A DNA stretch of 64,000 nt, taken from the IMG/VR virus record IMGVR_UViG_3300029911_000002, positions 124,001 to 188,000 of that record. One strand, written 5' to 3'. The notes under the pieces are model-generated. The model was not told where the DNA came from. It was given only the letters and a program-made list of their open reading frames with translations, and did not search any database. The stretch comes from a virus. Shown here one piece after another: positions 1 through 64,000 of this stretch (the first letter of the stretch is position 1; every line of letters starts with the position of its first letter). Made by a program: the position numbers and the translations under genes.

Positions 1-26
1 GTACCTAAAACTAAAACTGTTTCTCT

Positions 27-1510
27 GTTGAGACTCCCTTACGGATTTATATAAATAATATCTAATTCTAATTCTAAATCTGTATAATCACCGTTGAGAC
101 TCCCTTACGGATTTATATAAATAATATCTTATTTGAAAATCTTTACAAGAAAATCAGGGTTGAGACTCCCTTACGGATTTATATAAATAATATCTTACCA
201 ATTAAGAAAAAGAATTGATACCTTGTTAAGACTCCCTTACGGATTTATATAAATAATATCTTATTAATAGATGTGCTGGCACCACCTTCGTTGAGACTCC
301 CTTACGGATTTATATAAATAATATCTTTTGTATTTGAAATAATATCACTTCCTTTGTTGAGACTCCCTTACGGATTTATATAAATAATATCTTATATTAC
401 TATATTTATTAAATATGATAAGTTGAGACTCCCTTACGGATTTATATAAATAATATCTGAATCACTTTTTGTTTTACGTAGTAATTCGTTGAGACTCCCT
501 TACGGATTTATATAAATAATATCATCAAGAACTTCGGTTGCCTTTAATTCATTGTTGAGACTCCCTTACGGATTTATATAAATAATATCCTATAACCTCC
601 CTATTTTTTTCATCAACTGTTGAGACTCCCTTACGGATTTATATAAATAATATCATATAATCACTTCTTTTCCTGCTCTGCTTTGTTGAGACTCCCTTAC
701 GGATTTATATAAATAATATCATTGCACTAAAAATGTCATTAATAGGGTTCGTTGAGACTCCCTTACGGATTTATATAAATAATATCGCACTTTTCCCATT
801 TTTTCTGGCTACACTTGTTGAGACTCCCTTACGGATTTATATAAATAATATCATTTCTTCTTTGAATGATTTGTAGAAATATGTTGAGACTCCCTTACGG
901 ATTTATATAAATAATATCTAGCGTATTTGATTCTAATAAGCAATATGTGTTGAGACTCCCTTACGGATTTATATAAATAATATCACCGATTAACTCTTTT
1001 CTTAATTGACTATAGTTGAGACTCCCTTACGGATTTATATAAATAATATCTAGCGTATTTAATGTAAATAAGCAATATGTGTTGAGACTCCCTTACGGAT
1101 TTATATAAATAATATCAAAAGCGAATTCAACATTGACTGACGCTCGTTGAGACTCCCTTACGGATTTATATAAATAATATCGACAAATTAAATACATATA
1201 TATAACATATGTTGAGACTCCCTTACGGATTTATATAAATAATATCTGATATAATTGAAAGTCAATCATTTTATTTGTTGAGACTCCCTTACGGATTTAT
1301 ATAAATAATATCCTGTTATGTTAGAATAAGTAATTGCACTATGTTGAGACTCCCTTACGGATTTATATAAATAATATCAAATCTATTTAAAGAGATTGAA
1401 CAGCTAGAGTTGAGACTCCCTTACGGATTTATATAAATAATATCTAGCAGAACAGGATAGACATCAATTCATTGGTTGAGACTCCCTTACGGATTTATAT
1501 AAATAATATC
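27..1510 (-). CRISPR. CRISPR array, 23 repeats, truncated at window start
   Basis: There are 23 copies of a 36-bp repeat that begins GTTGAGACTCCCTTACGG on the plus strand. They start at 27, 93, 159, 225, 290, 356, 422, 488, 554, 619, 685, 751, 817, 883, 949, 1015, 1081, 1146, 1211, 1277, 1343, 1409 and 1475. Spacers are 29 or 30 bp and mostly unique. Bases 1-26 are part of another spacer, so the array continues to the left. All repeats look identical except the one at 225, which has A for G at its fourth base. Read on the minus strand, the same strand as the cas genes, the repeat contains a small stem TCC-GTAAG-GGA followed by GTCTCAAC, an 8-nt tail that fits the 5' handle left by Cas6 cleavage. 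I therefore infer minus-strand transcription, continuing out of cas6. The spacers at 919-948 and 1051-1080 are near-duplicates. Confidence 0.98.
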
Positions 1511-1611
1511 AGGATATTTATAATTAATTGATATTGAGTTATTTATAGTATATATTAATAAATAAAAATGAGTTATTAATATACGTATATCATTATATTT
1601 ATTCATTTTTA
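1511..1611 (-). promoter_or_regulatory. Candidate CRISPR leader between cas6 and the array
   Basis: About 100 bp of extremely AT-rich non-coding sequence separates the cas6 stop codon from the first (minus-strand) repeat, which is where a leader would sit if the array is transcribed with the cas genes. It contains a palindromic core, TATACGTATA, near 1580-1589, and outer inverted segments (AAAAATGA near 1565 and TCATTTTT near 1601). That structure could equally be a weak terminator or an attenuation site. The leader role is inferred from position only. Confidence 0.45.
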
Positions 1612-2316
1612 TCATACTAATTTATATTTATCTTTATTTTCTGTTTTATAAATTGTACCAAATCCAGAACCAGTTGATTGTCCTATACCTAAATTATAAA
1701 TTTTTTCTGCCACATCAGATGAACAAAATATACTAATGTGACATTGATTAGCTTCATTTTTGACATTTTTAACCATTATTTTCTTTACTTTATGTGAAGG
1801 ATGATTTATTATTTTAACATCAAAATCTTTTAAATTAATACCGTTATAAATTTTACTCAATTTTTTTATAATATGGTTTTTTACAATATATACGAAATCA
1901 GAATCATTTAAAGTTGAATAAGTATATTTCTTTTTATTAATATGCTTTCTAATAATAAATGGAGATAATGTTGCGAAATGATTCCATCCATTTATAAATT
2001 TTTCAAAGATAAAATTAATTTTATTAAATTTCATTCCCCAATTTAAATCTTGATTAGACATCACTCCACTTATTAAATCATTCAAAAATTCTTCATTTTT
2101 TGAAGTTACTACAATAATTCCTCCATTCTTAAATGATAAATGTAACTTATCTTCAGTTAGGTTTCCACCATATAAAGATGATATAGAGTAATCATTTTTA
2201 GAATCATGATATTTATTATTAACTCCAAGACATTTGTGTATATAATAATTAATATATGATTGATTCTTAATCGGTACCAATGTTTTATTTTCTGTAAATT
2301 CAATTTTTATTCTCAT
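1612..2316 (-). CDS. cas6: Cas6-family pre-crRNA endoribonuclease
   Basis: This 234-aa protein has the Cas6/RAMP signature. A C-terminal glycine-rich loop, GIGQSTGSGFG, lies at residues 210-220, just before the C-terminus as in Cas6. A histidine in a predicted N-terminal helix (YYIHKCLG, His27) is at the usual position of the catalytic His. Cas6 cuts the CRISPR transcript inside each repeat to release mature crRNAs and often stays bound to the 3' hairpin. The gene is last of three in a minus-strand operon, overlaps the upstream gene by 17 nt, and reads directly towards the array 100 bp downstream. The repeat carries a short stem followed by an 8-nt tail, the kind of substrate Cas6 uses. The family call is confident from the loop, position and length; the subtype is not resolved. 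Confidence 0.85.
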   Translation of the reverse strand: MRIKIEFTENKTLVPIKNQSYINYYIHKCLGVNNKYHDSKNDYSISSLYGGNLTEDKLHLSFKNGGIIVVTSKNEEFLNDLISGVMSNQDLNWGMKFNKINFIFEKFINGWNHFATLSPFIIRKHINKKKYTYSTLNDSDFVYIVKNHIIKKLSKIYNGINLKDFDVKIINHPSHKVKKIMVKNVKNEANQCHISIFCSSDVAEKIYNLGIGQSTGSGFGTIYKTENKDKYKLV

Positions 2317-3199
2317 ATTCTTCTAATTTATTAATATTAATATAACTATCTAAATCATTTTCAATCATTTCATCTTCATTTATCAAATCTTCTATCCAAA
2401 CAAATCCTCCATCTAATAACGTTGCACAACCTTTTGAATTTTTAATTTTGTCAACATATTCTGATGTTAAAGGAATTATTATAGAACCACTAATTTTTGT
2501 AATATTATCAATTCCTCTAATATTTGTTAATGTAGTTTTTGGATTTTGACCAATTGTTATTGCTGATTGATTTACAATACCAATAAGAAGATTTGCAATT
2601 GGAGTTTTATTATTTTTAACTAATTTTTTACAAAAAATTGTAAAATCAGAATTATCATTATATTGTTTAATGAAATTTGCAAATTTTATTTTGCTATTAT
2701 TTTTTATTTCATTATTAATATCTATAACTAATTTAGAACTACTATAATATGTAATAATCTCTTTTATTATATACATTGCAGGTTTTGATTTAACATCATA
2801 ACCTAATATATTATTAAATAAATTAATCATTTCTATAAATAGATCAGTAGTTAAATAACATTCTAGATTTTCCCAATAAATAAAACTTCTTTTTTTATCT
2901 CTATAGCTATCATAAGCAAATTTATTTGTTTGTATAAACTCATTCATATAACACATTTTACCACTAGATTTATTTAAAAATCTTGTTGTATCTATTTTTA
3001 TATAAGCTAAATTAGCTATATTAAATATATCTGATATAGGTTTAATTAATGTATCTCTATATGTTGGACTTGGACGTTCACCCATTAAAACATGCAGCAT
3101 GTTACTTATTTGATGAACACTTATACTAGGTTTTTGATTATTAGTTGCTTTTTCAAAAAATCCAGCATCTTTAAATGACAATTTTAAAAAATATTCCAT
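2300..3199 (-). CDS. Cas5-like (or other RAMP) subunit of a type I/IV-like effector
   Basis: The product is 299 aa and has no motif I can assign with certainty. It lies between the cas7-like and cas6 genes, the usual place of cas5 in type I operons (cas7-cas5-cas6). Visible features are a segment QISNMLHVLMGERPSP at residues 30-45, a basic, hydrophobic middle, and a motif GSIIIPLTSEYVDKIKNSKG near residues 238-257. A Cas5 protein would cap the 5' handle of the crRNA. It is longer than many Cas5 proteins (about 220-250 aa), so a Cas5/Cas8 merged role or a second Cas7-like role is possible. The start is 10 nt from the upstream stop and its 3' end overlaps cas6 by 17 nt, so the three are co-transcribed. 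The cas association is strong from context; the subunit identity is inference. Confidence 0.5.
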   Translation of the reverse strand: MEYFLKLSFKDAGFFEKATNNQKPSISVHQISNMLHVLMGERPSPTYRDTLIKPISDIFNIANLAYIKIDTTRFLNKSSGKMCYMNEFIQTNKFAYDSYRDKKRSFIYWENLECYLTTDLFIEMINLFNNILGYDVKSKPAMYIIKEIITYYSSSKLVIDINNEIKNNSKIKFANFIKQYNDNSDFTIFCKKLVKNNKTPIANLLIGIVNQSAITIGQNPKTTLTNIRGIDNITKISGSIIIPLTSEYVDKIKNSKGCATLLDGGFVWIEDLINEDEMIENDLDSYININKLEEYENKN

Positions 3200-3209
3200 A
3201 TTATTAGAA

Positions 3210-4283
3210 TTATTTAGCTTCTTTTTGAGATTTTAATTTAGCTTCTTTTTTTTCTTTTTTATCATCTTTAGCTTTCAATTTAGCATCTATTCTTTTTTTA
3301 ATTATAATAGATCTCTTATCTGACAATTCTATATCTAAAGTTTTTGCATTTTCAAAATCATATTCAGTATAAAAATTTTCATTTTCAAAATTTAAATTAT
3401 CTATAACATCTTTTGTTAATTCAATCCATCCATCAGAATTATTTTTTTTATCATTAAATACGTCATATACTAATTTAATTTTAAGTTTAGACGTAACAAC
3501 ACTAGATCCAGATTTATAAATATTCATTTTTAGCATTTTATATAATAGATTTTTTGTTAGTTCAACAACATCTGTATTGGATAATAAAAAACCATATTCT
3601 GGTAATTCAACAACACTATTTGTAATCCTATAATATTTTAATTCCGAATTAAATGATGGTAATCTTTTTTTCAATAATTCTGAATATAAAGGAAATAAAT
3701 CTGGATTGAATGCTAATCGATCTAAATTTTTAGAACAACTAATAAATTGCATTTGCATTAAATCAATATTACCATCAGTCTCATATGTTATATCTCCTAC
3801 AGTTTCTTTGTTAAATAATGAAGTATCACTTATTTTTTCACCACTAACTGTCATAAGTTCTATTTTTGATTTACAATTATTTGTTTGTTCAGCGTCAATT
3901 ATACATAAAACACTTTTTCTTCTAATTGTTTTATCAATCTCATCTTCATTCAATGCAAATAAATGACCTCTATTTATAATTGCAGGAGAAGCCAACATTG
4001 ACACAAGTAAATAATTATTATGCAATATATTTGGAGATTGAAATGGAATATCATCAATAAAAATATTATGTCTTAAACAATTACTAGAAATTTTTATTTT
4101 ATAATCATATTCACCATTACTTTTCTGATATATATTTTTTTTTGCAAATATTAAATTATTATCAGTTTCATACTTTCCACCACTAATTTCATTCCATATC
4201 CATTTTTGTCCATTACTATCACAGTTAACAACACCATTACCTTCTAATTCCATTTTAAATAAAATGTTCTTTACTTTTTTCAT
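3210..4283 (-). CDS. Cas7-like crRNA backbone protein
   Basis: This 357-aa protein is the first gene of the cas operon. It has features expected of a Cas7 backbone subunit: a segment ISSNCLRHNIF at residues 65-75, resembling the 'SSN(A/S)LRH' motif seen in several Cas7/Csf2-type proteins, and a glycine-containing insertion RGHLF at 105-109. The C-terminus is a highly charged tail (residues 320-357, Lys/Glu/Ala-rich) that is probably disordered. Cas7 polymerises along the crRNA spacer to form the surveillance filament. A TAnnTTTG promoter box lies 33-40 nt upstream. No large subunit, helicase-nuclease (Cas3) or adaptation gene is linked on this side, so the complex, if functional, would bind without its own nuclease. 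The family assignment is moderately confident from motif and operon position. Confidence 0.6.
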   Translation of the reverse strand: MKKVKNILFKMELEGNGVVNCDSNGQKWIWNEISGGKYETDNNLIFAKKNIYQKSNGEYDYKIKISSNCLRHNIFIDDIPFQSPNILHNNYLLVSMLASPAIINRGHLFALNEDEIDKTIRRKSVLCIIDAEQTNNCKSKIELMTVSGEKISDTSLFNKETVGDITYETDGNIDLMQMQFISCSKNLDRLAFNPDLFPLYSELLKKRLPSFNSELKYYRITNSVVELPEYGFLLSNTDVVELTKNLLYKMLKMNIYKSGSSVVTSKLKIKLVYDVFNDKKNNSDGWIELTKDVIDNLNFENENFYTEYDFENAKTLDIELSDKRSIIIKKRIDAKLKAKDDKKEKKEAKLKSQKEAK

Positions 4284-4315
4284 ATTAAATAATTTTAAAT
4301 TGTTTTTATAAAGTA

Positions 4316-4323
4316 CAAAAGTA
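4316..4323 (-). promoter_or_regulatory. Bacteroidota-type -7 box for the cas operon
   Basis: The minus strand reads TACTTTTG, matching the TAnnTTTG -7 consensus of primary-sigma promoters in Bacteroidota. It is 33 nt upstream of the cas7-like start and lies in the short gap between the cas operon and the tandem array of small genes, so the cas genes can be transcribed independently. Confidence 0.5.
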
Positions 4324-4348
4324 AAGTAAATATTTGGTATAACCTAAT

Positions 4349-4612
4349 TTAATTAAAAATATTATTCAATTTTTTCAATTTAATTTTTCTAATCTCATTT
4401 TTTCTATAAAAATAAGTATATAAATATTCTTCATCACGTTTAAAAGATGAATAAGCATTTTTATCATCAGATATCAAATACTGATAATCATCATCATAAT
4501 TAATAATAAAATGAACAATATAATATCTATCTTTATGATATATTGAATATGATGTTGTTAAATCTTTTTTACATAATAACTTATCTCCTACATTAAGATT
4601 CTGATTCTTCAT
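4349..4612 (-). CDS. Tandem-family small protein, copy 1 (promoter-distal)
   Basis: This is the last of fifteen tandem paralogues. The 87-aa product has the family layout: an N-terminal 'NxGDKLLCKKDL' motif, a variable aromatic middle around a conserved YYIV, and a C-terminal 'FYRKNEIRKIKLKKL' motif. The function is unknown. The layout suggests a small beta-barrel followed by a basic amphipathic helix (inference). Its first 20 nt overlap the end of the upstream copy in another frame. It ends just before the cas operon promoter. Confidence 0.85.
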   Translation of the reverse strand: MKNQNLNVGDKLLCKKDLTTSYSIYHKDRYYIVHFIINYDDDYQYLISDDKNAYSSFKRDEEYLYTYFYRKNEIRKIKLKKLNNIFN

Positions 4613-4859
4613 AAATTTTTTCTAATTTAATTTTTCTTTCTTCTTGTTTAGTATAAAAATGTTCAGACATCTCTTTTATGCTAAATGAAAATGGTAATAT
4701 TCTATCATTTTCATCATTAAAATAATAACAATATTCATAAGGACCGTATACTACCATAACAATATAATAATTATCAACATATAAATATTTATTTGCTCCA
4801 ACTAGAAGATTTTTTTTACATAATAATTTATCTTCATCATTAATATCCTGTTTCTTCAT
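4593..4859 (-). CDS. Tandem-family small protein, copy 2
   Basis: This 88-aa paralogue starts MKKQDINDEDKLLCKKNLL and ends FYTKQEERKIKLEKIYEESES. It departs from the family in having DED instead of VGD before the conserved KLLCKK. It overlaps copy 1 by 20 nt and copy 3 by 20 nt, so the same bases encode the EESES tail of one protein and the MKNQN start of the next. Function unknown. Confidence 0.85.
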   Translation of the reverse strand: MKKQDINDEDKLLCKKNLLVGANKYLYVDNYYIVMVVYGPYEYCYYFNDENDRILPFSFSIKEMSEHFYTKQEERKIKLEKIYEESES

Positions 4860-5112
4860 AAAGTTTTTCTAATTTTATTTTTCTCTCCTCTTGTTTAGTA
4901 TAAAAATGTTCATAAAAAAATCTAACGCTATATCTAAAAGAATAATATTTTTTTTTATCAAATTCTATATAATAACAATAATCAGTATTATTGTCAAATA
5001 ATTTAATATCATAAACAATATAATATTTATTTTTATTAAAACTTGCATATAATTCATTTAAATTTTTTTTACACAATAACTTATCACCTACATTAAGATT
5101 CTGATTCTTCAT
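4840..5112 (-). CDS. Tandem-family small protein, copy 3
   Basis: The 90-aa product has the full family signature: NVGDKLLCKKNL at residues 6-17, KYYIVYDIKLF in the middle, and FYTKQEERKIKLEKLYEETGY at the end. It has 20-nt overlaps with both neighbouring copies. No enzyme motif, signal peptide or membrane segment is visible. Confidence 0.85.
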   Translation of the reverse strand: MKNQNLNVGDKLLCKKNLNELYASFNKNKYYIVYDIKLFDNNTDYCYYIEFDKKKYYSFRYSVRFFYEHFYTKQEERKIKLEKLYEETGY

Positions 5113-5359
5113 AAAGTTTTTCTAATTTAATTTTTCTCTCTTCTTGTTTAGTATAAAAATGATTTAGTAATTCATTTTTATTTAAAAAATATGGATATAT
5201 TCCATTAGATTCATTAAATATACAGCAGGCAAAACCTTTAAATGAATCATTCAGAATTTTATGATAAATATAATATTTACATTCTATAAAATGTGTACTA
5301 TAATTAGCTATTAAATCTTTTTTACATAATATTTTATCACCTTCATTAAAATTATTCAT
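5093..5359 (-). CDS. Tandem-family small protein, copy 4
   Basis: This 88-aa copy belongs to a sub-group that starts MNNFN(E/D)GDKILCKKDL, shared only with the copy at 5584-5850. It ends FYTKQEERKIKLEKLYEESES. It overlaps its upstream neighbour by only 8 nt (ATGAATAA), exactly as the other MNNF copy does. This suggests that a two-gene segment was duplicated as a unit. Function unknown. Confidence 0.85.
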   Translation of the reverse strand: MNNFNEGDKILCKKDLIANYSTHFIECKYYIYHKILNDSFKGFACCIFNESNGIYPYFLNKNELLNHFYTKQEERKIKLEKLYEESES

Positions 5360-5603
5360 AAAGTTTTTCTAATTTGATTTTTCTTTCTTCTTGTTTAGTA
5401 TAAAAATACTGATGTAAATATGATTCACTAAAAAATGGTAATATTGTATTGAATTCTGATCTTAAATCATAAAAATATTCACTATAATCAGTTGAAAAAT
5501 TTTTAATATCATCTACATAATAATATTTATCTTTAATAAATATTTTATCAATCTCCTCTTTACATAATAATCTATCTCCTACATTAATATTCTGTTTCTT
5601 CAT
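5352..5603 (-). CDS. Tandem-family small protein, copy 5
   Basis: At 83 aa this is the shortest intact copy, with MKKQNINVGDRLLCKEEI at the start and FYTKQEERKIKLEKLYE at the end. The C-terminal EES tail found in neighbouring copies is missing, which shortens the overlap with the downstream gene to 8 nt. Acidic residues replace part of the usual CKKDL motif. Function unknown. Confidence 0.85.
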   Translation of the reverse strand: MKKQNINVGDRLLCKEEIDKIFIKDKYYYVDDIKNFSTDYSEYFYDLRSEFNTILPFFSESYLHQYFYTKQEERKIKLEKLYE

Positions 5604-5850
5604 AAAGTTTTTCTAATTTTAATTTTCTAATCTCATTTTTCATAAAAAAATGACCAACTAAATCATGTTCAGTTAAATAATATGAAAATATATTATTAGA
5701 TTCACTTATATAACAGCAGTAAAAATCATTAAAAATACCACTAAACATATTATCATGAAAAATATAATAATCACCTTCTATAATATGGTTACCATAATAA
5801 GTTAAATCCTTTTTACATAATATTTTATCACCATCATTAAAATTATTCAT
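5584..5850 (-). CDS. Tandem-family small protein, copy 6
   Basis: This 88-aa copy is the closest visible relative of the copy at 5093-5359 (MNNFNDGDKILCKKDL, later CC(Y/I)xSES). Its C-terminal motif is FFMKNEIRKLKLEKLYEETEY, with KNE replacing the common KQE. It overlaps the upstream gene by 8 nt and the downstream gene by 20 nt. Confidence 0.85.
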   Translation of the reverse strand: MNNFNDGDKILCKKDLTYYGNHIIEGDYYIFHDNMFSGIFNDFYCCYISESNNIFSYYLTEHDLVGHFFMKNEIRKLKLEKLYEETEY

Positions 5851-6118
5851 AATTTTCTATTTTATCTAATTTTCTTTTTCTTTCTTCTTGTTTAGTATAA
5901 AAATATTCATATAAATCTTCTTCACCACAAAATAATATTAAATTATCATCATCATCAAATAAATAATAATAATAAAAATCCACACCGCTTATAGTATTAG
6001 AAATAATATAAATTGATATCATAGCATAATATTTGTCTATTTTGAAATTTTTATTTATATTAATTATATTATATTTACATAATAAATTATCTCCTACTTT
6101 AAGATTTTGATTCTTCAT
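5843..6118 (-). CDS. Tandem-family small protein, copy 7
   Basis: The 91-aa product starts MKNQNLKVGDNLLCKYNI and ends FYTKQEERKRKLDKIENYE. The middle is unusually rich in Tyr and Asp (VDFYYYYLFDDDDN). Its end differs from the common KLEKLYEE and it overlaps the downstream copy by only 8 nt. Function unknown. Confidence 0.85.
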   Translation of the reverse strand: MKNQNLKVGDNLLCKYNIININKNFKIDKYYAMISIYIISNTISGVDFYYYYLFDDDDNLILFCGEEDLYEYFYTKQEERKRKLDKIENYE

Positions 6119-6374
6119 AAAGTTTTTCTAATTTGATTTTTCTTTCTTCTTGTTTAGTATAAAAATATTCACAAAATTCTCCGTAATATCTAAAATTAAC
6201 AGGTTGATATTGTTCACATATAAGCATATAAATATAATCAGTATAATTATTATTAGTTGGAGTAATTTCACAAACATAATAATATTCAAATTCAATAAGA
6301 TATGTACTTTCTGAATTAAAAAGATTTTTTTTGCATAATAATTTATCTCCTACATTAATATTCTGCTTCTTCAT
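6099..6374 (-). CDS. Tandem-family small protein, copy 8
   Basis: The 91-aa product has MKKQNINVGDKLLCKKNLF at the start and FYTKQEERKIKLEKLYEESKS at the end. The variable core contains EYYYVCEITPT where others have KYYIVxDI. Both ends overlap neighbours by 20 nt. Function unknown. Confidence 0.85.
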   Translation of the reverse strand: MKKQNINVGDKLLCKKNLFNSESTYLIEFEYYYVCEITPTNNNYTDYIYMLICEQYQPVNFRYYGEFCEYFYTKQEERKIKLEKLYEESKS

Positions 6375-6624
6375 AAAGTTTTTCTAATTTAATTTTTCTT
6401 TCTTCTTGTTTAGTATAAAAATATTTACAAAATTCTTTTTCATCACAACATACCAATGATTCGAAATCGTCTAAATAATAGAAATAATAATCTTTACGAG
6501 CTACATTAATAATATCAATATATTTAATATAATAATATTTACCTTTTATAATATATGTAGAATTTGATAAAAAACTAATCTTACATAATAACTTATCTCC
6601 AATATTAATATTCTGCTTCTTCAT
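6355..6624 (-). CDS. Tandem-family small protein, copy 9
   Basis: The 89-aa product starts MKKQNINIGDKLLCKISF and carries the clear core motif IIKGKYYYIKYIDI. It ends FYTKQEERKIKLEKLYEEAEY. Overlaps of 20 nt at both ends keep the shared dual-coding junction. Function unknown. Confidence 0.85.
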   Translation of the reverse strand: MKKQNINIGDKLLCKISFLSNSTYIIKGKYYYIKYIDIINVARKDYYFYYLDDFESLVCCDEKEFCKYFYTKQEERKIKLEKLYEEAEY

Positions 6625-6889
6625 TTTTTAATTTTTCTAATTTAATTTTTCGTACTTCATTTTTAGTATAAAAATAATCATCAAATTCTTCTATATAATA
6701 GAAATCTTTATTGGTATCATCTATTATATTATATTTATAATAAAGTACATCAATGTCAGCACTCAAAAGTACATCAAAGTCAGCACTCAAAATTATATAT
6801 TCTACACCTTTCGTTAATGTCAGATATGATTTATTAACATCAATTTTACACAATAATTTATCTCCTATATTAAAATTTTGATTCTTCAT
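6605..6889 (-). CDS. Tandem-family small protein, copy 10
   Basis: I place the start at the ATG giving MKNQNFNIGDKLLCK (94 aa). The frame stays open further upstream, but that would run through the neighbouring copy and is not family-like. The core holds an internal duplication, LSADFDVLLSADIDVL, encoded by a near-perfect 24-bp direct repeat around 6744-6791. It ends FYTKNEVRKIKLEKLKNEEAEY. Confidence 0.8.
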   Translation of the reverse strand: MKNQNFNIGDKLLCKIDVNKSYLTLTKGVEYIILSADFDVLLSADIDVLYYKYNIIDDTNKDFYYIEEFDDYFYTKNEVRKIKLEKLKNEEAEY

Positions 6890-7157
6890 GAAGTTTTTGT
6901 AATTTAATTTTTCTAGTTTCGTTTTTTGTGTAAAAATAAGTATAAATATCTTCATATGAACAAACAATATTCATTTTTTCATTTCCTATGGTCATATAAT
7001 AATATGCATTATCAATATTAAAAAATTTATTATCAATATTAAAAAATTTAATATCATAAACAGTATAACATGAATTTAGTATATAATATTCAAAATTTGG
7101 ATGAAATATACGTTTACATATTAATTCATCTCCTATATTAAGATTCTGTTCCTTCAT
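6870..7157 (-). CDS. Tandem-family small protein, copy 11
   Basis: The 95-aa product starts MKEQNLNIGDELICKRIF and ends FYTKNETRKIKLQKLHEESKF. Its core has a small internal duplication, KFFNIDNKFFNIDN, showing slippage-type expansion within the variable part. It has 20-nt overlaps on both sides. Function unknown. Confidence 0.83.
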   Translation of the reverse strand: MKEQNLNIGDELICKRIFHPNFEYYILNSCYTVYDIKFFNIDNKFFNIDNAYYYMTIGNEKMNIVCSYEDIYTYFYTKNETRKIKLQKLHEESKF

Positions 7158-7407
7158 TACCCAACTTTTTTAATTTAATATTCCTAACTTCCTTCTCAGT
7201 GTAAAAAAATTCATAAATATCTTTTTCATACTGAACTTCTACCTTTACATTATTATCATCAATTATATAAATAAAAGTATAATATTCAGTCTCAAATAAA
7301 CTATCACTTATAATATATTCGTTCCCTTTATGAATAGATATCTTATGATGAATATAATCTTTTTTGCATAATAATTTATCTCCTACTTTAAAATTATGAT
7401 CCTTCAT
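7138..7407 (-). CDS. Tandem-family small protein, copy 12
   Basis: The 89-aa product starts MKDHNFKVGDKLLCKKDY, has HKGNEYII in the core, and ends FYTEKEVRNIKLKKLGNEGTES. It is more diverged than the central copies. It overlaps the upstream copy by 14 nt, an intermediate length that still preserves the frame offset (8, 14 and 20 are all 2 modulo 3). Confidence 0.83.
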   Translation of the reverse strand: MKDHNFKVGDKLLCKKDYIHHKISIHKGNEYIISDSLFETEYYTFIYIIDDNNVKVEVQYEKDIYEFFYTEKEVRNIKLKKLGNEGTES

Positions 7408-7687
7408 TTATTTCATTTAATTTCATGCTTCTAATTTCATTTTTAGTATAAAAATAAGTATATAAATATCTTTCCATCCAAAATGAATATCGTTCATTAT
7501 TATCATCAATTATATAATAAAAATATTCATTATAATCCACAAAAATATCATTAATTAATCTAATTTCATCAACAACATAATATTTACCTTTTTTAAAAAA
7601 TAATAATGAAGTATTATTAGATACCAATGATTTTAAATCATTTTTGCATAATAATTTATCTCCAATATTAAGATTCTGTTTATCCAT
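7394..7687 (-). CDS. Tandem-family small protein, copy 13
   Basis: The 97-aa product starts MDKQNLNIGDKLLCKNDL, has FKKGKYYVVDEIRL in the core and ends FYTKNEIRSMKLNEINEGS. It has an insertion of about eight residues before the core compared with the shorter copies. It overlaps the upstream copy by 8 nt. Function unknown. Confidence 0.83.
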   Translation of the reverse strand: MDKQNLNIGDKLLCKNDLKSLVSNNTSLLFFKKGKYYVVDEIRLINDIFVDYNEYFYYIIDDNNERYSFWMERYLYTYFYTKNEIRSMKLNEINEGS

Positions 7688-8003
7688 TTATTTTCTGCAA
7701 TTTCTTATTTCTTAATTCTTTTTTTTCATAAAAATAATCATGAAAAAAACTTTCAGACCAAAATGAACATGATTTATTCATTTCTCCATTTATATAATAA
7801 ATATAATCATCTTGTCCAAATATATGATCACATGTATTCTTATAAGCATATTTATCATCTATTATTTTTATATCAACAATAGAATAATATTTATCTTTTA
7901 TAAAATGAGAAAATATTATTAATTTATCATCACTAATTAAATTTTGAAATAAATCTTTTTTACATAATAACTTATCTCCTAAATTAATATTCTTTTTCGT
8001 CAT
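7680..8003 (-). CDS. Tandem-family small protein, copy 14 (longest)
   Basis: At 107 aa this is the longest copy. It starts MTKKNINLGDKLLCKKDLF, has FIKDKYYSIVDIKIID in the middle, and ends FYEKKELRNKKLQKING. The extra length lies in two loops of the variable region. It overlaps the next copy by 20 nt. Function unknown. Confidence 0.83.
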   Translation of the reverse strand: MTKKNINLGDKLLCKKDLFQNLISDDKLIIFSHFIKDKYYSIVDIKIIDDKYAYKNTCDHIFGQDDYIYYINGEMNKSCSFWSESFFHDYFYEKKELRNKKLQKING

Positions 8004-8250
8004 TTTTTAATTTGTTTAATTTTATTTTTCTTTCTTCTTGTTTAGTATAAAAAACATCATAAAAATCAACTTTACGTAGATATAATAAATTTTTGCTATT
8101 TTTTTCTTTTAATGAATAAAAATTACTACTATAAAATATGTTAGTATTAACTATTTCATATTCTCTATCTTTATAAAAAACTTCAGTATAATTATAATAA
8201 CTATTTTTGCATAATAATTTATCTCCAATATTAATATTCTGTTTATCCAT
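7984..8250 (-). CDS. Tandem-family small protein, copy 15 (promoter-proximal)
   Basis: This is the first intact gene of the array on the minus strand: 88 aa, MDKQNINIGDKLLCKNSY at the start and FYTKQEERKIKLNKLKNDEKEY at the end. Its start overlaps by 8 nt the stop of a broken sixteenth copy, the same overlap seen between intact copies. Function unknown. Confidence 0.85.
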   Translation of the reverse strand: MDKQNINIGDKLLCKNSYYNYTEVFYKDREYEIVNTNIFYSSNFYSLKEKNSKNLLYLRKVDFYDVFYTKQEERKIKLNKLKNDEKEY

Positions 8251-8305
8251 AAAGTGGTTCTAATTTTATTTTTCTATCATGAACTGTTGCTAATGTAAAG
8301 TAATT
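8243..8305 (-). pseudogene. C-terminal remnant of a sixteenth tandem-family copy
   Basis: The minus strand encodes NYFTLATVHDRKIKLEPLYG followed by a stop, matching the 'YFYTKQEERKIKLEKLYEE' ending of the family. An in-frame stop lies just upstream, so only the last 20 codons survive. The stop overlaps the next start by 8 nt as in intact neighbours. It marks the decayed upstream edge of the array. Confidence 0.7.
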
Positions 8306-8433
8306 CTAAACTAATTTCATTGTTTTTCACCGAAATTAGAAACTCTGACTCCAACTGTATTCAATTTTCCATTCAATATCAAATATAATCATTTTATTCC
8401 GTATTATATGTATTTTTTAAATTTTTCTTTCAT

Positions 8434-8562
8434 CTATTCATATTTTAATCTGTAACATTTACCACCACTCTTAAATTCTATAACATCAAATCCAATATAA
8501 GTCCTTTCATTCACTGGAATAACCTTCTTTTTAGATCTTTTAATAGTCTTAATATCCTTCAT
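8434..8562 (-). CDS. Small hypothetical protein (42 aa)
   Basis: The short ORF encodes a basic protein, MKDIKTIKRSKKKVIPVNER at the start and SGGKCYRLKYE at the end. Its ATG overlaps the stop of the upstream ribbon-helix-helix-like gene (TAATG), which supports translational coupling. It has no recognised domain. The roughly 130 bp downstream, to the array remnant, holds nothing I can assign. Confidence 0.5.
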   Translation of the reverse strand: MKDIKTIKRSKKKVIPVNERTYIGFDVIEFKSGGKCYRLKYE

Positions 8563-8720
8563 TAAATTTTTAATTTTTCAATTATTATCTTCTCAATATA
8601 TCCAGAATAATTCTCAATCTCATTCTGCTCACAATATCTAACAAACATATCATAAACCCTTGGATCTATCGAAAATGAAATCTTCTTCCTTTTTTGATCA
8701 TCAGGTATCTTTTTCCGCAT
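8562..8720 (-). CDS. Small ribbon-helix-helix-like protein (52 aa)
   Basis: The product starts MRKKIPDDQKRKKISFSIDP. KKISFSID fits the beta strand of a CopG/Arc-type ribbon-helix-helix domain, followed by two short helices (RVYDMFVRYCEQN and YSGYIEKIIIEKL). Such proteins bind operators as dimers and often control neighbouring genes. It is divergent from another RHH-like gene at 8855, with a 134-bp shared intergenic region that is a natural operator candidate. The assignment comes from size and pattern only. Confidence 0.55.
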   Translation of the reverse strand: MRKKIPDDQKRKKISFSIDPRVYDMFVRYCEQNEIENYSGYIEKIIIEKLKI

Positions 8721-8854
8721 AATATAATTTTTATCTATTATATGAAAAATAATTTAAAAAGTTATTTTAAATTTTATATAGTAAGATTTTAGTAAAAATA
8801 TAGCAATTTACGACCTTAAGTTATTTATATATAGAAGAAAAATAACTAAAATAT

Positions 8855-9037
8855 ATGAAATCACCAAAGAAAAATAGAAAATTGTCGATATCTATATCAC
8901 TAGACGTTAATATTATTAAACAAATAGATGATAATTTTACAAATAAATCAAAATTTTTAGAATATAGCATAATAGAAGAACTCTGTAAAGATCTAAAATT
9001 TAAAGATGAACTAAAAAATAAACATATTATACTATGA
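8855..9037 (+). CDS. Small ribbon-helix-helix-like protein (60 aa)
   Basis: The product carries KLSISISLDVNIIKQIDD, a typical CopG/Arc-type ribbon strand and first helix, followed by NKSKFLEYSIIEEL as a second helix. It is probably a DNA-binding regulator. The stop overlaps the start of the GIY-YIG gene by 4 nt (ATGA), so the two are likely co-translated and it may control that endonuclease. It is divergent from the RHH-like gene at 8562-8720. Confidence 0.6.
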   Translation: MKSPKKNRKLSISISLDVNIIKQIDDNFTNKSKFLEYSIIEELCKDLKFKDELKNKHIIL

Positions 9038-9934
9038 AATTAAAATGGACTTATGAAAAATGTAAAGAAGAAGCTTTGAAATATAATACAAGAGGTAGCT
9101 TTAGTTTAAATTCTGGCTCTGCGTATTTCGCATCTGCAAAAAATAAATGGTTAGACGATATTTGTTCACATATGATTAAATTAAAACATCATGAAGATTA
9201 TTGGACAAAAGAAATATGTTTAGAACTAGCATTAAAATGTAAAAATAGAAAAGAATTTGGTGAAAAATATTATGCTGCTCATAACGTTTCTATAAAAAAT
9301 AACTGGATAGATGAAATTTGTTCTCATATGATACAACCTAACGATTTTTTAAGATGTATATATTCTTATGAATTTAGTGATAAGAATGTATATGTTGGCT
9401 TGACATATAATTTAAAAAATAGAAATAGTAGACATTTCAATGAATATAATAATAGTATTGTATATAAATATTTTAAAGAATTTAAATTAAATCCAACACT
9501 TATTCAATTAACAGATTATTTAAATATTAGTGATGCAAAAATTATGGAAGAAACACATTTAGAAATATATAAAAAAAAATGGTTGGATTATTTTAAATAC
9601 AGCGAAAACAGGAAGTTTAGGAGGAATTACTTTAATATGGACAAAAGAAAAATGTCAAGAAGTTGCATTACAATGCAAAACTAAAAGTGAATTTTACTTA
9701 AAATATGCAAGTGCTGCTGGATCAGCATTAAAAAATGGTTGGATTGATGATATATGTTCACACATGGAAAATAAAACAAAACCTAAAGGTTATTGGAATT
9801 ATGAAAATTGTTTGAATGAAACAATAAAAATAAATAATAAAAAATTATTAAATAGTTCTGGCGCTTATAAATCAATGATTAGAAATAATTGGAAAGATAA
9901 GATTTATGATTATATGAATTGGAATAAACAATAA
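9034..9934 (+). pseudogene. GIY-YIG homing-type endonuclease split by a frameshift
   Basis: The first frame (9034-9684) has two copies of a roughly 45-residue repeat of the form 'W..E.C.E.AL......F.......A..A.KN.WLD(D/E)ICSHM' (residues 5-48 and 56-99), then a GIY-YIG nuclease core, IYSYEFSDKNVYVGLTYNLKNR, with a downstream RHF. After EIYKKK the sequence stops looking like the family. In another frame it continues KNGWIILNTAKTGSLGG, then WTKEKCQEVALQ... CSHM and a fourth repeat, ending at 9934. The switch falls in a run of nine A at 9571-9579; eight A would join the frames and give an intact protein of about 299 aa. It is either an inactivating indel, a sequencing error or slippage. GIY-YIG enzymes with such repeats are typical free-standing homing endonucleases of large phages. 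Confidence 0.75.
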
Positions 9935-9971
9935 TAATATTTTTATATACAATAAATAAAATTACAATTAA

Positions 9972-11606
9972 ATGATTCAAATAGACGACAAAAAAATATT
10001 TTTTCCTCTCAAATACGAACCAAAATCTTACCAAATTGATGGACTAAATTTTATTAAAAATAGTATATTGACAGGTAAACGTTTTATTTTAGAAAATTTG
10101 CCGACTGGGGTTGGTAAGTCATTCATGGTCATAATGCTAGCCAATTGGTATAAAGGATTCGTGAATCCAGATGCCAAATTTGATATTCTTACAGCATCGA
10201 AGGTACTTCAAGGCCAGTATATCAGAGATTTTCCGTTCATAAATGATTATAGAGGCAAATCTAACTATTATTGTAAAGATTTTGATTGTGATTGCGGTAC
10301 AGCTAAAGAACTCTGTGCTATAATGAAAAAACATTGTGATCAATGTCCATATGACATTGCTAAAAATTCCTGGATATCTGGAGATATAGGTTTGAGTAAT
10401 TTTCATCTATTTGATACATTATCATTATTTCAACCTGATATTTTAAAAAGAAGAGATGGTAATGTACTTATAATTGATGAGTGTCAATCATTCGAAGAAA
10501 CCTTCTCATCCTATCTTTCCTCAAAATTAAGTTCAAAAACTTTAAAAAGATGTGGATTTGGATTAAAAGAAATTGAAGAGATTGATAGCAAATATATTTC
10601 AAAAATTAAATTTTTAGATAAATATTTAGAATTTTTAGAAAGAAAGTTAATACCAATGTTAGAGAAAAAAAGAACTCAATTTGAATCTGATATTGCTGGA
10701 TCATCAAAATCAAAACAAAAAGTAGAGTTATCTAAATATTTACAAAATATTGATAGTAAACTATTATCGTTTAAACATTTATTTGATTCACATAAAAATG
10801 ATCCAGATAATGTAGTTCTTGATATCAATAAAAATAAGAGTGAAAAAAATTATAGTGGGATAGAGTTGGTAACTGAACATATTTTCGTTTATGAGTACCT
10901 AAATCAATATGTATGGTCTAAATACGATCATATAATTTTTATGTCTGCTTCTGTACTCGATTCTAAAATGTTTAGTTTCATTAATGGATTAGATGAAGAA
11001 TTAACAAGTTATCATGAAATGGATTCTCCTTTTGAATTAAAAAATCATCCTATATTTTATATGAAACTTGGTAAAATGTCTTTTTATAGTAAAGAAGAGA
11101 CTTTTAAGAATCAGATACCTTGGATAAAAAAAATATTAGCTAAATATAAAAACAAAAAAGGAATAATTCACACATCAAATTATGAAATAACAGAATGGTT
11201 AAAAGAAAATATTATGGATGAAAGGTTATTATTTCACACTACTGAAGATAGAAATGAAATTCTTGAAAAACATTTAACAAGTACAGCTCCAACAGTTTTA
11301 GTAAGTCCATCTATGATGGAAGGAATTTCTTTAGATGATGAATTAGCTCGTTTTCAAATAGTGTTAAAAATATCATTCGCAAATTTGGGTAGTAAAAAAA
11401 TTAAAGCAAGACAAAAAATGATGCCTGAATGGTATAGCTGGAATGCATGTGTTCAAACAATACAAGAAGTAGGTAGAGGAATTCGTAGTGAAACAGATTA
11501 CTGCGATACGTTTATATTAGACTCAAACTTTTCAGATTTATTAAAATATAATTCTAATATATTACCTAAGCACTTTACAGATTCTATAAAAGTTTTAAAA
11601 ACATAA
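9972..11606 (+). CDS. DinG/XPD-like superfamily 2 DNA helicase
   Basis: The 544-aa protein has a Walker A motif, LPTGVGKS (residues 43-50). It has a cysteine-rich insertion with Cys at 101, 106, 108, 115, 122 and 125, as in the 4Fe-4S domain of Rad3/XPD/DinG enzymes. A Walker B DECQ lies at 169-172, and C-terminal helicase motifs include FMSASVLD near 335 and QEVGRGIRSETDYCD near 500. These enzymes unwind DNA 5' to 3' and can resolve R-loops or forks. In a phage the likely role is in replication or recombination. The arginine of motif VI is present (GRGIR). It is followed by a hairpin terminator. Confidence in the helicase family is high; which of DinG or another XPD-like group it belongs to is less certain. 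Confidence 0.85.
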   Translation: MIQIDDKKIFFPLKYEPKSYQIDGLNFIKNSILTGKRFILENLPTGVGKSFMVIMLANWYKGFVNPDAKFDILTASKVLQGQYIRDFPFINDYRGKSNYYCKDFDCDCGTAKELCAIMKKHCDQCPYDIAKNSWISGDIGLSNFHLFDTLSLFQPDILKRRDGNVLIIDECQSFEETFSSYLSSKLSSKTLKRCGFGLKEIEEIDSKYISKIKFLDKYLEFLERKLIPMLEKKRTQFESDIAGSSKSKQKVELSKYLQNIDSKLLSFKHLFDSHKNDPDNVVLDINKNKSEKNYSGIELVTEHIFVYEYLNQYVWSKYDHIIFMSASVLDSKMFSFINGLDEELTSYHEMDSPFELKNHPIFYMKLGKMSFYSKEETFKNQIPWIKKILAKYKNKKGIIHTSNYEITEWLKENIMDERLLFHTTEDRNEILEKHLTSTAPTVLVSPSMMEGISLDDELARFQIVLKISFANLGSKKIKARQKMMPEWYSWNACVQTIQEVGRGIRSETDYCDTFILDSNFSDLLKYNSNILPKHFTDSIKVLKT

Positions 11607-11611
11607 TTAAT

Positions 11612-11637
11612 AATAATGAATAATAGTTCATTATTTT
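11612..11637 (+). terminator. Hairpin terminator after the helicase
   Basis: AATAATGAA and TTCATTATT form a nine-pair stem with a six-base loop, followed by T residues, a few bases after the helicase stop codon. Confidence 0.55.
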
Positions 11638-11655
11638 TCATTATCTTTATATAAT

Positions 11656-11979
11656 ATGAAAGAGATAGAAGAATGGTTTTATGATTGTAAATTTATTTAT
11701 TTTAGTTTCAATTTAGATATTGAGCCTACAAATAAAATAAATGAATTTAGAATAATAGCAGAATCTGAAATACCTAAGATACCAAATAAATATATATCTG
11801 GATTTTATGGATATGTAGAAAAAGGAATATCATATTGTTGGTTAGATTTAATAAATTGTAACATTATCATGACTGATTATGATCATAGTATTATACCATC
11901 TGTATTTGAGTTTAATAGAACTGATTGGATTAAGAATAAAAGAAAGAAAAAATTAGAAAATATAATTAATAATGTATAA
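11656..11979 (+). CDS. Hypothetical protein with C-terminal RKKKLENI motif
   Basis: The product is 107 aa. It has no recognised domain; the middle reads IPNKYISGFYGYVEKGISYCWLDLINC, mostly beta-type. The C-terminus, WIKNKRKKKLENIINNV, matches the RKxKLxxL ending shared by many small proteins in this window. It starts a plus-strand run of small genes. A motif TTATCTTTATATAA directly upstream may be its promoter. The last 8 nt overlap the next gene. Confidence 0.7.
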   Translation: MKEIEEWFYDCKFIYFSFNLDIEPTNKINEFRIIAESEIPKIPNKYISGFYGYVEKGISYCWLDLINCNIIMTDYDHSIIPSVFEFNRTDWIKNKRKKKLENIINNV

Positions 11980-12256
11980 AGTTGGCGATAAAGTTTTTTG
12001 CATAAAGGACTGTTACAGAGAGTTTGATAAACTATTGATTTTTAAAAAAAATTATTCATATTTTATTTACGAGAAAAAAGATTATAATAATATTATTGTA
12101 ATAAAATACACTAATGATGGTTATGGTTGTGATGGTGATGGTTGGTATTCATTTTGGTTCACCCCAAGAATGGAAGATTATGATTTTGATACATATTTTT
12201 GTGATTTAAAAGAATTTAGAAAAAATAAATTAGAAAAAATAATTAAAGAATGTTAG
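11972..12256 (+). CDS. Dispersed member of the tandem small-protein family
   Basis: The 94-aa product has MYKVGDKVFCIKDCYREF at the start and FRKNKLEKIIKEC at the end, the same layout as the fifteen-copy array at 4.3-8.3 kb (VGDK..CKKD, aromatic core, RKxKLxxL). It overlaps the preceding gene by 8 nt, the overlap length also seen within the array. The core has a Gly/Asp-rich loop, DGYGCDGDGWYS. Function unknown. Confidence 0.75.
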   Translation: MYKVGDKVFCIKDCYREFDKLLIFKKNYSYFIYEKKDYNNIIVIKYTNDGYGCDGDGWYSFWFTPRMEDYDFDTYFCDLKEFRKNKLEKIIKEC

Positions 12257-12330
12257 TAATTACAAAAGAAGAGATAAAGTTTACTGTAAGAAAAATACAG
12301 AAAAAAAAAAATAAAAAAAAATATTAGAAC
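12257..12330 (+). pseudogene. N-terminal remnant of the tandem small-protein family
   Basis: One frame reads NYKRRDKVYCKKNTEKKK before a stop, similar to the family's GDKVFCIKD/GDKLLCKKD start. It breaks down into a long poly-A tract (12301-12321). Another frame encodes a 25-residue peptide that starts within the preceding gene's end. I interpret this as debris of a decayed copy. Confidence 0.4.
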
Positions 12331-12630
12331 ATGAAAAATAAAGAAGAAATATTAATTTGTAGTTGTCATTCAACTGATCATCAACTTATATTTTTATATG
12401 AAGAAGATATAACAGAATCAGGTAAAATTGATCCTATATGTTATGCTCATGTATTATTAAATAGAAGATCATTTTGGAATAGATTAAAATATGGTATTAA
12501 ATATATTTTTGGTTATAGATGTAGGTATGGCGCATTTGATGAATTTATTTTTAAACCTGAAGATGCTTATAAAATTCAAAGATTAGCTAATTATTTAAAA
12601 AGTGAGTTAGAAAATGCGTCCAAAGATTAA
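12331..12630 (+). CDS. Conserved-looking phage hypothetical protein with CSCHS motif
   Basis: This 99-aa protein starts MKNKEEILICSCHSTDHQ. It contains FWNRLKYGIKYIFGYRCRYGAFDEF near residues 50-75. The CxCHSxxHQ start and the FGYRCRYG segment are more strongly patterned than in its neighbours, and I recall similar small proteins in other large phages, but not a function. Cys and His residues could bind a metal (inference). It overlaps the next gene by 17 nt. Confidence 0.7.
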   Translation: MKNKEEILICSCHSTDHQLIFLYEEDITESGKIDPICYAHVLLNRRSFWNRLKYGIKYIFGYRCRYGAFDEFIFKPEDAYKIQRLANYLKSELENASKD

Positions 12631-12868
12631 TGAATATTATTATTGCAAGAAAGCAATGAAATTTTTATTTAATAATGACTATTTTGAAAAAGGAAAACAT
12701 TATAAAGTTTCAGATCGTCATCATGGTGACGTAGTTATAATTTCTAATATTGGTGAAATGGTGTTCTCATTAGAGAATCATATGAGTTATTTGTATTTTT
12801 ATGAATATTTTGGAACTATTAAAGAAGAAAGAAAAGAAAAATTAAATAAGTTATTAAATGCATCCTAA
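12614..12868 (+). CDS. Tandem small-protein family, dispersed copy (84 aa)
   Basis: MRPKINEYYYCKKAM at the start, FEKGKHYKVSDRHHGDVVII in the core and YFGTIKEERKEKLNKLLNAS at the end fit the family. The typical VGDKLLCKK start has become INEYYYCKK. It forms a pair with the next gene, overlapping by 11 nt; both begin M(R/H)PKINE. Function unknown. Confidence 0.75.
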   Translation: MRPKINEYYYCKKAMKFLFNNDYFEKGKHYKVSDRHHGDVVIISNIGEMVFSLENHMSYLYFYEYFGTIKEERKEKLNKLLNAS

Positions 12869-13136
12869 GATTAATGAATTATATTTTTGTAAAAAGACAT
12901 TAAATACAACTCTTAATAATTTTCCTGAATTAGAAAAAGGAAAATATTATAAATTAACTCATATATATGATAGTGTTATTACAATTATACTTAATGATAA
13001 AATTAGTGAAATATCATTTTCATTAGATGATGAATATGATGAATATAGTGTTTATTTTTATTTTTATGAATATTTTGGAGATAATCAAGATGCAAGAAAA
13101 TATAAATTAAATAAGTTATTAAATGATAATGTATAA
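12858..13136 (+). CDS. Tandem small-protein family, dispersed copy (92 aa)
   Basis: This is the sister of the preceding gene: MHPKINELYFCKKTL, then LEKGKYYKLTHIYDS and YFYEYFGDNQDARKYKLNKLLNDNV. The pair arose by local duplication. It overlaps the following gene by 14 nt. Function unknown. Confidence 0.75.
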   Translation: MHPKINELYFCKKTLNTTLNNFPELEKGKYYKLTHIYDSVITIILNDKISEISFSLDDEYDEYSVYFYFYEYFGDNQDARKYKLNKLLNDNV

Positions 13137-13662
13137 ATTTTTAGATGTTGAATGTAAGATTGATTTTGATTCTTTTTTATCTATAGATTCCGTAACAGGT
13201 AGATTATATAAAAAAGATTTTGAGTCATTTTATTCTTTATATGAGTACATTGAATTCAATTTGAAGGATATTACTCATATATTATTTGATGACTATGAGT
13301 ACTACTTAAATCATGGTAAACTTCATAATTTGTATGGTCCTGCTATGATAAAATATAATGTTACTAGTGAATTTAGTCCAACTCAATTTAATATTAATAA
13401 ATTTTATATTGATGGTAAATTAGTAGTTGATGATATAATGAGTACAAAAGGTTGTCGTAAATTAGAATTCTTTAAGTCAAGAGAAATTTTTTTCTATAAA
13501 GAGTTAACAAATAAAAAATCAGGACGAGATGAACTAACTGGAATTTTTTACAGAAGAAAAGAAGGAATTGATTATGAAAAAACTATCATAAATCTTAATG
13601 ATAGAATTAGAATTGATCAAAGAAAATTAAAATTAATATCATTAAAAAATGTCAATATTTAA
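13123..13662 (+). CDS. Hypothetical protein with 'GKLHNxYGPA' motif
   Basis: The 179-aa product contains HGKLHNLYGPAMIKY followed by FYIDGKLVVDD (residues 65-105). This resembles the 'NG(K/R)LHRxxGPA...W..NG' motif repeated in several phage and bacterial proteins of unknown function. The C-terminus, IDQRKLKLISLKNVNI, carries a variant of the basic RKxKLxxL ending. The start overlaps the upstream gene; a second ATG two codons later is also possible. It is the last sizeable gene before a double terminator. Confidence 0.65.
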   Translation: MIMYKFLDVECKIDFDSFLSIDSVTGRLYKKDFESFYSLYEYIEFNLKDITHILFDDYEYYLNHGKLHNLYGPAMIKYNVTSEFSPTQFNINKFYIDGKLVVDDIMSTKGCRKLEFFKSREIFFYKELTNKKSGRDELTGIFYRRKEGIDYEKTIINLNDRIRIDQRKLKLISLKNVNI

Positions 13663-13714
13663 TTTAAATAAATTATTAGACTTTCCAGATAATCCTATTG
13701 AAGTGTATTTATGA
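13649..13714 (+). CDS. Possible 21-aa peptide
   Basis: An ATG inside the end of the preceding gene opens a 21-codon frame, MSIFNLNKLLDFPDNPIEVY plus Leu, ending just before the terminator hairpins. It may be a truncated gene or chance. Confidence 0.2.
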   Translation: MSIFNLNKLLDFPDNPIEVYL

Positions 13715-13721
13715 TATAAAC

Positions 13722-13782
13722 AAAAAAGTCAGTTTAAAAACTGACTTTTTTAATATTTTGTCAGTTTGTAAACTGACTTTTT
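13722..13782. terminator. Two adjacent bidirectional hairpin terminators
   Basis: Two similar hairpins sit between convergent genes. The first (13722-13751) is AAAAAAGTCAGTTT/AAACTGACTTTTTT and the second (13760-13782) is GTCAGTTTgtAAACTGACTTTTT. The shared GTCAGTTT stem suggests that one was copied from the other. They end transcription from both sides. Confidence 0.85.
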
Positions 13783-13785
13783 ATA

Positions 13786-14082
13786 TTATAAACTATCTTT
13801 TTTATTTTTAACAATAGGTACAAAAAACTTATGATGCTTTACAGGTCTTATAGTATCATATACAGGAATTGTATCATAAATTATCTGTTTAACAATTGGA
13901 ATTACAGGTTTTTCTGCTGCTTCTTTTGCTTCAACTTCTGCTTTATGTTTATCTTCAATTTTATTATAAGAAAATATAACAAAAGATATAATAATAACAG
14001 CAGCAAAAAATACAACTGCAGAATAAAAAATTAATCCTATATAATATAAAGATTTGAATTTATTTTTATTAATTTTTTTCAT
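13786..14082 (-). CDS. Single-pass membrane protein
   Basis: The 98-aa protein has a short basic N-terminus, one strong transmembrane segment at about residues 14-38 (IGLIFYSAVVFFAAVIIISF), then an Ala/Glu/Lys stretch and an exposed C-terminal part with the repeat-like YDTIPVYDTIRPV. The topology suggests an inner-membrane anchor with a periplasmic or cytoplasmic tail. The partner is unknown. It follows a 172-aa gene by 3 nt in a two-gene operon with a TAnnTTTG promoter. Confidence 0.7.
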   Translation of the reverse strand: MKKINKNKFKSLYYIGLIFYSAVVFFAAVIIISFVIFSYNKIEDKHKAEVEAKEAAEKPVIPIVKQIIYDTIPVYDTIRPVKHHKFFVPIVKNKKDSL

Positions 14083-14085
14083 TTT

Positions 14086-14604
14086 TTAGTTATTTTTGAT
14101 GTTATTAATTTCATTATTTTTTCTTTCTTGTTCGATTAAATCAGTTTGAACGATATTAGCATAAATCATTTTGAATGAATTTTTAACTTTATTATCAATT
14201 TCTTTTTCTTTTTCATTTTCAATTTCTTCTTTTTTAATATCAAATATTTCAAGAAGATATAAATATTTTTTATCTGAAATAATAATTGGTGGATATGCAG
14301 TTTCTTTATGGTAAACAAGAACTTGCATATTTCTAATAATAATATATGTTCCAGTTATTTTATTGTCTATAATTCTTTTAAGTGTTTTTGAAGTCATTGA
14401 TAATACTGAATCATTATCTCTAATAAGTCGTCTACATAGACTTACTACTTCATTTTCACTATTATTTACTTTATTAATCTTATTATCACTAATTGTAAAA
14501 AACCTAATAAGTTTAATTGCAAATTTTTGTGTGTCACGACGAAATTTTTGTTTCTTGACTTTAAAATAAGATTTCTTAATTTCAATTCTTTCTGTTAATT
14601 TCAT
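14086..14604 (-). CDS. Hypothetical protein, basic and helical
   Basis: The 172-aa product has a Lys/Arg-rich start (MKLTERIEIKKSYFKVKKQK). The middle reads SLCRRLIRDNDSVLSMTSKTL and GTYIIIRNMQVLVYHKE, and a charged helical end contains several Glu/Lys runs. No domain is recognised. It is the first gene of a minus-strand pair with the membrane protein at 13786-14082. Confidence 0.65.
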   Translation of the reverse strand: MKLTERIEIKKSYFKVKKQKFRRDTQKFAIKLIRFFTISDNKINKVNNSENEVVSLCRRLIRDNDSVLSMTSKTLKRIIDNKITGTYIIIRNMQVLVYHKETAYPPIIISDKKYLYLLEIFDIKKEEIENEKEKEIDNKVKNSFKMIYANIVQTDLIEQERKNNEINNIKNN

Positions 14605-14638
14605 ATTAATGTTTTTTTAATGAATAATTTTTACACTA

Positions 14639-14646
14639 CAAAGATA
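14639..14646 (-). promoter_or_regulatory. TAnnTTTG promoter box upstream of the 14.6-kb operon
   Basis: The minus strand reads TATCTTTG 35 nt upstream of the start at 14604. A second box, TACTTTTG, lies further upstream at 14712-14719, suggesting tandem promoters. The remaining intergenic sequence to 14842 is AT-rich with no gene that I can see. Confidence 0.55.
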
Positions 14647-14842
14647 TATATAATAACTGATATAAAAAAGTTAATAATAATTAATCAACTATATTTAGTT
14701 TTTTATGATTACAAAAGTAGATATTTTTATTTTAATAAAAAAATTATTTAATATTTTTTATAAATTATAAACAGTTATAGCATAATATATCAAAACAAAT
14801 CATAACAATAATAATATATAATTACAAATATAATGATTGAAT

Positions 14843-15142
14843 ATGATTGATTTTAAATATAGAGAATATTATGATGAAAAATGCATAAAATTAATTGAAT
14901 CTATAGGCTATAAAAATAAAACAAATAATTTCATGCTATTTGAACAAGATGGCTATATTAATATAAATTTTTATATAATAAATGATTGGGATAAAATAAT
15001 TTCATTTAATAGGTACTACCAAATAACAAATGAAATTAAAGTCTATACAAAAGAATTTTTTAATTTTGAAGATTTTAAAAAATTTATAATTGAATATCAT
15101 ATAAAAATATTTAGAAAATTAAAATTAAAAAATTTGATATGA
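14843..15142 (+). CDS. Small hypothetical protein with C-terminal FRKLKLKNL motif
   Basis: I use the ATG at 14843 (99 aa, MIDFKYREYYDEKC) rather than the in-frame TTG two codons earlier. It is a beta-rich protein ending FRKLKLKNLI, another carrier of the recurrent basic C-terminal motif. Its stop overlaps the next small gene by 4 nt. Confidence 0.65.
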   Translation: MIDFKYREYYDEKCIKLIESIGYKNKTNNFMLFEQDGYININFYIINDWDKIISFNRYYQITNEIKVYTKEFFNFEDFKKFIIEYHIKIFRKLKLKNLI

Positions 15143-15264
15143 ATGATCATTTAGAAAAAGATTATATAGATGATGATTTTAAAAATAAATATAATAGAGA
15201 AATAATAAAATCAAAAATATTAAATAATATATTTAAACAAGAAATTAATCAAGATATAATTTAA
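15139..15264 (+). CDS. Small acidic/basic hypothetical peptide (41 aa)
   Basis: The frame starts in an ATGA overlap with the gene before it: MNDHLEKDYIDDDFKNKYNR, then a Lys/Ile-rich helix. The overlap argues for real translation. There is no recognised function. Confidence 0.4.
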   Translation: MNDHLEKDYIDDDFKNKYNREIIKSKILNNIFKQEINQDII

Positions 15265-15286
15265 AAAATATTTAATATATACAGAT

Positions 15287-15652
15287 ATGAAGCACTTAAA
15301 ATTTTTTGAATTAGATCAATACACAGAGAAAGAAATTAAGCAGTATAAAATGTCATATTCTCAAGCAGGTAAAGCTTGGAAATCTTTATGGTATGATTGT
15401 TATTCTTGGAAATCTTTATGGTATGAACATAATTTTTTTCATCCAGCTCAAAAATTTTTTAAAATAAAAATATCATTGAATTATGATAAAGATGAAGATC
15501 TTGGATATTTTGAAATTTTAAAATATAGTAAAGAAAATAAATCATATACTAATCTTGGAGGTAAATTTTTTAGAGGTACACCTGAAGATAGAATGAATTT
15601 TATAAAATGGTTAGATGAACTTAATTTAATAAATAAAAATAGAGATATTTAA
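15287..15652 (+). CDS. MKHLKFFE-type small protein with internal duplication
   Basis: The 121-aa protein starts MKHLKFFELDQ, a variant of the MKYIKxFE start discussed for the 30-49 kb genes, but it lacks the KFN(I/L) end. An internal duplication, WKSLWYDCYSWKSLWYE (residues 31-47), is encoded by a 22-bp exact direct repeat with a 30-bp period (15375-15396 and 15405-15426). The stop codon is inside a terminator hairpin. Function unknown. Confidence 0.7.
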   Translation: MKHLKFFELDQYTEKEIKQYKMSYSQAGKAWKSLWYDCYSWKSLWYEHNFFHPAQKFFKIKISLNYDKDEDLGYFEILKYSKENKSYTNLGGKFFRGTPEDRMNFIKWLDELNLINKNRDI

Positions 15653-15666
15653 ATCTCTCTATTTTT
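15635..15666. terminator. Bidirectional terminator
   Basis: AAAAATAGAGA pairs perfectly with TCTCTATTTTT (11 bp, ten-base loop) between convergent genes ending at 15652 and 15674. Confidence 0.8.
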
Positions 15667-15673
15667 AATATTC

Positions 15674-16189
15674 TTAACTAAAACAAACAAGTCCATTATC
15701 TGATGCTACTCTAAATGCTTCTTTAAATTTAGAATAAATATCATAAAAATAATCTCCTTGACTAATTGCTACTTTATCAAATTCAACAAAATCTTCATAT
15801 AGTTTTTTTGATATTTCAGGTCCTATAACGCCTTCACAATCACTGAATATTATAATTTCATAAAAAGATTTAGCTACATATTTTTCTCCTGAATTAATTT
15901 CATCTAATTTAATTTTTCTAATATTTGTATCAAAATCATTAAATACATCTTGCATACTAATATATCCTAGCATTTCTAATAAATTCTTTCTCCAAACACC
16001 ATAACCTGAACATGATCCAACATGAAAAGAGTCACTTTCAGATTCATCTGTTTCATGATAACATTGACCATTTTTTAATGAACCTAATTGATATATGAAA
16101 TATTTATGATTTTCAATATAATTATCGTCATCATCGTCATTACTTTCTGATATTTTAATTTTACTATAATATGATATATCTAAACCCAT
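15674..16189 (-). CDS. Conserved hypothetical protein of the 'MGLDISYY' type
   Basis: The 171-aa product starts MGLDISYYSKIKI. It contains SFHVGSCSGYGVWRKNLLEMLG near residues 53-74 and YEIIIFSDCEGVIGPEISKKLYEDF near 108-132. I recognise this combination (MGLDI, VGSYSGYxxWR, FSDCEGxIGPE) from small phage and bacterial proteins of unknown function. An internal segment, IRKIKLDEI, resembles the RKxKLxxL motif. It follows the disrupted gene directly (5 nt), in the same direction. Confidence 0.75.
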   Translation of the reverse strand: MGLDISYYSKIKISESNDDDDDNYIENHKYFIYQLGSLKNGQCYHETDESESDSFHVGSCSGYGVWRKNLLEMLGYISMQDVFNDFDTNIRKIKLDEINSGEKYVAKSFYEIIIFSDCEGVIGPEISKKLYEDFVEFDKVAISQGDYFYDIYSKFKEAFRVASDNGLVCFS

Positions 16190-16194
16190 TTTTA

Positions 16195-16392
16195 TTATTT
16201 TTTAATATTTTTTAATTTTTCTTTTCTAACTAATTTAATTGGTAAACAATTATTATATTTCAACATATCAGCTTCTTTTTTTCTTATTATTTCATCTTTT
16301 TCATACTTCAAAATAAGTTTTTTGTATTTATATAATACTTCACGTGATGGAGAATCGTTTCTCCAATCAATTGTATTACCATTATGAAATGA
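16195..16392 (-). pseudogene. 3' fragment of the gene split by the TnpB element
   Basis: On the minus strand this encodes FHNGNTIDWRND ... EVLYKYKKLILKYEKD ... NNCLPIKLVRKEKLKNIKK and a stop. It is clearly homologous to the C-terminal half of the intact paralogue at 18459-18905 (EVYYKYKKLILNHEK ... DCLPIKLLRKQKLKNIKK). Its missing N-terminal half is at 18202-18459, on the other side of the TnpB element. Joining the two across the shared TCA codon restores one open frame of 151 codons, close to the 148-aa paralogue. Confidence 0.85.
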
Positions 16393-16425
16393 GGTAACTA
16401 AAATATAGTAATTTGTAGTATTTTA

Positions 16426-18072
16426 TTAGATTTGTTGGGTAACAATTCTAACTTTACTTTTACAATTTCCTAAGTGATAGTCTATTAACACATCATCTTT
16501 TAATAACATGTTCCGATACTTCAGTTGGTTGGTCTTTCTATATAATTGAATCCAATTATCCTGTGTTGTGTTGATATTCTCACCAAGTAGATAAAACAAT
16601 TTCTCTTGATTTATTAAATTCATACACGGGTATATAGAACTACCTTTTTTAAATTTATTCATCCCTCTACTGCCAATTTCAATGCTAGATGAAATTGGGT
16701 CAAAGAAGGTATGTATCATATTTCCGATAAAACTACTATAAGCAGCGTTTACCTCTATTTTATTTAAGCCATTTTCATTACAATATTTAGTAATCAAGTT
16801 GGTCGTTAAAGTTCGATGCCATAGATTTTTAGTTTGTTTATTTAACTCTTTACCTACTGTATCTTTTGATTGTTTATCTTTAAAATCAAGATCTTCCATC
16901 ACAAAATTATACACTCTGAAGTGCTTACACATCATGAATATTTGTTTCCAGACTTCTTTTATTTCATGTTTTCTTTTATCATTTTGTTTAACTTGTTTCT
17001 TGTCTGAAGAGCTTAAACTTAATTTCGTACTTAACTCAGATAAAATAAAGCACTGAACATGAATTAATTTCTGCTCATCATTAATGTCATCAAATATACT
17101 TAAACCGATAAACTTTGGATTTAAATCAACCGCCATGTAACGATTTGATAGCTTACCTACTTTTTTTCTATCATTTTGTTCATTCTTATGCTTTATATAA
17201 ATTTCCTTTTTACTTTCTTTGCTTAACGCAAGTAACTGTTCTTTCTTGCAGTCCAATTGATTGAATTCATAACCATTTAATAACTCTTCGTCATAAGATA
17301 AATGAATATATTCGTTTGATAATCTTATGGTCACTGGCATTAAATTCAGGTTAGACATTTCTTGAATTTTAATTAATTTATTTTTTTGTTTTTTGCCGTT
17401 AGTTTTAAAAGTGATATCAATTTTAAAATCTCTTGATGGTTTGAAAGTGATTTTATTATTAATTAGATCGAAATCAATTTTTCTGTTACCTTTTTCACAG
17501 GCACGTCCGATTAAATAAATTCCTAATTTACGTTTTGATGTGAACTCTAATTTCTTGAGCCCTAACCTTTCTATTAATTCTTTCTTATATTCAAGAAATT
17601 TCTTGTAATCTGTTGATTTAATATCAATCTTTGTTAGCTGTAGCTCAGTTTTATAAATATTTAAATGTAATTTCGTGATTTCACGTTGTAGTGCTTTACC
17701 ACCAAATGTAATATTATTGTTTATATTTCGTTTAATTCTTGCTAGATTATTTATTAAATTATATTTTTTACGTTTTTCCTTTTTTGTTTTGAATTCGTTA
17801 TTATCAAGACATTTCTGAATATCAATTATCTTTTTTGATTTCTTTTCTTTGGTTGCTTCGTGCTGTTTAAGTTTTGTTTTCACATCAGAAATACAACAAT
17901 CAAACATGGATTTGTCTAACACAGAATTATTTAATAGTGATTTTATATAATCATCATCAATTAAATCAAAATGATTATAAAGAGTATAAAACAAACCAGT
18001 GTAGTCAGAACAATATTGATCTATTATCTCTGCTTGTAAGCACTCTTTTATTTTTAATTTAATAGTTAACAT
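16426..18072 (-). CDS. tnpB: TnpB-like RNA-guided nuclease family protein
   Basis: The 548-aa protein has the three RuvC catalytic positions in order: Asp316 in RYMAVDLNPKFIGLSIFD, Glu393 in FVMEDLDFK, and Asp458 in FFDPISSSIEIGSRG. The N-terminal half is a long Lys-rich helical and oligonucleotide-binding-like region. The CxxC...CxxC zinc ribbon usual between RuvC II and III in TnpB is absent. TnpB nucleases use an RNA from the element's end to cut DNA next to a short motif and so preserve the element. Only 33 bp lie between its stop and the element end, so any guide RNA must overlap the 3' end of the coding sequence. It is related to the TnpB at 49736-51337 but clearly diverged. Confidence 0.8.
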   Translation of the reverse strand: MLTIKLKIKECLQAEIIDQYCSDYTGLFYTLYNHFDLIDDDYIKSLLNNSVLDKSMFDCCISDVKTKLKQHEATKEKKSKKIIDIQKCLDNNEFKTKKEKRKKYNLINNLARIKRNINNNITFGGKALQREITKLHLNIYKTELQLTKIDIKSTDYKKFLEYKKELIERLGLKKLEFTSKRKLGIYLIGRACEKGNRKIDFDLINNKITFKPSRDFKIDITFKTNGKKQKNKLIKIQEMSNLNLMPVTIRLSNEYIHLSYDEELLNGYEFNQLDCKKEQLLALSKESKKEIYIKHKNEQNDRKKVGKLSNRYMAVDLNPKFIGLSIFDDINDEQKLIHVQCFILSELSTKLSLSSSDKKQVKQNDKRKHEIKEVWKQIFMMCKHFRVYNFVMEDLDFKDKQSKDTVGKELNKQTKNLWHRTLTTNLITKYCNENGLNKIEVNAAYSSFIGNMIHTFFDPISSSIEIGSRGMNKFKKGSSIYPCMNLINQEKLFYLLGENINTTQDNWIQLYRKTNQLKYRNMLLKDDVLIDYHLGNCKSKVRIVTQQI

Positions 18073-18141
18073 TTATTTAAATCGTTTATTTGGTAGAATC
18101 AAAATTTAATAGTATATTTGTACTATATAATAAAATTATTA

Positions 18142-18187
18142 TATCAGTTTTTATCATAAAAGTTTATATATTATATTAAAACTGATA
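18142..18187. repeat. Subterminal inverted repeat of the TnpB-only element
   Basis: TATCAGTTTT (18142-18151) and AAAACTGATA (18178-18187) are perfect inverted repeats separated by 26 bases, followed by the palindrome ATAGCTAT and the element end at about 18201. They could be recognition sites for a transposase acting in trans. Confidence 0.55.
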
Positions 18188-18198
18188 GCTATTAACTA

Positions 18199-18459
18199 TG
18201 ACATTTCACCTTTGCTCATCCATATATACCATCTATTATAATCTTTAACAGTAAAATGAATATTATCATCACAAATCAAAAATTTTAATATTGAATTATC
18301 ATAAAATAATATTGTAGCATAATAATTATCTACATTAATAGATGAAATTTTAACATTTTCTAAATATACAAGTAAAATATCTAACAAAGGATAATAATCA
18401 TATTTTATATGATTATGCCATAAAAACCCGTAATATATTTTTTTTAATAACTTATTCAT
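18199..18459 (-). pseudogene. 5' fragment of the gene split by the TnpB element
   Basis: The fragment encodes MNKLLKKIYYGFLWHNHIKY ... LLDILLVYLENVKISSI ... WYIWMSKGEM before running into the element, where a stop follows one codon later. It matches the N-terminal half of the neighbouring intact paralogue (LDILVVYLENVKI ... WNAWMAYGTM). The truncated 87-aa product may still be made. Its start overlaps the stop of the paralogue by 1 nt. Confidence 0.85.
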
Positions 18460-18905
18460 TATTTTTTAATATTTTTTAATTTTTGTTTTCTAAGTAATTT
18501 AATAGGTAAGCAATCAGAAAAATCTTCAATTTCTACATTATCTATTTTATGATTTTTAGATTTTTCATGATTTAGAATTAATTTTTTATATTTATAATAA
18601 ACTTCACAAGATGGTTGTTTTTTATTCCATTTCATTATTCTTCCATTACTAAATTTCATTGTTCCATAAGCCATCCAAGCATTCCATCTAGAATTCCAAA
18701 AAGTTAATACTGAATTATCAGAGAAAGTTATTACACAATTACCTATTATAATTTCAATATTAATAATTTTAACATTTTCTAAATATACAACTAAAATATC
18801 TAATGCATGATAGGTATCATACAATTTCATAGGAGTATATAAAAAGTAATAAAAATTCTTAAATATTTTTAAAATATTTTTTATTATTTTATTTAACATA
18901 TTCAT
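18459..18905 (-). CDS. Hypothetical protein, intact paralogue of the split gene
   Basis: The 148-aa protein has a basic hydrophobic N-terminus (MNMLNKIIKNILKIFKNFYY), a beta-type middle (VKIINIEIIIGNCVITFSDNSVLTFW) and a Lys-rich C-terminus ending LLRKQKLKNIKK, one more RKxKLxxI ending. It gives the reference sequence that shows the gene upstream of it was interrupted. Function unknown. Confidence 0.75.
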   Translation of the reverse strand: MNMLNKIIKNILKIFKNFYYFLYTPMKLYDTYHALDILVVYLENVKIINIEIIIGNCVITFSDNSVLTFWNSRWNAWMAYGTMKFSNGRIMKWNKKQPSCEVYYKYKKLILNHEKSKNHKIDNVEIEDFSDCLPIKLLRKQKLKNIKK

Positions 18906-18911
18906 ATATAA

Positions 18912-19193
18912 TTATTTAAGAAATAACCAGACAAACAGATAAAAAACTCCAATAATAACAACCCACCTAAGAATAATTGAAAATAATGCTGAAAGAGGAT
19001 CAGCAAACCAATAAAGTATTTTAATTACGCCATAAACAATCAATGGTAGAAATAACTTTAAAGGATTATAATCACTACCTTTTCCTATCCAAGATAGAAT
19101 ACCAATAGCATTAATATTAAAATACCATAAAAACACAAACAAAATTTGAACGACAATTAATGTCATGTAAAAATACCTAGTTATCTCTTTCAT
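18912..19193 (-). CDS. Small multi-pass membrane protein
   Basis: The 93-aa protein has about three hydrophobic segments: residues 7-27 (FYMTLIVVQILFVFLWYF), 47-65 (LFLPLIVYGVIKILYWF) and 68-92 (LSALFSIILRWVVIIGVFYLF). There is no signature of holins or transporters that I can name. A holin or membrane-stress role is possible but unsupported. It lies in a minus-strand run of four genes. Confidence 0.6.
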   Translation of the reverse strand: MKEITRYFYMTLIVVQILFVFLWYFNINAIGILSWIGKGSDYNPLKLFLPLIVYGVIKILYWFADPLSALFSIILRWVVIIGVFYLFVWLFLK

Positions 19194-19205
19194 GATTTTA
19201 TAATT

Positions 19206-19637
19206 TTAAATTGTATCACAACATATTAAATTTTCAAATAGTACATCATCAAAAAAAGAATCATCAGTTTTTATATGACAAATACCAGAATTATTAATCA
19301 ATTCTCTTGTATTATTTATTTGTTTTTCTACTTTTTCTTTTAAATTACATATTTTATTAGCATCTTCAATAATTTCATTTAATTGCATAATAAATTCTTC
19401 AATAACCAAATTAAATTGACACAAATCAAAACATTTATCTATAGATAAATTAATCCAACAGTTTGAAATTGAAACACCATCTTCTATTTGAATATAAAGA
19501 GTAGTCTTTCTTAATGCTATTTCAAATAATCCGCATTCATAACTAAATTTAAGTTTTCTTAAAGTTAACTCATGACTAATTAAATTAATTTCAGTTATCA
19601 TTTTTAATTTTAATGCTCTTTCTTCTTTATTTTTCAT
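19206..19637 (-). CDS. Hypothetical protein (143 aa)
   Basis: The N-terminal part reads ALKLKMITEINLISHELTLR; the C-terminal half is helical (CFDLCQFNLVIEEFIMQLNEIIEDANKICNLKEKVEKQIN) with a scatter of Cys residues. No domain is recognised. Its own TAnnTTTG box lies 33-40 nt upstream, so it heads the operon running down to the split gene. Confidence 0.65.
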   Translation of the reverse strand: MKNKEERALKLKMITEINLISHELTLRKLKFSYECGLFEIALRKTTLYIQIEDGVSISNCWINLSIDKCFDLCQFNLVIEEFIMQLNEIIEDANKICNLKEKVEKQINNTRELINNSGICHIKTDDSFFDDVLFENLICCDTI

Positions 19638-19669
19638 AAGTTATTGAATATTCAAGTTTTTAATTAATA

Positions 19670-19677
19670 CAAAGATA
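19670..19677 (-). promoter_or_regulatory. TAnnTTTG promoter box
   Basis: The minus strand reads TATCTTTG with TTTTTGTTA about 20 bp further upstream as a possible -33 element, 33 nt before the start at 19637. Confidence 0.6.
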
Positions 19678-19697
19678 ATAATAATTTTTGTATAACA

Positions 19698-19727
19698 AAA
19701 ATTCATCACTAAATAATGATGAATTTT
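19698..19727 (-). terminator. Hairpin terminator after the OmpA-like gene
   Basis: AAAATTCATCA pairs with TGATGAATTTT across an eight-base loop, just beyond the stop of the OmpA-like gene on the minus strand. Confidence 0.65.
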
Positions 19728-19735
19728 ATGCTTTT

Positions 19736-20926
19736 TTATTTAAAGAAGAAGAAATCACAACGTCTATTAATTCTATACATCATTTTTGGAGTATCAATTT
19801 TACCTAATCCATTTATGATAATATGATCCTCTGAAATTTTATATGTATTTACTAATTCATTTTTAACCATATTAACTCTATTCATGCTTAATTTATCATT
19901 ATAAGGTACATTACCAATATAATCACAATATCCTCTTATTTCAACATTATAATCTGGATATTTTCTCATTATAAACGCAACATGTTTAATAATATTTAAT
20001 GCAGTATTATCTAAATTATATTTATCGAAATCAAAATAAATACTTGGAATTTTATTAACAAATTCATCATTTATACCATTATTATTTGCATATGTAGTAC
20101 TATCATTACAAGTTTTACACCCATTATAAATAGTATTTGTATTTGTATTATAATTATTAGTTATATTAACTGTTGTACCACAACAAGGTTTATCATAATC
20201 TGAATACTTTTCTAATTTTTTATTAATTTCTATAGATTTAGATTCTTTTGATTTAAATTTATAACGAGCATAGAGTGTAAATACATCAATATTATCATTA
20301 GAATTGCTATCATATCCACCACTACTATAATGTTTTACTCCTTCAGGTGTACTAAAAGCTAAAACTATACCTTCTAAATTATCTTTATTATTAGTTCTAT
20401 AATGTATTTTTCCTCCTATACTTATATTATTATATAAACTATATTCAGCATAAAATGTAATAGGAATAGTGAATGCATTACCATAATCAGGAATTGCTTT
20501 AGATGTAACATCAGGCTTTATGATATTTTGATTAAATGTATAATTTGCATAACCAATTCCAATTGATCCATTAAAAGAAAATTTAGAATTTGACATTGGA
20601 AAAATCATTTTTGTAAAATTAATAGTGGCATTAAAATCACCTGTATTATAATTAGTTTCAAATGATGCATAATGATTTTCACCTTTTAACGGTAAATGAT
20701 AATAATTAACTGATAATCCCCAAATTGGAGTGAGAGTATACTCAATAAGACCTCCAACTGTTATTTGTCTTACTGATCCAGGAAAAATACTTGTGATATC
20801 TTGAGTTACATCACCATCGAAATAATTTACTCCAATTTCACCTACAATTGAAAATTTATGATTATCATTTTCTGAAAATATAGAAAAAGAAATCATCAAA
20901 AAAATAAATAATAATAGTTTTTTCAT
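19736..20926 (-). CDS. OmpA-family outer-membrane protein with C-terminal peptidoglycan-binding domain
   Basis: The 396-aa protein begins with a signal peptide (MKKLLLFIFLMISFSIFSEN). Beta-strand-rich sequence follows (residues about 25-225; GEIGVNYFDGDVTQDI, GIGYANYTFN, alternating polar and apolar), which fits an eight-stranded outer-membrane barrel. A linker (about 240-290) is rich in Asn/Thr with paired Cys (CCGTTVNITNNYNTNTNT). The C-terminal OmpA-like domain has IYFDFDKYNLDNTALNII, VEIRGYCDYIGN and NRVNMVKNEL, the usual peptidoglycan-binding pattern, with Asp and Arg positions present. Such proteins are cellular envelope proteins; a phage copy may alter the infected host's surface or act in lysis or exclusion (inference). 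It overlaps the upstream gene by 4 nt. Confidence 0.85.
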   Translation of the reverse strand: MKKLLLFIFLMISFSIFSENDNHKFSIVGEIGVNYFDGDVTQDITSIFPGSVRQITVGGLIEYTLTPIWGLSVNYYHLPLKGENHYASFETNYNTGDFNATINFTKMIFPMSNSKFSFNGSIGIGYANYTFNQNIIKPDVTSKAIPDYGNAFTIPITFYAEYSLYNNISIGGKIHYRTNNKDNLEGIVLAFSTPEGVKHYSSGGYDSNSNDNIDVFTLYARYKFKSKESKSIEINKKLEKYSDYDKPCCGTTVNITNNYNTNTNTIYNGCKTCNDSTTYANNNGINDEFVNKIPSIYFDFDKYNLDNTALNIIKHVAFIMRKYPDYNVEIRGYCDYIGNVPYNDKLSMNRVNMVKNELVNTYKISEDHIIINGLGKIDTPKMMYRINRRCDFFFFK

Positions 20927-21669
20927 AATAATTCTTTTAAATGTTTTAGTTTTTTATGTTTAAGATATAATACATATATAAATATAAGAGAAAATAACTC
21001 TAATATAGGTATATCACCAACTGGAACAGAAGATGGAGGACATGGTTCAGATACCCATTCATCATAAGGAGGAATCCATACTTCATGCCAACCACATTTA
21101 TCATATTCCCATTCGTAATATCCATCATGATGTACCCAATGTCCACAACCAGTTGGCGGAGTAGTACATTTTTGTGATGAACTACCACTATTTGATAAAC
21201 TACTATTTGATGAACTACTATTTGACAAATCAGTAGTAGTAGCTATTGCTGTTAAATTATTATCTAATTTAGAACTTGATGCTTTTTTAGAATTATATAA
21301 ATCAAATGATGGAATTAATATATCTGAATGATCATTCATATTATTATGAGAATATAATACATCATTATAATCAGAAGAACTCAATGATGACGGATTATCA
21401 TTATTTACTGATATAACCTTATATGATTCATCAGATGGTATACTGATGTTAGGTTCATCACTTTCATCAGAAATATTATTATCTGTACTACTTGATAAAA
21501 TATTAAGTTTTTTATCACTATACGAAGATGATTTATCAATTTCACTAAAATTGTAATCTGATGTAGAAATGTTAGAATATAATTTAGTATATGGTTTAAC
21601 ATTTATATAGATTAAAAATATAATAACTGAAATCGAAATTACTAAAAATAATATTTCTTTATTTTTCAT
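20923..21669 (-). CDS. Ser-rich membrane-anchored envelope protein
   Basis: The 248-aa protein has an N-terminal membrane segment (residues 5-24, ILFLVISISVIIFLIYINV). A long Ser/Asn/Asp-rich exposed region (30-165) follows, then a compact Cys/Trp-rich part, CGHWVHHDGYYEWEYDKCGW, and VPVGDIPILELFSLIFIYVLYLKHKKLK as a second hydrophobic segment with a basic tail. That last piece resembles the PxxG-hydrophobic-basic sorting or anchor tails of Bacteroidota proteins (weak). It is translationally coupled to the OmpA-like gene and probably works with it at the cell envelope. A promoter box lies 27 nt upstream. Confidence 0.65.
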   Translation of the reverse strand: MKNKEILFLVISISVIIFLIYINVKPYTKLYSNISTSDYNFSEIDKSSSYSDKKLNILSSSTDNNISDESDEPNISIPSDESYKVISVNNDNPSSLSSSDYNDVLYSHNNMNDHSDILIPSFDLYNSKKASSSKLDNNLTAIATTTDLSNSSSSNSSLSNSGSSSQKCTTPPTGCGHWVHHDGYYEWEYDKCGWHEVWIPPYDEWVSEPCPPSSVPVGDIPILELFSLIFIYVLYLKHKKLKHLKELL

Positions 21670-21695
21670 ACTTATACAATTTTAATATTTATGTG

Positions 21696-21703
21696 CAAAG
21701 ATA
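21696..21703 (-). promoter_or_regulatory. TAnnTTTG promoter box for the envelope-protein operon
   Basis: The minus strand reads TATCTTTG in a short intergenic space, 27 nt upstream of the Ser-rich membrane protein start. Confidence 0.6.
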
Positions 21704-21733
21704 ATATATTTATTGTTATTTACCAAATTTATT

Positions 21734-22672
21734 TTAAAATTTTAATAATTTATCAAATTCAGCATATTTTTTATTCATTATCATAATATAATTATGTTCC
21801 TTTTTAGAATATTCTTCCTTTGCTTTGCATTGTTCTAAATGCACATTATACCAATATGACGATTTTATTTCAATTATTAAATCATAATCAGGTAAATAAA
21901 AATCAGAATGATATATTCTTGTTTGACCTAAATAATTATATTTTAAAGATAATCCATTCTCTATTTTAATTATATCTTTGTATTTTAATACAAAATCATT
22001 TTCATAAGAACCTTGACAAAATAAATCATCAAAATAAGTTAACTTAAATCCATTATTTTTATGTTTATTAAAATAATCTTGATTTTGAGAAGGATAATCA
22101 AAACCATAATTTTTAAAATTTGTTTTTCTTATTTTATCTTTAACTGATTCACATTGAGTAGGATATTCTACTCCTAAATTTTTTAAATTCGTTTCTCTTA
22201 TTTTATCTTTAATTTCTTCATTTTGAAAAACATTTTTACATCCATATCTTATTAAATTAGTATTATCTACTTTGATTTTAATTTCTTCATTTTGATGTGG
22301 ATTTTCAACTCCATATCTTTCTAAATTTGTATTTTTCATTTTTTCTTTTATATCTTCTAATTGAAATACATTATCTACTCCATATTTTTCTTGTGTAGCC
22401 AACAATCTTTTTTGTTTCATGCACTTAACATCATTACAACATGTTGTCGATTTTCCATTTTTTGTTTTATTATTATAATTATTATAATTATTATAGTTAA
22501 TTTTAAATATTTTACCACAATAATCACATTTAACATCTATAATAGCATGACTGCCTAATGTTAAGTTTTTTACTGGATAATTTATTATATCACCTATTTT
22601 GCATTTAGTATCACTATAAATTCTTAAATTATTTTTTGTTATTTTAATTTCAACATATTTTGATATTATCAT
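21734..22672 (-). CDS. Putative homing-type nuclease with PD-(D/E)XK-like C-terminus
   Basis: The 312-aa protein has an N-terminal metal-binding-like domain (MIISKYVEIKI ... CDYCGKIF ... CCNDVKCMKQKR). Four tandem copies follow of a repeat of the form 'KxxxTNLxRYGVENPxQNEExKxKI' (residues about 92-200), a DNA-binding-type repeat seen in phage homing nucleases. A C-terminal domain has FYLPDYDLIIEIKSSYWY (residues about 255-272), fitting the D...ExK active site of PD-(D/E)XK nucleases. The N-terminal domain is shared with the protein at 44211-45179. Such genes are usually selfish. It stands alone between unrelated operons. Confidence 0.65.
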   Translation of the reverse strand: MIISKYVEIKITKNNLRIYSDTKCKIGDIINYPVKNLTLGSHAIIDVKCDYCGKIFKINYNNYNNYNNKTKNGKSTTCCNDVKCMKQKRLLATQEKYGVDNVFQLEDIKEKMKNTNLERYGVENPHQNEEIKIKVDNTNLIRYGCKNVFQNEEIKDKIRETNLKNLGVEYPTQCESVKDKIRKTNFKNYGFDYPSQNQDYFNKHKNNGFKLTYFDDLFCQGSYENDFVLKYKDIIKIENGLSLKYNYLGQTRIYHSDFYLPDYDLIIEIKSSYWYNVHLEQCKAKEEYSKKEHNYIMIMNKKYAEFDKLLKF

Positions 22673-22734
22673 TCATTTTAATTATTTTTAGTCGGACTTT
22701 ATTTTATTTATATATAAAAATAAAAAGGTCATAA

Positions 22735-22899
22735 ATGGAAAAAAAAGTAAAAATATTAACAGTTAAACATTATTTTAATTTAAGCACAGAAATTAGTTAT
22801 AAATTTGAAAAATATATTAAAGATAATGTTATAAGTAAACCTAAATTACTAGAAAAATTAGTAATTAATTATCTTAAAGAGAATAATATTATAGAATAA
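22735..22899 (+). CDS. Small ribbon-helix-helix-like protein (54 aa)
   Basis: It encodes MEKKVKILTVKHYFNLSTEI and a helical remainder ending NYLKENNIIE. The pattern (short strand, then two helices) suggests a small DNA-binding dimer, but the evidence is weak. A T-rich TTTATATATAAAA element lies directly upstream (22701-22720), as for many later genes. It precedes the glycosyltransferase by 56 nt. Confidence 0.45.
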   Translation: MEKKVKILTVKHYFNLSTEISYKFEKYIKDNVISKPKLLEKLVINYLKENNIIE

Positions 22900-22955
22900 T
22901 TTAAATAAACTATTACTCAATTAAATTATATAAAAACATAAAAACAATCAATTAA

Positions 22956-24173
22956 ATGAACAAATTTAAAGTTTTAGTTCTTGACTCAGACTGTGATGGT
23001 GTTGGATACGCAAGATTGCTTTCACCATATTCATGTTTTAATGATCCTGATATTCAAGTAGATATAAGATTATTTATGGATAGTACATTACCATTATTTA
23101 ATGAAAATTTTCTAAGTCAATATAAAATAATAGTATTTAATAAACCAATTCCTTTTCCTGAACCAAAAGCTAAAGAAGTTTTTGATGCAATTATAAAAAA
23201 GCATAATATAAAAAAAGTTTTTGATCTAGATGATTATTGGATTTTATCCAATGATCATCCGAATTACAGAATGTGGAAACAAAATAATTCTCAATCAATA
23301 ATTGAGAATCAAATTCGTGAAGCAGATGCAATAACTACAACAACAGAATTATTAGCAGATAAAATTATAGAATTTAACACTAATATATTAATTGCTCCAA
23401 ATTCAGTAAATTTAAAAGAACACCAATGGTGTTCAAATAAAAAACCTTCAGATAAAATTAGATTTTTATGGGGTGGTGGAATAACTCACTTGGTAGATTT
23501 AAGATTATTAAAAACATCATTTGAAAAATTAGATAAATATTTTTTACAAAAAGCTCAAATGGTAATGTGCGGATTCGATTTACGAATGGCTACTCCGAAT
23601 GGTATAATTAAAGATAATATAAATAGAAGTCCTTGGACATTTTTTGAATCAATTTTTACAAATAATTTCAGATATATTTTAAACGGTAAATATAATGCTT
23701 GGCTTAGACAAGGTGATGATAAAGGTCGAGATAATTACGGAGTAAATGAAGAATTTAAAGATGAATTTTATCAGAGAAGGTGGACAAAACCAATATTGCT
23801 TTTTGGTACTATGTATAATGAAGCAGATGTAGTATTAGCACCTTTAAAGTCTCACAATTCTTTTAATATGGTAAAGAGTCAATTAAAAGTAATTGAGGCT
23901 GGAGCGCATCATTGCCCGATTATATGTAGTAATTATGGACCTTATACTATAGATGATATTGAAGGTAAGATTGATGGTAAACAAAAAGGTTTTTTAGTTG
24001 ATGAAGATACTGATAGTTCATTACGTTGGAAAGAAATTATGCAATATTATGTTGAAAATCCTGATAAAGTTAAAGAGCATGGTGAAAATTTATTTGAATA
24101 TGTAAGAGATAATTATGAAATTGGTATTACAAATCAAAAAAGATCTGAATTATTTAAAAAATTAATAGAATAA
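22956..24173 (+). CDS. Glycosyltransferase, GT-B fold (GT4-like)
   Basis: The 405-aa protein has an N-terminal Rossmann-like part (KVLVLDSDCDGVGYARLLSPY), a KVFDLDDYW motif near residue 90, and LIAPNSVNL near 145. A C-terminal donor-binding part follows, with ADVVLAPLKSHNSFNMVKSQLKVIEAGAHHCPIICSNYGPY near residues 290-330, where the K-x-x-E-A-G-A pattern is that of GT4-type enzymes. It would move a sugar from a nucleotide donor to an unknown acceptor: hypermodified phage DNA, virion glycans or host surface glycans. It is the first gene of a plus-strand operon including dam and thyA. Confidence 0.8.
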   Translation: MNKFKVLVLDSDCDGVGYARLLSPYSCFNDPDIQVDIRLFMDSTLPLFNENFLSQYKIIVFNKPIPFPEPKAKEVFDAIIKKHNIKKVFDLDDYWILSNDHPNYRMWKQNNSQSIIENQIREADAITTTTELLADKIIEFNTNILIAPNSVNLKEHQWCSNKKPSDKIRFLWGGGITHLVDLRLLKTSFEKLDKYFLQKAQMVMCGFDLRMATPNGIIKDNINRSPWTFFESIFTNNFRYILNGKYNAWLRQGDDKGRDNYGVNEEFKDEFYQRRWTKPILLFGTMYNEADVVLAPLKSHNSFNMVKSQLKVIEAGAHHCPIICSNYGPYTIDDIEGKIDGKQKGFLVDEDTDSSLRWKEIMQYYVENPDKVKEHGENLFEYVRDNYEIGITNQKRSELFKKLIE

Positions 24174-24175
24174 TT

Positions 24176-24367
24176 ATGATAAAAGCAATATTTGTAAGAG
24201 GAGATTATGGAAAACAAAGTGATCTGGAAGAATTAAATAGAGAGTTAAAAGAATGCAAATCTATAATTAAAGAAATGTCAACTGGATATGGAACAGTTTT
24301 AATAGTTGATATTTTTTCAAGAAAAGAAAAATTAGAAAAATTAAATGAAATATCAAATAAAAAATAA
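24176..24367 (+). CDS. Small hypothetical protein, tandem pair member 1
   Basis: The 63-aa product MIKAIFVRGDYGKQSDLEEL ... is followed by a helix with ELNRELKECKSIIKEMSTG, a strand TVLIVDIF, and the ending SRKEKLEKLNEIS, which again carries RKxKLxxL. The next gene is a close copy. It starts 3 nt after the glycosyltransferase. Function unknown. Confidence 0.7.
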   Translation: MIKAIFVRGDYGKQSDLEELNRELKECKSIIKEMSTGYGTVLIVDIFSRKEKLEKLNEISNKK

Positions 24368-24376
24368 TTAAAAAAT

Positions 24377-24565
24377 ATGTTAAAAGCAATTTATATAGGA
24401 TATGATGCTAAGCAAAAAATTAATGATATAAATAGAGAATTAAAAGATTGTAAATCTATAATAGAAAAGATTTCGACTGGAGATGGTCAAACTATTTTAA
24501 TTGTTGATACGGTCACAAGAAAAGATAAATTAGAAAAATTAAATGAAATATCGAATGAAAAATGA
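24377..24565 (+). CDS. Small hypothetical protein, tandem pair member 2
   Basis: The 62-aa copy of the preceding gene has INRELKDCKSIIEKISTG, TILIVDTV and TRKDKLEKLNEISNEK. The end overlaps the next gene. The pair shows the same local-duplication habit seen elsewhere in the window. Confidence 0.7.
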   Translation: MLKAIYIGYDAKQKINDINRELKDCKSIIEKISTGDGQTILIVDTVTRKDKLEKLNEISNEK

Positions 24566-24905
24566 ACTAATAATAATAGTATATAAAATAAATATATCAG
24601 GGTTAACAAGACAGCAAGCAGAAGAGATGATAATGAGTTATATTGAATCTGGTAATTTATCATCAGATGAAGAATTAAAAGAAAATTATACTATACGTGA
24701 ACTGTATTTACCGATACAAACAGGAGATAATAATATTGAAGTTATTTATCCAATAGCTGGAAATACATATTCTAATAATTTTTATGATATAGTAAATGAT
24801 ATTAATAAAATAATAAAAGATATACACTATGATGACGTTAAACCATATTGGAATAAATTATTAAGGGAATTAAAAATAAGAATATTAGAAGATAAAGATG
24901 AATAA
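24555..24905 (+). CDS. Conserved-looking phage hypothetical protein
   Basis: I choose the ATG giving MKNELIIIVYKINISGLTRQ (116 aa), which overlaps the previous gene by 11 nt; an ATG four codons upstream is also possible. The sequence has ISGLTRQQAEEMIMSYIE, then a short acidic loop and YLPIQTGDNNIEVIYPI. The pattern resembles small conserved proteins near portal or replication genes of T4-like phages, but I cannot name it. Confidence 0.6.
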   Translation: MKNELIIIVYKINISGLTRQQAEEMIMSYIESGNLSSDEELKENYTIRELYLPIQTGDNNIEVIYPIAGNTYSNNFYDIVNDINKIIKDIHYDDVKPYWNKLLRELKIRILEDKDE

Positions 24906-24929
24906 ACAGATAATATAAAAAATATTAAA

Positions 24930-25751
24930 ATGAGCAAATTAATGAAATGGTCAGGATCGAAAGATTCCCAAGCAAAAAATATAATAAATTATTTTCCTAA
25001 AAAAATAGACACATACAGAGAGCCATTTTTAGGAGGAGGATCTGTATTTTTAAAATTATTAGAAAGTGATATTGAGGTCAATAGTTACTATTTATCTGAT
25101 ATTAATAAGGAATTAATAGGTATTTATCAATTAATAATGAATGATCCTGATTTACTTATAGATACATATAATAATCATTATAAGGAATTTAATATAGATG
25201 ATGATATACAGCATAGAAAAGAATATTTTAATGAAATAAGAAATAATTTTAATGAAAATAAAAAGTCAGAAGATTTCTATTTTATTATGAGGACTGTAAC
25301 TTCTGGATTACCAAGATGGAATCAAAGTGGTAAGTTTAATTCCAGTTGTCATTTCACAAGAAGTGGAATGATGCCAGAATCTGTTGATAAAATTATAAAA
25401 AAATATAACAAATTATTCAATTCTAAAAATATTATATTTTCACAAGAAAGTTATGAAAATATAAAATCAAATGAAAATGATATAATTTATATGGATCCGC
25501 CTTATCAAAATACCAAAGGTATGTATTATGGTGGATTTAATTCTGAAAAATTTATAAATTGGTTAGATTTATTATCATCCAAATGGATTTTATCATATAA
25601 TGGAAAAATAAATGATGATAAAATAGAACATTTTGGACCAAATAATTATAAACGGCATGAATATTTAATATCTGGAAATTCTTCATTTAGAAGAATAAAA
25701 GAAGCAAGTAATGATACAATAATTAGTGAATCTCTTTATTTAAATTTTTAA
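24930..25751 (+). CDS. dam: DNA adenine-N6 methyltransferase (Dam/D12 class)
   Basis: The 273-aa protein has an N-terminal KWSGSK, the AdoMet-binding motif EPFLGGGSVFLKLL (residues 31-44), YLSDINKELI (54-63), SGLPRWNQSGKFN (125-137) and the catalytic DPPY at 189-192 followed by GMYYGGF. This order (FxGxG first, DPPY later) is that of D12/alpha-class adenine methylases. It methylates adenine in a short target, probably GATC-like, which would protect phage DNA from host nucleases. The length is typical of phage Dam proteins. It sits between the small-gene cluster and thyA. Confidence 0.88.
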   Translation: MSKLMKWSGSKDSQAKNIINYFPKKIDTYREPFLGGGSVFLKLLESDIEVNSYYLSDINKELIGIYQLIMNDPDLLIDTYNNHYKEFNIDDDIQHRKEYFNEIRNNFNENKKSEDFYFIMRTVTSGLPRWNQSGKFNSSCHFTRSGMMPESVDKIIKKYNKLFNSKNIIFSQESYENIKSNENDIIYMDPPYQNTKGMYYGGFNSEKFINWLDLLSSKWILSYNGKINDDKIEHFGPNNYKRHEYLISGNSSFRRIKEASNDTIISESLYLNF

Positions 25752-25766
25752 AAAATAATAAATAAT

Positions 25767-25925
25767 ATGAAAACAAATGAAAGAGTAGAACCAAAAAAAT
25801 TAACTGATAATGAAATTGATGATTTAAATAATTATTCTACTTATCAAATAAGTGAAATATCATTATTTATATATGAAGAATATCTTAAAGAAAATTTAAA
25901 AAATAATGAAAATGAAAATGAATAA
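25767..25925 (+). CDS. Small acidic hypothetical protein (52 aa)
   Basis: The frame encodes MKTNERVEPKKLTDNEIDDL, then NYSTYQISEISLFIYEEY and a Glu/Asn tail. It begins 15 nt after dam and overlaps thyA by about 20 nt, so it is probably co-translated. There is no recognised domain. Confidence 0.5.
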   Translation: MKTNERVEPKKLTDNEIDDLNNYSTYQISEISLFIYEEYLKENLKNNENENE

Positions 25926-26748
25926 AGCAGATAAATATTACATTGAAAATTTAAACAGAATAAAAAATGAAGGTTCTTTTGATGAAAATCCAAGGCCAAG
26001 ATATAAAGATGGTACTGAGGCATATACAAAATTTATAACTCAAGTATTTGAAGAATATGACATTTCAAAAGGTGAGTTTCCAATTCCAACACTGAGAAAT
26101 ACAGCTATAAAAACTGGAATAAAAGAGATTTTCTGGATATATCAAAAACAAACAAATTCATTAGATGTGGCACATGAGCTTGGAGTCACTTGGTGGGATG
26201 AATGGAATGTCGGTGATTTAACAATTGGATCCAGGTACGGTTATACTATTAAGAAATATAATTTAATGAATAAATTATTAGATGGATTAAAAAATGATCC
26301 ATTTGGTAGGCGTCATATAATTAACATGTATCAATATGAAGATTTTGATGAACCAAAAGGATTATATCCTTGTGCATATGAAACATTGTGGTCAGTTAGA
26401 AAAGTAAACAATGAATATTATTTAGATATGACATTAACGCAAAGATCAAATGATTATTTAACTTCAGGATTTATTAACAAAATTCAGTATGTGGCATTTC
26501 AAATGATGATTGCTGGACATCTTGGATATAAAGTTGGTAAGTTTTGCCATTTAATGCAAAACTTACATGTTTATGATAGGCATTTTGATGCTTTAGAAGA
26601 ATTATTACAAAGAACTCCATTAGATACACAGTCAAAATTAATATTAAAAGAGAATAAAAACTTTTATGATTATAATATTAATGATTTTGAAATTACTGGA
26701 ATAGAAGGAATTGAAAAAATTAAATCTCCTTTGGAATTAGCGATTTAA
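25906..26748 (+). CDS. thyA: Thymidylate synthase (ThyA type)
   Basis: The 280-aa protein has the ThyA hallmarks: nucleophile Cys156 in LYPCAYETLW, the dUMP-binding LTQRSNDYLTSGFINKIQYVAF (residues 177-198), and HVYDRHFDAL (221-230). YPCAY replaces the common PPCH. It methylates dUMP with methylene-tetrahydrofolate to supply dTMP for phage DNA synthesis, useful for this AT-rich genome. ATG codons at 25906, 25912 and 25918 are all possible starts; all overlap the previous small gene. The C-terminal end (SPLELAI) is intact. Confidence 0.92.
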   Translation: MKMKMNKADKYYIENLNRIKNEGSFDENPRPRYKDGTEAYTKFITQVFEEYDISKGEFPIPTLRNTAIKTGIKEIFWIYQKQTNSLDVAHELGVTWWDEWNVGDLTIGSRYGYTIKKYNLMNKLLDGLKNDPFGRRHIINMYQYEDFDEPKGLYPCAYETLWSVRKVNNEYYLDMTLTQRSNDYLTSGFINKIQYVAFQMMIAGHLGYKVGKFCHLMQNLHVYDRHFDALEELLQRTPLDTQSKLILKENKNFYDYNINDFEITGIEGIEKIKSPLELAI

Positions 26749-26766
26749 AAATTATAAATATAAAAT

Positions 26767-27462
26767 ATGATAGAAACATATAATGAATATGTAGAACTAA
26801 TAAAAGAAGGACTAATTAGAACTCATAATATAATAACATATGAAGGTAGTTTAGAAAGAGAGTTATATTTAATTGGGATTAAATTTGAAATAAAAATTTA
26901 CAATAAATTAAAATTTGATCTATCATTATATAAAACTAATATTATTGATAATGATTATCTTGAATATATTGTTAATTATATTGAAAAACAATTAGGATAT
27001 TATCCTTCATATATAACAGTTGAAAATAATATTGGTAAAAATGGGTTTAAATTTGATAAAAAGTATTTATCAAATAAATATAAATCAATTAAGATAAATT
27101 TTGAAGCTAAGTACGATGATGGATTTTATAAAAATATTATAAAAGTTCCTAAAATTGCATATCACTTATCACCAGTTGATAATGAAGATAAAATAAATAA
27201 AAATGGATTATGCGTAAAGGCATATAATAGAAAAGGTGAACATCCTGAAAGAATATATTTATTTGCTGATATTAATGAATATGATGATTTATTAAATTCG
27301 CTTAAAATTGATGATAAATTAAAAGGTATAAATAAAAATTATAATTTATATGAGGTTGAAATGAGTGATAAAAATATTATACATACTGATCCTAATTACA
27401 GTAACGGTTTTTATACCTATGATAGTTTTAATCCAAAATTTTTAAAAATAATAAAAACATAA
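26767..27462 (+). CDS. ADP-ribosyltransferase/Tpt1-like protein, copy 1
   Basis: The 231-aa product has an N-terminal region of unknown fold (MIETYNEYVELIKEGLIRTH, then alpha/beta sequence). A C-terminal region reads KVPKIAYHLSPVDNEDKINKNGL, HPERIYLFADI, LYEVEMSDKNIIHTDPNYSNGFYTYDSFNP. 'YHxSPxxNxDKIxxxGL', '(D/E)RIYLF' and a following 'Y(T/Y)YD' match the H-Y/F core of small ADP-ribosyltransferase-like proteins such as KptA/Tpt1. If active it would use NAD to modify RNA or protein. The next gene is a close copy, and a distant third lies at 54653-55399. Confidence 0.55.
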   Translation: MIETYNEYVELIKEGLIRTHNIITYEGSLERELYLIGIKFEIKIYNKLKFDLSLYKTNIIDNDYLEYIVNYIEKQLGYYPSYITVENNIGKNGFKFDKKYLSNKYKSIKINFEAKYDDGFYKNIIKVPKIAYHLSPVDNEDKINKNGLCVKAYNRKGEHPERIYLFADINEYDDLLNSLKIDDKLKGINKNYNLYEVEMSDKNIIHTDPNYSNGFYTYDSFNPKFLKIIKT

Positions 27463-27472
27463 TATTTAATTA

Positions 27473-28174
27473 ATGATAGATAATTATAAAGAATATGTAG
27501 AATTAATCAAAGAAGGATTAATCAGAACTCATAATATAATTAATTGTGAAAGTAGTTTAGAAAGAGAATTATATTTAATTGGATTTAAATTTAAAATAAA
27601 AATTTATAGTAAATTAAAATTTGATCTTACATTATTAAATACTAATAATTTTGATTTCGTTGATTTTGAATATATTATTGATTATATTGAAGATCAATTA
27701 GGTTATTTTTCATCATATATAACAGTTGAAAATAATATTGGTAAAAATGGGTTTAAATTTGATAAAAAGTATTTATCAAATAAATATAAATCAATTAAAA
27801 TTATATTTGAAGCTAAATATGATGATGGTTTTTATAAAAATGATATAAAGGTTCCTAATGTTGCATATCATTTATCTCCAGTTAATAATGAAGATAAAAT
27901 AAATAGAATTGGATTATTAGTAAAAACTCATAATAGAAAAGGTGAATATCCTGAAAGAATATATTTATTTAGAAATATTAATGATTGCGATAAATTATTA
28001 AAATCATTAAAATACGATGATAAGTTAAAAGATATAAATAGAAATTATAATTTATATGAGGTAGAAATGAGTGATAAAAATATTATTCATACTGATCCTA
28101 ATTATAGTAACGGTTTTTATACCTATGATAGTTTTAATCCAAAATTTTTAAAAATAATAAAACATAATATTTAA
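27473..28174 (+). CDS. ADP-ribosyltransferase/Tpt1-like protein, copy 2
   Basis: The 233-aa product is a close tandem copy of the preceding gene: MIDNYKEYVELIKEGLIRTH at the start, VAYHLSPVNNEDKINRIGL, YPERIYLFRNI and the same DPNYSNGFYTYDSFNPKFLK ending. Long stretches are nearly identical at the DNA level, pointing to recent duplication. It ends before a bidirectional terminator. Confidence 0.55.
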   Translation: MIDNYKEYVELIKEGLIRTHNIINCESSLERELYLIGFKFKIKIYSKLKFDLTLLNTNNFDFVDFEYIIDYIEDQLGYFSSYITVENNIGKNGFKFDKKYLSNKYKSIKIIFEAKYDDGFYKNDIKVPNVAYHLSPVNNEDKINRIGLLVKTHNRKGEYPERIYLFRNINDCDKLLKSLKYDDKLKDINRNYNLYEVEMSDKNIIHTDPNYSNGFYTYDSFNPKFLKIIKHNI

Positions 28175-28176
28175 AT

Positions 28177-28205
28177 AAAAAGTTCAGATTTTTCTGAACT
28201 TTTTT
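28177..28205. terminator. Bidirectional terminator
   Basis: AAAAAGTTCAGA and TCTGAACTTTTT form a 12-bp stem with a short T loop between convergent genes. Confidence 0.85.
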
Positions 28206-28599
28206 ATAAATTAAATTTTGCTGATGCTCTAATAGAACTCAAATCACCTAGTGCTTTTGGATCATATTTCATATTATTTATATATTCTAACGAATTTTTT
28301 GAAAATTCTGTTTTAAATTTAGCAATAAAAGGTTCAGGATTTTCCATATAATAAATATCATTTGATCCTTTATTTTCAAGTACTGCTTGATAATAATTAT
28401 GAGTATCATTTTTATCATTTCCAATTCTAAATTTAATAATATATATAGGATAACCATATCTACTAACTGATATATCAAACCACTCATCATTTAATACATC
28501 ATTTACATTTTCATTCCAGTATATAACAGTTGGATGACTTACATAACCTTCAGCTATATTAAAATTTTCATTTATAAAATCTAAATATTTGTTTAACAT
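28204..28599 (-). CDS. Capsid-targeting-like protein with KFNL end
   Basis: I use the ATG giving MLNKYLDFINENFNIAEGYV (131 aa) because this start resembles the MKTYQEFIAEA-type targeting peptide of T4 internal head proteins; an upstream in-frame ATG 16 codons earlier is less likely. The middle includes WFDISVSRYGYPIYIIKFRIG, and the C-terminus is SAKFNL, the tetrapeptide shared with a group of proteins at 31-49 kb. The stop codon lies in a terminator, so the KFNL end is not due to overlap with another gene. Function unknown. Confidence 0.65.
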   Translation of the reverse strand: MLNKYLDFINENFNIAEGYVSHPTVIYWNENVNDVLNDEWFDISVSRYGYPIYIIKFRIGNDKNDTHNYYQAVLENKGSNDIYYMENPEPFIAKFKTEFSKNSLEYINNMKYDPKALGDLSSIRASAKFNL

Positions 28600-28652
28600 A
28601 AAAAATTGATATTCTTTTTTTAATATATATAAAAAAATGAAATTCAAATTTA

Positions 28653-29408
28653 ATGGAAAATAATAAAGAAAAAGAAGAATTCAAAATGCCTCAAATTAAA
28701 TCAGAATCTGATTTAAATAAAGTATTTGATGCTATATATGATCAAGGATTTGGATATATAAGTAGAAGAGATGATTATCACCAAAATAAAATTCAAAAAA
28801 TTGTACAAAAATACAATACATTAAAATTAGATATACCTGATAATTTTTATCGTAATCTTTATGATATAAAAAATTATTCAGAAGTTGAAAAAGAAGTGAT
28901 GAATCATTTTTCTAAATTTAATCCTGATGATAAAATTAATGAATTTATAAAAAATATTTTTTCATTAAAATATGATGATAGAGGTAAACCTCCTGAAAAT
29001 AACTGTGAAAGTATAAATACTGTCATTGATTGGTTCAAATTCAAAAATAAATATAATCTTATTGATAAAGATTTCAAATTCAATAAAAATTATCTAAATG
29101 TAGATGTTTATAATTTAGATAAAAACTCAATAAAAATAAATTTTAAAGATGATTATGATAATTTTGAAAGTTTTTACGAATTAATATTTAATGAAAAATG
29201 TATTGAGATAAAACATAGAACTGGCGATTGGCAGAATATTGGTAAAATAGAAATAAAATTATTTCTAAATAATACAGCTAGTATTAGAGGAGATTTAACT
29301 AAAATTAAAGACTATTATTATAAAGATTTAATGAAAAATTTTTATTTTAATAATGCATATATTATATACTATAAAAATAAAATTGAAAAAATAAATCCAA
29401 AAGTGTAG
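28653..29408 (+). CDS. Hypothetical protein (251 aa)
   Basis: The start is charged (MENNKEKEEFKMPQIKSESD), the middle helical, and the C-terminal part reads WQNIGKIEIKLFLNNTASIRGDLTKIKDYYYK, where the GKIxIKLFxNxxxxIRGDLxKIKDYYYK segment looks conserved and is similar in style to the C-terminal region of some DUF4942-like phage proteins (weak recollection). A T-run plus ATATATAAAA element precedes it at about 28617-28637. It ends at a bidirectional terminator. Confidence 0.55.
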   Translation: MENNKEKEEFKMPQIKSESDLNKVFDAIYDQGFGYISRRDDYHQNKIQKIVQKYNTLKLDIPDNFYRNLYDIKNYSEVEKEVMNHFSKFNPDDKINEFIKNIFSLKYDDRGKPPENNCESINTVIDWFKFKNKYNLIDKDFKFNKNYLNVDVYNLDKNSIKINFKDDYDNFESFYELIFNEKCIEIKHRTGDWQNIGKIEIKLFLNNTASIRGDLTKIKDYYYKDLMKNFYFNNAYIIYYKNKIEKINPKV

Positions 29409-29426
29409 AAATTTCTACACTTTTTT
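29399..29426. terminator. Bidirectional terminator
   Basis: AAAAGTGTAGAAA and TTTCTACACTTTT form a perfect 13-bp stem with no real loop gap, between convergent genes ending at 29408 and 29415. Confidence 0.8.
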
Positions 29427-30542
29427 ATTTTTATAATAACTTATAATATTATTATCAATATCATTTAATAATTTTTCAAGATTCTTAATAATTTCTTTAT
29501 GTTTTTCTGCAGCAGAAATAATATCAAAATTTAAAAATTTTTTATAAATTAATATATCATTTTTATATTCTGAATATAGATTTCTATTACAAATTTTAAC
29601 TCCTAATTTAAATATTTTTTCTTCAATTTTGCTTGTTAGATTAATTATGTCTTTACTATTAGATTTAATATAATTATTACTATTATTATAATCTTTTAAT
29701 AAATTTATTACGCAATTAAATGATTTATTTAATAAAGACATACATGTTACATAATTACCATAATATAATATAGCATTATCAAAATCTTCATCATTTAATA
29801 ATTTTAAACTACTATTCAAATCATTTTTCATTTTATCAGCATAATAATCAAGATTTATATTACTAAGATTATGATATCTATTACCAACTTTAGCATGTTC
29901 TAATATTTTTTTATCATTATAGCATATGATATCTATTTTCGTTAATTCATCAATTTTTTTATTAATGTTTTGATAATCTATAACAATATTATTAATTTTA
30001 ACAATTTTAGTTAAAGATTTATTCAATTTATTATCTAATAAGTTTTTTTCTTTAATTAACTTCTTCATTCTATTAATTGTATACTCATTATCATTCATAT
30101 TAATATCTACGGTAAGATTATTTAATTCAGATTTGATATATTTTTCACAATTTGGATAATTAGTTTGCATATAAATTTCAATATCAGATTTACTTTTTGA
30201 TATTAAATATATTGAATCATCTATACTATTAACAATTTGTTTATATTCAATTAATGATTTATACATATTTTTCAATTTGATATAAACATTTATATTCACA
30301 TCAATCTTAGTTATTTTATCATAGATTGAATCATTATATTTTATTAATAATTCATCAGGTAATTCATTTATTTTATTTTTTAATTTTTTTATTCTTTTAT
30401 TTAATATTACAATATTTTTTTTTAGAATTATAAAATTCCTTCTTTTTATATATTCAAAATATACTATATTTATTAAAAAATATAATAATGATATTATAAA
30501 TAAAAAAGAAATTAGCAATGATAGCACAATTAAAATTTTCAT
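29415..30542 (-). CDS. Membrane-anchored coiled-coil protein
   Basis: The 375-aa protein starts with a strong membrane segment (residues 4-30, LIVLSLLISFLFIISLLYFLINI), followed by basic residues (KRRNF). A long, mostly helical Lys/Asn/Asp-rich region with heptad-like patterns continues to the end. The layout resembles EzrA- or LemA-like anchored coiled-coil proteins but without a family-specific motif. A role at the inner membrane, such as host-division interference or an anchor for phage assembly, is possible only. Confidence 0.55.
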   Translation of the reverse strand: MKILIVLSLLISFLFIISLLYFLINIVYFEYIKRRNFIILKKNIVILNKRIKKLKNKINELPDELLIKYNDSIYDKITKIDVNINVYIKLKNMYKSLIEYKQIVNSIDDSIYLISKSKSDIEIYMQTNYPNCEKYIKSELNNLTVDINMNDNEYTINRMKKLIKEKNLLDNKLNKSLTKIVKINNIVIDYQNINKKIDELTKIDIICYNDKKILEHAKVGNRYHNLSNINLDYYADKMKNDLNSSLKLLNDEDFDNAILYYGNYVTCMSLLNKSFNCVINLLKDYNNSNNYIKSNSKDIINLTSKIEEKIFKLGVKICNRNLYSEYKNDILIYKKFLNFDIISAAEKHKEIIKNLEKLLNDIDNNIISYYKNKKV

Positions 30543-30595
30543 ATTTTCATATAACGTTATTTTATTAGATGTTCTATTATAAAAATAGTTTTAAG

Positions 30596-30618
30596 TTTTT
30601 TTTTATTTATATATAAAG
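30596..30618 (+). promoter_or_regulatory. Candidate late promoter (T-run plus TTTATATATAA)
   Basis: A run of nine T is followed by ATTTATATATAAAG, 15 nt before the start at 30633. The same arrangement precedes genes at 33486, 46066, 55489, 59634, 61078 and, on the minus strand, 54597. It resembles in position and AT content the TATAAATA late promoter of T4. Confidence 0.45.
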
Positions 30619-30632
30619 AAAAAACATCTATT

Positions 30633-30992
30633 ATGATAGATACAAGAAATGAAGATTTAGTAAAAAAATATTTTGATTTAGTTCAAGAAGAAATCAAAAG
30701 ATTAATTTCTCAAGATAAAGAAATAAAGAAAAGTGATGTGCAAACATTTAATGATGAAATTTTCAATCAATCTGATGAAATTAAAAGTGAGATAAGTAAT
30801 TACATCGATCAAGCAACAATGAATGATTTAGATATTAATAAAATTGCTAAAATTCTTTATGATAAATTTAAAGTTCAAACTAAAAATAATGTATTCAATC
30901 AAACGGATTCACAGAATGTGCCTAATACTTTAATGGGCGAGAATAAACACATAAAAACATTTGAACAATTTAATTATGATAACAAATTTTAA
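30633..30992 (+). CDS. Hypothetical helical protein (119 aa)
   Basis: A Lys/Asp/Glu-rich helical protein (NEDLVKKYFDLVQEEIKRLI ...) whose C-terminal end reads HIKTFEQFNYDNKF. That tail contains IKTFE, the same string as the MKYIKTFE start of later proteins, but here at the C-terminus. It overlaps the next gene by 17 nt and heads the 30.6-33.4 kb operon. Function unknown. Confidence 0.6.
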   Translation: MIDTRNEDLVKKYFDLVQEEIKRLISQDKEIKKSDVQTFNDEIFNQSDEIKSEISNYIDQATMNDLDINKIAKILYDKFKVQTKNNVFNQTDSQNVPNTLMGENKHIKTFEQFNYDNKF

Positions 30993-31674
30993 AAAATATA
31001 CATTAAATGAAACATATGAATTATCTGGAAAGAATTCATTTTTAACTTATTTGCAGATAGTTTCAAATCATGATTATCATTTTATTTCGAATGATACATA
31101 TAGAAAATTATACAAATATCATGTATTTTTTTCAACTGAAACTATAACAGGAATAGAAGATTATGTAGATATTTTTAAATATAAACACTCATTAGCATCA
31201 GCATATGAAATATTATTACAAATAAAAGATAATAAATTAGCATTCTTTTTTGGTATAAAAGAAAATTCTACATTAAGATATGGATTTTTAGATTTAGATA
31301 CACAAAGGAGTTATGTTGTTGGAGAATTTATATTTACTAAAGAATTTTTTGGATCAATATCTAAATATAAATCTATGCAGTTTGTTAATAAAATAATACA
31401 GAATACTGATGCTAAAAAATTACCAATACTATCAAAGATAAAACAAGATTGTGAACAATTTTACAAAGGTAAGAAGAAAACAAAAGTAGAAATATCAGAC
31501 AATAAAGTGATTATTTATATAACAAGAGATCAATTCACTGATGATGATATAAATATGAATCGTCCATTCAGATCATTAGATAATTGGGCTTCTAAAAAAA
31601 TGTGGAGAAACAAAGTTGAATGTAGCGTTGATGATGAAGGCGATCCAATAAAATTTATATTGATAGTGAAATGA
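30976..31674 (+). CDS. Hypothetical protein with MITNFKKYTLNE start
   Basis: I take the ATG at 30976, giving 232 aa, over one five codons upstream, because MITNFKKYTLNET is similar in style to the targeting-like starts of its neighbours. The middle (HVFFSTETITGIEDYVDIFKY; LAFFFGIKENSTLRYGFLDLDTQ) looks like an alpha/beta domain. The C-terminal part has RPFRSLDNWASKKMWRNKVECSV. No family is recognised. The stop overlaps the next start (ATGA). Confidence 0.6.
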   Translation: MITNFKKYTLNETYELSGKNSFLTYLQIVSNHDYHFISNDTYRKLYKYHVFFSTETITGIEDYVDIFKYKHSLASAYEILLQIKDNKLAFFFGIKENSTLRYGFLDLDTQRSYVVGEFIFTKEFFGSISKYKSMQFVNKIIQNTDAKKLPILSKIKQDCEQFYKGKKKTKVEISDNKVIIYITRDQFTDDDINMNRPFRSLDNWASKKMWRNKVECSVDDEGDPIKFILIVK

Positions 31675-31934
31675 AATACTTAAAAAGATTTGAAAATAAG
31701 GAAAAAGAATATAATATTGATGATTATATAATTGTTCATAATAATATATATGTAGGAACTAGTAAAATATTTAAAATTGTTGATATTGTAAAAAATGCAT
31801 ATTATCCATATAACGTTATTGGAGTAAATGGAGATATTCATTTTTTAGAATATAAGGACATAAAAAGAAAATTATCTAAAAAAGAAATTGAAAAATATGA
31901 ATTAGATAATATATCAAATAAATTTAACATATGA
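31671..31934 (+). CDS. MKYLKRFE/KFNI-type small protein (87 aa)
   Basis: This protein starts MKYLKRFENKEKEYNIDDYI and ends ISNKFNI. Between them is a small beta-type domain (IIVHNNIYVGTSKIFKIVDIV). The first eight residues recur in at least eight nearby proteins with unrelated middles. The stop and next start overlap in ATATGA, which also encodes the last Ile. A function as a virion-packaged protein is inferred from resemblance to T4 capsid-targeting peptides. Confidence 0.65.
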   Translation: MKYLKRFENKEKEYNIDDYIIVHNNIYVGTSKIFKIVDIVKNAYYPYNVIGVNGDIHFLEYKDIKRKLSKKEIEKYELDNISNKFNI

Positions 31935-32269
31935 AATATTTAAAAAGATTTGAAAATATTAATAATAATCCTGAAATTGGGGATTATATTATTATAGATA
32001 AACTTAATAATATACTAGGTCCAAGTTATGATGATATTTTTTATTTTTTGAATAATAATATTGGCAAAGTTGTTGGATTTGGAAATGTATATAACGGAAA
32101 AGGTATTAAAATCAAATTTTTTAATATACCAAAGAATCTAAATACTCATTTTAATCCTGATCATATAAAGATTTTTCCAATGAATTCTATTTTAGCATTT
32201 GGTAAAAACAAAGAAACTGTGAAAGAAGAAGCTGAAATACAACGTAATATAAAGAAATTTAACTTATGA
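31931..32269 (+). CDS. MKYLKRFE/KFNL-type small protein (112 aa)
   Basis: It starts MKYLKRFENINNNPEIGDYI and ends IKKFNL. The middle is an SH3-like looking stretch (GDYIIIDKLNN ... GKVVGFGNVYNGKGIKIKFF), similar in layout to the preceding gene. It overlaps neighbours by 4 nt on both sides, in a chain of four MKY genes. Function unknown. Confidence 0.65.
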   Translation: MKYLKRFENINNNPEIGDYIIIDKLNNILGPSYDDIFYFLNNNIGKVVGFGNVYNGKGIKIKFFNIPKNLNTHFNPDHIKIFPMNSILAFGKNKETVKEEAEIQRNIKKFNL

Positions 32270-32613
32270 AATATATTAAAACATTTGAATCAATATCAAA
32301 AGGAATCAATAATATAACTACTATTGATTGCTCTGGAGATAATTTAACTGAATTACCTGAATTACCAGATAGTTTAATTACTTTATATTGTAATAATAAT
32401 TTTTTAACTAAAATTAAAAAATTACCTCCTAATTTGAAACATTTAAAATGTTCTCATAATCATAATTTATCTGAGTTACCTATATTACCAGAAACTATGA
32501 CTGAATTACGTTGCTATAACACTAAATTACCTTATAATAATCTAATTGAATATAAAAAATGGTTAGATAAAGAGCATCCTGAAATATCAAAATCTAAACA
32601 ATTTAATTTATGA
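32266..32613 (+). CDS. Leucine-rich-repeat-like protein with MKYIKTFE start
   Basis: The 115-aa protein starts MKYIKTFESISKGINNITTI and ends KQFNL. The middle has several short leucine-rich-type repeats: ITTIDCSGDNLTELPELPDS, LITLYCNNNFLTKIKKLPPN, LKHLKCSHNHNLSELPILPE and MTELRCYNTKL. Each has the L-x-x-L-x-C-x-x-N pattern of bacterial LRR proteins. LRR domains bind other proteins; the target is unknown. The LRR core between the shared tags shows that the tags are attached to diverse domains. Confidence 0.75.
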   Translation: MKYIKTFESISKGINNITTIDCSGDNLTELPELPDSLITLYCNNNFLTKIKKLPPNLKHLKCSHNHNLSELPILPETMTELRCYNTKLPYNNLIEYKKWLDKEHPEISKSKQFNL

Positions 32614-33392
32614 AATACTTAAAATATTTTGAAACAAAATTAGAAGTTGAATATCATTGTCTTGAATGTGGATGGATAGGCTGGTTACCTATGACCAAAA
32701 TAGTTAAATGTCCAAATTGTGGAAATATTAATGATATATGGAAAGAAGGCGAATCAATACCTGAAAGACATAAAAAAATGAATTATTTATCTGAAAATAT
32801 TAATATTATTAAACAACAACCTTTTTATTTAAGTGGAGATATATTATACATATCAGATGATATGGCAAAATTAATGACTCCAACATATGCAAAATTAAAT
32901 AAACTTTATAAAAATAAAGGAGTTCGTGATTATATCAATCAAGAACAAATTGATTTTTATAATAATGAAAAAGATGATAAAGGTTATTATAAATCTAGAA
33001 ATATTAATACTAATATAACTGTAAGATATGAAAGGATGTATGCTATGACAATACTTATAAAAAGACTTGGTGGAGTTCTTGAAAATAAATATGGAGAATT
33101 TCAATATTTTATAGGAGGAACATCAGGAGATCACGATATGCATGGTAAAAACATGGTGAGAGATACAAAAGAATGTAATTATAATCTAATGATAAAATAT
33201 TATCCTATTATTGAACATATAAAAAATTTTTACAAAAGATTAAAATCTAAAGACGAAGGATTTTTTGATATAATTAAAGATTCATTAGATAAAGATATAA
33301 TGTTAGCTCAATACGGGGTACCAAAAGAACTAAAAAAATATTTCAAAAATGCTGAAGATGTGGCAATAAATGTTAATAAATTTAATATATAA
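32610..33392 (+). CDS. MKYLKYFE/KFNI-type protein with N-terminal zinc-binding-like motif
   Basis: The 260-aa protein starts MKYLKYFETKLEVEYHCLEC. It has a C-x2-C ... C-x2-C set (HCLECGWIGW and KCPNCGNIN, residues 17-44), likely a zinc ribbon. The middle part includes YAMTILIKRLGGVLENKYGEFQYFIGGTSGDHDMHGKNM, and the end is NVNKFNI. No enzyme family is recognised. It is the last of four chained genes. A terminator follows, so its KFNI end is not shared with a downstream start. Confidence 0.65.
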   Translation: MKYLKYFETKLEVEYHCLECGWIGWLPMTKIVKCPNCGNINDIWKEGESIPERHKKMNYLSENINIIKQQPFYLSGDILYISDDMAKLMTPTYAKLNKLYKNKGVRDYINQEQIDFYNNEKDDKGYYKSRNINTNITVRYERMYAMTILIKRLGGVLENKYGEFQYFIGGTSGDHDMHGKNMVRDTKECNYNLMIKYYPIIEHIKNFYKRLKSKDEGFFDIIKDSLDKDIMLAQYGVPKELKKYFKNAEDVAINVNKFNI

Positions 33393-33430
33393 TATTATAT
33401 ATAGTATATATCATGATCTTGCATGAATTT

Positions 33431-33456
33431 TATTTCGAATGAAATAGATTTTTTTT
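33431..33456 (+). terminator. Hairpin terminator
   Basis: TATTTC-gaat-GAAATA followed by GA and eight T closes the 30.6-33.4 kb operon. The T-run doubles as the start of a candidate promoter for the next gene. Confidence 0.55.
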
Positions 33457-33466
33457 ATATATAGAT
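33449..33466 (+). promoter_or_regulatory. Candidate late promoter (T-run plus ATATATAG)
   Basis: Eight T followed by ATATATAGAT lies 20 nt before the start of the large structural gene at 33486, matching the T-run/TATATATAA pattern seen before other virion genes. Confidence 0.45.
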
Positions 33467-33485
33467 AAAAATTAAATTATTAAAC

Positions 33486-36400
33486 ATGATAAATCAACAA
33501 AATAGTTTTGTATCATTAGCTGAACAACTAGCTGTATTAAATAAAAATTCTACGGAAGTTATGACAAAATTAAATGATGTCGTAACTAGTAGAAATTCTG
33601 TTATTAACGTTAACTTAATGAATTCTGATGGTACAACATCATCATATCAATTTCCAACTGTTGGACAATTGAAAAATGAATTAGATATTGCGAATAGAAA
33701 TATTCAAAAATTAGCAGGATTAGCTGATAGTACAGCCTATGTATCTGATGGTACAACAATGAGAAGAATATATGTTGATGATTTAAATAGTGAACCTAGT
33801 CCTATTGATAGTTTAGATACAATTAATAATTTTACTTCTATAAATAATTCTTTTTTTGAATCATTATGTGATCCTATATTAGCTATTGAACTTGATTTAA
33901 CTGATAAAATAGATCAAAAAGTAAAAAAAGTATTATCACGTAGATATATTATTGAATTTCAGAAAGATCAATATGGAAATTTAACATCTGATGGAGCAAA
34001 TTCTAAATCTGATTTTGAAAATAATTTCTTAAATAGAAATGATATTTTTATTGATGATTTAACTGCATGGTATACAAACACTAAAAATAACGGAGTTTTT
34101 CAGAGAAATGAACCATATGATGAACAAATATTTGATTTGGATTATGATAGCCTTCAATACTATGGTATATTTGATGTTGTTGGTATTGATAATGATACAA
34201 TAAATAATAAAATGTGGTATGTATTAGGTTCAATTACATATTACGATTATACTGGGAATACCAAACAATTATCAGTTGGAGATGAATTGATAATAAATAA
34301 AAAAGATTCATCAACATTATGGACAATTAACGAAGTTAGTACTGCTAAAAGTAATTATAGAGTTATTTTAGAGAGGGTGGAAGGCTTAGATCCTGTGCCT
34401 ATACTATCACAAGGATTAAAGATTTATAGTCCTGTATTACCAGCGAGAACAATAAAAATATCTATTGGTTATGACGAGTATAATGTTATATTTATTAAAC
34501 CGATTAATACTGATTCAAATGTAATTTCGTCAACATGGTCTTATGGTACATCTTTCTATACCAACAATTTAGTATTGGATACTAATAGTACTGTCTCTAT
34601 GACAAGATATTATAGTGATAATGTATTTGATTATGGCGCTATATTAAAAGATTTGATTGCTAAAAATATACCTAGTCAATTTGGAGTTATTCCAAATGTA
34701 CCAAATTTAACAGCTACTAATTTTAAAGTTTTACAAACAAATACTCATTTAACAAATACTGCGGATTCCGCAAAAATTCAAAGTTTAAATGTACAAAAAG
34801 TATCTATAAATTCTCAATTAGAACAATTAAATGATGCTATTATTGAACAAAATAAAGAACTTAGTACTAAACAATATAAATCAACATCTGATAAACAAGC
34901 TAGTCAAACAACATTAAATAATTTAATAAATCAACAATCTTCTTTGACTAAATCTTATACATCAATAGTTAATCAAATAACAGCACAAAATACTGGAGCA
35001 ATTTCAGATGTTGAGGCAGAATTTAGTGTAAGAGGATTTTGGAGTGTTCCAGAACCTATTATAATAAATACAGTAGGAGAAAATCAAAAGCAAGAGGTTG
35101 TTCAATTTATTGTTCAATATAGATATAGTGCAACAGGTGGATCTGCTCCGACTACTGTTGGATTTGATCTAAATTTAACTGAAAATATATATACTAACTA
35201 TATTTCAACTGGTGATATTGTAGATCAAACAAAAGCATATCAAAATCCAAGTGTATCAACTCAAAGTGTAACAGAAACTGGATATTTTTCAAATTGGTAT
35301 CAATTTACAACAGATGCTAGAACAAGAACTTATAATTCAGCATTAAATGTATGGACATGGGATATTGAAGATGTTACTGATGCAAATATAAAAAAAGTAA
35401 ATCAATTGGATATTCCATTACATCCTAACGAAACAGTTGATATTAGAATTAAATCAATATCAGAAGTTGGATATCCTGATGCACTTATTACATCTGATTG
35501 GAGTAATATTATGACTATTGATTTTCCAGATGATCTTGCACAAGTAGGTAATGAAAATGCTACAATTTTACAATCTGCTCAAAATGATCAAATATATAAT
35601 CAAATAGAAAGTGATTTTAATTCAAAAGGACTAACTGCACATTTACAACAATCATATTATGTTAACGATTTATATGTTGCTCATACAGATATAAACTTAG
35701 GTACATCTTTTAAAGATAGTTCAGGCAATATGATTATGTTGAGTGATTATCTAACATCATTAACTAATAGAATTTTAGCACTTGAACAAATTGTTTCTAA
35801 TGCTAAAGGTGAACTTTCAATTAGTTTATATCAAAATACTAATAGTGTTATTATACAAAATGGCGCATCTATAACACAAAAAATAGTATGTGAAAAATAT
35901 GCTGAATTGTCTGGTACAACTACAAGAACGTATTATAATAGTACATATTCAACTAATGATTATTATTTAGAATTTGATAATTTATCTCAATCTTCACAAT
36001 TAGGCTTACTTTCATATAGAAAATATGTACCTACTATTTCTGGTGATAATAGATTTTATAATCCAATATATTCAAATGGATCATTAGCAACATATGTAGA
36101 TTCAAATGATAATTTACAAACACAAGTTGATAATCAATTTGTTTGGATTTCTGATACATCAGGAAATAATGCTATATATAATTCAGGAGTAACATATGAT
36201 GCTAATGGATTAGGACAGGTATTATATTCTAAAAATTGGAATATTGGATTAACTGGTACAACAGTACCAAATTCTGGCGGTACATATTCAACACCAATCA
36301 ATATTTTTAATGATATTAACTGGACTGGAGGTACTTGGATAGCAGATAATAATTATGAAACAGATTTTCCTGTTACTATTCATCCATATATTGATAATAT

Positions 36401-36671
36401 TAACGATTATGTTTATGCTGATAAAAGTGGAGTTGAATTAATTAACGCAAATAGTAAATTTATATTACCTATTAAAATATTTTTTAAATTATCTGGTGGA
36501 ACAAATGATTCTATAACATTTCCAACTAATTTATCTACATCTCCATATGTAATAAGGAAATTAAGAATATTTATTGAATCTGAAAGCTTAACTAGACCAT
36601 TTGAATTCGAAATTATATTTAAAATATTTAGAAATAATACATCATCAAATAGAAGTAGTACAGCATCTTAA
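33486..36671 (+). CDS. Large virion structural protein (probable baseplate/tail component)
   Basis: The product is 1061 aa. The N-terminal region is helical (FVSLAEQLAVLNKNSTEVMTKLND). Beta-rich domains follow with repeated YxxTGNT/SSG-type turns, and a coiled coil lies near residues 430-500. A fibronectin-like stretch (FWSVPEPIIINTV ... VVQFIVQYRYSA ... NETVDIRIKSISEVGYPDALITSDWSN, about 520-680) precedes a helical LTSLTNRILALEQIVSN and a C-terminal beta domain. Size, composition and the following 1144-aa gene suggest a baseplate wedge or tail-tip protein. I cannot map it to a specific T4 gene. Confidence 0.6.
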   Translation: MINQQNSFVSLAEQLAVLNKNSTEVMTKLNDVVTSRNSVINVNLMNSDGTTSSYQFPTVGQLKNELDIANRNIQKLAGLADSTAYVSDGTTMRRIYVDDLNSEPSPIDSLDTINNFTSINNSFFESLCDPILAIELDLTDKIDQKVKKVLSRRYIIEFQKDQYGNLTSDGANSKSDFENNFLNRNDIFIDDLTAWYTNTKNNGVFQRNEPYDEQIFDLDYDSLQYYGIFDVVGIDNDTINNKMWYVLGSITYYDYTGNTKQLSVGDELIINKKDSSTLWTINEVSTAKSNYRVILERVEGLDPVPILSQGLKIYSPVLPARTIKISIGYDEYNVIFIKPINTDSNVISSTWSYGTSFYTNNLVLDTNSTVSMTRYYSDNVFDYGAILKDLIAKNIPSQFGVIPNVPNLTATNFKVLQTNTHLTNTADSAKIQSLNVQKVSINSQLEQLNDAIIEQNKELSTKQYKSTSDKQASQTTLNNLINQQSSLTKSYTSIVNQITAQNTGAISDVEAEFSVRGFWSVPEPIIINTVGENQKQEVVQFIVQYRYSATGGSAPTTVGFDLNLTENIYTNYISTGDIVDQTKAYQNPSVSTQSVTETGYFSNWYQFTTDARTRTYNSALNVWTWDIEDVTDANIKKVNQLDIPLHPNETVDIRIKSISEVGYPDALITSDWSNIMTIDFPDDLAQVGNENATILQSAQNDQIYNQIESDFNSKGLTAHLQQSYYVNDLYVAHTDINLGTSFKDSSGNMIMLSDYLTSLTNRILALEQIVSNAKGELSISLYQNTNSVIIQNGASITQKIVCEKYAELSGTTTRTYYNSTYSTNDYYLEFDNLSQSSQLGLLSYRKYVPTISGDNRFYNPIYSNGSLATYVDSNDNLQTQVDNQFVWISDTSGNNAIYNSGVTYDANGLGQVLYSKNWNIGLTGTTVPNSGGTYSTPINIFNDINWTGGTWIADNNYETDFPVTIHPYIDNINDYVYADKSGVELINANSKFILPIKIFFKLSGGTNDSITFPTNLSTSPYVIRKLRIFIESESLTRPFEFEIIFKIFRNNTSSNRSSTAS

Positions 36672-36691
36672 ATATAAAATATTAAAAAATT

Positions 36692-39600
36692 ATGATAAAT
36701 AATAGCTTTCAATTATTAAGAACAAATCCAGCACTAACAACTAATGTTAAATTAGTTGTTAGTTCTGATTATAAGTTCTATTTAGAATCATTTGATACAA
36801 ATTCTCAATTATCTAATCAAAAATATAAACATTTTTCAATATCAAAAAATAATTTATATGAAAATCAAATTGTTAAATTTTATGATGGACTATCATCACA
36901 ATTGGCATTTGATGTTAAATATGATTCTGATGATTCTACTGTATTTTCTAAATACGAACAACAATTTGATGATATTTATTGGAGTGGTGCTAAATCAGTT
37001 GAAGATACATGGTATAATGAAACATATGAATATTTTGCGCCATTATTTATAAGAAAAAATAATATACCAGATGGATTTGTTATATTAAGAGTAGATGATT
37101 CCGCTCCTTATGATATCCAAGATGATGATTTAGGTGCTGGTAAAATTACAAAAGATAATTTTAATTCTCAAATTGTTAATAATTGGAAATGCGTATCTTT
37201 TGTTGATATGAGATATAATACAGATTTAGGATTATTTTTAAATACAAATATTACAAATAATACATCATATCCAGAAAGATCATTTGATTTGGATTTTAGA
37301 TCATATGAATATTCTAAATTTTACGGAATAGATTATAATAATGGAGGATATGTTAATATTTCTAATTTTTTACAATCAACATTGCAATATGAACAACCAC
37401 ATTTTAAACTTGAATCTGATATTATAGAGTCATTTAAAACAAATAATTTAATATATCCTCATATTTTAAATTTTAAATTTTTATTTAATGATGTACCAGC
37501 AGATCCTGTTAATATACATAATTATTCATTAAATAGATATTATGGTTTTTATGCTGATAAATTAGAATTGATTACTAATTTAACTTCATATATAACTCCA
37601 GAATTGATAAGTGGATTTACATTGAAGAATAATATATTTGGCTATATGTCAGGAAGTACTTTCATACCAACTAATGAATCTCCATTTGTAGAAGGTTTCT
37701 TTTTAGATAAAACTTATTGGATACAACTTACGTCATCTGAGACTGATAATGAATTTTATCAAGTAGTACTAGTGTATAATAACGGTGTTAATACATATAG
37801 AGTTATTAGTGATTTTGATATGAGTGGTTCTACTTTTAATGTTTCAAATGATAGAACGTGCTTTATTAATTATACTGATGGCTATATTTATAATTGTCAA
37901 ACTATTAATAATCCATCAGGTATTACTAATTATATATCTGGATATACTTCTAACTTTAATATTGATCCATATTACTCAGGAAATACTATTAAATCAATGT
38001 ATGGTGATTTATATTTAATACTAATTGATGGTATATATCATGTACTAAAATGTAAAAATGATAGCTATTTTATACAAAGTGATTACGCAATAAATTCTTA
38101 CACAACAGGACTAGAATATTGGAAAGGTGGTAAAAATAGTAATTATTATACTACAAAACAAATTTATACATATGGAAATAAACCATTAATCTATCCTGTG
38201 TATAGAATAAAATTTAATGATATTAAAGATTTTGATTTTAATAGAGTAAATACACATTTTGCTGATTTTGACTATGAAAAAGATATTTATACTGCAACTG
38301 ATGAACAAAAATTATATGCTATAGATTATACTGATACTTCAGTATTAAGTCAAAATTATATGACATATCCAAGAGGTGAAGATGGACAATATCAAATAAT
38401 GAATGTATCTTCTGAATATATCGCAGATGACGAACTTTATGAAATATCATTTAACGATTTAACAGAAATATGGAGAAAAAATCCATCAGTTGTAAAATGG
38501 GGGTTCGCTGGCTCAAATTCTAATTGCGATTATCCATATAAATTAAATAATTCAATTAGTATAGGAGACGTATTTAATGCAACTGCAGATGTATTTAGCT
38601 TGCTACCAACAGAAGTAGAAAAAAATTTAGATTACTGCTACAGAATAGGTAATTTTTTCTCAGGTAATACAAATAATATTATTAAATATTTAAATCAAAC
38701 TACTAACATAGAAGTAGATTTTATGGAAAATTATAGTAAAAAATTTAATTTAGATTTATATCTAAATTCAAATGTTGATTATTTTGATTATTTTTTTAAA
38801 AATAAAACATATTTTACTATAGATGATATTAATTATACAAAACAAACATTAAAATATTCAACTTTTCAAGCAGGCGATATATATACAGCATCTAGTACAT
38901 TATTTAAAGGTTTAAATATTAACGCATTAAATGTTACAAGTGTATCAAGAGATATTAATGGATCAATTACAAGTATAGTTGCTGATAATAGTAAAAATTT
39001 TAATGATTATAAATTTGCAATAATTCTTAATGATGTTTATCAATATTATACTGGTAATACATATGATTCAACATATGAAGGTGGATTATCAGGAAATACG
39101 ATAATTGATATATCATCAAATGCAATACACGCATTTTTAAATGAAGAATTTAAAAATATTTTAGTTGTTGTTAATGTTAAAATACCAATTCAAAAAAATT
39201 ATATTAGTTTAAATAATGTCGCCTTTTTTGGTGAAAAATTTGGATTATATAATTCAAAAACATTAGACGGTAATAGTTTAGTCTATCCAGCAAATGTTAA
39301 AGAATTCGATCCATCATTAATAGTTGCATCAAATATATTTAACGCATTTTATGATATGAATTCATTATCAGAATTTGATTCTGGTATAACATATTATTAT
39401 ATCAATTCAATTGGACAATCTGGATATACAGCACCTATGAATACAACTGGAGGTACCATGGCATTAATACCTGATTGGGTTAAAAATGATACTCCATTTA
39501 TTTTAAATTTAAATGATCCAGCAGTTTTAACAACTAAACAAAATTCATATATTAAAACTGCAATAAAAGGACCATTAACTAATATTTATGATAAATATCA

Positions 39601-40126
39601 AGTGTATTACGATACAAATCAAAAAACTAAATATAATGTTTCTGAACCGTTAGCTAGATCTATGTCATTAAATATACAACAAAATATAATGAATACTTCA
39701 AACGGCGTATCATCAGATAATTCTATTTATAGATATAACGGCTCTTATGAACCAATATTTAATACAATACCAGTATTTAATAATACATTTTTATATGAAT
39801 CAGGAAATACTATAAGTCAATTTGAATCAAACTATAAATTCGATACTTCATTTGAAAACTTCGGTATGATTGAAGAATTAATTTATTCAAAAATTAATCC
39901 TGTAATATCTCCATTAAAATTAAGTAATACTAATACTGATGTATCTGTGTATCCAATAGTTGACGAATTTGGATATCAGTTTTCTTCAAGATTTATATTT
40001 AGCTCATCTTGGGATAACGATTTTTATGTAATAACAAATAATACTCAAAATATGAATAATAATGTCTTTTCAAATTTTTCTAACTATGAATATATAATTG
40101 ATCCAATAAAAAATATAAATGATTAA
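36692..40126 (+). CDS. Large virion structural protein (probable baseplate/tail component)
   Basis: The 1144-aa product is beta-rich with many Tyr, Asn and 'SGNT' turns, starting MINNSFQLLRTNPALTTNVK (residues 1-20), then YKHFSISKNNLYENQIVKFY. Long regular sequence without signal peptide or membrane segment fits a tail or baseplate protein. It follows the 1061-aa gene by 20 nt and its stop overlaps the next gene by 1 nt, so they form a late operon. No enzyme motif was seen. Confidence 0.6.
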   Translation: MINNSFQLLRTNPALTTNVKLVVSSDYKFYLESFDTNSQLSNQKYKHFSISKNNLYENQIVKFYDGLSSQLAFDVKYDSDDSTVFSKYEQQFDDIYWSGAKSVEDTWYNETYEYFAPLFIRKNNIPDGFVILRVDDSAPYDIQDDDLGAGKITKDNFNSQIVNNWKCVSFVDMRYNTDLGLFLNTNITNNTSYPERSFDLDFRSYEYSKFYGIDYNNGGYVNISNFLQSTLQYEQPHFKLESDIIESFKTNNLIYPHILNFKFLFNDVPADPVNIHNYSLNRYYGFYADKLELITNLTSYITPELISGFTLKNNIFGYMSGSTFIPTNESPFVEGFFLDKTYWIQLTSSETDNEFYQVVLVYNNGVNTYRVISDFDMSGSTFNVSNDRTCFINYTDGYIYNCQTINNPSGITNYISGYTSNFNIDPYYSGNTIKSMYGDLYLILIDGIYHVLKCKNDSYFIQSDYAINSYTTGLEYWKGGKNSNYYTTKQIYTYGNKPLIYPVYRIKFNDIKDFDFNRVNTHFADFDYEKDIYTATDEQKLYAIDYTDTSVLSQNYMTYPRGEDGQYQIMNVSSEYIADDELYEISFNDLTEIWRKNPSVVKWGFAGSNSNCDYPYKLNNSISIGDVFNATADVFSLLPTEVEKNLDYCYRIGNFFSGNTNNIIKYLNQTTNIEVDFMENYSKKFNLDLYLNSNVDYFDYFFKNKTYFTIDDINYTKQTLKYSTFQAGDIYTASSTLFKGLNINALNVTSVSRDINGSITSIVADNSKNFNDYKFAIILNDVYQYYTGNTYDSTYEGGLSGNTIIDISSNAIHAFLNEEFKNILVVVNVKIPIQKNYISLNNVAFFGEKFGLYNSKTLDGNSLVYPANVKEFDPSLIVASNIFNAFYDMNSLSEFDSGITYYYINSIGQSGYTAPMNTTGGTMALIPDWVKNDTPFILNLNDPAVLTTKQNSYIKTAIKGPLTNIYDKYQVYYDTNQKTKYNVSEPLARSMSLNIQQNIMNTSNGVSSDNSIYRYNGSYEPIFNTIPVFNNTFLYESGNTISQFESNYKFDTSFENFGMIEELIYSKINPVISPLKLSNTNTDVSVYPIVDEFGYQFSSRFIFSSSWDNDFYVITNNTQNMNNNVFSNFSNYEYIIDPIKNIND

Positions 40127-40443
40127 TGAAATATATTAAAACTTTTGAAAATGAATTATATAATGAACCAACATATTGGTTATTGCCGACTGATGATAGA
40201 TTTGAAAAATCTTTAAAACAAATAAAATGTCCTAATAATAATATTAAATTTTTTTTAAATAATAATAGAATTAAAAATATTAAATATGTATTCATTTGTT
40301 ATTCACCATATAATAAACAATGGGAATGGAATTCATATAAAGGTAAATTACTTGACGATTATCTTGAAGAAAATAATTATAAATTTGGTGGACATATAAA
40401 TATGAATGAATTAGAATTAATTGCTGATAAATTTAACATATAA
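40126..40443 (+). CDS. MKYIKTFE/KFNI-type small protein, pair member 1
   Basis: The 105-aa product starts MKYIKTFENELYNEPTYWLL. It has PTDDRFEKSLKQIKCPNNNIKFFL and YVFICYSPYNKQWEWNS, and ends IADKFNI. The next gene is a clear paralogue. The start overlaps the stop of the large structural gene (TAATG), tying it to the late operon. The T4-like targeting start suggests a virion-associated product (inference). Confidence 0.65.
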   Translation: MKYIKTFENELYNEPTYWLLPTDDRFEKSLKQIKCPNNNIKFFLNNNRIKNIKYVFICYSPYNKQWEWNSYKGKLLDDYLEENNYKFGGHINMNELELIADKFNI

Positions 40444-40447
40444 CTAT

Positions 40448-40840
40448 ATGAAATATATAAAAATGTTTGAAGAAAATATATATGAAAATATATATGAAAA
40501 TATATATGAAAATATATATGAAAATATATATGATAGTAGATGCTATTGGTTATTACCAACTGATGATAGATTTGAAGATTCTTTAAAACAAATAAAATGT
40601 CCTGATTTTAAAATAGAACAATTTTTAGGTAATAAAAATATGAGACAATATAATTATGTATTTGTTGGATATAATCCAACTAAAACTGTAGATGACGATG
40701 TTAGTCTTTGTTGGGGCTGGAACTATAAAGTTAATTGGAATAAAAATACTGAAGATTTTTATGAAAAAAAAGGATATAAATTTATGGGAAATATAAATAT
40801 ACCTGATTTCGAATTTGATGTAAATAAATTTAATATATAA
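40448..40840 (+). CDS. MKYIKMFE/KFNI-type small protein, pair member 2, with ENIY repeats
   Basis: I use the ATG at 40448 (130 aa), giving MKYIKMFEE, rather than upstream codons. After the start there are five ENIY repeats encoded by a perfect 12-bp tandem repeat. The paralogue-shared part follows (CYWLLPTDDRFEDSLKQIKCP, YVFVGYNP, WGWNYKVNW) and the end is DVNKFNI. The stop is followed by non-coding bases, so the ending is kept without overlap. Function unknown. Confidence 0.65.
   Translation: MKYIKMFEENIYENIYENIYENIYENIYDSRCYWLLPTDDRFEDSLKQIKCPDFKIEQFLGNKNMRQYNYVFVGYNPTKTVDDDVSLCWGWNYKVNWNKNTEDFYEKKGYKFMGNINIPDFEFDVNKFNI
40472..40531 (+). repeat. Perfect 12-bp tandem repeat, five copies
   Basis: GAAAATATATAT is repeated five times inside the gene at 40448-40840, adding ENIY per copy. 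Copy-number change would keep the frame and alter only the linker length. Confidence 0.9.
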
Positions 40841-40855
40841 AAAAAATAATAAATA

Positions 40856-41590
40856 GTGAAAAGTAATTTAATATTAAAAAAATTTTCTGTAAACTCTGTG
40901 CCAGGTACAATGAATCAAACAGAATTAAGAACTTTTTTTGGAGGTAAAATAATATATACCGAAGATGAAATCTATATTAACGACGACGCTATAAAATTTA
41001 GTCAAATTGTTAACAATACTATCAATGGTAATAACGGATACCAATACTATGATATAACTACAATACCCGATGATTGGGAAATTACATTCAATGAAAATTT
41101 ATCAGATTTAAAACAAAATAATCAAGTAATTTCACAATATAGTCAAACACAATCAGATAAAAATAATAATACCAGATGGCTAATAAATATTAACGGAGCA
41201 CAAATATTAAAAGATTATTTATTCTTTAAAATTAAAGAACAAAGAGTATTTAAAATAATAAGACAAAATGATATATATTCTAATGATATTAATAACGCAA
41301 TATATGAATATATAAATCAGAATATTTTTAATAGATATAAATTAGATTCTATACAATTTTATGTAAACTACTATAGCATTACAGATCAAACTATTTATAA
41401 TAATATTGTTCTACAATATAATCCAATATTTAATCCAGATGTATATCAAACAGCAAATTTGACAAATATAAGTATACAAAATTATGATCCTTATAATTTT
41501 AATTCTGTGTCAATATTATATAATCAAAGTAAACCATCTAATCAATATAATTTTAACTATTATTTTGATATTAATTTTGCAAAAATTTAA
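40856..41590 (+). CDS. Virion-type protein with possible GTG start
   Basis: The 244-aa frame opens at GTG (40856), giving MKSNLILKKFSVNSVPGTMN; no ATG is in frame before that, and the first internal ATG would remove 18 residues. The content is beta- and Asn/Tyr-rich (NGNNGYQYYDITTIPDDWEI, NQNIFNRYKLDSIQFYVNYYSI), similar in style to the two large structural proteins upstream. It is likely a small tail or baseplate component. It closes the late operon before the recombination genes. Confidence 0.5.
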   Translation: MKSNLILKKFSVNSVPGTMNQTELRTFFGGKIIYTEDEIYINDDAIKFSQIVNNTINGNNGYQYYDITTIPDDWEITFNENLSDLKQNNQVISQYSQTQSDKNNNTRWLININGAQILKDYLFFKIKEQRVFKIIRQNDIYSNDINNAIYEYINQNIFNRYKLDSIQFYVNYYSITDQTIYNNIVLQYNPIFNPDVYQTANLTNISIQNYDPYNFNSVSILYNQSKPSNQYNFNYYFDINFAKI

Positions 41591-41637
41591 ACTAACTTCT
41601 ATTTATATTATATATAAAATAAACTCATTCTACAACT

Positions 41638-42096
41638 ATGTCAGAAAACATTGAACTAGACTCAAGACAAAAATTTCAAAAAAAAATGATAGAATCTACA
41701 AAACAATGGATCGCTATTGTTAATAAATTAACTAATAGATTAATTAACGACGATCTAAAAAATATTGCAGATATTCAGGCAGAAGCTATAAGTCAACGAC
41801 AAATTGTAGTCGAAGAAATTAAAAATTATAGCGTTAAAATACATAAACTGGTTCAAAAAACAAAAGTTCTAACAAAAGAAAGATTTGAATTCTATGCAAC
41901 ATCATATCAAGTTAAAACGTCTGGAACAGAAAAATTAAGACTTATCGAAGCAGATTTATCAGAACATCAATGCTTTATAAATGAACTAGATGAACATGTA
42001 AATTTTTTAAGAGATACTTCTAAAAATCTAGAATCTATAAACTATTCAGTTAAATCTAAAATTGAACTGGCTAATATATTAGGAGGTTACAAATAA
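41638..42096 (+). CDS. uvsY: UvsY-like recombination mediator
   Basis: The 152-aa protein is helical with a charged N-terminus (residues 1-60), then LTKERFEFYATSYQVKTSGTEKLRLIEADLSEHQCFINELDEHVNFL and LESINYSVKSKIELANILGGYK. This layout (R-x-(D/E)-(F/Y)-Y, later L-x-x-D, then a final helix near 'IK/SRx..I') resembles T4 UvsY. Its position, three short genes upstream of a UvsW helicase, mirrors the T4 uvsY-uvsW linkage. UvsY loads the UvsX recombinase onto gp32-coated single-stranded DNA. The call combines weak similarity with strong context. Confidence 0.6.
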   Translation: MSENIELDSRQKFQKKMIESTKQWIAIVNKLTNRLINDDLKNIADIQAEAISQRQIVVEEIKNYSVKIHKLVQKTKVLTKERFEFYATSYQVKTSGTEKLRLIEADLSEHQCFINELDEHVNFLRDTSKNLESINYSVKSKIELANILGGYK

Positions 42097-42329
42097 TGAT
42101 AACTAATAATTATATTAAAAAATTTGAAATAAAATCAGATTTTATAATAGCAGAAGGAATGAATAGCCCAAAAATTACAATAATACATTTCGATGACTCA
42201 AAATATATTTATAATTCTGACAAACTATCATTTGATTTATTAGATAATACTATTAAAAACCATATAAATATTGTTTGTTTAAAACAAATTAGAAAAAAGA
42301 AATTATTTTTATTAAATGAAATTAGATGA
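42096..42329 (+). CDS. Small hypothetical protein with IRKKKLFLL end
   Basis: The 77-aa protein reads MITNNYIKKFEIKSDFIIAE, with a beta-type middle and the ending CLKQIRKKKLFLLNEIR, another RKxKLxxL-type ending. It overlaps uvsY by 1 nt and the next gene by 14 nt. Function unknown. Confidence 0.6.
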   Translation: MITNNYIKKFEIKSDFIIAEGMNSPKITIIHFDDSKYIYNSDKLSFDLLDNTIKNHINIVCLKQIRKKKLFLLNEIR

Positions 42330-42498
42330 TTTGGCATATAAATTATTTATAGAAAAATTTGGATTTATTTCAATTCAGGATTTTAAAATTAATATTTTTA
42401 TGAAAAATAAAAATAGATATAAATCATATTACGATAAAGCAAATAAAATTCTAAGAAAAGAAAAATTAAAGACATTAAAATCATATGGAACTAAATAA
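42316..42498 (+). CDS. Small hypothetical protein, tandem pair member 1 (60 aa)
   Basis: The product starts MKLDDLAYKLFIEKFGFISI and ends YYDKANKILRKEKLKTLKSYGTK. The helix-turn-helix-like layout and the LRKEKLKTL end recur in the next gene. It overlaps neighbours on both sides by 14 nt. Function unknown. Confidence 0.6.
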   Translation: MKLDDLAYKLFIEKFGFISIQDFKINIFMKNKNRYKSYYDKANKILRKEKLKTLKSYGTK

Positions 42499-42658
42499 TT
42501 TAGCATATAAATTATTAATAAACTACTTAGGATTTACTCCAAAGTATTATTGTAAAAAAGATTTTTTTATTAAAAATAAAAATAATTTTAAATCATATTA
42601 CGATAAAGCAAATAAAATTTTAAGAAAAGAAAAATTAAAGGCATTACATGAAATTTAA
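42485..42658 (+). CDS. Small hypothetical protein, tandem pair member 2 (57 aa)
   Basis: The product starts MELNNLAYKLLINYLGFTPK and ends YYDKANKILRKEKLKALHEI, a close copy of the preceding gene. Its stop overlaps the uvsW start by 11 nt, so it is likely translated with the helicase. Function unknown. Confidence 0.6.
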   Translation: MELNNLAYKLLINYLGFTPKYYCKKDFFIKNKNNFKSYYDKANKILRKEKLKALHEI

Positions 42659-44210
42659 ATTAAATAAAGACAATTCAAAGTTAATTTTAACAGAATCAAC
42701 CAAAGGAGAATATAACCAACTTAAACTATATCTAACCAGAAAAGTTCATAACTACCGTTTTATGAAAAGGTTCAAGCTTGGTGTATGGGATGGAAGTATA
42801 AGTTATTTTGGAAATCCAGGTGGATCAATTGACTTTGGATTATGGCAAGAAATATATAAATGTTGTAAAGAGTATGGTTATAAATTTATAATTGAAAATC
42901 AAGAACAATTTCCACGTAATAAAGATATATTAAGAGAAAATGTACAAGATTTTGTGACTGAATTTTATAAAGATCATAAAACTCCTGATGGTAAACCTTT
43001 TATGCCATATGAACATCAAGTAGATGCAATATTTCAATTATTAAAACATCAATATGGATTAATTGAAATTGCTACTGCTGGAGGTAAATCATTGGTATTT
43101 GGCACATTACTATTTTATTATTTAAAAAATATAAATACAAATGCTAAATTTTTATTGATTGTCCCAAGTATAAGTTTAGTTACTCAATTTTATAATGATC
43201 TTAATGATTATAATTACGGTTTTAATAATGATAATAAAAACCCTATTGATATTAGAATTGATGAAGTTATGAGTGATAAACCAAGAAAATATAGAGATGG
43301 TGAAAAAATACCAAATATATACATTGGAACTTATCAATCATTAGAAAAATATCCTAAAACATTTTTTGACCAATTTGAAGTTGTAGCATGTGATGAAGCA
43401 CATACTGCAAAAGCTATTACCATTCAAACTATTTTAACAAAAACGTTTGGAGTTGCAAAATTACGATTCGGAATGAGTGGATCTTATCCTTCGGATTCTT
43501 CAATAGAAATATTAACAATTCAATCTTTAATGGGTCCTAAATTAATAAATATTAGTGCTAGAAAATTAATAGATAAAGGATTAATATCAGATCTTAAAAT
43601 AAAAGTTATCATGTTACATCATGATAATCATAAATTTGCAGAAGGAGTTAATAATATAAAAAAAACTGACGGTCAACGTGCATGGATTTTAGAACGTGAA
43701 TACGTACATAATTCAGCAAAAAGAAAAACATTTATTAAAAATTTAACAGATAAATTTAAATCTAATTCTCTTATATTATTTCATACTATTACTTATGGAA
43801 CAGAATTATATAATTATATCAAAGATAATTGCATTGGTAAAGATGTGTTCTATATTGACGGTACAACATCTACAGAAAAAAGAGAATATATCAAGAAAAA
43901 ATTAGAAGATACTTCAGGTAATCCTAAAATACTTTTAGCATCTTTCGGAGTATTTTCTGTCGGCGTAAGTGTTAAAGCAATAACAAATATTATCTTTGCG
44001 GATTCTTATAAAGAGCCTAAAATAATAAGGCAAGCAATAGGGAGAGGTCTAAGATTACACAAAGAAAAAACAAAATTAATCGTATTTGATTTGGTAGACA
44101 TTTTTCATCCTGACTATAAAACAATATTATGGAAACAATATGAATCTAGAAGAGATGAAGTATATAAAAAACAACAATATCCTTATGATGAATTAAAGGT
44201 CAAATTATAA
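42648..44210 (+). CDS. uvsW: UvsW-like superfamily 2 DNA/RNA helicase
   Basis: The 520-aa protein has the UvsW layout: an N-terminal domain (residues 1-110; NYRFMKRFKLGVWDGSISYF matches the UvsW DNA-binding start), Walker A ATAGGKS at 142-148, DEAH at 249-252, GMSGSYPS (motif III-like) near 275, and C-terminal motifs FHTITYG, GVFSVGVSVKAITNIIFAD and QAIGRGLRLHKEK near 440-465. UvsW unwinds branched DNA and R-loops and switches replication from origin to recombination-dependent mode. The length matches T4 UvsW (about 500 aa). The position downstream of a UvsY-like gene supports the assignment. Confidence 0.88.
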   Translation: MKFKLNKDNSKLILTESTKGEYNQLKLYLTRKVHNYRFMKRFKLGVWDGSISYFGNPGGSIDFGLWQEIYKCCKEYGYKFIIENQEQFPRNKDILRENVQDFVTEFYKDHKTPDGKPFMPYEHQVDAIFQLLKHQYGLIEIATAGGKSLVFGTLLFYYLKNINTNAKFLLIVPSISLVTQFYNDLNDYNYGFNNDNKNPIDIRIDEVMSDKPRKYRDGEKIPNIYIGTYQSLEKYPKTFFDQFEVVACDEAHTAKAITIQTILTKTFGVAKLRFGMSGSYPSDSSIEILTIQSLMGPKLINISARKLIDKGLISDLKIKVIMLHHDNHKFAEGVNNIKKTDGQRAWILEREYVHNSAKRKTFIKNLTDKFKSNSLILFHTITYGTELYNYIKDNCIGKDVFYIDGTTSTEKREYIKKKLEDTSGNPKILLASFGVFSVGVSVKAITNIIFADSYKEPKIIRQAIGRGLRLHKEKTKLIVFDLVDIFHPDYKTILWKQYESRRDEVYKKQQYPYDELKVKL

Positions 44211-45179
44211 TTAATCTTTAATTCTTATAAATTTGCAATTTAAAAAATTTTCAATTTCTTTTTGCCTATCAAGATCTTTTTGTCTTAATTCACCTTTTAT
44301 AAAATGATGTTTTTCGTCATACTCATATACTACATTATTTATAGCATCATATCCATCTATCCAATAACCAAGTTCTTCAATATGATATTCTCCCTCATTC
44401 ATTGCATGTTGAATATGAATATTTTCATTCTTTGATATTTCATCAAAAATATCACAACCTTTTTTATTATATGATGGAAATACTTGATTTCCATCAAATT
44501 TATCATCACTTAATCTTTTTAATCTTTTTAATCTTTTACTTGTATTACTACATTTTTGACAACCACACAATAATAAATGATGAGATGAAGTTTGTTTAAA
44601 ATCGCCATGTATAGGACAACTAATTACTAGCTTCGTGCTTGAGTCAATATAATTAGAATCTGAATAATTTGGATAAGTATATTTATTGTTGTGTAATATT
44701 TTTGCTTCAGAAACGAATTTTTTATATCTTTTTTCTATTCTTTTTTCTTTATTACATTTTATGCAGCCTCTTCCGTCAATTAAATCTTTCGGTAACATTT
44801 TAAATTCTCCGTGTTTTTCGCATTCTACAATAACACAAGTATGATTATTAACATATACACTCTTTGAAAAATCAAGATTATTTTTATATACTTCATTTAA
44901 TTGTGCAATAAATGTTTCCTGACTTTTAGCGAAATACAATTTTGCAGCGCATTTATAACTACATGAAAATATAGATTTTCTCATATAAACATCATATCTA
45001 ATTTGAGTTTTTCTATGACAAACATCGCATTCTACATCAATAATAACTTTTGAATTCGGTTTTAAATGACAAACGTTAACTTCAATATATTCATTTAATT
45101 TTACTTTATATCCTAATTTTTCAAAATGATCTTTGTTGCTTGTACTAATTCTAATATTAACAGTTTTACTTATTATCAT
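44211..45179 (-). CDS. Putative homing-type nuclease with zinc repeats and PD-(D/E)XK-like C-terminus
   Basis: The 322-aa protein starts MIISKTVNIRISTSNKDHFE, sharing the N-terminal domain (then VIIDVECDVCHRK) with the nuclease at 21734-22672. The middle has two zinc-type repeats of the form 'C..HG.F...P..L..G.GC.KC' (CEKHGEFKMLPKDLIDGRGCIKC near 119-141, and CPIHGDFKQTSSHHLLLCGCQKC). The C-terminal part has YWIDGYDAINNVVYEYDEKHHF, a D...ExD/K arrangement of PD-(D/E)XK-type nucleases. It is inserted convergent to uvsW, immediately after it, as expected for a homing gene. Confidence 0.65.
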   Translation of the reverse strand: MIISKTVNIRISTSNKDHFEKLGYKVKLNEYIEVNVCHLKPNSKVIIDVECDVCHRKTQIRYDVYMRKSIFSCSYKCAAKLYFAKSQETFIAQLNEVYKNNLDFSKSVYVNNHTCVIVECEKHGEFKMLPKDLIDGRGCIKCNKEKRIEKRYKKFVSEAKILHNNKYTYPNYSDSNYIDSSTKLVISCPIHGDFKQTSSHHLLLCGCQKCSNTSKRLKRLKRLSDDKFDGNQVFPSYNKKGCDIFDEISKNENIHIQHAMNEGEYHIEELGYWIDGYDAINNVVYEYDEKHHFIKGELRQKDLDRQKEIENFLNCKFIRIKD

Positions 45180-45280
45180 TTATTATTTTATTTTATTATC
45201 ATATATTTATATAAAAATAATTAAGTTTTGTTTATTTTAATTATAATCACTAATATTTAATATATAAATAAAAAATTAAA

Positions 45281-45592
45281 ATGGAAATAAATAAATTTAA
45301 TGAATTTATTAATAATGATTTATTAGTTATAGAAAAATTAATTGATGATTTAGAAAATCAAAAAGGTAATTGTTCAGTATTAGAAAAAATATATTCTCAT
45401 CCATCATATATTAAAATTATAGAATATGGTGAAAAATCAATACCTTCATTATTAAATAGAATAGATGAGAGTATGTTTTGGTTTGAAGCATTACGTAGAA
45501 TAACTGGGGACGAGCCTGACAAAGAATCAATTAAATCAATTGATATTATGAATTCTTGGAAAAAATGGGGTATAGAAAATGGATATAAATAA
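45281..45592 (+). CDS. Hypothetical protein (103 aa)
   Basis: A helical protein (MEINKFNEFINNDLLVIEKL ... SIPSLLNRIDESMFWFEALRRITG), where the second half resembles a HEAT-like or TPR-like helix pair but is too short to assign. It contains NKFNEFINN at its start, loosely like the targeting-type starts. It overlaps the next gene by 14 nt. Confidence 0.6.
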   Translation: MEINKFNEFINNDLLVIEKLIDDLENQKGNCSVLEKIYSHPSYIKIIEYGEKSIPSLLNRIDESMFWFEALRRITGDEPDKESIKSIDIMNSWKKWGIENGYK

Positions 45593-46025
45593 TATTGAAA
45601 TTTGGCATCCTAAATTGATAGGTAAAAATTATAAAATTATAAATATAAATTATAATTTAATTGTTTTTAATTGTTTTGCATATAGTTTAGATATATTTGA
45701 TGAATGGTGTGGCGCATCAGAAAAATCTTGGCCTTATAATATATTACCGCGTAGTTCAAAATTAAATAATTATATTAAATATTATAATTTATATGGATAT
45801 AATATATGTGATAATGATGAGTATGAATTTGAATATGAAAAAGTAGCACTTTATGTTGATAATTCTAATAATGTAAATCATGCATCTAAACAGTATGAAA
45901 ATATATGGAGAAGTAAATTAGGAAAATATGTTATAATTGAGCATGAATTAGAATGGTTAACTGGATTTGATGCTGAAAATTATGGTAATATTGGTGTGAT
46001 TTTAAAAAGAAAGAGAAAGGCATAA
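45579..46025 (+). CDS. Hypothetical protein (148 aa)
   Basis: The protein starts MDINNIEIWHPKLIGKNYKI and has FAYSLDIFDEWCGASEKSWPYNILPR near residues 32-57 and YVIIEHELEWLTGF near 120. The W/C-rich middle and IEHxLE segment suggest a folded domain of unknown type. The end is very basic (ILKRKRKA). It overlaps the upstream gene by 14 nt. Confidence 0.6.
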   Translation: MDINNIEIWHPKLIGKNYKIININYNLIVFNCFAYSLDIFDEWCGASEKSWPYNILPRSSKLNNYIKYYNLYGYNICDNDEYEFEYEKVALYVDNSNNVNHASKQYENIWRSKLGKYVIIEHELEWLTGFDAENYGNIGVILKRKRKA

Positions 46026-46065
46026 AAACTTTTTATATTTTTTTATATATAATAAAAAAGAAAAT

Positions 46066-46482
46066 ATGAAACTTGGAAAATATTTTAGTTTATCGGAATT
46101 AACTGTAACTTCAACAGGATTAAATAATTTACCAATGAAGCCAGAGCAAGATAATTTAGTATTATTAGTTAAGAATATACTTGATCCATTAAGGGAATTA
46201 TATGGTAATCAAATTCATATAAATAGTGGATATCGTTCTCCGATAGTTAATAGAGAAATTAAAGGGTTCATCAATAGTCAGCATGTATTTGGTCAAGCAG
46301 CAGATATTACAGGTGGTAGTCCAGAAGAAAATGAAAAACTTTTTAATTTAATAGTTAGCAATTTCAAATTTGATCAGATTATAAATGAAAAAAATTTCGA
46401 ATGGGTACATGTTAGTTACTCAAATGTTAAAAATAGAAATGAAAAATTAAAATTTACTGGTAAAGGTTATATAAAAATATAA
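46066..46482 (+). CDS. M15-family peptidase (endolysin-like)
   Basis: The 138-aa protein has the M15A zinc-peptidase signature: INSGYRSPIVNREIKG (residues 52-67), SQHVFGQAADI with ligands His73 and Asp80, and EWVHVSY with His115. M15 enzymes cut D-Ala-containing peptide bonds of peptidoglycan, and phage versions serve as endolysins. It has no signal peptide, so a holin or other pathway would be needed for export. A T-run/TATATATAATA element lies 12-25 nt upstream. A terminator directly follows, making it a single-gene unit. Confidence 0.88.
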   Translation: MKLGKYFSLSELTVTSTGLNNLPMKPEQDNLVLLVKNILDPLRELYGNQIHINSGYRSPIVNREIKGFINSQHVFGQAADITGGSPEENEKLFNLIVSNFKFDQIINEKNFEWVHVSYSNVKNRNEKLKFTGKGYIKI

Positions 46483-46511
46483 AAAAAGACTGTCATAATG
46501 ACAGTCTTTTT
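46483..46511. terminator. Bidirectional terminator
   Basis: AAAAAGACTGTCA and TGACAGTCTTTTT form a 13-bp stem with a TAA loop between convergent genes. Confidence 0.88.
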
Positions 46512-46513
46512 AA

Positions 46514-47224
46514 TTATATATTGAAATTATTTGACTTTAATATGTAGTCATATTCTATTCTTATATTATCATCTAATATTTCATCAGGAATATTATTAAT
46601 TAGAAATGAATTATTCTTTAAATATTGTTTTTGAAAATTATATGTCATAAAAATATTTATAATATTTTTTGCTGAAATTTTATTTGAAACATCTATATCT
46701 TTTGATGGAGTCCACTTTTTAGTATTTAAATCTAATTTATATCCATTATAATAAAATATCATTTTATCTAAAAATAATATATTACTTAATGATGGTAATT
46801 TATTTTTAAAATTATCATTTATAAATTTAATTGTATATTTTGCATAATCTGTATCCCAATTTAACCAAAAATTAGTAGATAAAGAATATATAGAATTTAT
46901 TATTAATAAATCTTCATATGATAAATTAGATTTAATTATTTGTTTTTTATTTGTCATTATTTGATTAGATTTTGTGATATCACTTGTGATACTATTAACA
47001 TAATCAATTATATTACCTAAAAGTTTCATTGGATTATTAATTATTGTGTTACTTTCAAGATAATCTATAATCTCACTATATGCTTCATGCCAATAAAATG
47101 AATATAATTCATTATTATGAAGTATATTTAATGTTCCACGTCTAGGGGAGAAATCAAACCCAAAGGATTTGTTTTTACCTATATCAGATATATTGAATTC
47201 ATTTAATTTTTTGATGTATTTCAT
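46514..47224 (-). CDS. Hypothetical protein with targeting-like start and NFNI end
   Basis: The 236-aa protein starts MKYIKKLNEFNISDIGKNKS and ends KSNNFNI. The middle is mixed alpha/beta (GFDFSPRRGTLNILHNNELYSFYW; YEDLLIINSIYSLSTNFWLNWDTDY). The terminal motifs match the MKYIKxFE/KFN group. Its stop lies next to a terminator, so the NFNI end is not shared with another gene. It is 3 nt from the next gene upstream. Confidence 0.6.
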   Translation of the reverse strand: MKYIKKLNEFNISDIGKNKSFGFDFSPRRGTLNILHNNELYSFYWHEAYSEIIDYLESNTIINNPMKLLGNIIDYVNSITSDITKSNQIMTNKKQIIKSNLSYEDLLIINSIYSLSTNFWLNWDTDYAKYTIKFINDNFKNKLPSLSNILFLDKMIFYYNGYKLDLNTKKWTPSKDIDVSNKISAKNIINIFMTYNFQKQYLKNNSFLINNIPDEILDDNIRIEYDYILKSNNFNI

Positions 47225-47227
47225 AAT

Positions 47228-48049
47228 TTACATATTAAAATTTGCTGCATCTTTTTCTAAATTAAAAACATTAGATATTTTACAATAATATATAACTGTA
47301 AATTTAATACCTACTATTTCTTTATGATCTTTAACTTTTGCTGTCATATATATAGTATCACCTTTTTCTACTATTCTACCAATATTATAAGTCATATATC
47401 TATTACCTTCTTCATCTATTAATTTACAAGTATATTGAGTGCCAAATTCAGTGTTTTGGATTTTAAAATTATAAACATCAGCTTTTATTGTAATTTTACT
47501 TCCAATCTCACCAACATATTTACTTATACTTTCTTCTTGATTTTTTTTGGTTAATGTTTCAAAGAATAGATTTTTATATTTTTCAATTTCATTCGCCATA
47601 TCTTCATTTCCTTGAAATCCTTTAGATAACCAAACAACATATTGAGGATCATCTACGAATACTTCACCTATTGTTTCTCCACGATGTTTTCCAAATTTTA
47701 ATATTTTATTTTTTTCTGCTTGAAATAATCCAGCATATGTACCAAATCTATCTATAATAACTGGAATTTGACCAGAAGCTTTAGCAGCTTTTTTAACTGC
47801 TGTCGTAAAGTCAGTACTTAAATTACAAATATAATAGCATGATGCACTTCTTGGATTCCATCTCCAAAAAGTATAATAAACGGAGTATTTTCCAGATACA
47901 TCTATATAAAAGCAGCCTACATCTCTAATTGTCAATTTTTTATCTTTTCCTTCTTCTAATATTTTTTCAGCTTCTAAAACATCTTCATCACTTGGTTGTA
48001 TGAGTTGATTCATTTTAGCTTCTTTGATATATTGCAAGTATGTTTTCAT
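47228..48049 (-). CDS. Virion/nuclease-associated-like protein with capsid-targeting-like start
   Basis: The 273-aa protein starts MKTYLQYIKEAKMNQ, nearly the same as the T4 internal-protein targeting peptide (MKTYQEFIAEA), with a second possible start at Met13. Residues 118-140 (KILKFGKHRGETIGEVFVDDPQYVVWLSKG) match the 'FGK(H/Y)xGxTxxE(V/I)xxxDPxYxxWL' motif at the C-terminus of exodeoxyribonuclease X-like proteins. The C-terminal third (ITIKADVYNFKIQNTEFGTQYTC ...) looks like an OB-fold. The end is AANFNM, a variant of KFN(I/L). I infer a DNA-interacting protein delivered in the capsid. Confidence 0.6.
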   Translation of the reverse strand: MKTYLQYIKEAKMNQLIQPSDEDVLEAEKILEEGKDKKLTIRDVGCFYIDVSGKYSVYYTFWRWNPRSASCYYICNLSTDFTTAVKKAAKASGQIPVIIDRFGTYAGLFQAEKNKILKFGKHRGETIGEVFVDDPQYVVWLSKGFQGNEDMANEIEKYKNLFFETLTKKNQEESISKYVGEIGSKITIKADVYNFKIQNTEFGTQYTCKLIDEEGNRYMTYNIGRIVEKGDTIYMTAKVKDHKEIVGIKFTVIYYCKISNVFNLEKDAANFNM

Positions 48050-48146
48050 ATTATGAATGATTTATTTTTTAATTATATATTAAAAAAAATAAACAAAAAA
48101 TAATAATTATCATATAACTTAATAATAAAAAAAATATAAATATAAT

Positions 48147-48632
48147 ATGATAATAACATTAACGATTGATGATATTTTTAGACGTTGCTTATGGAGTGAC
48201 TACAAAAGATTTGTACTTAAAGATAAAAATGAGCAAGAGATTCAAGAAATTGTAAAAGAAAATAAGCCAATCGTCATTTCAGAAAATGATGCATATGCAA
48301 TAGGATTACTAAAAACAATAGAGACAGATAATTTAGTACATAGGTTTATTGTTCATATGAAAGAGATGATAAGTATAAAATCAAATATTTTTGATAAAAA
48401 TGTTTATTTATCTGTTAGAATAGTAGAAAATGAATTAGAAAGTTATAAGAAAAGATTTCCTGATTATTGGGATTCAGATCCAGTGTTTACTGATGCTATA
48501 GTAGATTTGAATAATTTCATTAATAATGCGTTACAGCAAATTAAAAAATTTGAAGTTTACGAATTTAAAATTAAAGATAAAAAAATTAGATATTATTTAT
48601 CTAAAGATATTAAAAAAATGATTGAAAATTAA
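48147..48632 (+). CDS. Hypothetical protein (161 aa)
   Basis: The product is MIITLTIDDIFRRCLWSDYK ... RKIN-like helical sequence with ENDAYAIGLLKTIETDNLVHRFIVHMKEM and a charged C-terminus. Similar short helical proteins of T4-like phages are known to me only as hypothetical. It is isolated between two minus-strand groups and followed by a promoter-like box and a terminator. Confidence 0.6.
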   Translation: MIITLTIDDIFRRCLWSDYKRFVLKDKNEQEIQEIVKENKPIVISENDAYAIGLLKTIETDNLVHRFIVHMKEMISIKSNIFDKNVYLSVRIVENELESYKKRFPDYWDSDPVFTDAIVDLNNFINNALQQIKKFEVYEFKIKDKKIRYYLSKDIKKMIEN

Positions 48633-48643
48633 AAATAATTTTG

Positions 48644-48651
48644 TATCTTTG
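48644..48651 (+). promoter_or_regulatory. TAnnTTTG box directly before a terminator
   Basis: TATCTTTG on the plus strand begins 12 nt after the stop of the 161-aa gene. The next plus-strand feature is a terminator hairpin at 48664, so if used it would make only a very short transcript. Confidence 0.35.
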
Positions 48652-48663
48652 TAATATAATATT

Positions 48664-48694
48664 AAAAAGAACCTTATATTGAGGTTCTTTTTTT
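48664..48694. terminator. Bidirectional terminator
   Basis: AAAAAGAACCT and AGGTTCTTTTT form an 11-bp stem with a TATATTG loop, between convergent genes. Confidence 0.85.
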
Positions 48695-48965
48695 ATAAAT
48701 TAAATTTAATTGCATTTATATTAGATTCAAATTCATCTATTTCATCTGTAGTTAAATATCTAATTATTTTATAAAAAAGAACAGTATCAGTTTTATTATC
48801 ATCATATAATATTTTATATGATGTTGTAGAGTCAAAGTTATTTTTTATTATTTTTGATTTTTTATCAACTCTATGATGTGGATCAAAATAAATATTAACT
48901 AAAATATATTCACCTTCTTTATAATTTTTATTTTCAATCATTTCAAATTTCTTAATATATTTCAT
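48693..48965 (-). CDS. MKYIKKFE/KFNL-type small protein (90 aa)
   Basis: The product starts MKYIKKFEMIENKNYKEGEY and ends NAIKFNL, with a beta-type middle (YILVNIYFDPHHRVDKKSKIIKNNFD; SYKILYDDNKTDTVLFYKII) resembling the small SH3-like domains of the 31.7-32.3 kb proteins. The stop is in a terminator. It overlaps the next upstream gene by 4 nt. Confidence 0.65.
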   Translation of the reverse strand: MKYIKKFEMIENKNYKEGEYILVNIYFDPHHRVDKKSKIIKNNFDSTTSYKILYDDNKTDTVLFYKIIRYLTTDEIDEFESNINAIKFNL

Positions 48966-49345
48966 AAATTAAATTTGTTTATATCTGTTTCAAGTTTATT
49001 AAGTTTATTATAAATATTTTTTATAACAGTTAAATTAGATTTATTATCATTTTTATATATATCTAATGAAAATCTAATATTATTTGATGATTCACTATAA
49101 TTAAAACTTACTTCATATTTATCACCGTTATATTCAAATTTATAATCTGGATAATTTCTGGTAAAATGAATTTCATTATTCGTCCTTTGTTTAGAATTTG
49201 ATGCGCTATGCCAAAAATAACATTTCTTATATTTTTCAGCGCAATCTATTGTATATTTAAGTTTTTTTGTCAATTCTGGATCATATAAAAAATCATCTTC
49301 TATCTTCTTTTTAGATTCATTTATAAATTCAATAAAATTTTTCAT
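48962..49345 (-). CDS. MKNFIEFINES/KFNL-type protein (127 aa)
   Basis: The product starts MKNFIEFINESKKKIEDDFL, very close to the T4 internal-protein targeting pattern (MKxYxEFIxEx), and ends DINKFNL. The middle contains CYFWHSASNSKQRTNNEIHFTR and a beta region. A T4-type prohead protease would be expected to cut after Glu10. It overlaps the split acetyltransferase gene by 4 nt. Confidence 0.65.
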   Translation of the reverse strand: MKNFIEFINESKKKIEDDFLYDPELTKKLKYTIDCAEKYKKCYFWHSASNSKQRTNNEIHFTRNYPDYKFEYNGDKYEVSFNYSESSNNIRFSLDIYKNDNKSNLTVIKNIYNKLNKLETDINKFNL

Positions 49346-49791
49346 ATTTTTAATTTTTTTATAAGTATAAAAGATTGATTTTTATTATCATCATAATCTT
49401 GATATATTTCAAATCCGCATTTTAAATATAAATTTACTGCTTTATAATTATTTTTATAAACAAGTAAAGTAATAATATTAATTTTAAGTTCATTTTTAAC
49501 ATAATTAAATATCTGTTCTAATAGATATTTAGCATACCCTTTTCCTTGAAAATTTTTAACCGTTTTTAAATCATGAATAGTTACATATTTTTCATTAAAC
49601 CATTTATCTGGATGTTCTATTCTAAAACTAGATTCAGATACTAAAATATCATCTAAAAACAACTTAAATTTATAATTCTTTTTATCAATTACAATTTTTT
49701 TTTCTGCTGTTATATACAAAAACAATAAAGTACAATTAAAAAGTATACACTTTCCAATGGTTTCTTTTAGTATTTTTGCTAGAACAGTCAA
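49342..49791 (-). pseudogene. GNAT acetyltransferase, 3' part with new start from the IS607-type element
   Basis: From residue 27 on this frame is a GNAT-type N-acetyltransferase: KNFQGKGYAKYLLEQIFNYV (acetyl-CoA motif A) and NNYKAVNLYLKCGFEIYQDY (motif B). The first 26 residues are encoded within the element's end, overlapping the TnpB stop region, and do not belong to the family. The original start (MKKYIEFITENV) is at 52073-52108 on the far side of the element. Joining the parts across 49714-52072 restores a 135-aa frame with a targeting-like start. The present ORF might still give an active acetyltransferase without that start. Confidence 0.75.
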
Positions 49792-51337
49792 CTGGCTTTA
49801 TATCGGTTAGCTGCCAACGGTATATAATTCCCGCCTTTTTGAATAGTTTATAAAGGCTTACCCAGTTTTCACAATCTTTAACAACTGAAACATCAGGAAA
49901 AGAATTAATAAATCTTTCAACCACTGTGTTCAGCATTGTACTTGTAAATTTTGGATAAAAACCATTCTTATCATATTTATAAGCTCCTCTTCTTCCGATT
50001 TCAGTTGCTGCTGCAACAGGGTCGAATACTGAGTAATTTATATTTCCGATAAAACTTGAATAACAAGGATTAACTTTTATTAATATTAATCCATTATTAT
50101 CACAATGTTTATTTATTAAATTTGTTTGGAAGCCTAAGTTCCAACAATTATTTATTTTACGACGAACTTCTTTTGACATTTCATCCTGACTATTTGATTT
50201 AAAGTTTAAGTCTTCCATCACAAAATAACCACACTTGTAGTGAGTTATTATATCAAATATCTTAACGTAAATGTTACCGATTTCATGTTTTCTTTTTCTG
50301 GTTAGATAAAGACTTTCGTCTACGGTAACATCTTTACCTGATTTTTTCATCAACTCACTTAAGTCATAACATTTACTATCAATTACTTTAACTTCATCAT
50401 TTGATGTTTTATCTAAGATTACTAAACCAATATAATCAGGATTTAAATCAACTGCAGCAAATCTATTTTGATTTTTGCCTACAAGTTTTCGTGATGTTTG
50501 TTCTTGTTTATGTTTAATGTAAATGTTTTTGTCGTACTTACCATTATTCTTTTCTTTGATTTCCTTGATGTAAGTTTTATAATCAAAAGGTTCACCATTA
50601 ATCATTTCATTATCAACTGTAATACAAAGATATTCATGATCTAACTTGACTGAAATAGGTAATATATTTAAGTCTTTAATTAATTGAAGATCCTTCAATT
50701 GTTTCTTATAATTACCTTTAACTACATAATTGATATAAATTTTATTCTCGCTGTTCATTTTATAAATGATTTGATTATTAGTAAAATCAAATTCAAAAAA
50801 TCTATTAGAATTAGGATCACATTTAGATCCGTAAAGACTCAAAGGAAGGATTCTATTCGAATGATATTCATCTGTTTTAGTAATTATAGTGTTTTTATTT
50901 TCCTTTTTATCATTATTTAAGTAGGATATTTCTTTTAGTAGTTTTCTTGTACCGAAAGTAATATCCTTTGATAAATTTCTATTTTTATAACTTAAGTTTT
51001 TCTGATATTTAAATAGATTCCTTGTTTCTTTTTTGGTTAATTTTATTTTTGATTGTAATTCTTTTATATCATCTTGTAAATCAAGTATTTCCTGTGATAA
51101 TTTATCTTTATTTGTTTGAATTTGCTTAAATTTTGTCTTAACATCAATTATTAAACAGTTAGACTCGTAAACACTCAAACCATATATTTTAGTTAATTTA
51201 GTAATATATTCTTTATCATTAATTTTATCATAATGTTTATAAAGTTTACGAAAGAAATATGAAAACTGTTTCTGACGATTTAATATTTTAAGTTTACCCT
51301 CTTCACTAACGTTAAATCCAACTTTTATTGATATCAT
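49736..51337 (-). CDS. tnpB: TnpB-like RNA-guided nuclease family protein of the IS607-type element
   Basis: The 533-aa protein has RuvC catalytic residues Asp297 (FAAVDLNPDYIGLVILD), Glu375 (FVMEDLNFK) and Asp439 (FDPVAAATEIGRRG). The N-terminal half is helical and Lys-rich (coiled coil about 75-110). Like the other TnpB in this window it lacks the CxxC zinc ribbon expected near RuvC III. TnpB proteins cut the donor-site copy after excision, guided by RNA from the element's 3' end, which here overlaps the end of this gene. It starts 32 nt after tnpA, and its 3' end overlaps the acetyltransferase remnant's new start. Confidence 0.85.
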   Translation of the reverse strand: MISIKVGFNVSEEGKLKILNRQKQFSYFFRKLYKHYDKINDKEYITKLTKIYGLSVYESNCLIIDVKTKFKQIQTNKDKLSQEILDLQDDIKELQSKIKLTKKETRNLFKYQKNLSYKNRNLSKDITFGTRKLLKEISYLNNDKKENKNTIITKTDEYHSNRILPLSLYGSKCDPNSNRFFEFDFTNNQIIYKMNSENKIYINYVVKGNYKKQLKDLQLIKDLNILPISVKLDHEYLCITVDNEMINGEPFDYKTYIKEIKEKNNGKYDKNIYIKHKQEQTSRKLVGKNQNRFAAVDLNPDYIGLVILDKTSNDEVKVIDSKCYDLSELMKKSGKDVTVDESLYLTRKRKHEIGNIYVKIFDIITHYKCGYFVMEDLNFKSNSQDEMSKEVRRKINNCWNLGFQTNLINKHCDNNGLILIKVNPCYSSFIGNINYSVFDPVAAATEIGRRGAYKYDKNGFYPKFTSTMLNTVVERFINSFPDVSVVKDCENWVSLYKLFKKAGIIYRWQLTDIKPVDCSSKNTKRNHWKVYTF

Positions 51338-51339
51338 AT

Positions 51340-51403
51340 ATTATCTTGTAGTTCTTTTTTAATTTTATATCATTTATTATCTTGTAGTTCTTTTTTAATT
51401 TTA
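51340..51403. repeat. 28-bp direct repeat at the tnpA/tnpB junction
   Basis: ATTATCTTGTAGTTCTTTTT followed by TAATTTTA occurs at 51340-51367 and again at 51376-51403. The second copy encodes the end of tnpA (KKELQDNK). It is a local duplication that may add a spare ribosome-loading or spacer region. Confidence 0.85.
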
Positions 51404-51972
51404 TTTAATTTTCTTCTATTTGAATATGATTTCATAGAGAAATAATGAATAATAGAAATCAAATCATCTGTTAATTCTTGTTCATAACTTTTGTTTTGTA
51501 TGTTATCACTTATGACTATAATTTTAGTACCAAAATATTTAAATACTTCAGTAATAAGGTCGAATCCAAATCTACATAATCTATCTTTATTTTCAACTAT
51601 AACGCATTCAATTTTACCTTCAATAACAAGTTTAATTAATTTATTTAAACCATCTCTTTCAAATGACATACCTGACTTAATATCTTCAAATTGCTGTTCA
51701 ATTACTATATCATTTAATATAGAGAATTCATAAATTCTATTAGATTGTTCTTTTAAATCATTTTTTCTTGGTTGGTTTGAAACTCTGGCATAACTAACAT
51801 TAATTCTTTTATGTTTTATTTTTTTAACTCCAATTAATTTATATACATCTTCGTCATTATAAATATATGAATAATTATTTATTTTATTAATTTTTATTAA
51901 TCCTTTTTTAATATATTTACTTAATGTAACTTGGGTTATACCCAATATTTCTTTTACTTCTTTTGCTTTCAT
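51370..51972 (-). CDS. tnpA: IS607-type serine recombinase (TnpA)
   Basis: The 200-aa protein has an N-terminal MerR-like helix-turn-helix (MKAKEVKEILGITQVTLSKY, residues 1-45). A small serine recombinase domain follows: INVSYARVSNQPRKNDLKEQ with the catalytic Ser in ARVS near residue 67, FEDIKSGMSFERDGLNKLI, and IVENKDRLCRFGFDLI. This N-terminal DNA-binding plus C-terminal catalytic order is specific to IS607 TnpA. It catalyses excision and insertion through a circular intermediate with little target specificity. The gene is intact and may also mobilise the TnpB-only element. Confidence 0.92.
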   Translation of the reverse strand: MKAKEVKEILGITQVTLSKYIKKGLIKINKINNYSYIYNDEDVYKLIGVKKIKHKRINVSYARVSNQPRKNDLKEQSNRIYEFSILNDIVIEQQFEDIKSGMSFERDGLNKLIKLVIEGKIECVIVENKDRLCRFGFDLITEVFKYFGTKIIVISDNIQNKSYEQELTDDLISIIHYFSMKSYSNRRKLNKIKKELQDNK

Positions 51973-52060
51973 AATTATATATATTAAATAAAAAATACCG
52001 TTTTTTGCTAAAATAATATAATTTATATAACGTTATATAATTATAATTAATAGTCTTTTA

Positions 52061-52108
52061 TTATTTTTGTATTACATTTTCAGTTATAAATTCAATATAT
52101 TTTTTCAT
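52061..52108 (-). pseudogene. 5' fragment of the split GNAT gene
   Basis: On the minus strand it encodes MKKYIEFITENV, then element sequence (IQK and stop). The first ten residues match the targeting-like start of MKNFIEFINES and MKTYLQYIKEA. It is the original start of the acetyltransferase now split by the IS607-type element. Confidence 0.75.
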
Positions 52109-52113
52109 ATTTT

Positions 52114-54597
52114 TTATTCCCATCTATTATTATAAATATTTGATGTATACAATTCTTTAGTTGCATTATCAGCTAATATTAAATTATTAGAATCTTGCAC
52201 TACTCGTTGTAATAATAAATTAGATTTAGATTCATCAGGAATAACATCATCATATATCCTTATATTTGTCAATTTTATATTAGATGAATTTATTATTATA
52301 TTTTGATCAACATTAAATGTATTTAATGGTACAGTTACTCCTTCATATTCATCAATATATTTTATTGACGCTATATTATATAAACTTGTGTCAGTTAATT
52401 TATCAGCAATTTCAGTATTTTTAACTGGTCTATATCCATTTGATGTATAATACGATATGTCATTTATATTTGTATTATCTAATATAACACTTTTATAATT
52501 AGGTGTAAACATTGTTATTTTATAATTATATCTTCTTTTAAATAAATCTAAACTTATTGTTCTTTGTCTATTATCTAAATTTACAGTTAAACCATACCAC
52601 ATATTTGTTGTTAATCCTGTTATTGGTAAACTATAATTTATGTTATTTATAGTCAATGTTATATTATTATTTGCGTAAGATAATTTATATCCTTTATTAT
52701 TAATTGAATCATAGTTGTTTATAAATTCAAAATAACTTTTATTACTAACATAATAAGAATTAAATATATTTTCATCAATTGCCTTATTTGGATCAAAACT
52801 ATTATTAAAATTAAACCACACATTAAATGCTCTATTATCACTAAAATTCAAATTTGAATCTTTATATGTATAAGTAACTGCGGTTGTACCAGAAGATAAT
52901 GATGATAAATTATAATAGCTATCTGCTATTTTTATATCTTTTAATGAATTATAGATATCTTTTTTAATTATCTCTAATTTTGGATTAACAATTAATCTAT
53001 AAACTTCGTGTGTTATAGGTTTTAATTGTTTATTTGCAATTTTATCTTCTTGTTCTCTTATTTCTCCGCCAAATAAAGAATCTATAGTATTATTATTTGT
53101 TAATGATTCAATAAGATTTTTTGATGCATTAGAAACATTAGTTTCATTTGCAAGTTTTTCATATTTTTCAAGAACAACATTATAATAAACACCCATATAC
53201 ATAATATCTCTTTTTACTTGAGCATGTTTAATTCTATACATACGATTTGCTTGACAAAAATATATAATATCTTTTTGGAATGGTCTTTTTTCTATTCCAA
53301 ATGCATTATGAAATTCGTCTTTTAATATAATAACTTGAAATGTATCCATCATATCTAACATATATTCATTTATTTGAACTTGATTATCTGGAAAATTATT
53401 TTCAGGTACAATTATTTTTATTTTTTGTGTATCTACTATATTAAATAATTGATATTCATGTAATATACTATCTATTCCTTTACCGTCAGGATCTGTTAAA
53501 TGATAATCAACTGTCCATCCAAATATTTTACCTACTGTATTTGATAAATATGTATACCAATCTCCTATTTTTTGTCCAGCATAAGGATTAAATATGCCTT
53601 GTGATGCTGCTGTTTGAGTTGAATCTAATCCAGTTGTATTACTTTGTGAACTTAGACTTGGTATAACATTACCTGATATATAACAACTTAATCCTTTTGT
53701 CACCCAATCTTTACTATAATCTAATGGAGTTTTACTATCACCTTTATATGATGTTATACCATTTAAACAAACTGAATTTGTACCACTATCTGTTGAATTT
53801 GAAATTGTAGTTCCAGTATTTACTGCAGGATAAGAAACTGCACAATCCTCTCTAACTCCATATCTATTAGTTTTAAGATAATTATTATTAATATTTTGAA
53901 AATCTCCTAATAATATAATATCATAAATTTTAGATGTTGTTCCAGTATTTATTTTAGAAACTGAATACTCAACTTGTGCAAATCTAATTGGATTTATTTT
54001 TACAGTTGATATATTTTCTGTTGTTAAATTTTCCCAAGGCGTATATGTTCTACCATTATCTTGAGTGAATCTATATTTAATTTGTAAATTATTAGTATTT
54101 GATCCATATATTTCATAACCAGTTAATTTGAAAACTTTATAAATATCTTTTGGGGTAAATAATATAAATTCATTATCTGGTATATTAACAATTGTATCTG
54201 TTTGTTCAATATCATAAGTTCCTTCGATTACAATTGTATTTATTGTAAGTGCTGGTATTGTAGTAGTATCAGCATCAATTCTATAATAAGCTAAATTTAA
54301 ATATAAGTTATTTAATGAGCAATAATCTTGTGTAATTCCTGTAATAGGAGAATACTCACTATAACTTATACCACTTCTTGTATTGCTATAAGAAAAATAT
54401 TTTTTGAAATAATGATCATTAGTTTCTCCTTTTACAATATCTGTAAATTTTGTAATTGATGATATGCTTTTTAATGGAACGATAGAAAAATTTTTAATAT
54501 CACGAATTTGAGTAGATATTTCATCTGTATACGTTGGAGTACCTAACCAACTCATTGTAAAAGTACCATCAAATTTAGGAGTGTAAATATATCTCAT
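52114..54597 (-). CDS. Large virion structural protein (tail/baseplate)
   Basis: The 827-aa product, MRYIYTPKFDGTFTMSWLGT at its start, has long beta-rich segments (SNTRSGISYSEYSPITGITQDYC; YGSNTNNLQIKYRFTQDNGRTYTPWENL). A middle part resembles assembly or processing regions (KIIVPENNFPDNQVQINEYMLDMMDTFQVIILKDEF), and a C-terminal lectin/LamG-like stretch (FNVWFNFNN ... GLTVNLDNRQRTISLDLF) lies at about residues 600-720. It is typical of tail or baseplate proteins with an adhesin-like end. A TTTTTTATATATAAG element lies upstream on the minus strand. Confidence 0.6.
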   Translation of the reverse strand: MRYIYTPKFDGTFTMSWLGTPTYTDEISTQIRDIKNFSIVPLKSISSITKFTDIVKGETNDHYFKKYFSYSNTRSGISYSEYSPITGITQDYCSLNNLYLNLAYYRIDADTTTIPALTINTIVIEGTYDIEQTDTIVNIPDNEFILFTPKDIYKVFKLTGYEIYGSNTNNLQIKYRFTQDNGRTYTPWENLTTENISTVKINPIRFAQVEYSVSKINTGTTSKIYDIILLGDFQNINNNYLKTNRYGVREDCAVSYPAVNTGTTISNSTDSGTNSVCLNGITSYKGDSKTPLDYSKDWVTKGLSCYISGNVIPSLSSQSNTTGLDSTQTAASQGIFNPYAGQKIGDWYTYLSNTVGKIFGWTVDYHLTDPDGKGIDSILHEYQLFNIVDTQKIKIIVPENNFPDNQVQINEYMLDMMDTFQVIILKDEFHNAFGIEKRPFQKDIIYFCQANRMYRIKHAQVKRDIMYMGVYYNVVLEKYEKLANETNVSNASKNLIESLTNNNTIDSLFGGEIREQEDKIANKQLKPITHEVYRLIVNPKLEIIKKDIYNSLKDIKIADSYYNLSSLSSGTTAVTYTYKDSNLNFSDNRAFNVWFNFNNSFDPNKAIDENIFNSYYVSNKSYFEFINNYDSINNKGYKLSYANNNITLTINNINYSLPITGLTTNMWYGLTVNLDNRQRTISLDLFKRRYNYKITMFTPNYKSVILDNTNINDISYYTSNGYRPVKNTEIADKLTDTSLYNIASIKYIDEYEGVTVPLNTFNVDQNIIINSSNIKLTNIRIYDDVIPDESKSNLLLQRVVQDSNNLILADNATKELYTSNIYNNRWE

Positions 54598-54620
54598 TTT
54601 TAATTATTTTATATTTCTCT

Positions 54621-54636
54621 TATATATAAAAAATTT
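54621..54636 (-). promoter_or_regulatory. Candidate late promoter (T-run plus TATATA)
   Basis: The minus strand reads AAATTTTTTATATATAAGAG, 22-40 nt before the structural gene start. The 13-base end is identical to the element at 55461-55473 on the plus strand. Confidence 0.45.
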
Positions 54637-54652
54637 AATTATAATATATTTT

Positions 54653-55399
54653 TTAAAAATTAACTCTTTCTTTTACTCTTATTGCATAACTTAATATTGA
54701 TTCATATGTATAATAAGAATTTTTCATTTTAGGGTCTTTATATAATTTAAAATCAGGAATAGAAGAAATATCAACTTCTAATATTACCCATTCGTCGATA
54801 TTCATATTGAATAATTCTGTCTTATCATATTTATTTTTAAAAAATTTTCTTTTTTCTGCACAAAATTCTTTAGCATCTGACAAATTGTCAGTTAAATATA
54901 CTCTATCTACATCATTAGATATCATATTTTGAGATTTAGGAACTAATCCTATTTTTTTAATTTTTTCGTAATAATATTTTGTTGTTGCATGATATAATAT
55001 ATCAGGTGTTCCATCAGGTACATCAAATCTTTTTTGAAATGTTATATTAAATATTGTATCTTTTGATATCATTATACTTTTTATTTCTAATCCATTATTA
55101 TCAATTATACTAGGTTTAAAATATCCCATATTATGCATAAAACTAGTCAATTCTTTATTAAATTGTTTTTTATTTACATTTGAAATATCAATTGATAATG
55201 AAATATATCCTTCTAATTTTTTTATTTCATATTTAATATTATATGATTTTATTAAATTATCTAATTTTTCACAAAAAAAGTCATAATCAACAGAATGAAT
55301 TAATCCCTCCTTCATAGCTAAATAAAAATGATTGTGAAAATAATCTGCTTCTTCATTAAAATTTCTATATTTTTCAAAATTTTTAAACCTATCTAGCAT
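54653..55399 (-). CDS. ADP-ribosyltransferase/Tpt1-like protein, distant third copy
   Basis: The 248-aa protein shows the same layout as the pair at 26.8-28.2 kb: an N-terminal domain (AMKEGLIHSVDYDFF ... about residues 30-120), then PDILYHATTKYYYEKIKKIGLVPKSQ, VDRVYLTDNLSDAKEF, EVDISSIPDFKLYKDP and NSYYTYESI. The YHATxxxxxEKIxxxGL and (D)RVYL motifs match small ADP-ribosyltransferase-like/KptA-like folds. The start is MLDRFKNFEKYRNFNEEADY. It lies between divergent virion genes, so the product could be virion-associated (inference). Confidence 0.55.
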   Translation of the reverse strand: MLDRFKNFEKYRNFNEEADYFHNHFYLAMKEGLIHSVDYDFFCEKLDNLIKSYNIKYEIKKLEGYISLSIDISNVNKKQFNKELTSFMHNMGYFKPSIIDNNGLEIKSIMISKDTIFNITFQKRFDVPDGTPDILYHATTKYYYEKIKKIGLVPKSQNMISNDVDRVYLTDNLSDAKEFCAEKRKFFKNKYDKTELFNMNIDEWVILEVDISSIPDFKLYKDPKMKNSYYTYESILSYAIRVKERVNF

Positions 55400-55488
55400 A
55401 TTTTTTATTTATTATAGTTAATATAATTATATAAGTTTATATAAAATTTTGAATGATAAATTTTATATATAAGAGAAAACATTTTTTT

Positions 55489-56262
55489 ATGGCTATAATC
55501 ACCCCTAATGATCTTATTAATCCAACAGAAAAAACAATAAAGAACTGGAATTGCTCATTTATTGCAGTTGAAGGTCCAAATATAATTGAAAAATTAAGCT
55601 TAGAAGATTTGGCTATTCCATATGAATCTCAATATAGATCGAGAATAGTTTTAAAAGCTGGTGAATCTAATAAAATGCTTTACGGATTTATTGGTAAGGC
55701 TGTTACATTCTTAATGATAAAAGTAACTTATGATAGTTTATCTGATCCATATTATACATATGAACAAGAAAAATATAATATAAATTATTATTTTGAAAAT
55801 GATCCTATTCTTAGACCATTAAATAGATTATTAATAATGACAGGTTCTTCTGATGAAAGAATACCACAAATTTATGTGACAAATCCATTAGATTATGACG
55901 TAACATTAGATGTATTAGAAGCAACAGTTGATTCTGAATTTGATGAAGATGATGATATACCTGCTGATTATCAAATACATTATGCTATAACAAATATATC
56001 AAGTACATATTCTGGAAAAACAGATGATGAATATATAAGATGTTCTGGTACAACAGAATCAGGTTCTACATATTCATTATATTTACCGTTAGCAACTGGT
56101 ACAGGAAATGTATTAACAATCAAAAATATATTAAACGGAGTTATAACTATTTTAACACAAGATACAGATTTGATTGATGGTTTAAATTCATATGTATTAA
56201 ATACTCAATATGAAGTAGTCGTGCTAATTGATGCAGGTACTGGTATCTGGGATAAAATATAA
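55489..56262 (+). CDS. Virion-type protein, pair member 1
   Basis: I use the ATG giving MAIITPNDLINPTEKTIKNW (257 aa), as it aligns with the next gene's MAKITSNSLYGKTKREIKNW; an upstream ATG is 12 codons away. It has LSLEDLAIPYESQYRSRIVLKAG, then QIYVTNPLDYDVTLDVLEA, each with a match in the next protein. A tail or head-surface component is likely. A TTTTATATATAAG element lies 16-28 nt upstream. It ends 7 nt before the paralogue. Confidence 0.6.
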   Translation: MAIITPNDLINPTEKTIKNWNCSFIAVEGPNIIEKLSLEDLAIPYESQYRSRIVLKAGESNKMLYGFIGKAVTFLMIKVTYDSLSDPYYTYEQEKYNINYYFENDPILRPLNRLLIMTGSSDERIPQIYVTNPLDYDVTLDVLEATVDSEFDEDDDIPADYQIHYAITNISSTYSGKTDDEYIRCSGTTESGSTYSLYLPLATGTGNVLTIKNILNGVITILTQDTDLIDGLNSYVLNTQYEVVVLIDAGTGIWDKI

Positions 56263-56269
56263 TATAAAT

Positions 56270-57145
56270 ATGGCAAAAATAACAAGTAATAGTCTTTATG
56301 GTAAAACAAAAAGAGAAATAAAAAATTGGGGTAGAGATTTTAGAACATCAGATGGACCTCAAACATCTTCTGTTATGAGTCTCAGTGATATTGCAATACC
56401 GTATGATTCATGTTATACATCAAGAATAGTATTACCTTCTTATACTGAAGATTTTTTATTAAATTATGGTATAATTGAAGAATCTACTTTTTTATTATTA
56501 AAAGTTACATATAATGGTAATTATGATAATGAGAATGAAGATGCGTATGATCCATATTATTATTATGAACCAAGTACATATAATATTAATTACTATTATG
56601 ATTCTAATTCAGGTATAACATATCCAATTGGAAGATTATTGCTTTTAAATGGCTCATTTCCAAATAAATTAGGACAAATTTATTTGAATAATCCATTAGA
56701 TTATGATGTAGTTTTAGATGTAATGCAAGCTAATATTGAAGCTCCAATAGTTCAACCACCAAGTAGTGCAGTAACGATATCAAATTTGTATTATAGTGAC
56801 ATTATAACAAATCAAGTTGAATGTTATTCTTATACTGGATTAACAACAGGATCTACTGAATTTATTATTACTGGAATTACATCTTCAATAATAAGTACAG
56901 GTTATACAATTACACAATATATAATTCCATATAATACTATTATATCAATAAATTCAGATACATCATTATATTACATTTACATAAACACTACATCAACTTA
57001 TTATACTATTAAATTTTTAACTCAATCTGATTATGAACAAGCATATTTTAGAATAATATTCGCGTATTCATCATATACAGATGGTAATTGTAGATATTTA
57101 ACTACAACAGAAACATACGATAGTGGTAATAATATAAATTGTTAA
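56270..57145 (+). CDS. Virion-type protein, pair member 2
   Basis: The 291-aa product starts MAKITSNSLYGKTKREIKNW and carries LSDIAIPYDSCYTSRIVLPS and QIYLNNPLDYDVVLDVMQA, all shared with the preceding gene, followed by a different C-terminal beta/Ser-Thr-rich domain (AVTISNLYYSDIITNQVECY ...). The shared N-terminal domain is likely a common attachment module and the different ends give different functions. Confidence 0.6.
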   Translation: MAKITSNSLYGKTKREIKNWGRDFRTSDGPQTSSVMSLSDIAIPYDSCYTSRIVLPSYTEDFLLNYGIIEESTFLLLKVTYNGNYDNENEDAYDPYYYYEPSTYNINYYYDSNSGITYPIGRLLLLNGSFPNKLGQIYLNNPLDYDVVLDVMQANIEAPIVQPPSSAVTISNLYYSDIITNQVECYSYTGLTTGSTEFIITGITSSIISTGYTITQYIIPYNTIISINSDTSLYYIYINTTSTYYTIKFLTQSDYEQAYFRIIFAYSSYTDGNCRYLTTTETYDSGNNINC

Positions 57146-57164
57146 AAATAAAAATTAATTATAA

Positions 57165-57905
57165 ATGACTATTATATATTATAATTCTCCTATAAGTGGA
57201 ACTACTTGGATTGGTAGTGGAACTACTGTACCACATAATGCATATTTGCATTTATATCATGATAGTGTTACAGGTTGGACATTAAATAGTTTAAAACATC
57301 TATTCATTAGTGGAATAACTGGTTGCATTTCAGTGAATATACCATTAGATAATATAACTTTTGAGTTATATGAGAAAGGTACAAATATACAATTATATGA
57401 ATTAACAAAATATGGACAATATTTTATATATATTTCAATTTCAGATTCTGTTGGAAATATAACTACATCATATATTTATAATATTGTTGTAAATGATAGT
57501 TCTCCTGAAATAATATTTAATTGTAATATTTTTAATTCAGGATTGACAGGAAATACTATTGATTTTTCTGGAGCAACTGGTATAACATCAGGAATTAATA
57601 TTTATTCTGGCGTAACATTTAATCTTTTTGAATTTGATAAAAATATAATTAATAAAGTTGATATAATTTATAATTGTATATGCTATGTGATTGATAATAT
57701 TGATTATTGTATCAATAAATATATGATAAATGTTTTAATTATAGGATCAAATTTATTAAATAATAATGAGTATCAAGAAATTTCTATACCAGGTTATTAT
57801 TGCATAAAATTATCTTTAATAAATAGTACAAATTATGAGATTGTTTATTATTTTCTTGTAGATGCTGTTTATGATCCAAATAATTATAATTCTAATATTT
57901 ATTAA
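57165..57905 (+). CDS. Virion-type Ig-like/beta-sandwich protein
   Basis: The 246-aa product MTIIYYNSPISGTTWIGSGT continues with beta-rich sequence that resembles one or two immunoglobulin-like domains (ISVSDSVGNITTSYIYNIVVNDSSPEI near the middle). Such domains decorate phage tails and capsids. It lacks a recognised family motif and lies in the tail-gene run. Confidence 0.55.
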   Translation: MTIIYYNSPISGTTWIGSGTTVPHNAYLHLYHDSVTGWTLNSLKHLFISGITGCISVNIPLDNITFELYEKGTNIQLYELTKYGQYFIYISISDSVGNITTSYIYNIVVNDSSPEIIFNCNIFNSGLTGNTIDFSGATGITSGINIYSGVTFNLFEFDKNIINKVDIIYNCICYVIDNIDYCINKYMINVLIIGSNLLNNNEYQEISIPGYYCIKLSLINSTNYEIVYYFLVDAVYDPNNYNSNIY

Positions 57906-57958
57906 TATTATTGACCTAATAAAATAAATATATAAATTAGTAAAAATTAAATAAATAA

Positions 57959-58576
57959 ATGAGTAAAGTAACTTTTGATGGATCAGCAAAAATAATAACT
58001 ATAAATAGTGGAGTAACAAGTATTGATGTTAAAACTGATTTATATTTAGAATGGAAGCAATGGGTATTAGAAGGAGATAATTCTAAATGGCTAGCTGCAT
58101 TCAGATCATTTGGTGGTGATCCAACTACATTAAATCAAAATGCTCCAAGCTACTTTTTTTTAACTAATAATTGGATAGTTAAAATAGAAAATTTAAATGT
58201 AGCAATACAAGATAATTTATATTCAGATGATTATGATATTCCTTATCTAAATATAAATTCTACAATATTATCAAAAAATTCTGATATACCTAGTATTGAT
58301 AGTTTAACTGGTATTACAGAAACATTATCAGATATGAATAATACTATCATAGATATTTCATTTGATGTTAAACATATATTAGGATTATCACAGCAAAATT
58401 ATAGATTAAGTAATCATGTTTATGATGATGATTTTAGATTGACATCAGTTACAATAAAATTATTTAATACTAAAACTGATTGTAATAATAATGTTAATAG
58501 TTTTGCTAATTATACAATGAATGCGGCTTATGATGATAATGGATTATTAATTGATTATAAAGTAGTTAAAAATTAA
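57959..58576 (+). CDS. Phage tail-type structural protein
   Basis: The 205-aa protein MSKVTFDGSAKIITINSGVT has SIDVKTDLYLEWKQWVLEGDNSKWLAAFRSFGGDPTTLNQNAPSYFFLTNNW at about 21-75. I recognise this 'DVKxDLYxxWKxWVxxxDN...AFR.xGGDP' pattern from tail-associated proteins of other phages, though not their exact role. It is followed 8 nt later by the next gene. Confidence 0.65.
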   Translation: MSKVTFDGSAKIITINSGVTSIDVKTDLYLEWKQWVLEGDNSKWLAAFRSFGGDPTTLNQNAPSYFFLTNNWIVKIENLNVAIQDNLYSDDYDIPYLNINSTILSKNSDIPSIDSLTGITETLSDMNNTIIDISFDVKHILGLSQQNYRLSNHVYDDDFRLTSVTIKLFNTKTDCNNNVNSFANYTMNAAYDDNGLLIDYKVVKN

Positions 58577-58584
58577 TTCTTATT

Positions 58585-58923
58585 ATGATTAATCACATAA
58601 CAACAAATTTAGTAACTAAAGGTTTATTGAATATTTCTAATATTACAAAAGGAATGATACAAATTAAGTATCAAATAATATTTAGAAAAAGAGGAGGATC
58701 GAGTGCTAATGTTGTTCATTCATATGATAATGATGAAGCATTCTATGATGAACTTAGAAAGCATAAAGAAGAAGAAATTGACTACATAAAAGTGTTTGTT
58801 GATTGGAAAGGAGCAAAATTAAAAGCATTTAAAAAAATTGAAGTTAAATTATTAAAAGAACATATTGAAGCAGAAATATTATTAAAAACAAATAAAAAAT
58901 TCACAGTAGAAATAATAAAATAA
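58585..58923 (+). CDS. Hypothetical small protein in the tail cluster
   Basis: The 112-aa product MINHITTNLVTKGLLNISNI has a beta-type N-terminal half, QIIFRKRGGSSANVVHSYDND, and a Lys/Glu-rich helical end. No family is recognised. It ends at a bidirectional terminator. Confidence 0.55.
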   Translation: MINHITTNLVTKGLLNISNITKGMIQIKYQIIFRKRGGSSANVVHSYDNDEAFYDELRKHKEEEIDYIKVFVDWKGAKLKAFKKIEVKLLKEHIEAEILLKTNKKFTVEIIK

Positions 58924-58953
58924 AAAAGATGTAATTTATATTACATCTTTTTT
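58923..58953. terminator. Bidirectional terminator
   Basis: AAAAAAGATGTAAT and ATTACATCTTTTTT form a strong stem with a short loop, between convergent genes. Confidence 0.88.
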
Positions 58954-58967
58954 TATAAATATTTAAG

Positions 58968-59528
58968 TTATTTAAATGAATCAAATTTCATTATACTGGA
59001 AACTACTTTTTCTTCTTTTTTAGATTTTTCTGTTTCTTCATCAACATCTTCTTCAACAATTTCTATTTTTTTCTCAAAAGCTGCTTCCAATTTTGAGATT
59101 GTGTCATTTTTCTCGACTACTTTTTCAACTTTTTTTTCAACTTTTTTTTCAACAATTGGTTTATTTTCAAATTTTGTTTCTGATACAGATATTCTTGGTT
59201 TATTTGAAGGTTTTTGAATTTCAGATACCATTTCTTCTATTTTAATAGAAGCTTTACTTTTTATTTCAAAATTATCTTGCCACACTGGAAAATATAAATC
59301 TTCTGATATAATTTCAAATTTTATTTTTCCATTATCACCTTTTTCATATAGACTCAATTTAGGAATTTCAAATCTACAAATATCATTTTCAATCTTACCT
59401 ATTAAAAGAACATTTTTATTTTCTTTTGTCATTAATATTAATCTTGGCTCAACATCATTTACGTTAATGCCATCACTATTTATTTTAAATTTTAAAATAT
59501 CATTCTCTTTATTGTTAAATAAATCCAT
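58968..59528 (-). CDS. Possible scaffold- or head-core-like protein
   Basis: The 186-aa protein has a beta-type N-terminal domain (MDLFNNKENDILKFKINSDG ... VEPRLILMTKENKNVLLIG ... YEKGDNGKIKFEIISEDLYFPVW, residues 1-90). A Lys/Glu/Val-rich low-complexity tail follows (repeated VEKKVEKKVEKVVEK, about 125-140) with an acidic stretch and a final MKFDSFK. The pattern suits a scaffold, core or tether protein of the prohead, but there is no direct evidence. It stands alone between convergent terminator and divergent fibre gene. Confidence 0.5.
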   Translation of the reverse strand: MDLFNNKENDILKFKINSDGINVNDVEPRLILMTKENKNVLLIGKIENDICRFEIPKLSLYEKGDNGKIKFEIISEDLYFPVWQDNFEIKSKASIKIEEMVSEIQKPSNKPRISVSETKFENKPIVEKKVEKKVEKVVEKNDTISKLEAAFEKKIEIVEEDVDEETEKSKKEEKVVSSIMKFDSFK

Positions 59529-59633
59529 ATTAATTATTTATTTTTTATATTCTATATATTAATAAAAAAATATAGAATTATATATTAAAATTTTGATCTT
59601 CTTTTTTTAATATATAATAAAAAATTAAGTTTA

Positions 59634-60992
59634 ATGTCAACTGGAGTAATACTTCCAAATAATTCGTTAATAGCAGATTTGACCAGTAAATATTGGCTTT
59701 ATTTTTCAGATAATTTTGGAAGTATAAATGCTACACTTATTAATGATTCTAATGGACATCCAATAACAGGATATATATCTGGAAGAACCTCAATTTATTA
59801 TGATTTTGATTATTCTGGTAATACTCAAGAAGGTAGAATACCAAACACTGATGTAGATTTTACTGCTGTTGCCATTGGGCAAAATATCGCTAGATATTCT
59901 ATAATTAAAGGTGTAATCACAAGTGGTTTAACAAATATAATTTTAACTTCGGATACAGATTGGAATTATTCTGGTAATACTCAAGGAACAAGTGGCACAT
60001 CAGGAATAGATGGAGAAAATGGTACATCAGGAGCTTCTGGTAGTGAAACTCTTGAACTTACAATTACTGGAGTTCAAGATGGTATAAATAAGAATTTTAT
60101 ATTATCTAGCGGAGTCAGTTATATCCACATGTTTTATGTTGATGGTCAATTACAAACATATAATAACGATTATTATGTTTCTGGATTAACTTTAACATTT
60201 ATTAAAATACCACCTAAAGAAAGTGATATTTTAAGATTATTCATCACACAGCATGGCGGTGTTTTTGGTACATCAGGAACAGATGGAACATCAGGAACAG
60301 ATGGAACATCAGGAGCTTCTGGTAGTGAGTCTCTTGAAATTACAATTACTGGAATTCAAGATGGTATAAATAAGAATTTTATATCATCAAGTGGTATTAG
60401 TGAAAATCATATGTTTTATGTTGATGGTCAATTACAAACATATAATAACGATTATTATGTTTCTGGATTAACTTTAACATTTATTAAAAATCCTCCTAAA
60501 GAGAGTGATATTTTAAGATTGTTTATTACTCAGCATGGCGGTGTTTTTGGTACATCAGGAACAAACGGTACAAGCGGATCATCAGGGTCATCAGGTAGTT
60601 CAGGGTCATCAGGTAGTTCAGGTTCATCAGGTAGTTCTGGAACAAATGGTACATCAGGTATAAATGGAGATATTATAAACGAAATTGATATTTCTGGAAT
60701 TCAAGATGGAGTAAATAAAAATTTTATATTATCAAATGAAATTGTAAGTGAAAATCATATGTTTTATGTAGATGGACAATTACAAACATATAATAATGAC
60801 TATTATATCTCTGGATTAACTTTAACATTTATTAAAATTCCGCCTAAATATAATTATATTTTAAGATTGTTTGGTAGTATAGGCACAAATTATCATAATG
60901 GAATTACTATTAATCAAAATATTGTTGTTGATAATTATGGAACAATAAAAACATTAAATATTGTTAATGGTTTGATAATATCAATAACATAA
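59634..60992 (+). CDS. Collagen-like tail fibre with three repeated modules
   Basis: The 452-aa protein has an N-terminal attachment-like domain (residues 1-110). It then alternates collagen-type Gly-x-y segments (GTSGTSGIDGENGTSG, GTSGTDGTSGTDGTSG, then a GSSG run) with three near-identical modules of about 70 aa: 'ITG(I/V)QDGINKNFI... HMFYVDGQLQTYNNDYYVSG', then LTLTFIK and a DILRLF segment. The C-terminal part is GITINQNIVVDNYGTIKTLN. The modular trimeric-fibre design suits receptor binding. Gly-x-y repeats and repeated modules at DNA level allow recombination between copies. A late-type element lies upstream. Confidence 0.8.
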   Translation: MSTGVILPNNSLIADLTSKYWLYFSDNFGSINATLINDSNGHPITGYISGRTSIYYDFDYSGNTQEGRIPNTDVDFTAVAIGQNIARYSIIKGVITSGLTNIILTSDTDWNYSGNTQGTSGTSGIDGENGTSGASGSETLELTITGVQDGINKNFILSSGVSYIHMFYVDGQLQTYNNDYYVSGLTLTFIKIPPKESDILRLFITQHGGVFGTSGTDGTSGTDGTSGASGSESLEITITGIQDGINKNFISSSGISENHMFYVDGQLQTYNNDYYVSGLTLTFIKNPPKESDILRLFITQHGGVFGTSGTNGTSGSSGSSGSSGSSGSSGSSGSSGTNGTSGINGDIINEIDISGIQDGVNKNFILSNEIVSENHMFYVDGQLQTYNNDYYISGLTLTFIKIPPKYNYILRLFGSIGTNYHNGITINQNIVVDNYGTIKTLNIVNGLIISIT

Positions 60993-61041
60993 ATTATCAA
61001 TAACATAAATTATCAATAACATAAATTATCAATAACATAAT
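60980..61041 (+). repeat. Four tandem copies of a 16-bp repeat after the fibre stop
   Basis: ATCAATAACATAAATT is repeated almost exactly four times, covering the last codons of the fibre gene, its stop and part of the intergenic region before the next gene. Confidence 0.85.
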
Positions 61042-61077
61042 TTTATATATAATATAAATAAAAATAAATTAAAAATA

Positions 61078-64000
61078 ATGAGTACAAGATTAGATGCGAA
61101 TGATAGATTAAAAGGATTAAGTTTTAAAAAACCTTGTATCGTTGCGACATTAGAAAATGTAAATTTAACAGGGTCAACTAATGTAATTGATGGAGTATCT
61201 TTAAATTTAAATGATAGAATATTAGTCATAAATCAGATAGATCAGATAGATAATGGTATTTATATTGTTTCAAATGTTGGTACAGGTTCTGATGGCGTTT
61301 TATTACGAGCAAATGATTTTTCTACAAGTGATGATATATTTGCTGGAATTAACATTTATATTTTATCAGGAGATACATATAATGATAGTTATTTCATATT
61401 AAATACCGAAAATCCTATATTAGATATTACTCCGTTATTTTTCTCTAATAAAAAAATGTTAGATACTCAAAATGTAAGTAATAATCAAGTATTATTATAT
61501 AATAATAATTCAATAATTGGTTATACAGGACTAACATATGATGGTAATACATTAGATATAAATGGTAATGTTAATATAACAGGTAATACAACAGTAATTG
61601 GAAATATTATTTCAAATACAATATCTGTAACAGGAGGAACTTCAACTCAATTTTTAAAAGCTGATGGATCTATTGATTCAACATCATATACTGATTTTAA
61701 TTTATTTACTGGTGAAACATTTGATAGAATAAGTGGTGATACATATTTGAATAATTTATTAACAGGTGAAACATTTGATAGATTATCAGGTGATACATTT
61801 TTAAATGAATTATTAACAGGTGAAACATTTGATAGAATTTCAGGAGATACATTTTTAACTGAATTATTAACTGGTGAAACATTTGATAGAATTTCTGGAG
61901 ACACAGTATTAAATGATTTAATTACAGGATTAACTTCAACAGTTAATAATAATTATAATTTATTAACAGGTGAAACATTTAATAGAATAAGTGGAGATAC
62001 AGTATTAAATGATTTAATTGAAGAGTTATCAATAAATGCTCAAAATCAAATGAATAATGAAATTAATAATAGAATTTCAGGAGATACATTATTGAATAAT
62101 TTACTAACTGGTGAAACATTTGATAGAATAAGCGGAGACACTTTTTTAAATGAATTATTAACAGGTGAAACATTTGATAGAATAAGCGGAGACACAATAT
62201 TAAATAATTTAATTACTGGATTGACATCAACAGTTACGGATAATTATAATTTATTAACAGGTGAAACATTTAATAGAATTTCAGGAGACACATTTTTAAA
62301 TAATTTAATTACAGGATTAACACAGAATATTATAAATAATTATGTACCTTATACTGGATCTACATCAAATATAGACTTAGGATATAATAATTTAACAGCT
62401 AGTTCAATTATTAAATCTGGTGGTACATCTAATCAATTTTTAAAGGCTGATGGAACTATTGATATAACTACATATTCAAATACTGGTCATAGTCATTATC
62501 AATTATTTCAACCAAATGGTACAACTCCTTTTGTCTATACAGATAATGGTGGGTCATTTCATATTGATGGAAATATTATTCAATCAGGATCAACATATGA
62601 AACTCATACAGAACAAATATACACTACTAAAGATTATATTTATTTGAGAAGTGGAGCAACTTCTGGATTACCTGATGGACAATATGCAGGATTTACAGCT
62701 AAATTATATGACGGATCTAATGATGGTCAATTAGTCTTTGATAATAAAGGCTTTGCAAGAGTTGGAGACGTAGGTAGTTTATTGAAATTAGCAGCTATTC
62801 AAGAAACACCTACAGATACACAATTTACTTACTATGATGCTGCAACTTATTCATTAAAAACACGTGCTTTTTTAAGTGGTGATATTACAACGGCTTTAGG
62901 ATTTACTCCTTATAACGCAACTAACCCATCTAATTATATAACAATTGGATCAGTTCCTGTTGTAGCTACAACAACTCCTTTAATAAATGGAATTGCTGCA
63001 ATTGGAGCAAGTGGTAAATGGGCTGATGGAGCACATGTTCATCCAGTTGATACTTCAAGACAAGTTGCATTAAGCGGAACTGGATTTGTAAAAAGCACAT
63101 CAGGAACTATTAGTTATGACACTTCTACTTATATTCCAGTCACAGGAAATACAAATACAATAAACTTAGGTGTTAATAATTTAACAGTAGATACAAATAC
63201 TCTGTTTGTTGATTCTGTTCATCACTATTTAGGTATTACTACAAATAATCCTAATGCGTCAGTTGATATTGGAGGTTTTGGTACACCTTCTGATTATGGA
63301 GGAGGAACTGGTACGGCTAAAGTTTTAATTGCTGATAACGCGACAGGGTCATCTGGTGTTCAAATGTATAATTCTAATTCAGGAACAGCCTCTGATTTTA
63401 GATTTGCCATTTTTAATAATAATAAAAATGAATATATGGCATTTTCAACGCCAGCCGATACTAATACTAATACTTTATTTGGATTTGCAAGAAGTACATC
63501 TAATTATTTATTTAATAATTTAAATGGAGTAGGTGGCACTCTTAGAAATTTAACTATTGGTACGGTTGGAAGTTCTGACCTTATATTTGGAACTAACAAT
63601 GTAGAAAATTTAAGAATAAAATCTGGAGGTAATGTCGGGATTGGAACTACTACTCCAGGAACGTTATTAGAAATAAGTAACTCTGCAAATATATCTATTA
63701 ATTCAATTTTAAGGATTAGAGACATTAATACTGGTGGTTCATATTTTGATATCGGTTCTGCTAATGGTAGTAGTGGATTATTCATTAATCAAGGCTCTAC
63801 TAAGATAATGCAAATTAGAAGTAGTGGAAATGTAGGATTTGGAACTTCATCAACCCCTAACGCAAGATTTAATATTTATAAAAGTGGAATAATTGATTAT
63901 TTCAATATTACAAGTTCAGTTGATGGTGATGTGATGGTTATCTTAAATAATGGCAACGTCGGGATTGGAGCTACCACTCCAGACCAAAAATTATCAGTTT
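61078..64000 (+). CDS. Giant tail-fibre/receptor-binding protein (partial, runs off window)
   Basis: The frame is open from ATG 61078 through the end of the window (974 codons, no stop). The N-terminal module (MSTRLDANDRLKGLSFKKPC, then INQIDQIDNGIYIVSNVGTGSDGVLLRANDFS, residues about 1-110) is a known-style attachment module. A repeat block, LLTGETFDRISGDTFLNEL and variants, lies at residues about 205-410. Later parts have typical fibre motifs: GGTSTQFLKADGS, DDITTALGFTP-like GDITTALGFTPYN, and several 'GNVGIGTTTPGTLLEIS' elements, the last of which recur in fibre and chaperone-containing proteins (Peptidase_S74-type ends often follow). The end lies beyond the window. Confidence 0.85.
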   Translation, partial: MSTRLDANDRLKGLSFKKPCIVATLENVNLTGSTNVIDGVSLNLNDRILVINQIDQIDNGIYIVSNVGTGSDGVLLRANDFSTSDDIFAGINIYILSGDTYNDSYFILNTENPILDITPLFFSNKKMLDTQNVSNNQVLLYNNNSIIGYTGLTYDGNTLDINGNVNITGNTTVIGNIISNTISVTGGTSTQFLKADGSIDSTSYTDFNLFTGETFDRISGDTYLNNLLTGETFDRLSGDTFLNELLTGETFDRISGDTFLTELLTGETFDRISGDTVLNDLITGLTSTVNNNYNLLTGETFNRISGDTVLNDLIEELSINAQNQMNNEINNRISGDTLLNNLLTGETFDRISGDTFLNELLTGETFDRISGDTILNNLITGLTSTVTDNYNLLTGETFNRISGDTFLNNLITGLTQNIINNYVPYTGSTSNIDLGYNNLTASSIIKSGGTSNQFLKADGTIDITTYSNTGHSHYQLFQPNGTTPFVYTDNGGSFHIDGNIIQSGSTYETHTEQIYTTKDYIYLRSGATSGLPDGQYAGFTAKLYDGSNDGQLVFDNKGFARVGDVGSLLKLAAIQETPTDTQFTYYDAATYSLKTRAFLSGDITTALGFTPYNATNPSNYITIGSVPVVATTTPLINGIAAIGASGKWADGAHVHPVDTSRQVALSGTGFVKSTSGTISYDTSTYIPVTGNTNTINLGVNNLTVDTNTLFVDSVHHYLGITTNNPNASVDIGGFGTPSDYGGGTGTAKVLIADNATGSSGVQMYNSNSGTASDFRFAIFNNNKNEYMAFSTPADTNTNTLFGFARSTSNYLFNNLNGVGGTLRNLTIGTVGSSDLIFGTNNVENLRIKSGGNVGIGTTTPGTLLEISNSANISINSILRIRDINTGGSYFDIGSANGSSGLFINQGSTKIMQIRSSGNVGFGTSSTPNARFNIYKSGIIDYFNITSSVDGDVMVILNNGNVGIGATTPDQKLSV
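61696..62310 (+). repeat. 18-codon repeat array in the tail fibre
   Basis: About ten units encode (LL)TGETF(D/N)RISGDT(F/V/I)LN(E/D/N)L with a 54-bp period, interrupted by two longer units (TGLTSTV..NYN). Repeated heptad-like content points to a fibrous shaft. Near identity at DNA level would allow length change by recombination. Confidence 0.85.

Follow-up and report, generated by a model that had tools for sequence, protein, structure and literature searches.

A C-terminal motif common to a tandem array of small phage proteins and many unrelated proteins: a candidate docking tag

In bacteriophage T4, the internal proteins bearing a capsid targeting sequence (CTS) form a diverse and quickly changing set of small counter-defence proteins that have only one short tag in common (PMC3012670). 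Three further described systems are the closest to the locus analyzed here, namely the SH3-like small barrels of the Tudor, chromo-barrel and KOW types, the type I Thoeris inhibitor Tad3 (PF25185), and type I-Fv CRISPR-Cas. We analyzed a window of 64,000 nucleotides (positions 124,001 to 188,000 of the virus record IMGVR_UViG_3300029911_000002) in which an array of small-protein genes adjoins cas genes, and compared its proteins with those of related phages.

Layout, turnover and predicted fold of the array

The preliminary description of fifteen intact genes and one remnant was confirmed from open reading frames and paralogue matches. The intact genes (83-107 aa) all lie on the minus strand between 8250 and 4349 and follow one another with overlapping or directly adjoining ends; with the one decayed copy included, the whole array occupies 4349-8305 and adjoins cas7-cas5-cas6. 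Its proximity to cas had also been correctly described, as 65 nt separate the array from cas7, which follows it in the same orientation. Matches among the 15 paralogues have E values of 1e-57 to 1e-7, which excludes chance for the array. The remnant is a decayed orthologue of intact genes in the relative L024 (L024:3406-3889), one of which ends ILATIHDRKIKLKILNED, and an orthologue of the 42-aa leader ORF also precedes the L024 array (Table 1).

Array proteins begin MKxQNxNVGDK, and their alignment has 10 invariant columns, with VGDKLLCKK at the N-end and FYTKQEERKIKLEKL at the C-end. Mean identity among copies is 70% at the N-end and 59% at the C-end against 23% in the core, bearing out the conserved ends and fast-varying core noted previously. 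The family likewise remains uncharacterized, as claimed, with no match above cut-off in Pfam, PHROGs or NCBIfam, and no sequence match to known inhibitors. No match to it was found in the named phages searched (50,697 records) or among the cellular genomes searched, and scans with further queries found no additional arrays. An HMM of the array found 29 places at E up to 1 in the 214.5-kb record, so the family is larger than was visible to the preliminary description, whose further members at 12.0-13.1 kb were confirmed for three genes. At the corresponding place in a diverged relative (330 kb), 12 copies are intact, one is a pseudogene, and two divergent genes accompany them, showing that copy number and content turn over between the two phages and that copy number is not invariant. 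For copy number among close relatives, seven other contigs were identical over 12.3 kb and therefore uninformative. The array is best explained as a birth-and-death cluster of small, putatively early phage proteins.

The AlphaFold2 model of one array copy (pLDDT 84.6, pTM 0.69) has strands at residues 11-14, 18-20, 23-26, 31-39, 47-53 and 56-61, and the fold predicted for every copy combines an SH3-like small barrel with a C-terminal helix. The structural follow-up proposed earlier thus gave a barrel model, whilst the fold assignment by Foldseek was weak, its matches being Tudor, chromo-barrel and KOW-type barrels with E at or above 0.03. The conserved motif positions share one face of the helix (permutation p = 0.03), which may in the barrel proteins pack onto the barrel and serve structurally. 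The barrel core and loops, highly variable among copies, are the probable effector surface.

Table 1. Positions of array genes, tag carriers and promoter-like elements in the window
Feature	Position	Strand	Remark
TAnnTTTG match between array and cas7, TACTTTTG	4316-4323	-	pattern match
Array genes 1-5 by coordinate	4349-4612, 4593-4859, 4840-5112, 5093-5359, 5352-5603	-	intact
Array genes 6-10 by coordinate	5584-5850, 5843-6118, 6099-6374, 6355-6624, 6605-6889	-	intact
C-terminal tag helix of modelled copy (residues 74-90), EERKIKLEKLYEES	6105-6155	-	contains invariant R and K
Array genes 11-15 by coordinate	6870-7157, 7138-7407, 7394-7687, 7680-8003, 7984-8250	-	intact
Remnant, 3' end of divergent 16th copy	8251-8305	-	NYFTLATVHDRKIKLEPLYG as read from sequence
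Bacteroidota -7 box TAnnTTTG match upstream of first array gene, TATATTTG	8380-8387	-	pattern match only
Two small leader ORFs (42 and 52 aa)	8434-8720	-	
Dispersed family member carrying tag	11972-12256	+	tag EFRKNKLEKIIKEC
Two dispersed family members carrying tag	12614-12868, 12858-13136	+	
Unrelated carrier, tag FRKLKLKNLI	14843-15142	+	alpha-beta5-alpha model, tag in last helix (residues 75-98)
Unrelated carrier, tag LLRKQKLKNIKK	18459-18905	-	orthologues in G001 and G002
Four consecutive class-B genes	31671-33392	+	MKYIKTFE-type start, KFNL/KFNI end
Three further small tag carriers	42096-42658	+	

The C-terminal motif in four related phages

De novo motif discovery, using one protein per family, identified the motif [LI]-R-K-x-K-[LI]-x-K-[LI]-N at the C-terminus of 112 of 478 small-protein families (23%) in four related phages. 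The log-likelihood ratio was 796, compared with 203 for shuffled and 234 for mid-protein controls, and the resulting profile gave 4/1236 false positives. In G000 the motif density over the final 22 residues was 18 times that of protein interiors; the motif occurred in 80 of 288 small proteins, with 4.9 expected from shuffled tails. About one fifth of the phage's proteins end in this tag, and most are mutually unrelated in sequence. Clustered by their N-terminal part, the carriers fell into 83 clusters, some of which may be remote homologues undetected by phmmer, and one large barrel family accounts for 87 of 205 carriers and thereby contributes to the motif count. In 224 of 240 carriers the invariant R is found 8-16 residues before the C-terminus. 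R and K are both invariant at 8% mean identity across an alignment of 82 non-barrel carriers, these having been chosen by the motif. The preliminary description had missed that the conserved C-end is not a mark of the array family; its motif is common to dozens of unrelated proteins.

Two carriers with the tag at their end belong to known families, Tad3 and DUF6794, and others are zinc-ribbon-like, helicase-like and transmembrane proteins. The Tad3 homologue, encoded in the relative G001, gave a match of E 3e-34 spanning residues 2-125 of its 194; it was the one match to PF25185 in that genome, with none in G000 and none among the array proteins. A second modelled carrier, unrelated to the array, likewise has the motif within its C-terminal helix. 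Related tag variants are present in LR756504 and LR756502, two 640-kb huge phages; none was found in LR756501, LR756500 or phage MA9V-2, nor were there tag matches in stretches of T4 and Lak-A1. A partial survey of the literature for a C-terminal motif common to phage proteins gave nothing fitting.

A second and nearly exclusive gene set (class B) carries MKYIKTFE...NKFN[LI] ends. The late-type pattern TTTA(A)TATATA lies upstream of 22/36 class-B-led units and of 1/48 units led by carriers of the C-terminal tag, class A (p = 7e-10). For TAnnTTTG the counts were 15/48 class-A-led and 3/36 class-B-led units (p = 0.015), the majority of class-A units showing neither pattern. The labels early and late are defined solely by these promoter-like patterns. 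A 190-member family that appeared to mix both tag sets was an artefact of a common N-terminal tag, and with both ends removed it keeps one weak A-B link.

Docking and its alternatives

We give about even odds to the proposal that early host-takeover proteins carry the C-terminal motif as a docking tag and that the array is one barrel family making use of it. This proposal arises because the motif ends about a fifth of proteins of mostly unrelated sequence, is enriched C-terminally and conserved at the protein level, and because class A stands apart from class B with its late-type promoters. Each array protein would then have two parts, a variable SH3-like barrel followed by a constant tag helix. 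The barrels would act on varied targets, whilst the tag would bring diverse early takeover and counter-defence proteins to one common putative partner during infection, a hub of either phage or host origin. A role in host takeover or anti-defence would be compatible with the Tad3 homologue bearing the array's tail. More tentatively, these phages may operate a two-address system, in which the C-terminal helix tag directs early proteins to one partner and MKYIKTFE...NKFN[LI] directs late proteins, probably to the virion, with effectors (anti-defence proteins included) joining by gaining a tag. Lineage-specific forms of the early tag in several huge-phage lineages are expected if the tag co-evolves with its receptor.

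Such drift would suit a co-evolving receptor of any type, and with the tight position of R and the occurrence mostly on putatively early proteins it could also point to a C-degron or other fate signal, governing protease removal or cell location of early proteins. C-degrons are usually recognized through the last few residues, however, and these vary here, making a fate signal unlikely. Still less probable is that there is no tag, the carriers being remote homologues within one superfamily that share a structural end helix, and the array a plain paralogue expansion. The 87 of 205 carriers in one barrel superfamily and the position of the helix directly after the barrel in the array model are consistent with this, but 82 further clusters, with Tad3, DUF6794, zinc-ribbon-like, helicase-like and transmembrane proteins among them, are not. 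Moreover, the second modelled carrier is ordered helix, five strands, helix; R and K stay invariant across the divergent, motif-chosen non-barrel carriers; and Tad3 comes close to being a clear family that occurs both with and without the tag. The conserved ends could be a DNA feature, either a recombination seam for cassette shuffling or the A-rich stretch at which translation of the overlapping downstream gene begins, given that 62% of carriers overlap the next same-strand gene and that Bacteroidota start translation in a Kozak-like context without Shine-Dalgarno sequences (PMC6847099). However, motif codons vary as they do elsewhere in the genome (R AGA 0.82 vs 0.78; L TTA 0.69 vs 0.71), which indicates selection on protein rather than DNA, and codon identity at the array ends is no higher than in the core, and on these grounds DNA-level conservation was rejected. 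About a quarter of carriers keep the tag without a close downstream gene, R to K was never seen in 27 array copies picked by position, and the LR756502 variant (e.g., RNNKLESIGI) is poorer in lysine, leaving a DNA feature very improbable.

The array had originally been read as a source of recognition diversity or anti-defence function, under positive selection and functionally tied to CRISPR-Cas, possibly by read-through. The variable core, the turnover of arrays at matching cas-adjacent positions in two phages and the presence of an anti-defence protein among tag carriers agree with this. The core ratio was 1.08 by Nei-Gojobori (control genes 0.09-0.51), but dS was saturated under composition-aware maximum likelihood, so that a ratio near 1 is not counted as evidence of positive selection in the core. 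A transcriptional or functional link to cas was not supported: cas7 is preceded by its own promoter-like box, as it is in L024, an intrinsic terminator separates array from cas7 in the relative, and other family members are scattered across the genome at a distance from cas. Nor is the association obligate, since G004 has a related cas locus (Cas3-Cas7-Cas5-Cas6) without tags and no family member was found on that record. We thus regard the original reading as improbable. It is scarcely credible that the array proteins are accessory subunits of the adjoining type I effector, in which no Cas8 or Cas11 was recognizable. The missing Cas8 and the adjacency of members to cas7 in two phages speak for such subunits, but the copy number is well above a complex's needs, many relatives are encoded elsewhere, and the four cas genes of G004 occur with zero members.

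To our knowledge, the function of most genes in huge phages is unknown. If about one fifth of genes do bear one early-protein docking tag, the tag would be a handle on all of them together. Tagged proteins would be predicted to act with or at a single partner, for which a single peptide would suffice as the search reagent, and tagged orphan proteins would be candidates for host takeover or counter-defence. The array itself would amount to a naturally occurring library in which a single barrel fold varies in its surface while the docking helix stays constant.

Comparison with described systems

The array proteins resemble SH3-like small barrels, their top Foldseek matches, in predicted strand order and barrel. 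They differ in adding a C-terminal tag helix, with no significant sequence or structure score, and the known ligand residues of these barrels were not identified in the array. With the Tad3 homologue of G001 they have the tag alone in common. The neighboring CRISPR-Cas system is closest to type I-Fv, its Cas7 best matching Cas7fv, below cut-off, with Cas6 and Cas3 present; it is not part of the array, having other genes and another promoter-like element. The T4 CTS is N-terminal and late, and serves packaging into the prohead core, whereas the tag here is C-terminal and on genes with early-type boxes. A CTS-like N-terminal start was looked for in the array proteins and was absent, the MKYIKTFE start belonging to class B. 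The CTS-like set in this phage is therefore class B, which comprises other proteins than the carriers of the C-terminal tag.

Turnover of the small-protein array

Gene calling and alignment recovered fifteen intact array genes and the decayed 3' end of a further copy, in agreement with the coordinates and conserved ends given in the preliminary description. Seven other contigs were identical to the window at the array and so uninformative on copy number. In G001, a diverged relative of 330 kb, the array occupies the same place, between a DinG-like helicase gene and cas7, and comprises 12 intact copies and one pseudogene, with two divergent genes upstream. Sequence comparison showed that the window remnant is a decayed form of these two divergent genes, and that the G001 pseudogene resembles the window copy at 6870-7157. 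Both phages were intermixed in a tree of array copies, with few orthologous pairs and branches of about one change per site. A third phage, G002, has three array copies and then changes to a different tandem family with a similar tail, RRKLEKLYE. The array evolves by birth-and-death. The Nei-Gojobori ratio was 1.08 in the array core compared with 0.09-0.51 in flanking genes, although with codon frequencies modelled dS was saturated in most array pairs and also in several flanking genes, so the core ratio is no evidence of positive selection.

An AlphaFold2 model based on 43 family members was confident, and predicted a small barrel, a short helix and then a 17-residue helix that coincides with the conserved C-terminal end. 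The Foldseek hits, small barrels of Tudor, chromo-barrel, KOW and viral types, were all non-significant; curated protein families gave no match, and searches of named phages and of cellular genomes turned up no relative. This barrel family is new.

Beside the array lies a phage-borne type I CRISPR-Cas locus in which no Cas8 is recognisable. It encodes a Cas7 whose best match, Cas7fv, falls below cut-off, a protein placed where Cas5 would be expected, and Cas6; a CRISPR array belongs to it as well, with an HD-helicase Cas3 on the far side of that array. Relatives are present in G001 and G004. When 2300-4283 of the window was compared with the G001 stretch L024, identities were 53% for Cas7 and 50% for Cas5, versus 85% for Cas6 and 88% for the helicase. 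Judged from these sequences, the array, cas7 and cas5 are one fast-diverging block.

Features in the window (IMGVR_UViG_3300029911_000002, here G000) and related records
Feature	Position	Strand	Basis or remark
Array, 15 intact genes	4349-8250	minus	gene calls and alignment
Decayed 3' end of further copy	up to 8305	minus	beside array
Copy with short internal tandem duplication in core, KFFNIDNKFFNIDN	6870-7157		by reading
Copy with short internal tandem duplication in core, LLSAD repeated	6605-6889		by reading
Type I CRISPR-Cas locus	1-4283, and G000 120686-122983 (L041:686-2983)		
CRISPR spacer TAGCGTATTTGATTCTAATAAGCAATATGT	919-948		nearly identical to next; by reading
CRISPR spacer TAGCGTATTTAATGTAAATAAGCAATATGT	1051-1080		by reading
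Modelled tail carrier	14843-15142		
Second TnpB-like gene	16426-18072		by reading
Serine-recombinase-like gene adjoining TnpB-like gene, IS607-type pair	49736-51972		by reading
Class B examples	31671-33392, 40126-40840, 46514-49345		
Tad3 homologue (anti-Thoeris)	L048:12930-13514 = G001 92930-93514		C-terminal extension ending in tag

A C-terminal motif across phage genomes

In a stretch of G003 (L026), many neighboring genes of differing kinds end RKxKLxKL. With a chosen pattern, carriers of this tail made up 85/385 genes in G000, 99/582 in G001, 43/132 in G003 and 17/77 in G002, and there were none among 60 genes of G004. Motif density over the final 22 residues of G000 proteins was 18 times that elsewhere, and shuffling of tail residues gave 4.9 carriers against 80 observed. 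Because these counts rest on a chosen pattern, unsupervised motif discovery was run on the last 30 residues of one protein from each of 478 families. Found first, in 112 families, was [LI]-R-K-x-K-[LI]-x-K-[LI]-N, with a log-likelihood ratio of 796; the second motif, at the extreme C-terminal end, was [ND]-[AST]-[NK]-K-[FY]-N-[IL] (65 families, ratio 424), and controls reached 203 and 234.

As neighboring genes overlap, the tail might have reflected a signal in the DNA. Three results speak against this: synonymous codon use at the motif matched the rest of the genome, codon identity in the array ends did not exceed that of the core, and the tail was retained in carriers without a close downstream gene. 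Selection on the tail, as these sequences indicate, is at the protein level.

The window covers positions 124001-188000 of G000 (214,510 bp), which is placed near the Mahaphage clade by its sequence, since the nearest named matches of its UvsW-type helicase and family-B DNA polymerase were huge phages LR756501-LR756504, then Lak phages. Bacteroidetes are the predicted hosts of those Mahaphage-clade members that exceed 634 kb (PMC7162821). The same unsupervised discovery on 50-kb samples recovered tails related to this one from LR756504 and LR756502, of the forms R-K-x-[KI]-I-[EN]-[NE]-L (ratio 327 vs 181 and 172) and R-[DN]-x-K-[IL]-x-x-[IL]-[LG] (391 vs 168 and 171), respectively, and none in the samples of LR756501, LR756500 and Chryseobacterium phage MA9V-2; profile counts found no tail in stretches of Lak-A1 and T4. 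The core pattern R-x-x-K-L-x-x-L drifts between lineages, as expected of, though not proof of, a tag co-evolving with a receptor.

Two gene classes and promoter-like elements

The second motif marks a separate set, here called class B, in which proteins as a rule begin MKYIKTFE as well; genes with the first motif form class A. Both class B ends occur in 43 genes of G000, and about 60 late-type genes there were noted to share the MKYIKTFE start and NKFNL/NKFNI end. This start resembles the T4 capsid targeting sequence, and these genes possibly encode dozens of capsid-targeted proteins. The role of the T4 sequence has been described (PMC3012670).

Only 2 genes across all four phages carry both tails, and the two classes form separate runs in G000. 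TTTA(A)TATATA preceded 22/36 B-led units versus 1/48 A-led (p = 7e-10), being found on the opposite strand too in 12/36 B units, and several large virion-type genes bear it. TAnnTTTG, named in the literature as a Bacteroidota promoter box, preceded 15/48 A-led versus 3/36 B-led units (p = 0.015). These patterns suggest that class A is early and class B late, although TAnnTTTG occurs in only a third of A units and TTTA(A)TATATA is not confined to one strand. TTTA(A)TATATA is a candidate late promoter element, mostly 15-45 nt ahead of the start codon, and was found in G000-G003 upstream of class B and large virion-type genes.

Relatedness of carriers and possible role of the tail

With the last 26 residues cut off, 205 carriers fell into 83 clusters. 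One is a barrel superfamily with 87 members, and the other 82 include transmembrane, cysteine-rich, zinc-ribbon-like and helicase-like proteins. Among the carriers are a Tad3 homologue in G001 (residues 2-125 of its 194 match the Pfam type I Thoeris inhibitor), ending SFIRLQKLKALK, and a DUF6794 protein, identified from its own sequence and a Pfam scan, ending NKIRKFKLRKLNKLYEE. The carriers appear mostly unrelated; the rival reading is that all are remotely homologous. In the modelled window carrier the order of elements differs, and the terminal helix also holds the motif. Conserved motif positions fall on one helix face (p = 0.03), which mildly supports a binding surface.

Most likely, early proteins of many kinds would dock to a single partner through the tail helix, and the variable surface of the barrel would perform the specific work on its targets. 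Alternatively, the tail may be a degradation or localization signal. The preliminary description had instead suggested an arsenal possibly linked to CRISPR-Cas; that link is weak, because cas7 is preceded by its own promoter-like box, a terminator separates the array from cas7 in G001, and family members are scattered over the genome. In the papers searched, no precedent was found for a tag at the C-terminus of proteins that are putatively early. For a short tag held in common by diverse counter-host proteins, the T4 internal proteins do offer one.
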